Under the pieces are notes generated by a model that was not told the origin of the DNA, ran no database searches, and saw only the letters and a program-made list of their open reading frames with translations. The translations under genes were made by a program, and so were the position numbers. This document shows, piece by piece, positions 1 through 64,000 of a stretch of 64,000 bases of DNA; position 1 is the first letter of the stretch; each line of letters begins with the position of its first letter. Where the stretch lies: the NCBI RefSeq assembly GCF_032854445.1, contig NC_088303.1, positions 5,711,501 through 5,775,500 of the forward strand. Reading direction: 5' to 3'. The DNA is from Liolophura sinensis. Its lineage: Eukaryota; Mollusca; Polyplacophora; Chitonida; Chitonidae.

Positions 1-300
1 GCTTGTGACTTGTAGTGTGACTCCACTGTCTTCACTGGTCTTGACTCAGTAAGTTCGGCGCGTGAACCCCCATCAGCTGACACACCTATTCTTTTCCCGT
101 AATCGCCTCTCTTACCTTGCTTTTAACTTCTATGAGGTTCTGCGACAGTCTCGGCGGTTGTTTAGCGTTTCTAGACATCGTAAACCCAACACAGCCCTTC
201 GCATAGGGCGAAAATTCTTTCCAAATTCTTTCAAGACTCCGAGTAAATAGCTTACAGATGAGTTACCGTACGAAACCGACAAGTGAATAACAGCTTTCTC

Positions 301-308
301 TGACGTCA
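301..308. promoter_or_regulatory. CRE palindrome upstream of ACD
   Basis: A perfect TGACGTCA palindrome lies about 270 bp upstream of the first in-frame ATG of the ACD-like gene. This is the consensus CREB/ATF site. A second perfect copy is in the first intron at 933-940. That it acts on this promoter is inference from position only. Confidence 0.4.
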
Positions 309-573
309 TGGACCTAGGCGTTGTAAACTCGAGCAGAGGTTCAGTCTAAATAGACTGGCAAAATAGAAGTATTTTAGGCAAATAATCGCACAAGAATATT
401 ATAATATAATAATTTTCTGTTACACTAGGGTTGTTTTGAATGTAAACATGCCGAAAAGAGTGATTATGTGTTTAAAAGAATTTACGAGATTAAAGCATGT
501 TAAGGTCAAAGGTCACTCTGAGGTTCTTTTCGCGGGAAGGTGATGGTGAAAATTATAAATGTTTTGAAGTAAA

Positions 574-3500
574 ATGACATCAAAACCAAGATGGGGTTAC
601 AAAAGAAGCGCCATGGTGTTGAGGCCGTGGATCGTGCAGCTGTTGGTCAGAGGGGATTTAAAACAGAGGGCCCAGAAAGTGCAAGTTTTGCAGGTAAAAT
701 TAGGAATACTATAGTATGTTACAACAACAACGCTGACAGTCACTGACATTTCACTGCAGTGACAGAAACGAGAGACTTCACCCTACAACGACGTTAGCTC
801 GATCGACAACAAGTCCTTGAGTTTGAAACACATGAAGTTCATGGCGCAGCAATCGTTGGTGTTGATCCGACCCTTCAAATGTTGATTGTGAAAAGCAGGA
901 CAAGGTACTTAAATGATTTTAAAATTTTGAAATGACGTCATATTATATACTAGTTTAGTTGCAGATTTAGTCATTGAGCAATGCAGTTGCAACAACCCCA
1001 TATTTGTTGGATTGACGGTAAGGAACATTTACTGCTGTTCACACAGACATTAAAACCTCCCTCTAGTATAAATCGATGTTAGTTCTTTAAGTCAAATGAT
1101 TGCCATTGCTATTTCCCGAGTCTTCTTGTCAGTTTAAAGTGAAACCATATTAAAACCCAAACCTAAACCAGACAACCCTAAAAGAAACAGAAGGTTACAC
1201 TCTAACATGAGTTTTACTGTTGTAGAATGAGAAAAACAGTCACTCAGACAGGTATTTATATTTTCGAGCATCTGGAACCTCGTAATGAAGTGGAGGGGAT
1301 AAATAACATGGAATTAAATGATTGAAAACACTGATTTTTATCAATTGCTAAAGTTTATAGCCCAACAGAACATTGCAACTGTTATATGTGAAGGCGAGAT
1401 ACATCCTGATTACTTTTCCAGAAATCGTTTCGTACCTTGAAGCTATATTATTAATTTTTTGTCCACAATCTTCTTCAGTGCCTATCTCACCTGGGTTAAA
1501 TATTTGTTCCACCTCCACTACTCTAGTCATGTGACCAGATAGTGTGCCGATGAGGCTCAGAGCAGCTATAACATCACCGAATATGAATTGGTACAGAATG
1601 TAGCTAAGCTTGTTAATATGCATCGGTTGTATTTGAAATTGTAGTCACTCTGTGTCATTTTTAATAACTCTTGTCAAGTGTGCTATTTCCAATAACTGGA
1701 GCTTACAGTTCAGCGACTTAAAGCTGTGACTAAAATCAATGTCAACTGAATGTTTCTATAAATTATCTAACCTGTTCTTAGGGTGTCCTAACCAAAAGTA
1801 GTCCATGGCAGTAACACAAATTGACTAAATAGACCATCTTCATGGTTTTGATGTAATCTCACAACAGTTGATGTTCATTTATGCTAGGGAAGTTATAATG
1901 GGTCTGAACAGTGGTGAATGCTCTTTACCATTAGTATGACACATTTGGGGCTGTTTTGATGAGAGTTACCCGACTTCCCACTACTAGTTCCCAAGTCAAA
2001 CACTCAACTGCTTATGTGTAGTGGATCATTAGTTTAATAGTTTTGACTGACACAGAGGCCCATAACTCTATGCAGCTATGATAATGTTAATCCGTCATAA
2101 CACTGAGTCCAACCCTACCTCTCAAAATTTCGATGCAGATTTTCAAACGTCAACTTGATGGAACTGATCTCAATGAGGTGTGTGGCACTCCAACTTACAA
2201 GAGTCATTTTTTGTGTCCTTGTTGCTTGAAGACCTTATTACCTAACTGCCATATGTTCCACCCACATAAATGTTTGATTTTGAGTGTAGTCAATAGCGAG
2301 CATGTGCGTGGAGGAAGTGAGGGCTTGAGATAGAGGAATAATTTTTAGTGTTGCACCTCTAGCATACGGCTGTGGCATGCTAAAGGGACAAAAATGTTCT
2401 GGTTTGGTTTAAGATTTCAGGGATGTAAAATCAGTGACATAGCTTTCCAGGTAAGTGATGTAAATAAACAGCACTGAAAAAGCAGAAAGTTACATCTCTA
2501 TTTAACTATAGGCGCGTTCTTGGCTGTCACAACAGGTCCAAATATTAAAGTCGTCGCACCAAAAACTTATTGGCTAGATCAGATGAAGCATTACCCATGT
2601 ATAAACCACTTTTTGCCAACCACTATTTTCCACTCCTCCAACTTTTTGTATTTGCTAAAGCGCCACGATATAGAATTAGTACAAAACTGAAGGACCTGCT
2701 TAAGCCCTCTTGTAAATGTTAGTAAAGCCTAGTTTTGGAGGCCATCAAGCAGAATATTGTATTTGATCTAGTTTAGATGTTTTAGATCTGTGGAGGAATC
2801 CATGATCATGGTCATCCTTGATCGTGTGCTATAGGGCAGCGGGAAGATGTCCATAAGAAACAGTTTAACTTATTTAACCATACAAATAAAATATTGCAAG
2901 TACCGGTATTCAGAATAGTTATTTCCATATGAATGAGCAGTGGTGTAACTTAACTTTTTGGGGAGCTTGCTGTCAGGGCAAGTTGACAATGAAAACTGCA
3001 TGCCCACACTTATTTTCACTTGCAATGCCACAACGCAACCATATCTTTTACAATTTATTGCAAACATTGATATTAAAATTGTACTGAACAAAAACCACTA
3101 ACTGTTTCAATCCACATTTCTTTATTTTCATCTTACATGTTACTCCAGTGAAGTGAACAATTTCAGATTTGTGTAGTGCCATTCATTCTTGTAACTTTTT
3201 GATGCATTCATTTATTAACCATACACTAGTCCACTCAAGTACTAATATATAAGTGCAGATCTTTCAGCTTGGTGCAAGGATCCCTGTTTTAATCCACTTG
3301 ATCGTTCGTTTTTATCTTACATGTGTATGCAGTGAAGTGATGAAAAAAAAAATTAATAGTGACTTCAGATTTGTGTTGTGCCATTCATTCATGTAGCTTT
3401 TTGAACCTGGGATTTGTTTTTGACTGGTAGTTATTATCCAGTGAATCTTCTCTGTTGCCATAAACGTGTGGTAAACAATGTGGTGACCAGCCTCCACTGA

Positions 3501-6500
3501 GCCATCTTGGTGATGCGCAGAGAATGCTAGACATAAATACACTGCTGATTTTATGGCACGGAAGCGTCCGTGTGCGGGAGAGTACACGCTGCACCCTGTG
3601 CAAAAGCCTCGTTCTGATTTCATCCACCTGTCTGAAAGCAGCGCATGGCCGAAGTGAAGTTCGCAATTTTACAGAAATATTTTACGAGTTCAGCTGAAAT
3701 ATTCAAGCAAGTGAAGGATTATCAGCATGTGCAATTCAGTTCATAGATTATTTTTATTTTTTATGCACTGGTGGGCTACCAAAAAACATGATACCCTTTC
3801 CCGATTTCACTTGCATTTGGCAAGCGGGTAAGCATTAAGTTACACCAGTGATGAGATTTATACAAAGTAATGCATAAATATGTTCTGGTTGTGAACCAGT
3901 GTAAAGGTTAAATCTTATATCTCAGATATAGTTTCCTTGTAGTCATTACTGTTAACTATTTTCATCTTTGACATATAGTTGAACTCAGCAGGTTCACTCT
4001 AAGGCATCGGACTCATCCACAAGTAATAGGTACTGGCAACTTTGAACAAGGGATGTAACTCTATACATCATGTCATTTTACAATGTGCCAAGGAAATGCA
4101 AATCTTGATACCATATCATGCTCATACGAGTACATCTACTTGAAGCAAGTCACTTATGAATGGTTATAATGCCTTGGAGTAAACGTGCTGAATTCAACTT
4201 CATGTCACTCTGGAATGCAAATTGGTCTTCAAGGTGAAAGTGAAAATTGATGAGATGAATGGTGAAAGTATTTGAAGTACATTAGGAAGCTTAAAAGAAA
4301 GCACAAATCTGTTCAAGAATGTGTTTGCAGTTGTGCTAGCAAGTCATAGCCCATGGTCTTTTTCAGTATTTTGCAGCTGCCAATGTAGGCTTGAATGAAT
4401 GATTATGGCTTAACGCCACATCGGCAATATTTCAGCCATATCTTGGCGATCCAATGTAGGCAGCATTTTCAGCCCAAATACAGCTTCTTAAACATTTTCC
4501 CAATTTTGACAAACGGAGTCAGAATGAATCATTTACATGCATGGTGTAAGTGTAAAATTATAAATACACATGTTTACCTGATACATCTTTGTGTACTCTC
4601 CTGAGGCAGAGGCTGTAGCCTTGCAGTCTACCAACCTCTGCTGAACACCCTGCAAATCTTTATATGACGAGCTGGAGGCCGCTAATCCACATTGACCAAT
4701 GGAAACGAACCTGTTAAGACCTACCCGAAAGGGATTGTTGTGGTTTCATATCAGAAGTCAGTTCGACTCAGTTGAAAAGTTTGAACCTCTGGATTACATG
4801 TATGTAATAGAGATAGGTTTGCCAATGATCGTTTGGATATAATCTTTTAACATGAGTTGGGGATTCTGAGGATGGGCTCTGTGTGGAGACTGCTGGGCTA
4901 AAACTACCATACTCTTCAACGCCGTGAAGCATGTGGGCTTCCCTGTCTCTGTTTGCAACGTTAGCCGATACATAAAATATCTTTTCCCTGAAGAGTATGC
5001 ATTGAAGGCTTTATCTCCGATGTATGCACAGAGCTGTTTTGCCCTGAATTTCTCACAAATGGTAACATCAGCTTATCTTTTGAATTTATTTAATTTAGTG
5101 GTCAGTGGTCAACTTCTTCTTTCTTAATCACGAATATTAATGAAGACACACCTCCACCCCTGTCAGTGAAAATTTGTAGTCTTTTGCAAAGGCTTTTAGC
5201 TTGTATGGAATGCTCATTGGCAAATAGTGATTGGGTCAATCACAGCTTGTATCCGAAAAATGGGTGTCTTTCGATAGAGCCTGAAACCATAAGGTTAGAG
5301 GGTCTGTCGTAGAGAGAGTAATCTTTGTGATGACAAAGGCTTAATTTTAGGTCATTTAATCCTTAAAACTGAGTGAATCGCGATGCATTTTGATCCTTGC
5401 ATTTTATTTATATCTGGAACTTCTTGTTATCATTGTTGATCAGTTATGACAAATAGAATTTTATTGATGACCTCGGTTTTTCCCTTTCAGTTAATGCTAT
5501 ATTGTGATCATGTTAAAAGCATGCCATTTCAGCTGTCATCTGAGAGATACTAGACTGAAGAATACAAATTGCTTGTTGTGAATGGACAGGAAGTGGATTT
5601 CTTTGACAGGTGATGCTGATACACCTCAGGGCAGGGATTTACAGTACAAGTACTAGTGTTTGAACTCTTATAGGGCCATTATTACAGATGTATTCATGGT
5701 TTTCTGGCTTACCGTCAAAAATATTTCCTGTAGGTGAATAGAAAGCCTTCCAGTTCAAAAACAGGAAAATTGTAAAAAAAAAAAAAAAAGAAGAACTCAT
5801 TAAGGTTGAACAGATTTAAAAGGTGAGTATTAAATTTTGTTATTCCCTGTTTTAATTTTTTAGGTTTGGTTTCCTGGTTAAACACAAAGTAAAAAAATTG
5901 GAAAAAAAATTTCCTTTCTGGCCTTATCCTATTTTTTCTGATACGGTTTGGGTATTCCCCCCACAACTCCCCCCCCCCCCCTTCTCCATGTGTTACTGTC
6001 AAAATAATCCATGAAATACATGGGGAATTAATCTAGTGCTTGTACTTGTAGTTTTGGTATACATGTAGGGTATAATCTAATGATCTCTCCCTCTCTGCCT
6101 CAACCTTAACATCCTCCCCCCCCCCTCCCCCCAACCCCAACCCCCACCTCCACCCCCTCTCACCCCCTTCGGGCAAGTAGAATCTATTACATTCACTTGC
6201 AGGTCTTTTGTCAATGTAATTTAAAGCTTTCAGGGAGAAAATTGTCAAATTAGGGATGTGTGTAGAGAGAGGTCTGTTGAATGCCCAAGACGTGCACAGT
6301 GTGGTGTGAACATGCCTCAGGCAGTGCTGTTGTAAGCTGTGGCCAGCTGTGTTTAGGCTAACCAATCAGCAGGCTGGCTGACATAGCTTATACGCAGAGC
6401 CCGTCAAAAGATAACACAATGTGAAGCAAATTCATTTATTTTCCCTCGTAATAAATGATTTTGTTGAAATCAAATGTTATTATAAATAGTGAAAAATTCT

Positions 6501-9500
6501 GCTTATATTTATAAAATGGATCCAGTGAAGCAGGAGGTAATGGCTGAGTTAATATAGGCTTATATCTGTCTGAACTTGCAGAGGTTAAAGCCCATGACTA
6601 GCACAGTGGTGTCACGGAACAAGGTGTTTCGGCACACAATCATCTGTATCGCTTCTCGGCCTTTTGGCTAAGATCAAAGTGTAGTATCTGTTCTTATCAG
6701 CTTAATATCTGATACGTCCTCCATTGGAGGACATCGATATTAAACTGATTTTTGGAACTCGGTGAGAGACTTGGAGCTTGCTCCATCCTCGCCACGGGTT
6801 AGCCTGGTATTGCAGTACCTCCAGGAATGGCCCACTCCTTTTTCAAATCAATGTCAGACTAGTATACATGTATACCATTCTTACCCTCTGCTGGTCAGAT
6901 CAGAGTGAAATAATGTTGTGCAACATAACACAGTGTGTTTATGTCAGTGTTTTGTAACTGCATTTTTTAACATGCATGCAAAATCTATTAATTTCATGCT
7001 GGGATCTATTGTACACTAGGCCACACCAATTTATAATTTTGTTGTATGATCAGAACGACTCTTTTTTTTTAACATGTTGGATGCGGTTATAAAACTAAAA
7101 CTAACAAATCATCTGTTGGAAATGTTGACTGTCCTAGCAGTTTTTCCTCTTAAAGTCATGTTTTCTGGTTCAGAAAGCCGTTATAAAAATCTCTTAATAA
7201 AAATGTCTGTCAGACAAAATAAAAATGTGGTCTCATTTTTATTCCAGTTTTGCATTTTTTTATTGTCGGCTAGCCCTGAATACACTAATATTGAAAACTT
7301 ATCTTAACTTTGTCGTGTCATTTTACGTAACTATGACACTGTACCTTAAAATCACAACAAGCATTCGTTAAGTATTGCCACACAATACACAGTCCTATAA
7401 ACTGAAACGGGATAATATAGAACATGCAAAACGATAAAATACAACCTGTATCAAAATGTGTACTAAACGCGTGTGCAGAATGTCAATGAAAAGGTCAGTC
7501 GATGTGAAAAAAAAACAGTCCCTCAATTCAAGCCCCACACCTCGTCATCGATAGTGCACCAGTAAAGACAAATAATAAACATATGACATGTATGTGTAGG
7601 AAAAATGGAAACAAGACAAATGCAAGTTGTTATTATTTCCTGTGTTTTGTGTGCAGAATGTGAGAGGTCCACGACGTTCAGATGGTAGTGTGATGAAGGA
7701 ACTAACGGACGGACAAGCCTACATCAAGGCTATATTCACCGCAGAGGCGATGAGGGACTACAGTGATAAGTGGTGAGCTACAAGTAATGGCCCTCAAGAA
7801 TGCCTGCTTTTTAGCAGATGTACATATAGCTTGACACATGGCTCCCTTTAACTCTTGAAATCCTCGAAAATACTTTATTTTGTGTATAGATTTACAAAAC
7901 CTTGAAATTTCTTGAGAGTTCATTTTGGAACGTCGTAGTTTTTGAGGTGTACATGAGGTCTACTTCATCATAATATCGAAAAATGTAGGGGCCTCCGTGG
8001 CTCATTTGGTTAGTGCGCTAGCACAGAGTAATGACCTAGGAGTCTCTCATCAATGCAGTCGCTGTGAGTTCAAGTCCAACTCATGCTGGCTTCCTCCGGT
8101 CATATGTGGGAAGGTTGCCAGCAACCTGCGGATGCTCGCGGGTTTCCCCCGGGCTCTGCCCGGTTTCCACCCACTGAAATGCTGGCCGCCGTCAGATAAG
8201 TGAAATATTCTTGAGTACGGCATGAAACACCAATCAAATAAATAAATGAATAATATCAAAAACCATCCTCTGTCTCTTGGTTTAAACAAGTTCTCGCCAC
8301 AACATTGCTGAAATATTGCCGATGTGGCGTCAAGCCATAGTCATCCATTGGTTCATTCATTAGGCTTCCAGCTGTAAGTAATGGCCCTCAAGAATGCCTG
8401 AAGATTATTGCTCTTATTATTGTTATTATTTCTGTTGCTCAGCGGCTTTTGCAACTGCATGAAAACCGTGACCGCTGTACATTTTATAACAATACTAGGT
8501 TCAGAGGATAGGTGCTGCACTGTTTCGAACTTTCGGCCACCATATTGATATCTGAAAAAAATCTTTAAGTGTCTTCTCCTCGAGAACAGCTGAACTGAAT
8601 GACCTGAAATGACCTGATGTTGCTAGAACATAACCAGGCAAATATAAATTGCGGAGTTTGTGCCTACATGCCTACATGTCAGAAACTCTGGAAGACCAAT
8701 GTGACCAAGAATTTCTGAAATTGGAAACGAAGAATACTTAACTTGGTAAAGTTTGTGCTGCTAATTACGAATCTGTTGTTGTTTGTCCCCTGTGTTTAAT
8801 AGTTTTGTGACAGATTTTGACAAAAGTTGAAAATCCAGAAACTTTTTTTTTGCCCACAGACAGAATACTTGTTGCATTAAATAAAAGTAACTTTTTGAAA
8901 GATTGAAAAGATTGAAAGATTAATGTTCTTTGGTCATCTTCAAATTCTAATTTAATACTTTTGCAGCTGTATCATCTCAAAAATTTTGATATTTGGAGGT
9001 CACATGACAGGAGGTTTTTGTAGCTGTAAAGCTGAAAATTGCTGAGTAGAAAGGTTTATATATGTGCTATCTTTGTGTTGCAAATTGTTATACTGTGTTA
9101 ATAAATACAAGACGTGTAAGGCTTGAAAAATAGTACAAAAAAGGCTGGTTTACCACATTTGGCACATTTATGTGTACATGTTGTATAATCTATGAACAAG
9201 TGCTGTACGTCTTGATTATATTGATGAAATAGTAAAAATATTTTTTTGAAATAGCAATCAATGAGTGAATAAGCGCAAAATGACAGATTTCGCAAAATGT
9301 GTACGTAAGTTGAACATACCGTAAATGACCTAAAATTCTGTCCATGACTAACTTGACCATTTTTCCAGATTGTGAGGGTTCTGTTGATTTAAGTAAGGAA
9401 TTTTGAGGTTTGCTTGGAACATGAGCTGATATTCTACTGGAAAGCTGTAAGTTCCAGCACCAAAAGCAATATTTTGTGACATTTATTTGCCTCTAAAAAT

Positions 9501-12500
9501 TCACTTTTGTGGATAAAATTTTAGGTCGTTTAGGTTAATTTAGAGCACAAATATGCATAAATGCTCCTCAGTTCTTGCTGCACAAATGCTCTCATTGTCC
9601 TCTTAATCATTTTATGTTATGCAAAGAGTGCTTGCCAGCTTTAGTCATATTCAAACTGATTCTGGATACGGAGTAGGTACATGCATATATAATCCGTTGA
9701 TGACACACCATTATTTAAGATCAGGAAAACGTGTATGTAGTCAAGGGGATGCAATTTTATACATATAATTGTACCTTTTAATGATTGCAAGATTTACTGC
9801 CAGAAAAAATGCTGTATGTGATCAAGGGGAGAAAACTATGTTCAGTGGGATTTTTCAGGTTTATGTTAAGTTAATAGAATATGTGTGTCATATTTAACAG
9901 AACAGTCTGCTACAAACGCAGAACACATTCTAGCATCATTCAGACAACAGGCTTTCCGTTTAAATTAACAGATTACTTTGTTGAGTGCATGCAACTCCAC
10001 ACCATCTGCCTACTTCTTCAGGTAGGCATTGACTACAAATTGCCCGTCAGTAATGAGGTAACACTAACTGATGTAATAAATTCATTGAGGTATGGTTGTA
10101 ATCCAGGCTCATGGTTAAATAAATAATGTCAATAGCCTTTGTGGTACATATTCTTGTCCACATTCCATGTATGTTTGAACTGATCTTTAAGTGGAAAAAG
10201 GGCAAAATAGCAGATTTCGCATTATGTGTCTGTATGTATAATATAATCGAGAGCACAGATATCTAATAGTGCCAAAATTCTCCATGGTTCTGACCACAAA
10301 TTTTATAAATTTAACATTATTTGTATAAAACTTTACCTTTACCTAGATTTTCTGAAAATCGCTGGACAATAGTCGTGGAGAGAAATTTGTTTTACAATAG
10401 GTGGACCAACATGCTGTTAGGACAAACTGCATCCAGTAACATAGTGTTCACTACTGTCTCTGTGACTCAAATTTGTTTGTTTTTATTACAGAATTTCCTG
10501 ACATGCAACTCTAAAATCATTCTGTTATTAGATCACATGCTACAAGATTTAACATACATTTCATTTATTAAGGTTATATCACGCTAAAACCTGTCAATGA
10601 TATATGACATTGTCAGAAGCAGGGTTTAGAGTAAAGTTGATAAAAGCTTAGGTAACTGCTGTGACTTTCCCTAAAAAACATATCGGACTCTGCCCATTCC
10701 GTTAGCATGCAACTTGTTTTTTAATAATGGGAGACTCGACAATGAGCTAAACAGAAGGTCCAAATGATAGTAGTATGCAACGTTCTCCTCTGTGACATTG
10801 CTGTGCTTGTGTTCTTCATGTATGTTTTATGATCACACTTACATATACACCGATAATTGTGATGTAGGAAAGGAAAAAAACAAATAAGTTTACAGCTCCT
10901 GATACAGACAGGAAGGAGATTTATGATTTCCCCATGATGACATCACCCAGGGCCATGAGTGCTTGCCATCCAAACTGTGCTTATGTAGTTTGACATTATG
11001 GGATAGAAAAGGTTTTACAACTACTTTCCATCTGCAAGGATATGAACTTCAACATATGGATGTGTAGAGCGAGTGTTGTTACGTGTCACTAAAACCAATT
11101 TTACCTGACTAAAACCAATTTTTATAACAAGTGTGAATGATTTTATAGAGAGGTGAATATAGGCGAATGGCTAAAAAAAATAGACTATAATGCTCTATGA
11201 AGTCTTCCCTTGTATTGCTAGTGCATCTACAACACCATTACTTCTTATATATAAACACACACTGCAAACTGTGTGTGAAGACAGGCTTGGAAGCATTGCA
11301 ACTGTATGCTGTTCTAGCTCCTTTTGGGATTGTAACTTCATTTGTCTTGTTTTCATGTTTCAGTCAGGATGATTCCGCTCCACCCAGTATTAATGATGCT
11401 TTGCTGATCCTGACTGATTACCACATTGAATTTTTGCCACATGAATGCTGTGTAAGTTGCTATATTCAGTTCCACATGTCAGTATAGTTAGTCTTGCTGT
11501 CTGGAAATGGTTTCAAGCTGTGTGGTCTGTTGTGCATTTCTACATTGTACCTTTGTGCTGACAGTTTATGGTCTCACCAGTAACGTACTCATTTATTATT
11601 TATAAGAGATCAGTGGTCAATCCAGCTTGGACGTGAGATACCTTTGTGTGGGAACTGATGCATAAATTTTGGCTTTCAGTACAAGTCTGACACTATGGGT
11701 CGAAAAGGAGTTACAACATTATATTTAGCATTTAAATGGTGTAACTGATGTGACCTCACAATGAACGGTGGAAAGGGAAAAATTGTGTCTGCTGTCTATC
11801 ACAATGAACAGTGGGAAGGGAAAAATTGTCTGCTGTCTATCACAATGAACATTGGGAAGGGAAAAATTGTCTGCTGTCTATCACAATGAACAGTGGAAAG
11901 GGAAAAATTGTGTCTGCTGTCTATCACAATGAACAGTGGGAAGGGAAAAATTGTCTGCTGTCTATCACAATGAACATTGGGAAGGGAAAAATTGTGTCTG
12001 CTGTCTATCACAATGAACAGTGGGAAAGGAAAAATCGTCTGCTGTCTATCACAATGAACAGTGGAAAGGGAAAAATTGTGTCTGCTGTCTATCACAATGA
12101 ACAGTGGGAAGGGAAAAATTGTCTGCTGTCTATCACAATGAACAGTGGGAAGGGAAAAATTGTCAGCTGTCTATCTCATTAACCTCACTTCATCTTTTAC
12201 CTTTTTTTAACTTTAATTGTGACACTATGATTGATTTGCAGCATTGGTCAGAGTTTGTTGTTGAGGTGAAACGGTTTACTTTGTGGTCATACCAGGAAGG
12301 GTTTGGTTTGAAACAGAGTCCTGTTAACAGGTACATTCTATTGTTTGTTGTAAAACATGTGGTTATGCTGTTGATTACGGAAGTGTTGAACGCCCAGGGA
12401 TGTACATGTACACTGAAGACGCTTTACCAGAGATGTTGGTCCAAAAATACATATTTTCTGGTCAAATCAAATTTCCTGTATGAATCAAGATTAACTTTTA

Positions 12501-15500
12501 ATCATTTGTTTTCTGTAAATACAAATTTCCTCTATGTACCAAGATTAACTTTAATTATTTGCTTTTAGTAAATACCAGTCTTAACTGTACTATTTATGGT
12601 GTTGCATTTGGGCTATTCTAAATAACAGCACATTTTCCATTGGATTATGTAAACACAGTCATATTGCCGGACTCCAGACCACATGCTTGAAGCATGGGTT
12701 TATTCTCAGCCTTGGAGAAGAAATTTCATTCCTCGCATTCACTTTTGATTGGGGCCTTGGTGACAGTAAGCAGTTGCTAGCTTAGGGTCGTTTGTGCAGC
12801 CTTACGTTTGTTGAAAGACCATGCATCTTTGTTCCACCAATATGGTATAGTGTTACACATGGGAAAGGTCCTTAGATGTTCATCCATATTTCTGCGGCCA
12901 AAAAATTGGCCATTTTAGAAGTGAAAATTCTTTTTATGCTGAAACAACAATCTATCTATCAGTCAATCAGTGGATCCAGCTTTATCTGTGATGTATATTG
13001 TGAAATCTACTATCATCAGTGATTTCAGTCTGATTAAAATCGGAGGGTATGTATGTTGCTTTGCTATCAACAATCAAACGCGCTTTCTATTCCAGCATGT
13101 TCAGTGACATTCGCTGAACTGAGAGGTTATTGACTTCAATAGCGACCAATCATTATGAGGCTTTCTAAAGAGCTTGTTGTCGCTGGAAATAATTGATGTC
13201 TGTTGGAAAAAAGGGGAATTCGCATTTTCCTGCAATGGAAGTACAAGTAGCTTGGATTGGCAAAATGATGGACACGCCAAGGAAACTGTATTATCGCTTT
13301 CCTTCAAACACAGATATAAATTTGTCATAGTGAAACAGCTGACTTTGTCGCCATGTTGTTGCTTGGCTCTGGTATGATGATATTCCGCAAGTTAGCCTCA
13401 GCTTTGGCTGTGTCTGACTGCTGCCTTTTTTCAAGCAGTGCGTCTGTAATTGGCTGAAAGAGACACACTTCTTGAATGTGCCACAATAAGAACTGTTTCA
13501 GATTGTTGTTAGCGGAGATATACATACGATCTGATTTTAATCAGATTGCAGTGATTTATAGACCAATATTATTAATGTTGTAATTGACAAGCGCTCAGTT
13601 TAATCAGCAGTGTTAAAGAAAATATTATGTACACTGCACAAGTATCAAGCCGATCAGTTTTTGACCTGTGAATTGGTGTATTAAATCCAGCTTTAGCTAC
13701 CTAAAGAGAAACGATAAGTTAAGAAAATCCATATGACAGGCGTATGTCTATTTGAGTACAGGAAGAGTTTGTTGTACCTCAAGCCTGAATATAATTTTTT
13801 GGACAGTGTCTGAGATTTGAAGCCTTGTGACTCACATCTGGTGTTATCTTTGGCTTGTAATACACATACATGTGATTTGTATCCTCAGGTGTGCTCATTC
13901 TTCAACAGGTATCCTCAGGTGTGCTCATACTTGAACAGGTATCCTCAGGTGTGCTCATACTTGAACAGGTATCCTCAGGTTTGCATATACTTGAACAGGT
14001 ATTCTCAGGTGTGTTCATACTTGAACAGGTATCCGCAGGTGTGTTCATACTTAAACATGTATCCTCAGGTGTGCTCATACTTGAACAGTTGTGCGGTACC
14101 TGTTGTTTAGTGCCTTATACTGACCGTGTTCATTCTGTTTTAATACATTTCAGCATGGATAATGAAGGGGTAAAGAAGAAAGCTGTTGCTATGTGGAAAC
14201 AGTGGAGGTATGTTTATAATTCTATTTTCATTAACAATGTTATGGTTACTAGCTCACCTGTACAAGCTTATGTCGTACCCTGAGTGTCAGCGTTGGCATC
14301 CAATGACATGGATTTCAGTGTTAAGCAAAATTTTAGGGGTGGCATCTTAAAAAGTACTGCCGGCATTGAGATCAGGGTTCGCACACATATAGAGCATAAT
14401 TACATGAGGGGGATATTCCATTGTTGATTTGGTGTGCACATATTAAATAACAAACGCATTACTGCACAATTACAACACAATACCATATCTGACATCTAAT
14501 GTTCACTGAACCATCTCCCATGATCTACCCAACAAGGGGAGATAACCTAGTCAAACAGGTCAATCTTCGGCCATGTTTCTAAATATAGCGGCTTGAGTGA
14601 GTTGATGATGAAGGGAAACCCTAGATAAAACCGGCTGTTGATTGTACACACAAAATCAAGCAAGTCAGTAAACATCTGGAAATCTTCATTTAGATGACGC
14701 TTAAAATAACAGCCCAAATTTTTTGACATCATCAGTATGTCTCTTTAAATGTCTGAAATTGTTACTGTTTGCATGAGGTTATTATTTCCCCTCTGCTGTC
14801 TTTGACTTTATGCTACATGTAATGAGTTTTGCTCATGTTTTCATCTGTATGTTTCTGATTGCCAAGAATTACGAGTGACATACATATATGTTATGACAGG
14901 GAGACTCAAGCCAGAGGAAACACATTGGACTCCAGCTTGAGTAGTATACCTCTGAGTCAGCTGCTGGATGAAATGGGGATGGTCAGTGACTCTCCTGTCA
15001 TGGAGGAAGATGAGGCCCAGCCACAGGGTCAAGGTCAGTGGCTAGTAGTGGTATGAGTTTACCTCTGGGTCAACTGCTGAAGGAAATGACCACAGAACCC
15101 TATTTAACAATTTAAGCATTTTCTGATTTAACTGTGCACCAAACACTCTGTGACCAATAAGCATTTCTGCCTACCTTGCCCAGCCCAGCCATGAAAAGCT
15201 TGACATACATCAAAATCAAGAGGGGTGTGTAGCAATGTCAAGAGGCCATCACTCGCAGCCTCATCAATAGATGATACTTTTCGTCCTCTTTTTCAAGAAT
15301 TTGAAGCCTTCATCAATTAAACTCATACCTGTGCAAGGATTAGACAGTTTCCATTATTTTCCTACCAAACATGTACCTGTACACCAAAAAGGGCTGGCTG
15401 GTCGCAAAAACAAAGATTTTACACCCTGTTGATGAACACAGAATTACATACCCACCTGAAAAACAGAAGTTGTAATAGGTACGGATTCTAAATGCGGATG

Positions 15501-18500
15501 GTCATGGATAAAGATGTGGTCCAGCGACATGGTCAAGATTAGTGGTTAGCAGTTGTAATCAGCATTTGTTCTGTGTCTCTGAGCACATGTTAACACCACA
15601 TGTTACAGTGGAAAGAAGGATGTTCTCGTATTATCTGTGAAGCTTATGTCAATACTTTTCTGAAAAGTAAAACTGTAATTAAGATGAGAAAAATAGAGCA
15701 GATTCAATGAAAATAAATACCTTTAATTTTAGTGAGTGATTTGTTCATATATATTGTGCTTCATGTTGGTTTTGAAGAGCTGGCGATTTCAAAAAATAAG
15801 TGAAATATTCTACAGCATAAACCACCAATCAAATAAATGAAATAAATATTCAGGTTCTTTGTTTAAAGCAGACATGTACATATTTATACTTACATATTAT
15901 TTCAGGTGATTTGCATACAGAGACAAATGTTTGTTTTTGGCCTGGCTTTACACAGATTTTCTTCTGTTGAATAACAGTTCAGTTGTAATAAGAACATGGC
16001 AGTGTCCATGCTTTTTGTTATAGTTATTATTTTTGCTTCCATGATTGACCAGCCGGGATGAGAATTTCATCTGATTTCAGTTGATATTAAAGGAAAACAG
16101 CATTTTTAAAATATCTAAATCTTGGACCAAAATGGGCAAAAATAATCAATTTACAAATGGGGGTCATTTTCTTGTGGTAGAAGAAATTTTATCTGATTTA
16201 TTGAAAAGATTATCTTTCGGAGGTTAGACATGAACAGTTACCTTACAATTTGAGATTTCTCTTTATAGGGATACTGTAAATAAATTTACTTACATTTAGT
16301 TATCAGTGTTAAGAAAAGAAGTCTCATGTTTACATTCATGTTTAAGATCCACCACACATACCCCAGGATACTGCTCTGTCACTAACTTCAGGCAGGAAAT
16401 GGCCCACATTAGCTGATTATGATGAGGATTGTGGCATAGAAGATTTCATCATATCTGAAGTGGAGGAAAAAATATTAGCAGCAATACCAGGTAATCAAAA
16501 TGGTATAGTTTTGGGATGGTAGAGACTCTTTATTGACTTAACGTGTTCCTTGTTAAGCTCTCCGTAATCATGTGGCATTAAAGACGGTATAACCTTACAG
16601 TCGGAAGTGATACGTTGTAACGTTGTGGACATTGGGCACCAGTGAATATTGGGCACCAGAAAATATGTGTGATATTCTACACTGACAGTGTAATGCAGTG
16701 TTGTCACAGCCACCCGATTATCTGACTAGGGGTAACACATGTCAGAAAGGCTTGCCACAAGTGGACTCAACAGTCATGATCTTTCATCGGAATCTAAATC
16801 ATGTTTTTTGCAAAAGTGTCTTCAAAGTACTTGATGAGTGCATTGGTGTATAAAGGTTAGAATTATAATAGTGGCAAATTTCGTGTACATTAATGGGTTC
16901 CGTGACAGTTCCTAAATACATGTATGGTACACTGAACTCACAAAATCCTGCGGCTTTTGCAAGATTTTCTTGAGTACCACTTATTGTGAACTTTTTGCGA
17001 TTCATGTCCTCACCCATGAGACCTCTGATTCAAATCCAGCTCTAGCTAGTTCAGCTTACTGGCTTAGGCTGCATGTCAGCCAGATTTCCTACAATTTCCT
17101 ACATATATTCATTCATTAAGTCAATCAATCGATTTGGTGAGTTTAGTGGATGGATGTGTGCTGGTATAAACATGGCCACATGGGCTTAGTCAGTTGCTTA
17201 TTGTCACTAAAACCCAGCAATAGTGGTTCATTCGGGAAGGATTGTTACATACCTGGTTTCTGACATGCGTAACCGTAACTGCCCTCATAAAACTGAAAAT
17301 CATGTTAAGTACAGGGTTGAAAATTTAGTCAAATAAATACATTTAATTTCTTTTTTTCCCTTGCTCAACAGAATGGCAGCCAGGTTACCAGCCTCAACCT
17401 ACTCCAACTTCTGATTCCTGTAAATCTTCAGGAAATGCTTCCGAGTGTCAGAACACAGCCACTTTGAGGAAAGACTGCATGGCATCCACTGAACCGAAGG
17501 CCAAAGAATCTAGGCCAGGAAATGGTGGAGTGCAGAAAGCTTTAGATGACAATACGGAAATTTGCGGAGGAAAAGCTGATGGTACATTATCTAAGATTGT
17601 TTCATTAATGTTTTTTTGTGAGGTTGACAACTTACGACTGTTGTCACTGAAGTTGCATTTATTTATTTATTTAATTGATGTTTTACACCATTATGGTGGC
17701 CGGAAACAGGGTAGAGCCCAGAGGAAAACCCAAGACCATCTGCAGGTTGCTGGCAGACGTTCCCACCTGCGGCCAAAGAGGAATCCAGCACGAGCTGGAC
17801 TTACCTCACAGCAACAGCATTGGTGGGGGGCTCCTGGGTCATTGCGTCGCGTTGGCATGCTAACCCTCTCAGAAGAAGCACAAGTACTGAACAAATAGAA
17901 CACTTTGTCCAGTATAGCTGCTTGACATTGTCTACACATGAACATTGCAGTATTAATATGTGCCTTATAAATGCTTCTTTTCTTTCTGATTTGACTAATT
18001 TTTGTCTCAGGTATTTGCTCATTCTTTTGCTTACTCCTTGAGGCCTTTGTCAAAGATGTTGATGCTGAAGTGATGATGTCATTTGTAGATGTTGAGATAT
18101 GTTATTGTATTATGTAACAGGTGAAGCTGTTGTCATGACTGAATGCCAAGATACATTATTATCATGAGTAACAAGTGAAACCATTGTAAAAACTGGATGC
18201 TAAGATACATTATTATCTTGTATATCAGGTGAAGACATAGTTACAGCTGTTGATGCAGAGATACAAGTTAGCCAATCTTTGTGGGAAAACTTCCTGCTGA
18301 CGGCACGAGAGTCCCGTAAAGACGCAACCACCCAGGCGTGCAGTCAGACCATGCCCAGCTCACAGACCCATCAAATAGACACTTCAGGGGGTCACGCCAC
18401 CACCCCACACCTCCAGGGCCAGGTTACAGAAACAGAGGTTACAGAGGTGAGTGTTATGGAGGGATTTTCTGCAATATGGCAGTGTGGAATTTCAAAGCAG

Positions 18501-21500
18501 ATCATGAGCCTATGACCAGTCACTATTGACTTTCAGTTCCAAGGGAATGCTTAAAGATGCTATACCAGAGATTATGACAAAATCTGTCTGCACTTATCAC
18601 TATTACGTTGTAACTTTTTCAATTTTACAGTCATTTTAACACAACAAATAGCACGAGTGTGAATCTGATATTTGCTGGAAAGCAATAATGTGAACTGTAT
18701 GTGAGCAATGATTTCAAAACCATGACTATGAAAGTTCAGATTACAATGGAAAAGGGTTTTTTGGGTGCCTTGGTGGTCTAAGGGGTTGATGGCACTTACG
18801 AGGCACTTTGCATGTCATGAAATTTGCTGACCACTTAGCTTTCACTAGTATGGTGTTCACATCTGAATGTCTCTGGTGGTGAAGGTTGATGGTGTATTCT
18901 GGGCATATCGGCTGCCTCTGCCCATAGAACTTACCACCATCACACAATATTAGTGAAAAATTGTTATAAACATCTATCACATAAATCATCCAAATACAAA
19001 AGAAAATGTTGCTCTTTCTCTTTTCTGTTCAAAGCAAATTGTTTTCTGCTTTCAGAATGAAATAAACCAGGGAATGTCGTCTGAGGCCAAACAACTGAAC
19101 AGTAGCAAAAAAACTAGAACATCGTCAGTAGAGGCTCTTGAATCAACACCTAAAGGTCACAAAGAAAGGTCAGGAGTGATTCAAACTTCCCCCAGTCTTC
19201 TGTCATCCCCTGAGGAACCAAGATCCCCCAAGAAACCAAGTTCTTGTGGCAAAGTAAGAACTCCTGAGAAACCAAGATCATTTCAGGAAACAAGATCTCC
19301 AGAGAAACCTAAGCGCGCAAGGAAACAAAAAATCATCTGTGATGACGAACCGGTGGTCATAAATGACAGTTTTGTGGAAGATGTGCAGGAAACAGAGAGT
19401 GGTGCTCAGCATGACACCTTGGGAAAGGATAAAACTGGTGGATCTGACGGTTGCAAGGAAAGCAAGGTTAAGACTGCAAAGGATCAAAATGACAATGAAA
19501 GTCCTGTTTTTGTAGACATTAGCTCAAGTCAAGAACTGTCACCTGAAGCTTTTAAATCTACGACCAACAGCCAAAACGACCTTGAACAAAACAGGTTATC
19601 CTTGAATAAAACATCAAAAGCAAAGGGATTTACCGTGCAAACAAAGGAAGCATCATTAGAGAGAGATCTGTCAGATGTGATCATGCTTGAGGAGCAAGAG
19701 GAAGAAAACAGATTGCATCAGTTAAGTAAATGTTCAAGGTCGCATAGTCAAGGTCAGGAAGGTTTCTCTGGTAGGTTAGGATTTGATGAAGCGTCATGTG
19801 ATAATGGTGAGCTGCAGGGAGACAAGTCTTTGAACACAGTAGCAAATCGGCTGGCTTCACCCTTAGATAGATCCATCCTGAAAAGAAGGCTTTCTTCATC
19901 AGACTCAGAGATTTCAAGGTCAAAGAAAGTTTTTGTTCACGAACAGAAGATATTGAGGGAACGTACATGTAGCAGTTCGTCAGTTTGCCCTAATAAGAAT
20001 TTTACTCCTGTCAGGCTTGAACATTTGTCAGAAAACGATGTTACCACGGTGACAGTAAATCAGAATGAAAGAGACACTGTGGACAAAAGCAGGTTACAAG
20101 CTGAGGCTTCAGCTGATGTTGAGGTGACAAACCCTCCTAGTTTTCAACATGAGACTACTACCCTACATGAAAACAGGTTGTCCAAACCCACAGAGTTGAC
20201 AGCTTCCTCACCTGATGTGAAAGTGCCAAATGAAAATGCCCGAGTGGCTGATCGTGATTCTGGCACTTCAGTTGTACTGTCAGATCAATCAGAACAGCTC
20301 GATACAAACAGCCTCTTGAATGATGCCCAGATCGTCAGTTCTGGAGAGCTTATGACAAGCTCTGGAGAGCAGCTGATAAGCTCAGGGGAACAGTCTCTCA
20401 ATCAGCAGACATCAAAGGGCCAAGGGAAAACAGGTGAATGTTCATTTTTGTATCTAGTGGACTCGTACTTGTTATCAGATTGTCATCTCTCCCAGGGTGG
20501 GGTAAGGAGTCAAGTGTTTAACCCCCACCCCCCCCAACCTCCAGTTCACTGTATGTTAAGCCTACATATAGGTAAGTGAGAATAAGTGGTTGACGACACT
20601 CATATCACCATTTGTGCAGTCAAATGTTCATTGATGACCAGTTGTGTTCTATCAATATGTTGTGCTTATCACGTCGGAAAGTTTTTCAATGACTTGCCAA
20701 GGGCTGTTTTTTTACGAGCACTCCAGTTTCCTCCACCCTCTGGTTTCCTCCACCCTTAAAAGTGACCACCTTCATATAAGTGGAAAACTTGTGAGTTGTG
20801 TTAAGCAACACTCAGATAAGTAAGTAATGCCCTGTTATCTCTGCAGGGGTGCATTAATGGGTGTTGACAGGCATTTTGAAATCTGCACCCAGGAAATATC
20901 ATGGGTAGGACCCATGTTATATATATGACATGAAACCTAAAACAGCCTTGATATCGATTTGTTTCAGGTATTATTGTGGCCTCATCCCATGATATATTAT
21001 CAGAGAAGAAGAGTCCAACAGGACTGATGAGTGTTATAACACTGTCACAGCCGCGGACAACAGGTACATCAACCCCTCCACAATCTTTGTCATCCGGTCA
21101 ACCTGCTCCTCTTGGGACTCGTGCTGAGGACTCAAGCCAAACCACACCCAGTCATTCTCTACCTAGTTATCAACGGCCACCTCATGGGACTCATTCTGAG
21201 GTGTCACACCCAACCACACCCAGTCATTCTCTGCCCTCATATCAACCTCCACCTCATGCGACTACTAGCTCTGAGATGTCGCCAAAAACTCCACCTGTCC
21301 ACTCGCTGCCGTCCTACCAACCATCACACCAGCAATCTAGTTGCACCTCCAAGACAGCCAGTAGCCAAGGGAGTAAAAATTCCTGTGACAAGGTAAGAAA
21401 TGGCTACCCCTGTCTGTAATCTTGCTTTGAATGACCTATAACAGGAAAAGAAAATTAATAAGTGGGAAAGGTTTATTAGCAACCTACAGATGATTGTGGG

Positions 21501-21820
21501 TTTCATACAGTTGTGAACAGAGACCAAAATTCTCCTCAATCACTTGAGAACACAGTGAAGGTTGTTATTGTGGATGCCAGAGTTCCAAATTTTGTTTGGT
21601 CACATGAGTGTGGCATGTCAGGGATGATGTAGAGATAGCCCATCGCCAGTACGCCCTGTGTTCAGGTTGAGTTACGATAATTTGTTCCTCTTCCCTGTTG
21701 CAGACTTTTTGGGGATTGTTAGACAGCCCTCCTGTGTCACCTGCAGGTAGGAGGCTACTGGAGATGTCTTTCTCTGACGGTCTGATGAAGAAGATGGAAG
21801 CCTATCTGAGCAGGATGTGA
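574..21820 (+). CDS. ACD: Shelterin protein TPP1 (ACD) orthologue, 12 exons
   Basis: TPP1 bridges TIN2 and POT1 at telomeres and recruits telomerase through its OB-fold. Exons: 574-693, 7657-7772, 11364-11451, 12242-12330, 14154-14207, 14900-15033, 16347-16490, 17372-17581, 18229-18446, 19056-20433, 20968-21392 and 21704-21820; all introns are GT-AG and phases agree, giving about 1030 codons. The N-terminus MVLRPWIVQLL matches human VLRPWIRELI. Exons 2-5 follow the OB-fold (ALLILTD, EFVVEVKRFTLW). Exon 6 carries PLSQLLDEM, nearly identical to the motif just after the human OB-fold. Exons 7-11 are low-complexity: SPEEP/TPEKP repeats, a basic KPKRARKQK likely NLS, three SSGE repeats, and three PSHSLPSYQ-type repeats. 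The last exon encodes a short helix-like tail at the place of the TIN2-binding segment of human TPP1. Human TPP1 is about half this length. ATG 574 is first in frame after a stop at 565; ATG 613 has better context and fits the family N-terminus. An out-of-frame ATG at 591 overlaps it. Confidence 0.85.
933..940. promoter_or_regulatory. CRE palindrome in ACD intron 1
   Basis: Second perfect TGACGTCA in the window, 240 bp inside the first intron of the ACD-like gene. With the copy at 301-308 it brackets the likely transcription start. Function is inferred from sequence only. Confidence 0.35.
6113..6173. repeat. C-rich tract
   Basis: About 60 bp almost entirely C with scattered A and T, in at least eight runs of three or more C. 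The - strand therefore carries many G runs and could form a G-quadruplex. A long + strand polypyrimidine tract could also affect splicing of ACD intron 1. No function is shown. Confidence 0.5.
6648..6837 (+). ncRNA. U2 spliceosomal snRNA
   Basis: U2 snRNA pairs with the intron branch point in the major spliceosome. The 5' end begins ATCGCTTCTCGGCCTTTTGG as in animal U2. The branch-point recognition segment GTAGTA is at 6681-6686, inside the invariant GTGTAGTATCTGTTC. Stem IIa and the conserved GATTTTTGG Sm site (6747-6755) follow, then the two 3' stem-loops, including CTGGTATTGCAGTACCTCCAGG. Length is about 190 nt, the usual size for U2. It carries the extra A (ATCAAAGTG) also found in fly and worm U2. 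It lies in intron 1 of the ACD-like gene on the same strand. No damage is seen, so a functional gene is plausible, but U2 retro-pseudogenes are common and I cannot confirm a proximal promoter element. Confidence 0.93.
7984..8249 (+). mobile_element. V-SINE (RUDI-like), full length, with target-site duplication
   Basis: A complete tRNA-derived SINE in ACD intron 2. The head GGCTCATTTGGTTAGTGCGC resembles a pol III A box and GTGAGTTCAAGTCC a B box. The core contains CGGGCTCTGCCCGGTTTCC, the conserved V-domain type, and the tail is AATCAAATAAATAAATG. A direct repeat ATAATATC(G/A)AAAA occurs at 7970-7982 and 8250-8262 and marks the insertion. It serves as reference copy for the fragments below. 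Confidence 0.9.
9318..9536. mobile_element. MITE-like element, family A
   Basis: A 219-bp segment bounded by imperfect inverted repeats: the left end ACCGTAAATGACCTAAAATT and the reverse complement of the right end (ACCTAAACGACCTAAAATTT) match at most positions. No coding capacity. A related copy lies at 37905-38120, sharing GTAAGTT(C/T)CAGCACCAAAAG, and another at 33098-33452 has similar ends. No clear target-site duplication is visible, so the exact ends and superfamily are unknown. Confidence 0.55.
11758..12178. repeat. Minisatellite, 41/43-bp units, 10 copies
   Basis: Ten copies of a unit containing CTGTCTATCACAATGAACAG, with successive spacings 43, 41, 41, 43, 41, 43, 41, 43 and 41. The 2-bp difference is GTGTCTG versus GTCTG. 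The array lies in ACD intron 3, ending about 60 bp before exon 4. Open frames on both strands here are the array read through, not genes. Confidence 0.95.
13878..14088. repeat. Minisatellite, 30-bp unit, 7 copies
   Basis: Seven copies of a 30-bp unit built from ATCCTCAGGTGTGCTCATAC and TTGAACAGGT. It lies in ACD intron 4, ending about 65 bp before exon 5. Because 30 is a multiple of three, it stays open in two + frames (a PQVCSYLNRY repeat), but it is intronic. Each unit contains CAG|GT junctions in the sense of the gene. Confidence 0.95.
15785..15845 (+). mobile_element. V-SINE 3' fragment, degraded
   Basis: Contains AAGTGAAATATTCT and CACCAATCAAATAAATG, the 3' end of the V-SINE at 7984-8249, with changes between. 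It lies in ACD intron 6. Confidence 0.6.
17657..17890 (-). mobile_element. V-SINE, near complete, minus strand
   Basis: Starts with the reversed tail (TTTATTTATTTAATTGATG), then the reversed core CATTATGGTGGCCGG and GCAGGTTGCTGGCAGACG, then the reversed tRNA-like head ending near GTTGGCATGCTAACC. It is missing the part around AAGTGAAATATTC. It lies in ACD intron 8; the open frames across it are SINE sequence. Confidence 0.85.
18060..18290 (+). repeat. Duplicated start of ACD exon 9
   Basis: The 3' splice site and first ~40 bp of exon 9 (exon starts 18229) are echoed twice upstream, near 18117 and 18171. Each echo has (A)ACAGGTGAA or ACAAGTGAA, then a GTTGT/CATTG segment, then AGATACA. The ATACATTATTATC stretch is shared by the two upstream units. 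A looser fourth unit may start near 18058 (GATGTTGATGCTGAAG). Only the last unit continues into the open exon. Confidence 0.6.
18765..18980 (+). mobile_element. tRNA-derived SINE, family 2
   Basis: A head GTGCCTTGGTGGTCTAAGGG resembles a tRNA A-box region. The 3' end TAGTGAAAAATTGTTA is the tail motif shared with copies at 43012-43331 and 59830-60165. It lies in ACD intron 9. Confidence 0.5.
20740..20826 (+). mobile_element. V-SINE-related 3' fragment
   Basis: CTGGTTTCCTCCACCC, ATATAAGTGGAAAA and TTAAGCAACACTCAGATAAG correspond to the core and tail of the V-SINE type, in ACD intron 10. Diverged from the reference copy. Confidence 0.5.
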
Positions 21821-22139
21821 CCTCATTCTGTCTGTGACAGTGCTAATTTATGTACTGTGTGTTTGAGACTTGTCCCTTCATGATGAAATCTGTTTGATCT
21901 ACATGTACATGTGACTTACACTGCCTCAACTTCCAGACAGTATACATTCAGACTTTTATACTATAAGGAATATGTCCAGCAGTCTGGCTGCAGGTATCGC
22001 CTGTAAAAATGATCAGAAGCACCCAAAGCGCCTTGAACTGATCCTATTCATTGATACCAGCACCTGTTCTTCCGAAAAGAAATTAATGAACTAAAATTAA
22101 GCAAAATATGTTGTTTGAAAAGAGTTAAACTTCAGGTGA

Positions 22140-22145
22140 AATAAA
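22140..22145 (+). terminator. Likely ACD polyadenylation signal
   Basis: AATAAA lies 320 bp after the ACD stop codon. Another AATAAA at 22380-22385 is an alternative. Which is used cannot be told from sequence. Confidence 0.4.
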
Positions 22146-22639
22146 GTAATTAAGATATAGACTTCTTTTTGTTGGCTGACGTTAAACCTCAAGCACTCCC
22201 TCTTTTTAATGGAAGAATGGTTTCTGACATGAATATTAACTGTAATTCTGTGATCGTTTGTATCCCCTTACCCCTTTTGTGAATCAGATGACAACAAAAC
22301 ACATTATCAGAATTCTGAAGCATTTAATTACATTTCACAACTTTGTGATATTATCACAGCTTAATTTGAAATACATGTAAATAAAAATCAGTGCAGGTGC
22401 ATCATACCACTATCTGGTCAAGTATACAGTTCAAGTATATGTATGTACTGCTGTAATAAATAAATAATGGCTTGTGCACAGCACTGTCTGGTTCATAAAA
22501 CTGATGTGCTTTGTGATACTTAAGAATTTTTCACAGTATATGCAGTGGTGGTCAGTTTTTATGGATGGAGTTCCCCACTGGCCTTCGGGAAGTTTATCAA
22601 ACTTTATCAACTCTGACATACAGATATGTCTACCACATT

Positions 22640-22845
22640 GGTGGGTGATGTGGTCATGAGCAAATGTCAGTAGACTGCACAGCCAGCCACAGGAGAGTAT
22701 CAACTCCCTATTCAGTATTGTCACCAAAGCTCCAGGAAAACAGAGTGTGGATGAATTCTCACATTCCCTGTCCAAGTCTAGGACTGAAACCTCACCTGGT
22801 GTGTCTAGTGCCCTAACCACTGGGCTACACCCCACTCCTCATCTG
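22640..22845 (-). mobile_element. tRNA-derived SINE, minus strand
   Basis: On the - strand the head reads GTAGCCCAGTGGTTAGGGC, an A-box-like start, followed by GGTTTCAGTCC, a B-box-like motif. It lies between the convergent 3' ends of the ACD and CNBD1 genes. The 3' limit is uncertain. Confidence 0.6.
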
Positions 22846-23495
22846 TATTTATCAAGTGGAGATTTGCCAGGAACCCAGTCTAGGGAAGTAGTTGGACACA
22901 CCAGTTTCCACCACCCATGAACATGACCACCACTGCATTAGTGACTATAGATAATAAACTTCTACATGTCAATATGTACGTGTACACTCATGAATCCTAT
23001 AAGATATGATTTTCACCAAACATAATTTACAGTAGACGATAGTTTTGTCTTTGCATAACAACACAGTCGTCCCTGGGTCGTACATGTAGCCTGACAATAC
23101 ACAATGCTTCAGCTGCAGAACTATGTGACGGAATGCTTCCCATGACCAAAATCTACATCCTTTTGGAAAAATAGTTGCTAAATATGTAACAACAGAGCCA
23201 TGGTAAAACTAACTCGTGAGCAGCATGAGTTACGTGGGGTCAACATAACTAGCAATTTCATACATAAGTATGGAAAATACCAACTGTTCAAATTACCTGG
23301 ACATCAATGAATTTTCTTCAAACAGATAACTTTAATAATTTATAGTCATCTACTTGGTCCTTTTTACACCATACAGTGTGATTTTTTTTTTGTAGCATTG
23401 CATGATTCTTTAAAAATGAACATAACAAAGGCAATGTTAGTACATGGATTACATGAGGCAAAAATATAATGAGTATCCTGTGATGTACACTGATC

Positions 23496-26400
23496 TCAGT
23501 TAGACCATTTGCCATAGCCAGGCAGAATTCCATGTGAATTGATGACGTCAACAACAAGGTTATGCTTGAATTCATTCCACTCTCTGTTCAACTCCTGGTT
23601 AATATACTCCTCTTCAATGTCATCCTGAAATGGAATTTTGAGAACAAATACAGCACTGAGAGCAGAAAATTAACCATAAATCTATATCTGTCGGTGACTT
23701 TTTAGTTCCCTCAGTTACCACTAACAATGGACTAATAACATATTAAGTTTGCATCTAAAACCAGATTCAGCTTGCATTAGGTTTGTTGGGCATCTTGGAA
23801 AGCGCAGTGATTGTCCGTGCAGAGCTCCCTCCTCCCATTCGCCTGTCTGCCATCATGCAAGAAGAATATTCTGGAAACATTAACCATGCTAAATTGACAT
23901 TCAAAGGTTTGGAGGTACAATTATGCATTTTGTGTGTTAAATGCTGTGCCCAAGAGTTTTTCACTTTTCTTGACGAGTGGCAGTAACCAGAGTGCATGGA
24001 GTTCATCACCTGCCTTCGCCAGATACTTGACAAACTTTCCAGTACACATATAGAACAGTGTGTGCTGTATTCGCATGTGCAGCCTCACTGGTTAAGGGCA
24101 TGCTGGTTGCAGTGAGTCATCACCACAACCATCTTAGCCATCAAGGCTGCTATTGATTATTATAAGAAAAATGTATCCGCATAGTAGAATGTTTCTATTT
24201 TTTATTTCTGTGTCCAAAAAACAAATTGTCATCCACTGTTGACCTAATATTCTGTGAAAATGTCTCGCTTTTAACCCTACGTCAGCAAAACTTGTCATAG
24301 ATAATGGCAGATGGTAGTTATGTTTGATGACAAACCTTTGTAAGTTTCCCAAATGTTTCCTCGTTAGACTGTACAAACAACTGCCTGGTTACATCATCTA
24401 GCTCTGTTAGATCAGAAAGAAAACAGTGGGAATCAAAGACACATTAAAACTAGATTGATTTGTGAAGCAGAAATATAGAAAGATAATTTCAGATTCAATT
24501 ATTTCTGTGAAATAACTTTTTGTTACAGAGAGTTTTTTACCAAAAAGTTTTCATTCACAAGCTCTGCGGTCAGTTTTACAGATGGAGGAATCTGTAAATT
24601 TTACCCAGGGCATACGACTGACCTAGGTATGAAATCTGATTTTATCCAGAGAAAATGTTTTTCATGAACTGATCTACCTAATGATCTGTGAAAGCAGTAT
24701 TTCGTTACAAATGTTCATTCACTCCTCGATAACACTGCATTATAAAAAAAAGACGAGAAAAAATCATTTGTAGGTAACAACAGTTTCTACTGACCTTCGA
24801 CCTTGTCAGGTGTGATGACCCCCAGCTGCACTGGCGTTGCGGTGACTACAGAACATGTGATAGGCTCCCTTTTCAGCAAACTAATCTCGGCAAAAGAATC
24901 TGATGTCTTCAGTTTCCCCATTACAACCTGTTTGGATTTCTTTTCCTGATTAACAAAAGCATGAGAGAATTGGCACAAGAATACAAATTTTATGAACAAA
25001 TTCAAAATATGTGAAAAGCACTAGGCTTGCACAATTTTCTACTGAAAATATACAAATCATTGATATCCTGGAATTCATGACACCAATAATATCTGTTTTC
25101 AATTATGTCTTATTCAGCCAAATTTACTCGTGTCCACTCTTGTTTTCATAATGTGGCTATACAGGTTTTATTTTTTTGAAAATGGGGAGTCCACATGTTT
25201 CAATTTACGTGTTATTTATCTGATTGGTGTTTGTGCTGAACAATTTTTCAGTGTGGCAACGCCAATTTTTCACTTTTACAGCACAAATCTTCCCAACTTA
25301 ATGCTGTAGCAGGACGAGAGATGGCAGGAATTGAGAATGTGACTGGTGGGAACAAGCCTGTAAGGGCACCTGGGTGCTTTGACGGAGTAGTATCCATTTT
25401 GAACGCGTCTAGAGGCTACAAATAAGAATCTGCACACATAGTCTGACCCATTGCTCAGCCAGGATTGCTTACCACTATGCCACAGGGTCTGACCCATTGC
25501 TCAGCCAGGATTACTTACCACTATGCCACAGGGTCTTACCCATTGCTCAGCCAGGATTGATAACCACTATGCCACAGGGTCTGACCCATTGCTCAGCCAG
25601 GATATCTAACAACTGGACACAGGGTCTGACCAATTGCTCAGCCAGGATTACCAACCACTGGGCCACAGTGTCTGACCCATTGCTCAGCCAGGATTGCTAA
25701 CCACTGGGCCACAGTGTCTGATCCATTGCTCAGCCAGGATTACTAACCACTGGGCCACGGTGTCTGATCCATTGCTCAGCCAGGATTACTAACCACTGGG
25801 CCACAGTGTCTGATCCATTGCTCAGCCAGGATTACCAACCACTGGGCCACAGTGTCTGACCCATTGCTCAGCCAGGATTGTTAGCCAATATGCCACAGGG
25901 TCTTACCCATTGCTCAGCCAGGATTGTTAAACACTGGGCCACAGGGTCTGACCCATTGCTCAGCCAGGATTGTTAGCCAATATGCCACAGGGTCTTACCC
26001 ATTGCTCAGCCAGGATTGTTAAACACGGCCACAGGGTCTGACCCATTGCTCAGCCAGGATTGTTAACCAATATGCCACAGGGTCTGACCCATTGCTCATG
26101 CAATCATGTTACCAAGAGGTTGCAACATCAAAACTTTAAATCACAGCACTGCTCACCTTGCGGCCATTCTTCAGTGTAACAATGACATCAACCTGCCTCA
26201 GAACATGGCACTCTCCAGTTCGTATGAAGGCCAAGTAAGGAGCTTTGTATCCTTCACTCACCAGAACTGAAACAAAACCAAGTGTCATTCATGAAATTAT
26301 CTTTCTTTCTGAAACACTATTTTAACAGTTATGCATTGCTAACCACTATTTATGGTGGTTAGGAGAACACTAACATTGAGTATATGTCAGATAAAAAACC

Positions 26401-29400
26401 AACCCAATGTGTCCAGGAAAATGGTTTGATTTATTCTTTATAACGTTGTGAGCCAAGTGAGATGCGTTCCTTTAAACATAGCAAATATTGCAACTAGTGA
26501 TTTCACATTTGACTTTTCCCAAAGCTAGATTTCTGCATTCAAAATGCACATACATATACACTGTACATACAGACTTATGAATCTCTTTACCAAATGGGTC
26601 TTGAACTACATTTTATTCAACCAAAAATTATGGAAATTATTCTTACTGTGACCCAAGAGACTACATAATCCAATGTTCCGAAAGCAAATTGTTTGGTTGG
26701 AAAAAATTTAAAACAATGTATTAAACTTATTTTTTCTGGGTATTTCATGTGACATAAAGGTGTTTTCTTAGTCTTCAAGAAGTTTATTCACACACCACTT
26801 TCATTTCCTATGGGCCAAAAAACATGAATAAAAATACTGCTTGCAAACCAATCCGTATACAGATAGGATACGAAAAGCGGATTAAAACTGAAATAACAAG
26901 GGGAGAAATGACAGATTTTTGCTTGCATTTGATCTCCTTCAAGAAAAGGTGGTTTTCCAGGAGATAATAAGTTAGTGACTTACTGGTGTTGGCAGGGTAT
27001 TTCATCCATTCTATCAAGTCTGCCACCTTCAGCAACGGTTGTCTGGGCCATAGTTTGTAATTGCCACAAGATATCAATAAATTCACTTTTTCTGTCTGTT
27101 CTCTGTGATGGATTTGCTGGCAAGGTAAAGGAAGACTTTTCACAGGACAACATATACAACACTACTAAAACTGAGAATCTGTTCACCTATATGATGACAG
27201 CCGTTAATATCCATGGGGCACTCAACCACCAACATTTGGCAAGTTACTGATGAACTTTCCCACATGTGATGTACAAATATGCAAGCTACATGTATATTGA
27301 TTAAAGACTAGTAGTCTTAAACAAATATCAAACACTGGTGACATCAATTTGATTTTATGTTTTTTTACGGCGAGGGGACTGTAGTAAGGCTGTTGTTAGG
27401 ATTTGGTTTCCCGCCTTTTTGGCAACACTGATGAGTTAGGTTTAAAGACTTTGGGGAGGAAATTCATCATTAGTGGTTCATATTAAGTAGGGATATTGCT
27501 TTATGACTCTGTTCGTATTAACACGTACTTTGTCATCATGGTTACTAGCTTGCAGGTCGAATGATATTTAAAAAGATTTGCAGTAAAATTTAGTGTGGTA
27601 GAGTTACTGTGGTTTCATAGCGATTAAATGATGTTTATTTATAAAAGCAGAGGTAGAAGGTTTTTCATATTTTGCATTCCTCTAGAGTATAAATAGCAGA
27701 TTAAGTAGCAGTTAAATGTTCTTACTTGTACCTTTTCGTAAATGTTCTTACATGTACCTTTTAGTAAATGTTCTTACATGTGCCTTTTAGTAAATGTTCT
27801 TACATGTGCCTTAGTAAATGTTCTTACATGTGCCTTTTAGTAAATGCTCTTGCATGTGCCTTTAAGTAAATGTTCTTACATGTACCTTTTATTAAATGTT
27901 CTTACATGTACCTTTTAGTAAATGTTTTTACATGTACCTTTTAGTAAATGTTCTTACATGTGCCTTAGTAAATGTTCTTACATGTGCCTTTTAGTAAATG
28001 CTCTTAGATGTGCCTTTAAGTAAATGTTCTTACCTGTGCCTTTAAGTAAATGTTCTTACATGTGCCTTTTAGTACATGTTCTTACATGTGCCTTTAAGTA
28101 AATGTTCTTACAAGTACCTTTTAGTAAATGTTCTTACATGTGCCTTTAAGTAAATGTTCTTACATGTGACTTTTAGTACATGTTCTTACATGTGCCTTTA
28201 AGTAAATGTTCTTACATGTAACTTTTAGTAAATGTTCTCACATGTGCCTTTTAAAAGTGTCTTTTTGGAAACACAAATCTTAGTTAAGTCATGTACTGAG
28301 TAGACATCCACTAAGGTCCTCGTTGGGGCTATAAAAGTCCTGCCCTAATGTGAACAGTGCCGTGAGGAGTTAGTCACCACCTTGGACAGTCATCAGCCTG
28401 GCTGGTCACCCAGGTGGCAGCAATACACATCACTCACTCTGATTTTGTGTTTGGGTCAGTTATTTGCCCATCACTTAATGTTAGTGATAGCTAACCTGTT
28501 GCCTCACCCCAGGTTACACGATGCTCCAAAAATGAAATAAAAAATAAACCTAAAAATCCTCCTTTCTACTATGTTTTATAATGACATTTTTATGACTTTT
28601 CTGTTTTTCAAGGCTTTAGTTCACATTACCCATAAAGTAGATGATTTTCAGGTTTTATTATCATTTTTATAAGCTCTTCCCACAGTAAAAAAAAGTTTAT
28701 TTCACTCAGAAAACAAAAAATATCAATTAGTGTGACTTCACTACCACTGACAGTGCAAAGTTTCAAGAAAACTGCATGAAAACTACAGCAGCACTGATAT
28801 CTTGACAAGCTAAACAGAATCTGTCTTCAAACATTCCGAGATAACAAGGGTGAAAATTAAAGAAAATCTACTGAAAACTATACTGACCATTTACACTGTA
28901 CCTGTGAACAAATTAGTCAAAATGCTTCTCTGCATGGTACTTGTAAGTTGGAAAATCTAAAGAGGCAACAGTTTTGTCACAAATGACAACCTTTTGCAAT
29001 TAAATGTACATCAGTTCCACTGCTGATATGAAAACCATTATCATGTGGATGAGGACAGTCACAGATACAAATAGAGACGGCATAATAACAGTTCTCAGCC
29101 ATTCATGGCTGAGGGGTAAAAACTGGTATTGATGAGGGAAGTTTTACCTTCTAATACTCAAAATGGTGCAGGTCACCATTAAAGCAACTATCTGAGGAGA
29201 GTTAAAGCAATATTTGCACACACTGAAATAACCACTTATATAAGTATTTCCACTATATGCTTACATACCTCTATAACTCTGGCATAATCAGAAGTTGTCA
29301 CTTTGAAAAATTCACAATTCTGCTCTGTGGTGACGACACTCAGAATTCTGAAGCAAAGGAAATACAAAGAATTCTGTGTTACTAATTCATTTCAAATACA

Positions 29401-32400
29401 TTCCAGCTTCATTTCAAAACAATATACTTAATGGTTATCTCAAAATTCTTATGCAAACTTATTCCCCTTGATGCACCTGATCCTCAAAATATCCAGTCAT
29501 AAGTCATATCTGAGGGATGTGGTAAAGTTCACCAATCCTCTTTTCTGAACAAAATAATTGAAGAAGCACTCACTGCTCATGTGTACTTACTTTGAATTTG
29601 GTTCCCGTCCTTCAACTTTTTTCAATGTTCCAAAGCAGCTCCCCACAGTAAGCTAAAACATCATACACGTCCAATAGTCAAAACACATCATAGTCAAAAA
29701 CTCAATTCATCAAAATAAGCTATGAGTATGACTCGTATGTAAAGAAATTTGTAAACATAAAGATGATTTTGGACAAGCAAATTAGGTAGGCGTTAACAAT
29801 GTTAACGTATGGAAACTGCACAATAAAAAAACCCGAAAAACAATCATGCTCAACTAAAATATGTATTTAAGGACATGGCTAATGGCAATCTGAACATGAA
29901 AAACATCAATATCTGTGTCTGTGTAACTCAATCTTACCGTTTCATCTGTGTCTGTGGAGATCGGTGTTGGTGACCTAAACATGTCAGGTTCAGGTGTAGT
30001 ACATACATATGGGTATGTCTGAGGCTTGACAGTCCCTCGTAATATCACGTGGATACCCATGGTGCCAAATACTATGTGCAAATACATAAAAAAGGGAGAA
30101 AGGAAAAACGTATTCAGGGTGACGGCATAATATAGTTGGATAATGTGTTAGTAAACTGTTCATTCAATGAGGAAAGTGTTGATAATTACAGACACTTTAA
30201 CACGTAACTGTAACAAACCAAATGCAAGTACATACAGGTAAGTAGAACATAATAGAAATTTTAATGGAAAAACAAATATAAAGTATGTACGAGATGAAAC
30301 AAAAACACTTTCAAAACAGTTCATCTTTTTTTTCCAGATTTTTTTAATAACCACTAAAATTCATTTAAAACAAAGGCTTTTGCTCTGGCAAGTTTTTGCC
30401 ACTTATTACATGTACATGTATACACAGACTGCTAGACTTCTACCTTCAAAATGCACATACTGTACACTTAGCTGTGAATGCATTCCCCAAATCGAACCTG
30501 AAAGAAATTATTTTCAGGAAAAAGGGCAGATATGGATGTCATTGTTAAACACAGAGTCCCAACAGAGGAAGAACCCAATGTTTGAAAAGCTTTTTATTTA
30601 GCTTGATAATCTTCTACAAAAGTAAACAGTTAACTATTTTTCTGGACAGAGTTTAACATTTTTTTTTATCTGCCATATAATATGTGCACTATGTAGATTG
30701 TGTTCATTGACTATGAACCATAGTTAATGCATTTTTAGGCCCTTAATTTGCTGCCACAAATTTCTTTCACTTCAGCAAATTCTTCTGATGCCTATATTTC
30801 ACTGTCATGCAAGAACACGTAGTCATCCACAACTAAATTTTTACCACACACTTCACTACCTGTGGTGTTCTCCCCTTTCCGTGTTTCCAGCATGGCTACA
30901 GCACAAAGCTCTCGTAACGTACTCTCCGGGATCACATCAATCAGTAAGTCAAATGTCTTCATCACGTTAAATATCTTATCGTTGTCTGCCGTTGTCCTGT
31001 CAAAGGGGCTGAATAGGAAAGTACACATTCGTGTAAACAATGATTGCTCATTCTTGTAATGCACTCATGATTTATTTCGTGTAAGATGCACAGTGACGTA
31101 TTACTAATGAGGCAAATAATTTGTACTTTATGAACAAAGCTCTTCATAATGTAAAATTTCTACATTAGCCTCAAACTTGTTTCTTAGTGCATCGAGTTAT
31201 AACTGTGGCTGAGAAATATCTCATGACATCTCATGACACTTTGTTTTAAAACTGAACAAAACAGTGCAAAACTTACACTTCATCTGTAACTTGTCATAGA
31301 GAAATCACATATCAAGTAGGCTTCTACTCAACTAGACTCTGTCCAGAAGACATAGCCAGTCCAAAACAGGATATAATTTTATGGAAAAAAAGAGAAAATG
31401 GCCCGAAACTCAAGTTTGGATGAACTTTCAAGAAGATGAATTTGCCCAAAACAAACAAACAAAAAAAAAAAAGGGACAACTAAATCCTGTTGAAAATGGA
31501 CGAAGCTTGAACTTGATATGTTAGTCGAGATGTTAAAGCAACATATTAAGTTTCAATTCAATATGATGGACCAATCTGCAAAACAAAATTTTTTTGGGGG
31601 ATGAACTGGCTCTGGTACTGGTAGGGGACAACTTAATCCAGAATAAATAAACCACCATTCAGTAGGAATGTATGTCCAATGAAGTGTATGGACACAGTAT
31701 CTTTGTAACTTACAGCTTCCTCAGAAGTTTTCTCACAGTCTTTAGATTTTCAGCCTTTACAGATTCGGGGTCTTCACTTTTTCGCTCCTTATGTAACAAG
31801 CGAAGGTGGTCCCTGACATCATGGGAAACGGAGTCAATTGCCAGAGGCTTTTGCACAGGAACCGTGACTGTTTTAGAATCAGGTGCTTGGGCTACAAAAT
31901 AAAACATAATGATAACAAGTCATTTACATTTACAGACAGAGAAATAAGGACCATTTCCCACCTGAAACAAGCAGGTCCAAGCAGTATATTTTGTTCTACA
32001 TGTAACTACATGTAGTTACAAAGCAAACAGCTAGTTCACCACCACTGTAGCATAAGAGAATGGTGTGTTTTACACAGTTTCCAACCAACTTGCTTAGGTT
32101 AGAAATAGTCCCTGCTGTTATGATCACTGTCTAACACTTCATAATTAAATATTCATGCACATGACGGTTGAATATCTAATCAGAAAATAAAAAACAGTAA
32201 TTAAATTCTTTTACAATGCTAATGAGGGGGCCTTCGGTGACTCGTTATCCTAAAAGGTAGCTCTAATACTGCAGCAGACAGGTCCGTATTGGTGAAAGAA
32301 GGCTAAAGAATAAAGTAACATTCAGACAGCAACTATAACTTTTTCAGATTTTTTAAAAAGTATTAAATGTATTCAAATGTCTGAATTCTACGGTGGGTTT

Positions 32401-35400
32401 AATGGATGCTACATCATTTTTGTTGGTTTATATCCATCTGCAGGAGAAACTTTTTTTAAAAGCAATTTTTTTACTCAAGCTCTTTCAATATTAAAAGCTC
32501 TTTTAAGAGTCAGAAAACTTACATCAGAGTTCAACACTGGTTATATGGTTGATAAAGCTTCAACCATTTGAATTCATTTATGGCTCTATTATATCTTCAA
32601 CATTTAGGCATGTTCACCTGTTATTGTTTAAACTTAAGTTGAGTCATTTCTCTGCACAGGCTGAAACTATTTATGTTAACTGTTAGCTATATACTCTGAA
32701 TAAATGCCATAATCAAGACATTCAGCAGAGGGGGGATGTATTGCAAAGTTGCTCTTAACCATACAAAAAGACTGAAAAAATAGGTAACTCTCTAAAAACG
32801 AATTATACCATGCTAAAATATAAGAGGTAAAGCTGTTCTCACCAACAGCCTTCACTGTTCCTCGTGATGTGCACAGACTCGCTGCTGAAGCCCTGGCAAC
32901 TCTGCAAAATAAAAAAAAGTGATCTTTTCACGTTTTTTTATTCCAAATTTTTCTATGAATTTGTTATTTCTATGTAACATTATGAACATATAAATATATA
33001 CATGTAAGCAGTTTTAGATGTGAATAAATCTTATAAATTATTATGTGTGTTGCTAAAGTGGAATGCAATGTTTGGCACAGAAGATGTCTGGTAGTACACT
33101 CATGACCTAAAATTTTGCCCCAAAAGGTACATTTTCACAAACAAGTAAATATCAAAGAATATTATTTGCTTGTTTATTTGAATGGGATTTTATGCTGTAC
33201 TTAAGAATATTTCTCGTATACGACAGTGGCCAGCATTATGGTGGGAGGAACCCATGACCATCCACAGGTTGCTGTCAGACCTTTCCACGTACGAAAGGAG
33301 ATCAAAGAATATTACTTTTGGTACTGAAACTTACATGTTTCCATTTGAATATAATCATACTTTCCAAACAAACTTCAAAATACCTTTTTAAGATCAAATG
33401 AGCTCACAGGACCAGGCAAAATGTAGGTAAAATTCTAGGTCATTTATCCTATTAAAAGTACATGCACACATGGCTACGTAATGGCTTACTATTTATTATC
33501 TTCTTTGCCAGGTCAACACTGACCATACTGTATGTCACCATGATTTTACATAGCTCTATATCCCCGATGAGTAAGGATTTTCAAAACTGCAGCAGAATTA
33601 TAACAATGAAGAAATTCTGAAGGATTTGTTCCTCGTTATACCTCTTCTCCACACCAGAGGAAAAAAAAAATCTTTTTATCTCTCCATCCTTTCATATATA
33701 ATGGATGTATATCGTGACCATAAGTGACAAAGTCTATTATCTGGGAACTGGAATGTTGCAGGCTAGTATTAACTAATACTAATAACCTACTGGTCTCATG
33801 TAACCATCACATGGTGTCAGATTGTTTTATGGAAGTTTTGTCAATGTTTAATAAAATATTAAAGATGGATCTGGCCCGAGGTTGATCTGTGACATCTTGC
33901 ATATCATAAACAAATGACCGTACCCTCTTTTCTCTGAATGGATTGGGAGACCATGCTTTTTGGGAGGCTTGACAAACATAGACTGGACATTTTTCATAAA
34001 AAGCTGATGGGCTTCATCAGTTGTTTTTTCATTTGTTCTGGAACAAGAAAACACAACATTTAATTGCTCAAGGATAGATAAATGAACCCAATAATAATTA
34101 ATGTAACTGATGTTAAAGAACTGATGGATATATAAAGGATGATGGAAACTGAAACTTTGATCAATTTTGAGTAGGAAATACATAACTTATTACATCTGAA
34201 TAATCGAATGGGTTAGTCGTTTCCATATTACCAGAAATCCATTATCTACAAGTATGCAACTTCCCTATAGCTAGTCTCCACGGCACCTTACACTTTTCAA
34301 CAATTGTGAATACATTATGTGACGTATCTGCGCAGTGATGTATTTTAATTTTTCTCTCTACTGAACAGCAAAGTTTGAGAAATGGCTGATGCATGGTAGG
34401 GAAAAATGTTTCTAAAGCTGTTGTGTTGAAATAGACTTTAAAAAATTATGACAACGGAACGATTTGTAAAAGGACAACAATATCTTTGACATTAACTGTT
34501 TTAGAGTTGCTTGGAAATATTAAAATAGTCAGTGGATTCTTAACTGCATAGCAACAATGATTAGCGAAATCGTAGTTTTTAAATATGGAGTTTCAGTTTC
34601 AACATGTGGCCAGTTCTTGTAGATGCCGCTTACATTAGACTTCCCATGATTCAATTCACAATTTGCACCCAAGAAGTTGGCATGTCTCTCCATCAGGTGG
34701 CTCAAGCTTCTATAGATGATGTAACACATGTTATGTGCTCTGGATACAAGCTATAAGGAACTTGCATAGTTCTAGGTAATGGACTTCTGATATTACATTA
34801 CAACATTGATAATTTCAAGTTTTTGAAATATTATTCATGACATGATATCTCATACTGACAAAATGTAATAACAGATGAAATAATTATATTTAGAGTGTGG
34901 AAAAAGAATCTTACTGATTAAGACAAATTACGTAATGTATACAGTGATATTCAAAGCATGGCAGGGGGTCTGTACAGTTTTGATTTTTACGCAGATTTCT
35001 TTAACTGAACAGATAAAGCATCAAATACTAACCCACTCCTTAATCCATCAATAGAACACAGCCACTTGAGCTTGTCGTAATTTATAACTGGAATATTTTC
35101 AATCTTTGGCACTAAAATGACAAAATTGAAGGCAAGGTTTGACCAATAAAATTATAAATGTAGATATTTAAGCAACTGAAGTTTACTGTATTAAAGTTGA
35201 CAATGTAAGAAACATATGTAGGCCTATACTGTTGTACATACTACACTTTGTTTCAACATTAAGGTAATTGCAAACGAACCAAATATAGATCAAGTGCGTA
35301 CTACTGTATGCAGCTTGCATAACTTTTCCTATCCTGTTTGTCCATCGGTAATGACCGATTCTTGTGCATGCAGGGGTCTTCTGTTTACGTTTACAGATAT

Positions 35401-35698
35401 GGATAGTAGTTTTCAAAATTATGTCGTGACAGCACATGACAGAACAAAACCCAAAAGCTGACAAAAGTGCGGTTTTGTGAAAACAAATGATTTAAAAGTA
35501 AGTTTGCACAACATTAAAGAACGCACAAAAATCGGACTCGGCTCTTTGACTGAGCAACAACAACATACGTGTGTGTTGTACTTTTCGTTTGTCTCGTTCC
35601 CCCCACTGTTTATGAGGGTGTCGTTTCGCTTCCACTCGAGCTAATTCCATTTTTCGCTCAATAACTGCTGAAACTTTACTGTGCAAAATATCCTGCAT
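23496..35698 (-). CDS. CNBD1: CNBD1-like protein with two cyclic-nucleotide-binding folds, 14 exons
   Basis: Exons in transcription order: 35698-35569, 35111-35033, 34037-33919, 32899-32843, 31891-31714, 31008-30860, 30071-29938, 29652-29591, 29347-29269, 27116-26984, 26266-26157, 24945-24795, 24403-24336 and 23624-23496. All are GT-AG with consistent phase, giving 525 residues; human CNBD1 is somewhat shorter. INYDKLKWLCSIDGLRSG and EAHQLFMKNVQSMF resemble the N-terminal region of vertebrate CNBD1. The first cyclic-nucleotide-binding fold spans about residues 236-329 (MGIHVILRGTVKP, VGSCFG, ILSVVTTEQNCEFFKV). The second spans about 350-460 (PLLKVADLIEWMKYPANT, APYLAFIRTGECHVLR, FAEISLLKREPITCSVV). 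The cassette arginine that normally holds the cyclic phosphate is absent from both, so nucleotide binding is doubtful. A hydrophilic tail ends GILPGYGKWSN. No transmembrane segment or signal peptide is visible. An X-box lies just upstream. The gene converges on ACD. Confidence 0.85.
25438..26098. repeat. Minisatellite, 46-bp unit, about 14 copies
   Basis: Copies of a 46-bp unit with the invariant core CATTGCTCAGCCAGGAT and a variable part around AACCACTGGGCCACAGGGTC. Two main variants (ACTATGCCACAGGG and ACTGGGCCACAGTG) are arranged in blocks. It lies in the CNBD1 intron between exons 11 and 12, about 60 bp from exon 11. Confidence 0.95.
27720..28255. repeat. Minisatellite, 26-bp unit, about 20 copies
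   Basis: Copies of a unit combining TAAATGTTCTTACATGTGCC with TTTTAG; some copies are 24 bp. It lies in the CNBD1 intron between exons 9 and 10. In the transcribed sense each unit contains TTTACTAAAAG, which resembles a branch point plus AG. Confidence 0.95.
33098..33452. mobile_element. MITE-like element, family A, split by a SINE
   Basis: The left end ATGACCTAAAATTTTGCCCC and the reverse complement of the right end (ATGACCTAGAATTTTACC) form an imperfect inverted repeat like that of 9318-9536. A truncated V-SINE with its own target-site duplication sits inside (33168-33300), so the MITE is older. It lies in the CNBD1 intron between exons 3 and 4. Confidence 0.45.
33168..33300 (-). mobile_element. 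5'-truncated V-SINE, minus strand, with target-site duplication
   Basis: Reversed tail and core: ACTTAAGAATATTTCTCGTA, then GACAGTGGCCAGCATTATGG and CACAGGTTGCTGTCAGACC. The flanks are direct repeats: ATCAAAGAATATTATTT at 33151-33167 and ATCAAAGAATATTACTT at 33301-33317. The head is missing, as expected for 5' truncation during target-primed insertion. Confidence 0.85.
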
Positions 35699-35795
35699 CT
35701 TGGGAAAGTTTGCTAATTCGGCTCACGTAAATGCCGTTCAACTCTCTTAACAGGTGTCAGTTCGATACGCCAATGCGCAAGCGCAATGTTTACAC

Positions 35796-35808
35796 GTAGC
35801 CCAGCAAC
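35796..35808. promoter_or_regulatory. RFX X-box upstream of the CNBD1-like gene
   Basis: GTAGCC-C-AGCAAC fits the RFX consensus GTNRCC-N(0-3)-RGYAAC exactly. It lies about 100 bp upstream of the CNBD1 start codon on the - strand. X-boxes near start codons mark many ciliary genes. A partly overlapping half-site (GTTGCTGGCC) follows. Confidence 0.6.
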
Positions 35809-36686
35809 CATGTTGCTGGCCAGTGGTAGACATTCTCACGTGCACACGGAGAAAAAGTGGCGGTAAATTAAAGCTGTCGCATGATCAATGATGAGTGCAA
35901 ATCACTTCATGAACGCACAACAGTGTGACATGGTAATGTGAGAAAATTTCTGTGTCTATGAAAGGACAGCGATTTTTTTTTCAGTACCGGTACTTGCTTG
36001 GCCTTCACTTCACTTTACATGTAGGCCTACTGGTGTAGTGTAGTGCATCGCTATATACACAGTATGTACATGATGAAGGCCTAAAGCAGCCATAAGTATA
36101 TAAGTACATTTGTAAGTGCTGAGAAAAAATCGCTACATAATGACTGATGTACATATGTAGGCCAATAAATATGTGTATATATCTCGTACTGATTCTAAAG
36201 GCCATAGTATTATACCAACTAGTATGTGTATTGGATGTAAAGAAGGACAAGGTTGGGAGCGAAATTTTACAGATTAAAGCATTATTTTCCCTTTTACACT
36301 TGATCCTAGATATACCAGCATCGTCAGTAACTAACAGAAACCTGACATTATAAAAAGAAAGTGCAAATGAATACATTGTAAATAAATAAATAAATGGTAC
36401 ATTGAAACGTAAGCTACGGTGCAGCCGACATTGATAAGTGTAGCCTACACATGCAGAGTAAAAATATCATGTCTTGAAGGTATGTTAATGACGTGATAAA
36501 AGACTCCAGTATTAAGCCGGCTAGAGCAGTGACAACAGTGCGATAATTGGCAAATGGTCAAACATAACTGGGAAATTCGGGTTGTTGTCAATTTAAGGAT
36601 GTTCATTTCATTTTATTAGATGTCACTGGTCTAGAATTACTCAAAATGCTGCGTCATCATCACATTGCAAAGATGTTACAATAACA
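35809..36686. other. Intergenic, upstream of CNBD1
   Basis: Apart from the X-box at its edge, nothing recognisable is seen. A short AATAAATAAATAAATGG run at 36380 may be a SINE tail remnant. Confidence 0.5.
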
Positions 36687-36948
36687 TTAAAACAGACTCT
36701 CATCAGCCACTTTTATGTCTCGGTCGAACCTTTGAATGAAGTCATTGAAACGATCAAAGTTTATTTCAAAAGACAACACATCATGCCATGACAAATGCAC
36801 ATCATTGCTTGTTTGCCGAAGGATAAGCACCACTGGGGCAGTTGCAAAGGGCTTTGTTAACAAAACATACTTGCAGCTTTTGCCCACATTCAACAAAATT
36901 TCAGAACTTTATACAGAGATCATCTGCATTCTGGAAGTCTGCGTTCAT
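36687..36948 (-). pseudogene. Small coding-like segment broken by one frameshift, function unknown
   Basis: On the - strand an ATG in good context (ACCATGA, 36948-36946) opens a frame that meets TGA after 15 codons. One extra base near 36902-36906 separates it from a 73-codon open frame ending in TAA at 36687. Read across the shift the product would be about 86 residues, rich in hydrophobic strands (KYVLLTKPF, APVVLILRQ) with a helical end (FNDFIQRFDRDIK). Codon use in both parts looks protein-coding, and no intron is needed. It may be a decayed single-exon gene, a frameshifted retrocopy, a base error in an intact gene, or a last exon starting at 36906. The strand-then-helix pattern faintly recalls PC4/SUB1-type domains, but I do not assign a family. 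Confidence 0.45.
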
Positions 36949-37290
36949 GGTACTTGATTTTCTAGAATCTTTAAGGACCTAGTGCAGATTGCATGTGGTG
37001 ATATCCTCTTACTCTAATACATGTATCTGAGTAATTCTCATCCCAATTTTCTACTCTGTAATTAAATTTATAGTAACCCCCAACCCCCCACTCCCCTCAC
37101 CCCCAGCTAGATTAACTGATAAATTCTATGGAACACACCTTGCTGTTGTATTTCCTTCTTCAGTCATCATTTATATACAATATGTGACATAAAACAATTT
37201 ATGATATTGTTTTTGGAGCTGAAACATATTTCTAGTAGGATATCATTTTATTTTTGAAAACAAACCTCAAAAGATATTTCAACCTATGGA

Positions 37291-37396
37291 TACTCATGGG
37301 TTTCTGCTAGGCCCCCAGTTTCCTCCCACCATAATGCTGGCTGCCGTAGTATAAGTGAAATATTCTTGAAAACTCCAATGAAATAAATACATAAAT
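37291..37396 (+). mobile_element. V-SINE 3' fragment
   Basis: Contains CAGTTTCCTCCCACCATAAT, GCTGGCTGCCGTAGTATAAG and TGAAATATTCTTGA, then AAATAAATACATAAAT. The head is missing. Confidence 0.85.
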
Positions 37397-37904
37397 CAGA
37401 ACATGTTTCTAAGGTCAGGATAGATCTGTCAGTTAGACTTAAGTGATGACAGGGGATGGTGGGGGTGGAGGGATTGAGCAACGGAATGATAGGCAATATC
37501 TTTTGTCAGTTACAGTACATTTATTGATGTGTAATTTTAAATATGCCCTATTAATTTATGTACATGTTTATTTGCCCTAACACTCCAAATAAAACAGATT
37601 TTAAATATACATGTAAGTACAAGTGAGCCTAAACTCCAGGTATATTAGAAGGCCGAACCTGGTGTACCATGATCTGAATGTGTAATTCTCAGAAACTTGT
37701 ACCCACCTGTTTATAACTGTATGAATGTCCTGTGTGGTATTGTATCTGTTTTTACCACCTCCATCAAACACTGTGCCCCTTACCATGTAGCCATTCACTT
37801 ACCATGTGTTGATTCACTTGATTGGTCATGAAAGGGCAGGTGACAGTGCTCAGTAATGATCTTAATTACCTGTCCCTTGAACAGGTGTTTGGCAGAGAGG
37901 TTAA

Positions 37905-38120
37905 TGGTAAATGACCTGGTATTTGGCCTCATGATGAAGTTGCCTATTTTGCTTGATTCCTAGAGTGGTCCATACATTGATCTTGGAATGGTGTTCTGAT
38001 GTTTTGCTGAGCTAGGATGATATCGTACTGGACAAAACTGTAAGTTTCAGCACCAAAAGTAATATGTTATTTCATTTGTTGGGTTATAAATTACGCACTT
38101 TTATCGATGAAGTGGTGGTT
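37905..38120. mobile_element. MITE-like element, family A, diverged copy
   Basis: Begins GGTAAATGACC and shares TGTAAGTTTCAGCACCAAAA, then AATAT and TTCATTTGTTG with the copy at 9318-9536. The right end is decayed. Confidence 0.45.
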
Positions 38121-38723
38121 TTCTTTACTTATAAAACCAGTAGTTACATGTAAGTTACATGTAATTATATGCTTGATGCAGTCAGGTATATTGTACATTT
38201 AAGCTTCGGAAAACAGTAGCAAGCACTTAAAATTCTCACTAGCAGGAATATGCAGACATTTTGTAATTATTAATTTATAATAATATTGTTATTGATGGAT
38301 TGTGTATTAAGATCTGAATGTTGCCCACATGCATTCATGTGTACATGTTATATACATGTAACTGGACAACGCTCTCTGCCGATGCTATCCTGTGATATGG
38401 CACGTAAACCTGTCATGCATCTCACCTTTGTGCTGATATGAGTTTCAATTGGGTTAATACATATATAACTTTGGGCTCAGCCAATATGAATAATGACTAG
38501 ACTAGTGCAACCCAACCAATACAAGTGAGCAAATACGATGAAGCCATAGTCTTTATCTGGAATTCTCTTTGTCATTGTCAGTTGATAAAAAATGAAAATT
38601 AGCATTGTTCCTAAATATACTCACTTGTATCCCAACCTAAAAACTAAGTGCATGTGCAAAGCATTCCTACTGAAGCCATATTGGCTAGATGAATTTGCTG
38701 TGCACTGTTTGGTGTGTCCTGTC

Positions 38724-38806
38724 ATGGACAAGCTCCGTTCTGGTGCTCCTTGTGGCGCCATGAGCACCCCTCAATACAAGAGCAGTGGTTATGAATACAT
38801 GTCCAG
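38724..38806 (+). CDS. Likely first coding exon of an unrecognised gene
   Basis: ATG in strong context (GTCATGG) opens 27 codons (MDKLRSGAPCGAM..., ending GYEYMS) and then a CAG|GTATAT donor in phase 2. The exon at 45284 has an acceptor needing phase 2, and the junction reads ...MS-SSPTMSRP. The frame is open upstream to 38592, so the true start could be earlier. A second ATG 12 codons in (GCCATGA) is an alternative. No domain is recognised. Confidence 0.5.
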
Positions 38807-39276
38807 GTATATACATGTAGATATTGGAAATGAAATTTTACCTTTCATAAGTGTTGTGCTGTCATGAAAGTTATGTAGTCCTTTCATTCGGTGAAACAAT
38901 GTTGCACAGGTAAGTATGAGGACACTCTGTCAGTATATGTGTTCATACGTCATCTGTGACATGACCTTGGTCTTAATAGATTGCCTATGGGAAATAGCAA
39001 TATCATGCAGGGGTATTACCTCAATTTCCTCACCATTAGCTGTTGTCGCTATTGACTGAGACAAGCTCGCTGTCATTCCTGTAACTTAATCATTATTGAT
39101 TCGCCGTCTCCCTCTGTCAGGTGACTAGAAATCTCGGAGTACGTATACAAGGAAGGTTGCTATGGCAACAAGCGGTGGTGTATTGATTGGTGTTGGTTGC
39201 ATGGCATCAGAGCCAGGTACCTGTTTATACGAAGATGTCACAGATTGAATATTATCTCTGTTTCGTCTTGTTGTAG

Positions 39277-39465
39277 GACATGTCAGAAATGGCGACTTGG
39301 CCTTTAGGCCGGCAGATAACAACAGCCTAGAAGACAGAGAAGCTGTTCTAAAGGGAGAATCTTTATCTGTACACCTGTACAGTCATTGTGGCCCCACAGT
39401 TTGGGCTGGGAGAGAATTTTTGTGTGACATTTACCAGTGGATGTTGATGTGTCACACGTACACAG
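39277..39465 (+). other. Possible exon of unknown status
   Basis: A TTGTTGTAG acceptor and CACAG|GTACGG donor bound 189 bp, open in one frame throughout (contains HVRNGDLAFRPAD and EDREAVLKGESLSVHLYSH). Its phases (1 in, 1 out) match neither 38724-38806 nor 45284-45906. It may be chance, non-coding, or part of an isoform whose other exons I cannot see. Confidence 0.2.
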
Positions 39466-40342
39466 GTACGGCTTAAATATATATATAGGTGTGTTTTATT
39501 CATCATGTGGTATAAGCAGATGACAAATGTCAGATTCAGTAAAGAGTCTTGTCAAACTCTAAATATTGTGTTGCAAGTTTGTCTTTTAATAAGCCTGAAT
39601 ACATTCATAAACATGTTATTGTGTGGCAGTTTAGCATATAATGGGTAGACATACTGGTATCTATTTCCCTACGCAGTAGTAAATTCATTAAACAGTAACC
39701 TACATCTTATTGATAAAGACATAGGCTAAGTTCAGGTTCAAGTATTGCTAGTATGTGAGGTATTGCTAGTATATGAGTTGCAGATTATTCATACACAGAA
39801 ATGGTGCGGTTATCTTTCCCAATTAAGACCTCAGCAATCAGTATTTTGTACTGAGATACAATTTCTATTTTTTCTTTTTTTCTTTCCATTTATGTACATT
39901 GAAGAGTGTTGAAGTTTTCTTTTAAGTGATTTGCATTAGTCTTCACCACATAAGTCCCATCCTCGTAGGAATTGATAGTCCCCGGGGGTGGGGCGGTGGA
40001 AATATAAAGGTGTGTCCCTGTCTGTCAATCACTCCATCAGTCACAAATGTTTTCTGAACTTTTTTATTAGATGGTTCATTGTATTGAATTTCAGTTAAAA
40101 TTTGGCACAGTATTTGACAATAACAAGTTACAGGTCAGCTTCAAGTGGTCATGCAAGCTAAGTAATGGCTTTTGGCAATACTACGTGGACCTGTAGATCT
40201 ATTTTTACTCCGAATGAATTATTTGGAAATGTCACTGACATGTAAATAAGTCTTGGAAAGTAACATATTAAACATTCAGTAATTTCAGTGATTTACAAAA
40301 CGTTCCCATTCACTGAAAAAAATGACCGTCGTCGAATACATG

Positions 40343-40402
40343 TAAGTGGAAACTTTTTGAGTATGGTGTTAAACAACACTTAGATCAAATAAATCAATAA
40401 AT
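40343..40402 (+). mobile_element. V-SINE tail fragment
   Basis: GTGGAAACTTTTTGAGTATG, GTGTTAAACAACACTTAGAT and CAAATAAATCAATAAAT match the V-SINE 3' end only. Confidence 0.6.
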
Positions 40403-41499
40403 ATAAACCTATGTGTTGGAATTATGCTAGCATCTCTGACTCTGACCTCATTTTTCTCCCACATAGAAGAAAAATCCTCTTATGGTCTACCAGAAAGTAA
40501 GCCTTAAACAGTATGTAGGCCTATAGGTTTTATACATATGTATGAGCTTATTACTATTGATAAAATAAGATCTAACATGCAGCATGTTGCCATGGTTACT
40601 TGTTAACATAGTACTTGTGTTGGGTTGACACTCAGGACTGATTAAATTTGCCTTGTCCGTCTGGAATTGCTAGGAGCATGAAGGATACATCCAAACATTC
40701 AGTACATGTAAGCATAGGTGGTTATACATGCATAGTTTATTATATAAAATATAGAATTCATTCAGGAATAGTCAGGGTTTTCATTTAGCATTGGAGAAGG
40801 AGGTTAAAGTTCAAAAGTAGTTGGCTGAATTGAAAATAATTATGTCACAATTACTATTGATTTAAATAGTAAGAATATTCAAAGTAGGTGGCTACAGGGA
40901 CGACAGTAGACAGCTATCTGCAGTCTGCTACTTGCACTTTTTGAACACCCTGATAGTGCTTATGCGGTTTAAACATACGGTGTATCACTCTGTAGTATGT
41001 ACATGTATGCATAACATTCAGCATTTAATTATAGCGGGGTGAATGGTACAAGTTTTTTATGAACAGATAAAAATTCAGTTTTGATATAAATGGAATGTAT
41101 ATTATACAGTTCATCTAATTCTTCAACATTTTCAACCAACTCTGAAACCAGTGATTTGAAATGTTCTGAGAGAACTGTGGAGGGGGGGGGGGTCCAAAAT
41201 AATTTGCACAGTTTTATGAAGCTTGCATCTTCAGTGACAAAAACAAATTATTTTAGAACATTTTGATAATAATTGTGTGCATGAATTCCACTGAAGAAAA
41301 TGCTTTAGAGGTTGAAAAGCTTGAAGATTTAGATAAACATTACTCTATTTAACTGTTGAATCATATAAATATATACAATATTGAACTGTGTGATGCATCC
41401 AGTGTTTATTTATTTGTGTGATGCATGATATTAACATGTGTATACATGTATTACTTAACCTTGTGTGATGCATTGCATAAAAATAAAATATAGTATATT

Positions 41500-41838
41500 A
41501 TTTATTTATTTCATTGATGTTGTCCACTAGTGTGATAGCTCACACAGTTTCATGAGTGGAGGAAACTGGCAGACTGAAGTGCACCGCTGGGTAATCCAAC
41601 AGCCTTTATTTGCAGCTAACTGACGGAATTTCCCCCGTGTTAGGTACAGATGTGCACACCATATTGGTGGAAGTTGAGTGGTCTTCAGCAAATGTCTTCA
41701 TGAGTGTCGTCATCAGCTGCTTGTTGTCACCAAGGCACAACTCCCCTGTCTAAAGCGAGGCATCGAACCCACATGATGTATGTTGTATCAAATGAAAAGC
41801 ATGCTCCTTAAGCACTCAGTCAGGACTGGCTGCCTACA
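41500..41838 (-). mobile_element. tRNA-derived SINE, minus strand
   Basis: Starts with the reversed tail TTATTTATTTATTTCATTGA. At its other end the - strand reads TGACTGAGTGCTTAAGGAGC (A-box-like) and GTGGGTTCGATGCC (B-box-like). The middle differs from the V-SINE reference, so this is a different or chimeric family. Confidence 0.65.
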
Positions 41839-41915
41839 TTAGATATTATATAAAACCTTGAATTTACATAGGTACAATGCATATATAACACAGCTTCATG
41901 GGGGATAATGACAGT

Positions 41916-42027
41916 GAGTTCCCCTGGGCTCTGCCCACTTTCCACAACACAGTAATCCTGGTCACTGTCATATAAGTGAAATATTCTTCAGTAAGGCGTA
42001 ATTCACCAGTGAAATAAATAAATCTTA
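41916..42027 (+). mobile_element. V-SINE 3' part
   Basis: CCCCTGGGCTCTGCCCACTT, CATATAAGTGAAATATTCTT and a GAAATAAATAAAT tail. Headless. Confidence 0.75.
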
Positions 42028-42052
42028 GTGATGAACAAGGAACAGGCTGTGA

Positions 42053-42376
42053 TCTGTGTGTAGTGGTTAGAGTCAGGGTTGCTATAGGACACTCAAGATG
42101 TGGGTTCAATCCCAGCATTTGACAGGAATCAGTGTAGATTCCCCAGCCGCCATTACTTGTGGGCTATAAATAAGTGTGTGTGTTTGTTTGTGCAGTCTTT
42201 GGTGAGGACCATTATGCATATCTGTGGAATGTTTGCCTGTTAGCAACTTGTCAAATGTGGGTGGTTTTACCCTGGTAAATCTGGTTTTCTCCACCCATAA
42301 AACTGACCGCCATCTCATATGTGAAAATTCTGGAGTACGGCATTAAAAAACAAGCAAATAAATAAAAAAATAAATA
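42053..42376 (+). mobile_element. tRNA-derived SINE with V-type 3' end
   Basis: The head GTGTAGTGGTTAGAGTCAGG and GTGGGTTCAATCCC form A- and B-box-like motifs. The 3' end has CTGGTTTTCTCCACCC, ATTCTGGAGTACGGCATT and AAATAAATAAAAAAATAAAT. About 320 bp, near complete. Confidence 0.75.
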
Positions 42377-42555
42377 TCGTGGTGAATAGCAAGTTCACAA
42401 AAAAACGTTGATTAACCGTATTGTGTTTTTTTTTTTCAGTGGTACCCAAACATTCAACTAGCTGTGACAATTGACACTGTGATAGCGTGAATAATTTGCC
42501 TATTAACAGTAAGTGTATCACTTTGTTAAACTTATATTTGATAGAATGGCTATCA

Positions 42556-42826
42556 CGGAGCTGGCCAGTAGCAAGCTTACCACAGAGCTGGCCTGTGGCA
42601 TGCCTACCACAGAGCTCGCCTGTAGCAAGCCTACCACAGAGCTCGCCTGTTGTAAGGCTTGCCTGAACCAAGGCTACCACAGAACTTGCCTGTAGCAGGA
42701 CAACCACAGAGCTTTCCTGTAGCAAGGCTACCAAAGAGCTCAGCCGTAGTGAGGCTACCAAAGAATTCAGCCGTAGCAAGACTACCAAAGAGCTTGCCTG
42801 TAGCATGGCTACCAAAGAGCTCTGAT
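42556..42826. repeat. Minisatellite, 27-bp unit, about 10 copies
   Basis: Units of the form CTACCACAGAGCT plus NGCCTGTAGCAAGG, drifting to ACCAAAGAGCT in the right half. One copy is expanded near 42645. Because 27 is a multiple of three, long frames stay open on both strands (for example a 174-codon - strand frame); these are array artefacts. Confidence 0.9.
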
Positions 42827-43011
42827 GTAGGAGACACATGAATGCAAAACTTCAGTTCAATACATAAAGTACTGAAGTCATGAATTTGGTAATTTACGTT
42901 AATTAATTAATTGGGTAAATGCACACAGCAACATGGTGTTAATCATCTGACATACATGTGTATGTACATACTGTTACATGTATGTACAAAACAATATTGA
43001 TACAAAAGACA

Positions 43012-43331
43012 GCACAGTTGGTAGAGTGCCTGCTTGAGGGTCACAATTCAGACTTTAAAAGAGGAAAGTGTAACTTCTTCGCTTGGCATTCATCATTAAA
43101 TGGATAGTGCAATGACTGGTTGACCCCGTATCAGTATAATGGCTCGGGCAGGACACCTTACTTGCCTTTGGTAAGTCATCTCAGCGAAGCAGCACGAGAT
43201 AAAAGAGCTGTGGAAATCCGTCCAGCAACAAGGAGGCAAATTACACGTGCATGCACTCTAAGAACTCCTTCTTCATTATATAACTGAAAAATTGTTAAGT
43301 ACAACGTTAAACCTCCAGCACTCACACACTC
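43012..43331 (+). mobile_element. tRNA-derived SINE, family 2
   Basis: The head ACAGTTGGTAGAGTGCCTGC is A-box-like. The 3' end CTGAAAAATTGTTAAGTACA then CGTTAAACCTCCAGCACTCA is the family-2 tail. A tail scrap of the same family (GACGTTAAACCTCAAGCACT) also occurs at 22178. Confidence 0.7.
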
Positions 43332-43825
43332 ACTGCATCGTTGATGCTCCAAACGCATATTTATTAGGGTAAATTACACATTTCATTATGGCCATTTACC
43401 CTTTTGTGTATCTAATGGATTCAATTAATAAGAAACAAAAGACAACAAATAGTATAAACTTAGTTATTTCAGAAGAGAGTTGAAACCAAAATGGCCGTGA
43501 CGTGATAACTCTATAAATCACCTTTTAAATCTGAAATACTTGAATTTCTTGATGTGTGCAGTTTTGTTCACTTTGATCTGCGATATCTTGGTTATGCAAC
43601 ATCACAAAAGTAAAAAAGTATGCTTTTTAAACTTCATGTTGGATACTTTAGCCATTCATATATATATTTGTTTAATTGTTATGTTTTCTATATGCATAGC
43701 AACAGGCGGGGTTTGTTCATCATGGCTGCTCTGTGTGCATATTAATTACTGTGAATTACTCATGACTTAGCCTCACGTTTAGTGCAGTATCTCAAAGTAT
43801 CGTAATCATACAAAATTCCTGACAT

Positions 43826-44112
43826 AGTGCGGGTTCAAACCCAGCCTTGGTTATAACTGGTCAATGCCACTTGTGCGGCCGGTTTGCACAGGCAACGTTT
43901 GTAACCTTCGTTGAAGACTACTTGTTTCCCACCAGTATGGTGTGCATATATCTGTACGTCACATATGGGAATGTTTATTGATTGTCAGTAAATAATATAC
44001 ATTAGAACAGTTTTATAGTGTTCTCTTTTATAGTTTATTGATTTAAACCAGGTGCCCCTGTACCTAAGTGAGAAATCCTTGAGGATGGCATTAAGCCACA
44101 ATGTAATAAATA
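43826..44112 (+). mobile_element. SINE, V-type tail
   Basis: GCGGGTTCAAACCCAGCC is a B-box-like start. The 3' end reads CTAAGTGAGAAATCCTTGAG, then GATGGCATTAAGCC and AATAAATAAAT. The A-box part is not clear. Confidence 0.55.
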
Positions 44113-44712
44113 AATCAAAATTCCTGATCTTTACTTCTTTGTATTAGAATGAATATTAACATTAATGTTTAACTAGCTTTCATTTCACCTGAAGTTTTGC
44201 ATTCATGTGTCTCCTGCAAGATAGCTATTTATGGTATGACTATATAGTGGCCAGTGACGTGACATTGGGCTTTTACCACTTATTACATGATGTATGTATT
44301 TCAAGCAAAAATATCATTACGATATTGCATGGGCCCCAAGCAGAATGTGGTAGAATCTGGGGCCGGTTTCATGAAGCTCACTTACCAAGTTAAGCCCTTA
44401 ATTACCATGACAACACATGTGGTAGAGATATAAACTGCACTTATCTCAGTGTGACTTAATGCTAAGTGTAAAGTAAGCTTCATGAAAATGGCACCCAATG
44501 CTTTAAAAACATTTTTAATACTCTGTTGGAAAAATTTGAAAAAATTTTAAAAAAGAAAGAGAACTATTTTCCTGGACAATTTTTTTATCCCCACCAAGGC
44601 AAGCTGTTAGATTTCACACAAGTTACCCTTGTTTAGAATGCTGTAACATTGAAACAATGGTAGAGGATCATTAGTGAACTCCATGAGTGCAGTTAGATTA
44701 CCATTTGTAATG

Positions 44713-45075
44713 TTATTTATTTATTTGATTGGTGTTTTACGCCGTACTCAAGAATATTTCACTTATACAGACATGATTTTTTTCCGCTTTTTAGCGGAAT
44801 TCCGCTTTTTCTTTGTTCAGTTTCGATTAATTTACCTGTTTTCCGCAGATTTTTCTAGCTTCCGGGGCCTAGGCGGCCCCTGGACCCCAGCCTTTTTGGG
44901 CTATGATAGTAAATTTCAGCTATTTTCTTGGTTCACCACAATCATGTCTGCTTATACGACAGTGGCCAGCATTATGGTTGGCGGAAACCGGGCAGAGCCC
45001 GGGGAAAACCCACGACCATCCGCAGGTTGCTGACAAACCTTCTCACTTACGGCTGGAGAGGAAGCCAGCATTTTA
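44713..45075 (-). mobile_element. V-SINE, minus strand, interrupted by a MITE
   Basis: Reversed tail and GGTGTTTTACGCCGTACTCA, AGAATATTTCACTTATA, then a foreign 183-bp block, then CTTATACGACAGTGGCCAGC and the rest of the core to about 45075. Removing the block restores the SINE exactly as in other copies. Confidence 0.9.
44768..44950. mobile_element. 183-bp MITE with 11-bp inverted repeats, nested in a SINE
   Basis: Perfect 11-bp terminal inverted repeats CAGACATGATT ... AATCATGTCTG, flanked by a 6-bp target-site duplication CTTATA at 44762-44767 and 44951-44956. The empty site is known from other SINE copies. Inside are TTCCGCTTTTTAGCGGAATT, which can fold, and GGGGCCTAGGCGGCCCC. No coding capacity. 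Six-bp duplications occur in few DNA-transposon groups (IS3EU and Dada among them); the family is not assigned. Confidence 0.85.
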
Positions 45076-45283
45076 TAATGTTATGGTTGTGTTGAAAAGA
45101 AGATGTGACCAAATTACCTTATTTGGTCTAACCCTCCTAACCTAACCTAATAAAATATTATGCTTTGTGGCAAATTTCTTACATTTGCCCATGTATATTG
45201 TCCTACATGTGCCTTTTCAAACAACTTGTTGGGGGAAGTTCTGGTTAATTATGTCATGATTACCTGTTTGTCTGTTCTTCAAG

Positions 45284-45906
45284 TTCTCCAACCATGTCCC
45301 GTCCAGCCCCTATCAACACCAAGCTAGCCTCAGGTCCTCTCCCAGATGAACCTACCACTCCCACCATCAGGGTTAGTCGCCCCAGCTCCTCCATTGGGCC
45401 ACACCCTCACATGCCCTACCTCCCAAATGGGAAGCCTCATTTGGACCAGCTCCGCCCACTTCCACCCTTCAGTCTGATTCCGTCCAGTCCCACCCAACAG
45501 AATATGGGCCTACCAGAGTCCAGCCATCCTAACCAAGTCAGCTTGGCTGACAATTGCAGCAGACAGGTGCGAAAACAGATCACTGTCCTTAACAACGGCT
45601 CCTTTGATGAGGGCGATATGAACACGAGCTCAACAGAGAGCTTGATGACTTCAGATACATTGACGCAGGTGGAGGTGCTACAGAAAGGGGTGGATAACCC
45701 TGTGTTTTCATTTGGAGAAGAAGAACTGCGAAAGATGAGAATCCGTCCACGTAACTCGAGTGAGGGCAATCTGCGAACTACCACCAAAGGGGGCGTCCTG
45801 TTACCTCCCCTGAGGGTTGAAGGTTCGCATTTCTCTCCGTTGACACCATTCCTCAACCCTAAGGAGATGGACTCCTTGACCGTCCCAGACTCCTTGTCTT
45901 TGGCTG
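45284..45906 (+). CDS. Large internal exon of an unrecognised gene
   Basis: TTCTTCAAG acceptor, 623 bp open throughout, CTG|GTAAGT donor in phase 1. It encodes about 207 residues, rich in Pro, Ser and Thr, with no transmembrane segment: TMSRPAPINTKLASGPLPDE, then RPSSSIGPHPHMPYLPNG, a Ser/Thr segment DMNTSSTESLMTSDTLTQ and a mixed-charge FGEEELRKMRIRPRNSSEG. It looks like a disordered cytoplasmic N-terminal region with possible phosphorylation sites. Codon use is clearly coding. The upstream partner is probably 38724-38806. No following exon of this frame is seen up to 57.9 kb. I do not recognise the family. Confidence 0.7.
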
Positions 45907-47246
45907 GTAAGTCTATCTTTCTTTCTGCAATACAGATACGACTGGATATACGGTAAATTTTGGAAATATGATGCTGGAGTGTTGTCCAATTTTATGCCAT
46001 TGTTTTCTTTCTTAAAAAGGCATGGAAATCATGTTTATTTGCCAGAAACTACTACTTCAGTTGTTTGTTATTTTGTTCTGAACGTCTGCATTATGTTTGG
46101 CAGAATTGTGTTTTGTGGTCATGTGGTCATATTTCTTCATGGATGTAATGCTCAGCTTACAGCGGTAAGCACAAGAACTGACCAGTTTAAAATGTGGACA
46201 TGTAATATCAGCATGCACAGATGAGACTCTCATTATTTACACTTTTTGTGAGAAAAGATGAGTATATAATGGTAAACTTCAAACTGAAGCTGAAGTAACT
46301 ATAGAAATGTTTGAAACTAGAGGAGTATATGATGATCACTGTCAAACGGGATTAAAAAAAAACTTAGATAATGCAAAATGTAAAATGAAATAAAGCAAAC
46401 AAACCAGAACAGAATCATTTTATACAGCAGAGACAGTAAAATCTGAAAATATCTGGAGACTGATTCAGAGAACAGTCCACAAAGCATGCATGGACCAAAG
46501 AGTAGACCTTTTTTTTATATGGAAAAGATATGCAATAATTACCAAAAATATGGTTATGAATAACTCCGATTTCATTCAGCTAAGGATGGTCTGAAAACTG
46601 CAATTTCCACAATCTTAGATCTGTGTGAAAGGGTTGCTTACAGTTTAGATTCCATGACATACAGTACATGACACCTGGTCTTCTCCAACCAATGATGTTT
46701 TACAAATGCAAGGGTTGCATGCTGATCCATTATGTTTGTATCAATACAAACTTCAGAAATTCCAGACAACTGGAAAGGTGAAGCTTTAAGGAAAAAAGTC
46801 ACTGTGAAAAAAGTACATGTGCATTAATTTATCAATTAAATTAAAATTGCAAGATTCAGTCAAAGTTAAATTGTTACCAGAACAGAAACCCTTGAGATAC
46901 TTAAATGTTGGAACACATGGAATTGCACTTCTCTGTCTAACTTGTGGTATTATTATTGGGTCGTACACAGCATGTATTTTATGTAAATTTTACCATTTTC
47001 CAAGTAACATAATGATTCGAAGTGATCCCGCCGCCTTTATAGGGACAATTAAGAATTTTTTTCGAAATCTGATTAATTTCTTGCAAGAAAAACTGATATG
47101 TTGGCAACGTATTGAAATGACTTCATTCTAAGCCCTGTGTAAATTTTTACATACCATTACTAAAATCTAAAGAAAATACAGTAGTACAGTGGTGGTAGCA
47201 GATTTGTGGTGGCAGCTTCACAGCCTAATTTGGTTTAATAAAGGTT

Positions 47247-47314
47247 AATTTTACACTGTACTGAAAGTAGTTAACATACATATATGTTAACTACTTTATG
47301 TACAATGTAAAATT
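47247..47314. repeat. 68-bp palindrome
   Basis: AAAGTAGTTAACATA and TATGTTAACTACTTT are perfect inverted arms around a 4-bp CATA loop. The pairing extends outward with a few mismatches to AATTTTAC ... GTAAAATT. It would form a strong hairpin. It may be a very small foldback element or a short inverted duplication; no target-site duplication is clear. Confidence 0.8.
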
Positions 47315-48339
47315 TGCGGTCTTGCGGATTCCTGGGATGACATATGGGAAGTAACTGAATACTCATGCTGGAGGTGAATTTGTGAATAGTTATCTCCCCT
47401 TACATTATCTTTCCTATATACACAGTGACGAAAGATGTCTATCAAAATTCCAGTGAAAAATTTAGAGGGTTGGTTTGGTTAATTTGAAATACTCAGCAAA
47501 CACGTTGTTATATATCTTAGCCACAAGTGGAGCTGTCAGGGTTCCAGTGACAAATTCATAATTTATACGGATACAAACATGCCCGACTTAAATACGGTGC
47601 AGGCATGTAGAAAACTTGCAATACAAGCCAAGATTCCATGTTTAATACCCTCCATGTGTAATACAGTTAACCAATTTTTAATAACCAGACAATAGACATT
47701 GACATTCACTACACAGATCATTTCACTGATTATCAGACCTTATGTAAGCAGACATAGGTTTCTGTGGCGTCACTGGTATAGATATCAAAAAACAATAATC
47801 ACGTTTACAACATTAGCTACAGTGGGAATTTTGAAGCTCTATGTTTTATGCTTGGTTAAGCGAATTTTAAATCTCAAACAGTACACATTTGACAGGTAAT
47901 TTGTAAATGTCAGAGAAAATGCAATGGTTGACATTTTGATTTGATAATTTGTGATAAAATCTTTCAGCACAGTTAAACCATAACGCTGGATTTATGACCA
48001 GAATTATGTTTGGTAGCTTACATGGAAGTAAAAATTTGTTTGTCACATGGCAGAAACGTTCATGGATGTGCATTTCAGAAGTCAGGAAAGCAGATTTTGT
48101 ACACTGTATTGTTTCAGTTTAAAAGGATCAGCAATTCAGGGCTGTAGAGTCACTTTGTACTTTAAAGAATTCACAACAGAAAGCTCTGATAATGTACCCG
48201 ATTTCATATTACTCAAGTTCTGGTTTACAATTTAACCATATACAAGGTAAACAAGTTGAGCAAATCGGCTGCTGAGAATTGGCGGTGGTTACATACATGT
48301 ATGCCTGATAATGTGGTGGTACTGTAGCTCTTAGACACC

Positions 48340-48492
48340 CCGTATGTGGGACGCTTTGCCTGCATTCTGTGGATGGTTGTGGGTTTCCCCCTGGCTCTGC
48401 CCAGTTTCCTCCCACCATAATGCTGGCCGCCATCGTGTAAGGGAAATATCCTTTAGTACAGCGTAAAAGACCGACCAAATAAATAAATAAAT
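48340..48492 (+). mobile_element. V-SINE, 5'-truncated, with target-site duplication
   Basis: Core CTCTGCCCAGTTTCCTCCCA, then CATAATGCTGGCCGCC, AGGGAAATATCCTTTAGTAC and the AAATAAATAAATAAAT tail. Direct repeats around AGACACCC flank it near 48332 and 48496. Confidence 0.8.
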
Positions 48493-49308
48493 CTGAGACA
48501 CCCAAGACCGTCATCATTGTAACTAATAGATTTGTCATGCTTTCATCAAGCTGCATCTGAAACAGTTTTGTCCCGTTCAAATTTTTTACTCAACCTATTT
48601 TGGGGCATTTTGATTGGCAAACTAAGAACCCAGTTTGCAAATTTCTCCTGAGCATATCTTCTGCCACTTGTCTTGAAATTATGAAATGTGAAACTTTTGT
48701 GAAAGCAGTAAGTTGTGATTGTAGAGATGTAGAAAGCAGTAAGCGGCTGTTGTAGAGATGAAGAAAGTTAAAAGAATTTCTAGCCTGATGATGTAATCCA
48801 ACATGGCTGCCAAACTGTTTGTCCCAGTTGAATTTGTTTTAAGTTTCAGTACACTGCAAGAATAATTATTACAAACCTTCCAAGTGTGCCTAGCTATTTT
48901 TTAATGTTGTTGGCATCATGCTTCTTGCATTACATATTGCATTTTGCCACAAGCAAAAAATGCAATGTTCAAATTGCATTTTGTTCTTAATTGCATTTTG
49001 CAATTAATGTGATGTTACCATGACATGTCATCATTTAGTGACACTGCATCAAGTTTTTGTGCCAGTCATTAACAGTATTACAACAAGTTTTACCTCATGT
49101 ATTTAAATTTTTGTGTCAAATTTTTATTTTCAGTGACTAAATTTTGTACCCCGGATAAAGAAGTTATTATTGATTGATGTGTGGTGTATAATAATTAGCT
49201 TATTAAATGAGTAAGGTCTGATCAGCTCGCATTTCACTGTTTGCACTGCAGAAATAGAACTCGTCCACATTAGCTAGTATTCATTCAGTCACCTTTAATA
49301 ACGATACC

Positions 49309-49493
49309 GGGGCCCCGGGGCCAAGGGGGTTAGCATGCCAGCGAGGCGAAAGCCCTGTTCATGCTAACTACCTCTCAGGCTGTTTGTACTACCAACACCC
49401 TGCGGATGGGCATGGGTTTATTTCCACCGTAATGCTGTCCGCTGTCATATAAGTGGTATATTCTTGAGTCGAACACCAATCAGATAAATAAAT
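49309..49493 (+). mobile_element. V-SINE with head, internally shortened
   Basis: The head GGGGTTAGCATGCCAGCGAG, core CACCCTGCGGATGGGCATGG, AAGTGGTATATTCTTGAG and CACCAATCAGATAAATAAAT. Possible target-site duplication A(C/T)GATACC on both sides. Part of the core is deleted. Confidence 0.8.
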
Positions 49494-51469
49494 AATTATG
49501 ATACCATTACGTTTCGTATGTTGGAGCGAATTCTAATCTGATTTTGTGGCAGCAAATGATGTGATTTGCACTCTCATTTTTGGTCTCCTGACAAAACCTA
49601 CTTACCATACAGATAGGAAAATATCAGATTCCTGCATGTAGCTACAGTTGTAAAGATTCTGGGAAAAAGAGAGTAATGATATTAATCCTGATAAGAACAA
49701 CACGGTTTCAGCCAAGCTTCTGGAACCCCCAATAAGGGCTCAGTGCGTGCGTATGTAATCACTGAGAAAATGGCAGCCATTAGCCGATAATAAACAGCAG
49801 TTGAACTTCTGTTCAAACGGGTTATGATGCATGTGATACCTTTGTTCTATGTTAATGGAGCATTAGTCAGTCATGTGTATAACCCTCACCCAGTCTTTTG
49901 CTGCTGCTCCGGGTGATGTTGACTTCAGATCACTGATCCCGTGGAGTAGACCAGTAAAGGCTTACTTTGATCTTCTGCTACAATAGCATGAGTAAGTTTA
50001 GCTCTGATTGGGTCCAGCTGGTTTGATATCTTTTCAGATCTGATCTGACGATAAACTTGTGTTTTATAAAACCAGAAGTTTGAGCTAGAAGGCATCAGCA
50101 GATGGGTGTGGCATTGATACTTTTTGTTCTCGTCTCCTCACAGAGTATTTCTCAAGTTCTTCTGTTAGTTGTTCCTCTTGTTTTGCTCCTTTCTATAATT
50201 TTTTGGAATTATTGACATCCTTTCTTTTATCGCCACTGATTCCTCTATCTTTTAGCATGGGCTAATCTCGTACAGTAAAAAGCATTGGAGCAATATGACT
50301 AATGCTTTACTAGGAATGCCATAACCAATGCTTATTTGTTCTTTACAAAAAATTGTTTGAAATCAAAATTTTTTGTTTGATAGGTGATAGATGTTGTATT
50401 GTAAAATATTTCACTTATGGAATTGCAGGAAAAAAGGGTGCAACTGAAAAAGAATGAAAAAAAGTGTACACATTTCAATCTATATATTTTCAGTGTAGAT
50501 ATATGCCTGTGTTGTACCGGCAGTCTACAGTGTACATACTGTAATAGGCTTACGGTCCTTGTCATTTGACTTGTGCATACATGTACATCATGGTGTTCTA
50601 CTCTCATTCTTCAACCTTTTTGCATGTTTGCGTGGTGTTTATTCAAGCATATTCTAAAGGCTTTATTGTGTGTTGAGTGATGAAATTATGCTTTTTGTGA
50701 TGCCCTAAACTGGTCAATCCAACCAACATTGGTTTATCTACAAAATCAAATGTGCTTAAATTGCACTGAAAGTTGCTCCTTCACATGGGCAATTAGTTAT
50801 TTGTTTTATATTATCTGTAGCCTCTCCACTCCACTGCAGTAGTCATGTATATGTTGTATTTGATATTAGTCTGTGAAATGTTTAGGACAAGATTTTGATC
50901 AGTAGCTTTGTTACATGAAGGTTAAGATCTAAACATATGGCAGAAAAATTGCAGGCTTATTGCTAAGCCGTAACCATTCATTCAGCTCAAATTTACAGCT
51001 ATATAATTGAAAACTTACAGCATAGATAGGAAAACCAGAGCAGCGACGACAGTGTGATAGCTGGCTAATAGTCACGTGTAACTGGTGAAATACAGGCTGT
51101 TGTCAGTTTACTTCAGTCAGGGTTTTATTCTAACTGTTCATGTAAATGCATAAATAGTAACAATTTACTCGCCACCTAAACCAAATGGTTTACAAGAATG
51201 TCTCAGAACTGTTTCAGGCCAGGTGTGAGGTTCAGTCCTGCCTAAAGTCTCATGACAAGATACATTGTCAAGGCCATTTGGACAGATTGAATCAATAATA
51301 ATTAAATTAAGAACTACTTTCAAAGTTTTTGTTTGTTGTCGTTAACAAGGCTTTTGATATCCCAGACCATAGTTGTGTTATTTGGGTATGACAGCTAGGA
51401 CTTCCAGACTGTACATTTAGTTCCTGTTTGGTTTGTCCCGTTGTCAGCTATATGGCTGTATCGTATCCA

Positions 51470-53130
51470 GCAACATTTTTTGCTGTATCTTCCTGACTGT
51501 TCTTTCATTGACTGATAACTCCAGCAACATTTTTGCTATATAATTCCAGACTGTTCTTTTGTTGACTGATTTCTCCAACAGCATGTTTTGCTGTATCATG
51601 CAGGCTGTTCTTTTTTAGACTAATTACTCCAACAGTACCTTTGCTGTATCATGCAGGCTGTTCTTTTTTAGACTAATTACTCTAACAGTACCTTTGCTCT
51701 ATCTTCCAGGCTGTTCTTTTTTTGACTGATTACTCCAACAGTATTTTTGCTGTATCTTCCAGGCTGTTCTTTTTTGGACTGATTACTTCAGCAACATTTT
51801 TTGGTGTTCAATTCAAAACTGTTCTTTTTTTGACTGATTATACCAACAGCATTTTTTGCTGTATCTTGCTGACTGTTCTTTTTTTAACTGATTACTCCAA
51901 CAGTATCCTTGCTGTATCTTCTTGATTGTTATTTTTTAGCCTGATTACTCCAACAGTATCTTTGCTGTATCATCCAGACTGTTCTTTTGTTGACTGATTA
52001 CTCCAACAGTATTTTTTGCTGTTTAATTCAAGACTGCTCTTTTTTTGACTGATTACACCAACAGCATTTTTTGCTGTATCTTGCTGACTGTTCCTTTTTT
52101 GACTGATTACTCCAACAGTAGCCTTGCTTGTATCTTCTTGATTGTTCTTTTTTTGACTGATTACTCCAACAGTATCTTTGCTGTATCATCCAGACTGTTC
52201 TTTTGTTGACTGATTACTCCAACAGTATCTTTGCTGTATCATCCAGACTGTTCTTTTGTTGACTGATTACTCCAGCAGTATCTTTGCTGTATCTTCCAGA
52301 CTGTTCGATTGTTGACTGATTACTCCAACAGTATTTTTTGGTGTTTAATTCAAGACTGCTCTTTTTTTGACTGATTACACCAACAGCATTTTTTGCTGTA
52401 TCTTGCTGACTGTTCCTTTTTTGACTGATTACTCCAACAGTAGCCTTGCTTGTATCTTCTTGATTGTTCTTTTTTTGACTGATTACTCCAACCGTATCTT
52501 TGCTGTATCATCCAGACTGTTCTTTTATTGACTGATTACTCCAACAGTATCTTTGCTGTATCACCCAGACTGTTCTTTTTTGACTGATTACTCCAATAGT
52601 GTCCTGGCTGTATCTTCCAGGCTGTTCTTTTTTGGACTGATCACTCCAGAAGTATTCTTGCTGTATCTTCCTGATTGTTCTTTAGTTGACTGATTGCTCC
52701 AACTGTATCTTTGCTGTAACACCCAGACTGTTCTTTTGTTGACTGATTACTCCAACAATATTTTTGCTGTATCTTCCTGACTATTCTTTTGTTGACTGAT
52801 TACTCCAACAGTATCCATGCTGTATCTTCCAGGCTGTTCTTTTTTGGACTGATTACTCCAAAAGTATCCTTGCTGTTCTTTCCTGACTGATTGCTCCAAC
52901 TGTATCTTTGCTGTATCTTCCAGACTGTTCGATTGTTGACTGATTACTCCAACAATATTTTTGCTGTATCTTCTTGACTATTCTTTTGTTAACTGATTAC
53001 TCCAACAATAGTTTGCTGTATCTTCCAGACTGTTCTGTTGTTGACTGATTACTACAACAGTATTTTTGCTGTATTGTCCAGGCTGTTCTTTTATTGACTG
53101 ATTACTCCAACAATATTTTTGCTGTATTTT
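51470..53130. repeat. Minisatellite, about 53-bp unit, some 31 copies, with higher-order structure
   Basis: Units of the form TGACTGATTACTCCAACAGT, ATTTTTGCTGTATCTTCCAG, GCTGTTCTTTTTT. A six-unit block recurs with a 320-bp period: GTAGCCTTGCTTGTATCTTC occurs at about 52118 and 52438 with matching neighbours. Degraded units trail on to about 53320. The 140-codon - strand frame at 52978-53400 starts in flanking sequence and runs into the array, so it is not counted as a gene. Confidence 0.95.
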
Positions 53131-53438
53131 CCTGACTGCAGCCCCTTTTGTTGGATTTTCCAGACACATCCTTTGTTGACTGGTTACTCCAGCAACCCCT
53201 TTTCCTTTATCCTCCATATTGCTTTTTTGCTGGTTATACTCAAGCAGCTCCCATTTGTTGGATCTTCCAGACTTCTTTTTTTGACATGCTATACTCTCTT
53301 GGTCTTTTCTTCTAAAGGTGATCAATAAAGTGTTGAATGTTGATATTGCTTTAATCATGAGTTCCTGTCTATACTGAGTACTTGCCTCTGACATAAACAT
53401 GGCGAGCTGTTTATGTGATGGTGTTTCAGTTTAATTAT

Positions 53439-53470
53439 TTTATTTATTTGATTGTTGTTTAACATCCATA
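53439..53470 (-). mobile_element. SINE tail remnant
   Basis: TTTATTTATTTGATTGTTGT then TTAACATCC is the reversed V-SINE tail; nothing further of the core is recognisable. Confidence 0.4.
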
Positions 53471-55224
53471 ACTAAAAACTTCCAGGTAATAATCTTATAT
53501 AGCTGAACTATCTGGCAGAACCAGTCAAATACTAAGTATTTTATTGTTTCATGCTCCTCTTCACCACATAGACTGCATGGAGAAGGTATCCGCTTTCTTC
53601 TCCTGCTATTAAAGTGCATGGCATTGTGGCTCTAGTCTATATCCCTGCAGGCACATTGATTACCATACAATATGTGTTTTCGTCTGGGCAGGTTTGTTTG
53701 TGGGCTATTGCCCACGCTTAGAGCATAAATTCTGATCCAGTGTTTGTCAGTATTAGGAACAAATAGGATTCTGAACAATGACTGTGTGCACGGTGTCGGA
53801 TTATGAAGTATCGATCTGGGCTGAATGTAATACATGCACATGTACGGCAAATTCTGCATCACTTGGTAACATGGGTAACATAATGTTGGAGGTTCTCATT
53901 TCTAAATACCTAAAATATACATGTAGACAGCTACAGTGTTTGGATCGTTTTCTTACTAAATTACAGTAAAATACATCCACAATGTAATACACAGTCTGAC
54001 TGAATTCTAAGTAGGACACTTCCACAGCATTATTAACTATGGGTTTCATTTTATCTATTTATTATAGCTACATGTACAACAAGCAGTTCTAAATATTGGC
54101 CTCTCTGTCTGTCTGTCTGTTGGTCTGTCGGCCGGGGTTCAGATTTGTTTAATATCTGATCTTTACATGTGGGCAATTTAATCATTTCTTTTCCCCAGGT
54201 AATGTATGGAATTTTCATGTACCTGTGCATTTAAGATCTTGTCTGTGTGTGTCAGTGCATTGTTCCCAGGTGTGTTGTACAGGTACTTGGGGCACTATAT
54301 GGCAAAACATCTCCTTGTTGATCGATTGAGCAAGGGTTCTACAGCATTGACGCTGCGTTTAATTCGTTTAACAGCGTTAATGGTGATCAAAATTACATTG
54401 GTTCGAAAAGCAAAATTTAATGAACTAACAAATGTAGAGAATTTTAATATGCACATGTACGTTGTAAATGTGTCACATGCTAAATATACTAAAATTCATA
54501 CCTTAAACAAACTCAGTTTGAGGGGCTACAAAATTATTGAATCAGTAAACAAACTTTTGTCAGAATCAGATGATATTTCAATATCTGTTAATATTGCAAC
54601 CACCAACAAACCACAGTGAAGGAATTTGTATGTATGCAAAACTTGAACAGATCCTGGGTTTGGAACTTGATTAAACAAATGAATACGCCTATAGCACACA
54701 ATATGTTATCCAAATCAGAAAATATAGGAGCAATTATTGCACTGTAATAAGTGACAAATGAGAATCACAGAACTCTACATGAACCTGCAACCTGAGGGAC
54801 GAATTATTCTTCCTCGGGTATGACTCATTAGAGAGCTCGGTCATGGAAGCCCTCATGAGATTATATTCAGATGCTAGTGGTTACAAGTATGGTTGATTTA
54901 AGGTAGTCAGAATGATGTAATGTGATGTAATATGATGCTTATCAAAACATTCTGCACCGTTGAGCACCATTCATTCCCATCACGATACAGTACTGCATGA
55001 TTAATCTGAAAAAGTGACACAGACTGCATCGACCCAGTGATTGACGCTCAGCAATTACAACCAAGCAGGCCTACACCTTAATTGATCTGTTTCTAATCAG
55101 AAGCGATGGTGTGTGTAGTACGCATATTTGTGTGCATTTGTTTAATGGCTGTTCACCTAGCTGGCTCATTGTTCTGACTGCTGTATATGACGGTGAGGAA
55201 TCGGGGAAGTGGTAGGATAGCTGA

Positions 55225-55249
55225 GGGTGGGGTGGCAGTGGGGGGTGGG
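55225..55249 (+). other. G-quadruplex-capable tract
   Basis: Four G runs (3, 4, 6 and 3) separated by loops of 1, 7 and 1 bases fit the standard G-quadruplex pattern. Any role is unknown. Confidence 0.5.
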
Positions 55250-57934
55250 AGGTGAGTAAAGTGGAGTTAAATGTGCCTGCATAAATCACTGAGTTGATGT
55301 GTGACTGGCTATCATTCATTACCCTCTGTTATGTGACAGTTTGATGAATATCTACTTTACCAAAACATGTATGTTGCATTTTTTTATCAGCCTGCTGAAC
55401 AGTCCCAAGTTGTAGTACATGTGTGTTGTTAATGACTTTATTCTGGTTTTCATTGCTAGTATATTTTGTCTCTTTGTCTGAGTAGCTTGTAGCCAAATAC
55501 TACTCCAATCAGATGAAAGCTGGTAATAAATTTATTGTATTTACATGTATGTGCGTATCTGAAGAACAAGATATACATGTAAAATATTCTCCCAAATTTG
55601 TAGAAGTGGATGTTTGTATTAATGTTTGATTGAAGTTTGTTTGCTACCATGAAATTGAAGGAAAGGAACAGTTATTGTGACTCAAAAGCATCTGTTTAAT
55701 TTTGTTTTAATTACAAGTTAATTTATTAAGGAAATATGAACTCATGCATGAAAATTCCCATTATTTAATTGTAACTTACATAGTTAGCAAAGATAAATAA
55801 GACATTTTGAAAGAATACCAAGTTCAGATGAAAGTTCAGATGAAACTATAGCTTTTATCTTGTCAGGAGTCCGGTCAGTTAAATAAATAATTAAAATACA
55901 CCGGTGGAGGTAAATTACATATAGTCTTCAAGAATATCAAAGACATTAACAGAATTATTTCTATAAAATGTTTGCTCTATTAAATGAGCATAATTAAAAC
56001 ATCTCTATTTTTTTTAAAAACAATTTGGGATAACTGGGTGCCCATATATTTTAGTTATGGGCAGCATTAGTTAAGCGACTTCTAAATTTACATATACAAG
56101 TATACCTTCAGTGCAGAAGCACATGTATTAATTAGTAATTATCCAAGCCTCTTTGTGTAAAATGAATGTATTTATGGAGAATATGATGAATTCATGAGGT
56201 ATTCATCTGAAGAGTCGGAGATAATTACTGTCAAGTGTACATATTGAGGAAAATACTCAGTATACATGTATCTAGTTGGCCTGGCCATCAGGTTTGTATT
56301 GAAGTATTGAATTTTTAATGTAGCGGTAATAACACATACAGGGGCATGTTAGCAGGCATGCACTGGGTTGACAAGTGTTCATATTCCTCTTAGTGGATGG
56401 CATAACTGTGGTAACACCTGGGACGGCATTGTGCATGAAGTGTGTATACTCTCCAGGGATATGTGATGGCATAATAGACACAGCTAGCACTCTGTTAGCA
56501 CCCAATGTCTGACAGTTTTCCAGAGCTCATGAACTGTTTGTTACTGCAAACCAACTCCACATCTCGTGGTTTACTGCAAAGGCAGACAAATTACATGCTG
56601 GATAACCTGGACATGGGCTAGCAACCATCAGAGTTTATTGATCCACATCTTCATGCTGACCAAGTTTCAGTTCAGATGCAGTAAAAGTCCTCTTTCTCAG
56701 ATGGCAGAAGCCTATAACCCTGACTGCCAAAATCGCTACAGCTGTGAGTTCATTCTCCATGCACTAACTGGGACATACATGCATTTGAAGGAATACAAGC
56801 AGACACCAGTGAAATGATCAATGGGGGAACACAACACATCAGCAAGGGAGATCGTGAAAACGGTTAACGACATCCTGTGGATTTTAAGGCTTTAAACTGT
56901 ACTGGATTAGAATGAGACAAGCGTCATTTAAGCTGTTATTGATCTTAGTGACATGCTAGCGTGATATTTAATGTTGAAAATCTGCAAGAAACCGCTATGG
57001 ATAATCTGTTGGCTGACTGCTGTACGATGCGACCATAGCTTGTGTGAAGAAGATGCCCTCATTTCAGCAGGATTGCATTATGTATGCAGCCAATGCCGGA
57101 AAAGATTGCTGACAATCCCTTCAGGGAAGAAGTGATGAGATCTTTATCAGTGTGGTATTAAGGAAATTACTTGTATTCAAAATTTCTGTCAAGGAGATGG
57201 CTTACTGTGTGTTCCATTGATTTGTGAACGGTAAGTGTGGAGCAGCTTTAGTGAATCAGAACTGGTGACAGAGTGCATGAATGCTGTTGTCAACCATTGT
57301 CCTCCTAGGAACAAGTGAAAACTCGTCAAATTTTTTGTCAAGTCTGGTGCACATTGAAGATGGCTTACATATGATGAGCGGTCGGTTTGGACGCTCCAGA
57401 CTCTTACAGCTTCGCATGTCTGTGATGGTCTGTCAGCCCGTCATGTTATCATACATGTCTTGTCTGATGTGCGCCAATATAAGGCAGGAAAAAAGGTGTG
57501 ATTTTGTTGGAGGAGGAAATTACTAGCGCGAGTTAATAGCCATAATACTGTGAACTGAAGTGACAGACAACTGATTGGTGTCCCTGCATTTTGGCTTCGC
57601 CAGTCAACAAGGTCATCCCGAACTACATGTAGCAGAATAAATTGCTGTACTTAACGAGAGCTTTGCACTGGATCTTGTGTCTACAGGAACTGCGCAGGCC
57701 AGTTATTGTGTCAGAGCAGCCATTGTGGGACCTGAGACAGCCATTTTAAACCAGAAAACCAAGCAGATATTGGCAGTTGATCTCATGTTGTTATTCAAGA
57801 TATGAAGTCTTGTATTACTCTGTAGAATGTTCATGTGTAGTTGGGATTGGTTGTCTCCCCTTACGTGACGGGTGTATGAGCAGCCTGGGTAGGGTAAGGC
57901 GATGGTGTATGGGTGCTCGCGCTCTCCCGCGACC

Positions 57935-58049
57935 ATGATTGAGGACCTGTCAGTAGATCTTGACTTCTCGAATGAAGAGGATGATGAGGAATATATACAG
58001 CTGCAGGAGATACATCGGGACGAGTCCACCTGTCCACTTCTGCAGCATG
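57935..58049 (+). CDS. Likely alternative first coding exon
   Basis: ATG in context GACCATGA opens 38 codons (MIEDLSVDLDFSNEEDDEEY, then IQLQEIHRDE...LLQH) to a CATG|GTAAGC donor in phase 1. The upstream frame is stopped at 57890, and a second in-frame ATG lies at 57902. The exon is very acidic. It ends in the same phase as 45284-45906, so both could splice to the same downstream exon, giving long and short N-termini of one protein. Being the start of a separate gene is equally open. No family is recognised. Confidence 0.5.
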
Positions 58050-58407
58050 GTAAGCTAAGTCTCCTGTCTGATTAACCCATGTACCTGTAATCTCTTCAGC
58101 TTACACCTCAATCTCACCTCTGAAACCACTGGCATATTACTCACTTCTTACATATCTGATCCTTTTGTCTCGCATGTGCAGCTGGACTTAAGAAGCCCCT
58201 GGTCTCTGACATAGATGTATCTGACCTGTTATGTATGACAATTTTTTCTTGTGACATGTCTCCATGATCTCTTAATACACCTAGGGCTTGTGAAATCTGT
58301 ATAACGTCAGAAACCTTAATTTGTCTCCAGATGACAATTTGACACTTATGACAGTTAAGTGTACACGTATGTATCTAAGCAGACATGTCTCTCACCTCTG
58401 ACATTTC

Positions 58408-58429
58408 TGACCTCTGACCTCTCTGACCT
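58408..58429 (-). promoter_or_regulatory. Nuclear-receptor-type half-site cluster (DR1 and DR3)
   Basis: Three perfect TGACCT half-sites (AGGTCA on the - strand) at 58408-58413, 58415-58420 and 58424-58429, spaced by 1 and 3 bases. DR1 and DR3 suit RXR-type receptor dimers. They lie in a longer stretch (58380-58490) rich in CTGAC and GACAT words, so they may only reflect local repetition. Confidence 0.3.
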
Positions 58430-59829
58430 AACATGTCCTACCTCGGACACAACGGACACACGTCAGACGTCAGATATTTCTGACATGCATACAGTATCAC
58501 ACTAGGTTCCTTGTTTCTCGTCACTCCTGGCACAACTGGGGCAGAACTTCACGCAGGAATGCTGTGATATCAGAGGAAGATGTTCAGATCATATATATGT
58601 ATGTACGGCCAAGATGGGTGCATCATATGCTTATAACATAGATTCCAACTGTCATGTGTAGGCTTGAATTCAAACATAAACTGATTTTAAAAAATGACTT
58701 GTTCTTTGACACTCACATTGTTAAATCGCTGAATGTTTACACATTATATATACCAATTGGCACACAAAGTAAAGATCATTCTTTGGCTGTTTGTGTCATT
58801 TTGGTATGTTTGGTAAGTTAAAAACAAAACCATAGCCCACTTTATAGAAGATTTCAGATCGGTACATAAGATTGTCAGGAAGCTAATCCATTTAAGTGTT
58901 CCATTATGAGTGTTTCACTTATAACAAAACTGGGACATGGTTAGCCTTAAAGCTTTATGAAAAGGAAATTTATGACGCTGGTAGTTGAGCTTTTGGCAAA
59001 AACTACATGTACAGATTATCAACTGCAGCCATCAGAGAATGCATTTGCAATTTTGCATTTTCAGATAGCAGCTGTGCTGCAAGGTAGAGTTGAATACCAG
59101 TTTTATGTCTTTACATGAAGTCTTTTGAATTGGACATATTGCACAGTGTATGTTAAGTTTTCTGTCACATTATTGACACCAGTACTCATGCAAAAGTTTG
59201 CAGACATTTTTGACATTTTTTCTGTGCATGTTCACCTCTGACTTGTGACATGTCTTTGACCAGAGTGACATCTCCGACCATTTGGACAGGCTCTCAGCCG
59301 ACCTCTGACATCATAAATTTGCCATTTATGCCTTTTAGCCATATGGTTTCAGTTGATATCTTTCATCAGTGATCTCTTTAAACTATATATAAGACTGTGA
59401 AGATTGTTTGCATCTGTCTATGGGATTCACATGATTGCATGAAATTGAAGACACAATGGGCACAGCATTGATGAAGGATTTATATATGATAACCAACGAT
59501 TGCGTTTCATGTGTGCGCCCAAACCCACGTGCGTCTGCTCCAGCTGCCTCACAAACGCTGGTGATATGTTCAGCTTCATCAAGGTTTGCCCAGATTCCCC
59601 ACCACTTACAGTTGTACAAGCACATGTACCATAAGATAAGTGCTGGATTTTTTTGATGATAACATGCAGTTTTTCAGTTGTTGGTATTGTGGTAACTAGG
59701 CGTCAGTCTAGGTGTAACTGGACGCTTAAATAGGCCATGTGACATCTGTTTAGCTTTGCCTATTTCTTATGGAAGGCTTCTGGAATACAGAGCAATCAGT
59801 AATAACTTGGAAAATGTATGCTGACCACT
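58430..59829. other. Intron-like sequence
   Basis: No exon, RNA gene or mobile element is recognised. A second patch rich in CTGAC and GACAT words occurs at 59225-59312. Confidence 0.4.
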
Positions 59830-60165
59830 TTGTTCACCTAGTGGTAAGAGCATCTGACTCGAAGTCAGGAGACCCTGGGATCAAACCTGGGTTGTGCCGT
59901 AAAAAATGGCACTTGTTACAGCTTCACTTTGCAGTCAGCACTGAGAGGTTAGAACAAGGAAACACCACTGGTTGGCTATATGTCAGTATAATGTGACTGT
60001 TTGGGGAGATACATAAAGCATTCATGTAATACTCCAGTGGCAGCACGACGGTGGCATGGACTCGCCCTGCCACAAGAAGACACAGTATGTACAAAAACAT
60101 TGAACAACTCATCATCATCATATGACTGAAAAATTGTTAGGTACACTGTAAAAACCTAAGCATGC
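59830..60165 (+). mobile_element. tRNA-derived SINE, family 2, with tRNA-like head
   Basis: CACCTAGTGGTAAGAGCATC, TGACTCGAAGTCAGGAG and GGGATCAAACCTGGGTTGTG read like a tRNA from D arm to T arm, with a 5-bp anticodon stem and CGA at the anticodon place. The T stem does not pair and no acceptor stem forms, so this is a SINE head. The 3' end CTGAAAAATTGTTAGGTACA is the family-2 tail. Confidence 0.75.
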
Positions 60166-60574
60166 ATAGATGACATGTATGTCAAAAAAGAGAATGGACA
60201 CATTTATCTCTTTTGTCATTAAAATATTATCAGTTGCAGAACTGAATCAGCTTTTGGCAAGAATTTCTGTAATATCATGCTATTATTATGGTTACTCAGC
60301 AGCAGGATTATTTCAGTGTCTGTCACTGTCATGAGTTTGCTCCACGGAAGTCAAACGTCAACTTTCAAGCTAAAGGTACTGGACAAGGGCTAGTAATAAG
60401 CAGCTCTATTTTGCCACCCACTGCAGAAAATGTTTATAAAGGGTGATAATTTTTCAGCTGTTTGGATATTTTTGATTTTACCGTATGAGTTGTCTCCCTT
60501 TAGTCTGCACACATTATTGAGCTTATGCTATCAAGCCGACCTAAAATAAAAAATTTTCCCACCTTGCCGATGGA

Positions 60575-61037
60575 CCTAAAGTGTGGAATCTTGTCTCAAC
60601 AACTTACCTAATGTGTGGAATCTTGTCTCAACAACTTACCTAAAGTGTGGAATCTTGTCTCAACAACTTACCTAAAGTGTGGAATCTTGTCTCAACAACT
60701 TACCTAAAGTGTGGAATCTTGTCTCAACAACTTACCTAAAGTGTGGAATCTTGTCTCAACAACTTACCTAAAGTGTGGAATCTTGTCTCAACAACTTACC
60801 TAAAGTGTGGAATCTTGTCTCAACAACTTACCTAAAGTGTGGAATCTTGTCTCAACAACTTACCTAAAGTGTGGAATCTTGTCTCAACAACTTACCTAAA
60901 GTGTGGAATCTTGTCTCAACAACTTACCTAAAGTGTGGAATCTTGTCTCAACAACTTACCTAAAGTGTGGAATCTTGTCTCAACAACTTACCTAAAGTGT
61001 GGAATCTTGTCTCAACAACTTACCTAAAGTGTGGAAT
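60575..61037. repeat. Minisatellite, 32-bp unit, 14 nearly identical copies
   Basis: Fourteen exact-length 32-bp units (CCTAAAGTGTGGAATCTTGT plus CTCAACAACTTA) and a partial one. The only difference seen is one base in the second unit (CCTAATG). This uniformity implies recent expansion or homogenisation. Every unit carries AGGTAAGT on the - strand. Confidence 0.97.
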
Positions 61038-61418
61038 TTCATCACATTGTTTTGCAAACTCTTCTAAAGTGTGAATTTGGTGAGGTGGCATGCAAAGCTA
61101 TTTAAAATGTAGATGTTTTGGGGCTTTAGAAGTATAATTTTATCAGTCGATACAAAATAATGTTCTCAGAATATGCTTGAAAAAACACCCTGCAAACATG
61201 TGAAAAGGTTGAAGAATTACATTAAGTTACTTGTAAACATGTGATTTGTGGATGTGAAGAAGTTGTTTGCAAACATTTCTACATGGTGGATCAGTTGATT
61301 CCAGCATATCTATAAAACTGTTTTTGCAAACTTATATTGTCAAAAGACATATAGATATAGTCAAGAGACAAGTAAGCGTTCAAAAATTCTAAATGTTCAC
61401 ATGCAAGTTCCTTACAGT

Positions 61419-61706
61419 CTTCTTAGTTATGGATATGGATATGTGGCTTGCAAACTTCTAAATTGTGGATATGGATATGTGGCTTGCAAACTTCTAAATT
61501 ATGGATATGGATATGTGGCTTGCAAACTTCTAAATTGTGGATATGGATATGTGGCTTGCAAACTTCTAAATTGTGGATATGGATATGTGGCTTGCAAACT
61601 TCTAAATTGTGGATATGGATATGTGATTGCAAACTTCTAAATTGTGGATATGGATATGTGGCTTGCAAACTTCTAAATTGTGGATATGGATATGTGGCTT
61701 GCAAAC
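61419..61706. repeat. Minisatellite, 36-bp unit, 8 copies
   Basis: Units of TTCTAAATTGTGGATATGGA and TATGTGGCTTGCAAAC, with one unit lacking a base (ATGTGATTGC). Because 36 is a multiple of three, frames stay open on both strands (GYGYVACKLLNC and PHIHIHNLEVCK repeats); these are artefacts. Confidence 0.95.
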
Positions 61707-61804
61707 CTATTTAAAATGTATTTTAAATGTTTAAACAAGGTGGAAAATTTCATGCAAAGTATGTAAATAAATGTTTATTGGTTTAACCATACTAATATTT
61801 CTAC

Positions 61805-64000
61805 ACATATATTTAATATCTTTATTCATTTAAGGTACCTTAGTCAGTTTACAATGAAACTATTCTCTCCCATGGCCTTCACAGAGAAAACAATATATAG
61901 GAAACGTGTACTTCAAAATACACAACATATATAAAACAAGATAAAGCATCATGTAGTTTGAAAAGTGAAGGTATATACAAAAGCAACAACACAACCAATA
62001 GTGTAGGCCCTGCAACCTTCCCAACCAGCAGGAGAAGCAGGGTAGTGGGAGGCGGCCCATTATCGAACCCTTCCTACCCTCCTGCTGGCTGGTACCCCCT
62101 ACACACATGTACAGAAAACAAACCAAGTGAGTAGGAGATGGCCTCTTTCCCATCCCCTGTTTGCTTTGAACAATCCACTTGTGTGCAAGAGAATAATACA
62201 TATAATTATAAAAATAAAAAAAGAAAAAAAAACATGTATGTATACATTTTAGGTTGTAGCAAATCACATTTTGATTCTGAACGAGTGAAGTTAAGAGAGA
62301 TGGGATGTAATCTAGATGGTTGATACAGTGAATGCATACATGCATACATGTACATTTCAGTTGCAGTTCGCAGATAACTGTAATGTTAGAAGAGTTAGAA
62401 GAGCTCTCTTCCTTCATAGAATCCCTAACAATTTAGAAACCTGTTTACACACATTATTGATTTCAGCGTTCCAGGAAAGATGCTCATTAATATAAATACC
62501 AAGCAGTTTAGTATTACTGACTCATTCAAGTTTACTTCCATCAAGCATAACAGAGAAAGGGATGTGTTTGATTAACTGCAGCCGTTGCCTGGAGCCCAGT
62601 ATCATGTTTTTAGATTTTTTGGGATTAATGAATATGTCACACCAGTCTTTAATGCAGTCCATACTACTGTTTATATGGCGCTGAATATCAGACACATTGC
62701 TTAAGGAGCAGTATATTGTTGTGTCATCAGCAAAGATGTTAATAGAGTTGGAGCCTTGCGGAACATAGGCCTTAATATCCATGGCATCAAATATTTCTCC
62801 TCCAACAACAATCTTTTTTTGTATGTTAGATAGGTAGGACTTGAAGAAAGTAAGAGCAGTTGAGTGAAATTTGTATACTTTAAGATTTTTTAAAGTAATA
62901 TATCATGATTAACAGTATCAAATGCCTGCTTGAAGTCTACAAGTATGGTTCCAATAACGTCCCCATTTTCTATTGCCCTATGCCAGTGCTCAACCATTTC
63001 CAGCAATGCTGTTTCACAAGAGTGTGAGGAGCAAAAACCAGATTGGGTTTCATGCAATAATTTAAAATTTGAGAAATTTAAACTGTTATGAATATGTCAT
63101 TCAATGATTTTTGAAACAGTGGACAGATATTGGATGATAGTTGTGAACTGTATCCTTTGAACCCCCTTTGTGAAGGGTTAATAACTGTAGCAATTTTCCA
63201 CATGTCTGGAAAAGAACTGGTCATAAGACATTTGTTTATTAATATGGTCAAAGATTTTGCAATAATGGGGGCAGCTGATGAAAGAAATTTAGCATTGATA
63301 TTGTCTAGACCACTGGCTTTATTTTTTATCATGGTTTAAAAGGTATTGTAAAACAGAAACATATGAGATATTCGGTATGGAAAAGAAGTTATCATGAGGA
63401 ACTTTTTCTTCAATTTATTCCCTGAGTTTTTCAAGACTTTGAACAAAAGTATCCTTGTTTATATTATTAATTTCCATCAAATTATGGGCGACATTTGAGA
63501 GAAATGTATTGAAGATATGCCTAATTTTAGCTGGATCATTTATTACATTGCCATCCTCATCAGTGATAGCATCAGGCTGGAGACCCTTTTGCATAGGATT
63601 ACATTTTCTCAACATCTCCCAGATTCTGTTTGGAGAAGATGCATTTTCTTTGAACAATTGTATTGTTCATTTCATATTCCAGTGTTTGTGATTTTCCTTG
63701 TGTCCCTTTTGATGTCTTTGTGTCGTTGATGCATAGAATTTAGAATATCTTCTTTAACCCAGGATGGTTTTGAAAGGTATTGGACTCATCTTGATTTCAA
63801 GGGGGTATGTTTATTTAGAACTCTTGGAGTAAATTTGACCGTTCATTCACAGCCCGCTTAGGAATTTATTAGGTGATCTATAGTTCCCAGTGCACATCCA
63901 CTAAGTCCTTGTGGAAAAGATTGTAGTTGAAATCTTTACATGCCCTATACTGAATTGTGACATGTTTATCCTTCATACTGTAGTTAATCTTTGATTTGAG
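61805..64000 (-). mobile_element. Decayed LINE (non-LTR retrotransposon), 3' half
   Basis: On the - strand the window holds the end of the endonuclease-RT linker (PSWVKEDILNSMHQRHKDIK near 63700), then KASGLDNINAKFL and PDMWKIATVI near 63200-63330. The RT motifs are QSGFCSSHSCETALLEM near 63030, DFKQAFDTVNHDILL near 62920, VPQGS near 62755 and FADDTT at 62717-62734. KLLGIYINEHLSWNAEI near 62480 is the usual thumb-side motif. The 3' UTR runs to a tail near 61805. Stops and frameshifts occur (for example near 62890), and the stretch between VPQGS and FADDTT is deleted. The Jockey/CR1-like group is likely. The endonuclease would lie beyond the window's right edge. Confidence 0.9.

Follow-up and report, generated by a model that had tools for sequence, protein, structure and literature searches.

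A predicted TPP1 (ACD) gene with a long low-complexity tail in the chiton Liolophura sinensis

Introduction

The TPP1 (ACD) family is itself already known, and its human member (PF10341; PDB 7qxa, 2i46 and 5xyf) is the described protein with which the locus reported here is best compared. The short form of human TPP1, 458 amino acids long, is stated to start at Met87 (PMC8262337). The TEL patch of the human protein is given as residues E168, E169, E171, L183, L212 and E215, and Leu95 as the site of a telomeropathy mutation, in the account of PMC10630336, and the segment 266–320 is described as both required and sufficient to bind POT1 (PMC5394241). A second described protein relevant to the comparison is ciliate TEBP-beta (PF07404).

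What is new here is a mollusc member of this family. Within the window, that is, the whole 64-kb stretch of Liolophura sinensis DNA that was analysed, one locus is very probably, judging from its sequence, a single-copy TPP1 gene whose product combines an N-terminus matching the OB-fold profile with a tail that would be mostly tether, and would serve as a bridge in shelterin. As in other animals, the protein would link POT1, bound to single-stranded DNA, with TIN2/TRF on the double-stranded part of the telomere; its OB-fold would bring telomerase. A mollusc TPP1 beside a POT1 that looks HJRL-less offers a distant comparison for asking which surfaces TPP1 cannot do without. In sequence, LSQLLDEM and the beginning of the OB-fold are retained and the human TEL patch is not, which provides a test of telomerase recruitment outside vertebrates.

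Structure of the predicted gene

The gene model lies on the forward strand at positions 574–21820 and consists of 12 exons separated by 11 GT-AG introns, with compatible phases throughout; the spliced chain of 3,093 nt encodes 1,030 amino acids, compared with 458 in the human short form. The exon chain of the original prediction thus holds as a sequence prediction. An in-frame TGA (565–567) lies nine bases upstream of the start codon (574–576), and the stop codon occupies positions 21818–21820. Exon 1 (574–693) contains the start and the motif MVLRPWI, in which VLRPWI (residues 15–20) aligns with V94–I99 of human TPP1, including Leu95, and is identical at all six positions. The OB-fold match begins in exon 2 (7657–7772) and continues through exon 3 (11364–11451), which together with the end of exon 2 contains the counterpart of the TEL-patch knuckle of human TPP1, and exon 4 (12242–12330), which encodes the predicted OB-fold strand SEFVVEVKRFTL (human AEFYLQVDRFSL). 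Exon 5 (14154–14207) encodes the segment after the OB-fold, and exon 6 (14900–15033) encodes PLSQLLDEM (residues 173–181); LSQLLDEM also follows the OB-fold in human TPP1. VLRPWI, the OB-fold profile match and PLSQLLDEM therefore occur in the order in which they had been predicted, which is that of human TPP1, within phase-compatible exons. A genome search with the N-terminus returned only the six exons of this gene, and a search with exon 10 returned one match; as far as the genome was searched, the predicted gene looks single copy.

Identity of the N-terminal domain

When residues 1–200 were compared with the Pfam TPP1/ACD profile (PF10341), the score was 27.6 bits (E = 3e-6), above the curated cut-off of 26.5, and the full chain of 1,030 residues gave 23.0 bits, under that cut-off. 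Exons 2 and 3 alone matched the same family with an E-value of 0.0011, and exons 2–4 reached 25.0 bits (E = 1.8e-5), just below the cut-off; exon 1, exon 4 and exons 5–6, each queried alone, matched no Pfam family. A phmmer search of the chain against the PDB yielded seven sequences with an E-value of 1 or less (lowest 0.0027), six of them named TPP1/ACD, and the alignments of three of the seven were inspected. The seventh, 8soj_B, is named STN1, and probably represents a fusion holding TPP1, since it was matched at 284–453, the same chain positions as the TPP1 chain 8sok_E. The weak match of exons 2–3 to ciliate TEBP-beta (12.3 bits, E = 0.13; cut-off 26.6) points in the direction expected of a TPP1 OB-fold, and no other part of the chain matches that protein.

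Against a piece of human TPP1 (residues 6–175 of the 458-aa form), the chain scored 21.4 bits, compared with 12.0 for the best of 20,000 shuffles and 8.3 for the next best of 2,136 frames in the window, a frame that holds exon 1. A tblastn search of the whole window with the same human piece, performed without use of the predicted chain, placed exon 1 and exon 6 as its two best matches and exons 2 and 4 lower down, on the correct strand and in order; the E-values were 0.088, 0.86, 6.3 and 19 for exons 1, 6, 2 and 4, respectively, none of which is significant singly, and exons 3 and 5 were absent among the matches listed. A six-frame genome search with PF10341 gave no match, and the controls likewise gave none; hence, it is uninformative.

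OB-folds are numerous and single exons give weak scores here, so that a non-TPP1 OB-fold protein, for example of the CST or RPA type, might resemble TPP1 by chance. Such a coincidence is extremely improbable, given that the profile and PDB matches point to TPP1, VLRPWI and LSQLLDEM flank the domain at both ends and in order, the shuffles stay under the real score, and no other OB-fold family stands above TPP1 in Pfam at the thresholds used. The assignment to TPP1/ACD, originally made from recognition of the human motifs, is accordingly upheld by the Pfam score of residues 1–200, the PDB matches and the comparison with shuffles. The strings SQLLDEM, or LRPWI together with TPP1, were found in none of the papers whose running text was searched, and mollusc TPP1 appeared in no title or abstract start among the matches listed, so a record in print may still exist.

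Binding surfaces of TPP1

In the PDB alignment, none of the six human TEL-patch residues is identical in the chiton protein and two are conservatively replaced (E168C, E169Q, E171D, L183I, L212W and E215Q); this patch serves a function in human TPP1 but does not define the family. Recruitment of telomerase in the chiton might depend less on an acidic TEL patch like that of human TPP1 than on the N-terminal edge of the OB-fold, which is conserved.

Neither of the mapped partner-binding segments of human TPP1 is recognisable in the chiton chain. For the POT1-binding segment (266–320), a short and fast-evolving motif, no likeness was recognised, and 24% of shuffles score equally; for the short TIN2-binding segment (510–544), 5% of shuffles equal the score and the alignment is out of the expected register. 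A search of the last 48 residues against the PDB found no TPP1. If a diverged POT1-binding segment exists, exon 7 is where it would most likely lie, and the absence of a recognisable motif may be explained in part by the chiton POT1, which appears to be without HJRL, the holder of helix 1 of the POT1-binding motif in human.

Shelterin and telomerase partners in the same genome

The genome carries predicted exons of POT1, TIN2, a TRF-type Myb protein and TERT. A human POT1 query gave three matches in order at one place (E = 2.2e-4, 0.018 and 0.73), where the single match to PF02765, below the cut-off, was also located. By tblastn, nine matches follow one another over human residues 9–630, six of them with E ≤ 0.001, and the pieces of the first OB-fold (OB1), joined roughly by hand, score 97.9 bits. 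A genome search for HJRL (PF21375) produced two weak matches elsewhere than POT1, both below the cut-off (best E = 0.73), and matched no control, a result that is alone not proof of absence. The chiton POT1 appears to be without the HJRL insert. Invertebrate POT1 is reportedly without HJRL and carries variable inserts, and the chiton protein resembles it in both respects, the absence of HJRL being apparent.

A TIN2 exon was detected with PF14973 at 30.8 bits, over the cut-off, in a search whose lax threshold also let one bacterial control match below the cut-off, and TERT gave two matches over the cut-off (44.2 and 28.4 bits). The Myb domain of TRF2 retrieved one strong match (E = 5.7e-10), which reads RTSVDLKDKWRN; a different contig gave two further matches, both weak (E = 0.0098 and 0.069). 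The TRF family profile (PF08558) matched nothing in the genome, nor in the controls. RAP1 is probably present, as two collinear exons, each below the cut-off. The mitochondrial gene order of the same genome is compatible with that of a mollusc.

The LSQLLDEM motif and copies of exon 6

PLSQLLDEM is identical to human TPP1 at eight of nine positions, and none of 3,000 shuffles attains its score. This motif was rejected as the mapped POT1-binding motif, since it ends at human residue 261, just before 266–320; residue 261 was placed by combining the PDB alignment with the statement in PMC8262337 that the short form begins at Met87.

Two degenerate copies of parts of exon 6 lie in intron 6 on the forward strand. 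One (15056–15088) corresponds to the SQLLDEM segment, reads LPLGQLLKEM and has 85% DNA identity; the other (15501–15557, 81% DNA identity) corresponds to the 3′ end of the exon together with the adjoining flank, and its donor GT reads AT. PLSQLLDEM is kept, whereas neither the POT1- nor the TIN2-binding motif mapped in human TPP1 can be recognised. One tentative reading, which we consider possible but doubtful, makes PLSQLLDEM an old contact surface of TPP1 for which the structures, as described in the sources cited here, do not account; the chiton TPP1 would then bind POT1 without helix 1 of the human motif because this POT1 has no HJRL domain, and exon 6 would have been tandemly duplicated, its copy in intron 6 decaying afterwards.

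The long tail

The chain continues after residue 200 for 830 residues of low-complexity coding sequence, partly made up of in-frame tandem repeats. All of its exons lie on the forward strand: exon 7 (16347–16490), with which the tail starts; exons 8 (17372–17581) and 9 (18229–18446), both of low complexity; exon 10 (19056–20433), with 459 low-complexity codons and in-frame tandem repeats of periods 18, 36 and 21; exon 11 (20968–21392), in which a unit of 24 residues (72 bases) is repeated in tandem and SLPSYQ occurs three times; and exon 12 (21704–21820), which encodes the C-terminal residues and the stop, where human TPP1 carries its TIN2-binding motif. Both the tail length and the 459 codons of exon 10 agree with the counts first given.

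With codon usage trained on exons 10–11, exons 7–9 together beat all of 5,000 sampled intron windows, and with training on exons 1–9, exons 10 and 11 each did so, whereas 1% of intron windows reached the score of exon 12. Under training on exons 10–11, the codon signal by itself is weak for exon 1, exons 2–4, exon 7 and exon 12, whose scores are reached by 23%, 4%, 9% and 8% of intron windows, respectively. Open intron windows, counted in one frame per intron, numbered 0 of 4,530 at 142 codons and 0 of 2,749 at 459 codons, and at the lengths of exons 7–9 they numbered 223 of 5,526 (48 codons), 42 of 5,284 (70) and 33 of 5,251 (73). A match of exon 8 to PTN_MK_C, below the cut-off in three Pfam runs (E = 0.15, 0.037 and 0.017), was taken as chance.

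The exon chain is a sequence prediction, no similarity links exons 7–12 to TPP1, and if splicing failed after exon 6 the reading frame would reach a stop in approximately 21 bases (QWLVVV, then TGA), giving a short tail-less form. Exons 7–12 could thus belong to another gene or be an optional 3′ part, the tail then being a joining error or one of two forms. This is quite unlikely: the phases all fit and the introns are all GT-AG, codon usage trained on exons 10–11 also fits exons 1–6 taken together (reached by none of 5,000 intron windows), and exons 7–12 have no Pfam domain over the cut-off of their own, arguments that show coding sequence and a possible exon 6–7 join rather than the join itself.

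When a window was slid along residues 201–992, 638 of the 752 positions fell on the disordered side of a charge-hydropathy line, an index that is crude, given that 54 of 100 windows of residues 1–140 also do so, versus 19 of 90 of the human OB piece. Human TPP1 also has a low-complexity stretch before its C-terminus. The original prediction of an enlarged, disordered scaffold stands as regards the approximate doubling over the human short form and the low complexity; its scaffold element stays conjectural, no binding motif having been recognised in the tail. The length of the tail, the three SLPSYQ repeats, and the 12 S/TQ sites (10 situated beyond residue 200) and 23 S/TP sites counted over the full chain would suit a scaffold with partners of its own, but neither an F/YxLxP TRFH-docking nor an RxxPDG-type tankyrase pattern was found, and the tail has no Pfam domain over the cut-off, so a scaffold seems rather unlikely. 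We favour a mostly flexible tether, not a new domain, that would run from the POT1 end to the C-terminal TIN2-binding end and may have been lengthened partly by in-frame tandem duplications; a long tail is what would be expected of a fast-evolving linker.

Other features of the window

The window has 37 stop-to-stop frames that reach 100 amino acids or more; a Pfam scan of 10 of these gave a partial reverse transcriptase match at 62522–62902 (21.1 bits, below the cut-off), the others being weaker. Intron 1 contains a U2 snRNA-like gene, distinct from TPP1, on the forward strand at 6648–6840, which matches RF00004 over model positions 1–192 of 192 (194 bits, E = 1.8e-41).

Gene Structure and Identity of the Predicted TPP1

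The gene model for the predicted chiton TPP1 (ACD), rebuilt from splice sites and reading frames, occupies the forward strand of the window (574–21820) and comprises exons 1–6 (574–693, 7657–7772, 11364–11451, 12242–12330, 14154–14207, and 14900–15033), which form the front part, and exons 7–12 (16347–16490, 17372–17581, 18229–18446, 19056–20433, 20968–21392, and 21704–21820). The 12 exons have consistent phases and are separated by 11 introns, all GT-AG, yielding 1,030 codons and a stop; as a sequence prediction, the phase-compatible exon chain originally proposed was therefore reproduced. An in-frame TGA lies 9 bases 5′ of the ATG, so that exon 1 does not supply the N-terminal extension seen in the human long form, which may lie in an exon further upstream. 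An AATAAA is located ~320 bases 3′ of the stop. If splicing does not occur after exon 6, the transcript frame meets a stop within ~21 bases, so that a short TPP1 form lacking the long tail may be produced.

The original prediction had proposed comparing residues 1–200 with the Pfam TPP1 profile (PF10341); these residues scored above the curated cut-off (27.6 vs. 26.5 bits; E = 3e-6), and the full 1,030-aa protein scored below it (23.0 bits). On their own, exons 2–3 gave E = 0.0011 and exons 2–4 E = 1.8e-5, and exons 2–3 also showed a weak likeness to ciliate TEBP-beta (E = 0.13). Searched singly in Pfam, exon 1, exon 4, and exons 5–6 matched no family. A PDB search limited to E ≤ 1 returned seven matches, the strongest at E = 0.0027, and the best alignment spans VLRPWI through LSQLLDEM. 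Six of the seven are named TPP1/ACD; the other, a chain of 1,049 residues named STN1, was taken for a fusion, because it was matched at positions 284–453, as in TPP1 chain 8sok_E. Since the exon chain came from a reader looking for TPP1, controls were run with human TPP1 residues 6–175 (458-aa form). The real chain scored 21.4 bits against this piece, compared with 12.0 for the best of 20,000 shuffles, and the next best among 2,136 frames of the window (8.3 bits) was the frame holding exon 1. When the piece was searched by tblastn over the whole window, the top two matches were exon 1 and then exon 6; exons 2 and 4 ranked lower, exons 3 and 5 were absent among the listed matches, and no exon was significant singly. 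Together, the profile, PDB, shuffle, and whole-window results bear out the proposed identity, and assignment to TPP1/ACD is well supported at the sequence level; the gene adds a mollusc member to a known family.

Conservation is uneven along the protein, as read from the PDB-search alignment with human residues numbered from Met87. V94–I99 (VLRPWI), including Leu95 and Trp98, are identical at 6/6 positions, and LSQLLDEM at 8/8; none of 3,000 shuffles attained the score of the latter segment against the human piece. The last residue of LSQLLDEM in human TPP1 is 261, so that this segment precedes the POT1-binding motif (266–320). The string was not found in the paper text searched, which excludes sequences within figures. 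By contrast, the TEL-patch residues listed for human TPP1 (Glu168, Glu169, Glu171, Leu183, Leu212, and Glu215; PMC10630336) show no identity, with conservative substitutions at two of them.

Introns and the Long Tail

Intron 1 contains a full-length U2 snRNA-like gene (6648–6840, forward strand; 194 bits), and minisatellites are present in intron 3 (11756–12175; 10 copies of a 41-base unit) and intron 4 (13879–14088; seven copies of a 30-base unit). Intron 6 carries a second SQLLDEM segment of exon 6 (15056–15088; 85% DNA identity) and a second exon 6 3′-end with its flank (15501–15557; 81%), in which the donor GT is replaced by AT. Their alignment scores, 46 and 50, exceed anything seen when the intron was resampled 300 times by a Markov model, where the highest was 38, and we read them as a probable dead tandem copy of exon 6.

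The ~830 low-complexity residues after residue 200 are rich in Ser (15%), Thr (9%), Glu (8%), and Pro (7%) over residues 201–992, where 638 of 752 windows fall on the disordered side of the charge-hydropathy line; by this crude index, 54 of the 100 windows in residues 1–140 count as disordered too. In codon usage, exons 7–9 together, exon 10, and exon 11 each outscored all 5,000 intron windows sampled; exons 1, 2–4, 7, and 12 are weak singly, being attained by 23, 4, 9, and 8% of intron windows, respectively (1% for exon 12 with another training set). The tail is thus real as coding sequence. Four tandem-repeat rows within coding exons have periods divisible by three (18, 36, 21, and 72), as have six of the other 17 rows in 1–23000; since rows overlap and one of the 17 extends 10 bases into exon 9, this excess is suggestive only. 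Exon 10 has a single match in the genome assembly (609 Mb, 632 contigs), which rules out an origin from a recent abundant transposon. These data would fit linker lengthening through in-frame duplication. The enlarged tail of the original prediction accordingly stands as long, low-complexity, and coding; its joining to the front part is predicted, and a lineage-specific scaffold, as originally proposed, is one possible reading of it.

POT1 and Other Telomere Partners

A POT1 gene was located by tblastn on the minus strand of contig C7 (loci L010 and L011) with the human protein as query. Nine of 14 matches in a 19.8-kb stretch are collinear over human residues 9–630 (six at E ≤ 0.001, three at 0.20–0.45), the other five having E values of 1.3 or more, and the OB1 pieces, roughly hand-joined, scored 97.9 bits. 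The two zinc pairs of the human protein are at 382–385 and 503–506, with the HJRL insert domain between them. Human HJRL spans residues 393–538, and the second pair belongs to the interface (PMC5394241). In human POT1, 117 residues separate the pairs, whereas only 18 do so in the chiton, where the CPQC exon joins the CIKC exon in phase via a 641-base GT-AG intron. Chiton POT1 therefore appears to be devoid of HJRL, judging from this predicted join. An exon overlooked in that intron may restore the domain; however, human POT1 gave no tblastn match there, and the HJRL profile (PF21375) gave nothing above cut-off genome-wide, although no control rang either. In the human POT1-binding motif, helix 1 sits on HJRL, the OB3 groove takes up a 3-10 helix, and helix 2 lies between these two domains (PMC5394241). 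Because HJRL, the site of human helix 1, is apparently missing, the lack of any recognisable helix 1 in chiton TPP1 is expected. A part that binds OB3 should be present; sequence comparison found none in chiton TPP1.

The genome also holds a TIN2 exon (30.8 bits) and TERT RNA-binding domain matches (44.2 and 28.4 bits), all above cut-off, a TRF-type Myb exon (E = 5.7e-10) reading RTSVDLKDKWRN, and two collinear exons of a probable RAP1 Myb, which scored 26.3 and 22.8 bits and so both fell short of the 27.1-bit cut-off.

Mitochondrial Contig and Remainder of the Window

Seven COX1 matches spaced ~15.5 kb apart on contig C99 indicate head-to-tail mitochondrial genome copies, probably an assembly artefact. 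Read with the invertebrate mitochondrial code, with genes other than cox1 named by eye and tRNAs, rRNAs, and atp8 left out, the unit carries cox1, cox2, and atp6 on one strand, then nad5, nad4, nad4L, cob, nad6, and nad1 on the other, and cox3, nad3, and nad2 back on the first, an order that we take to be that of chitons and several snails. Elsewhere in the window, a reverse transcriptase fragment (62522–62902, minus strand) scored 21.1 bits, under the Pfam cut-off, and a forward-strand open frame of 235 codons (45249–45956), for which Pfam gave nothing at E ≤ 0.1, is possibly an exon of another gene.
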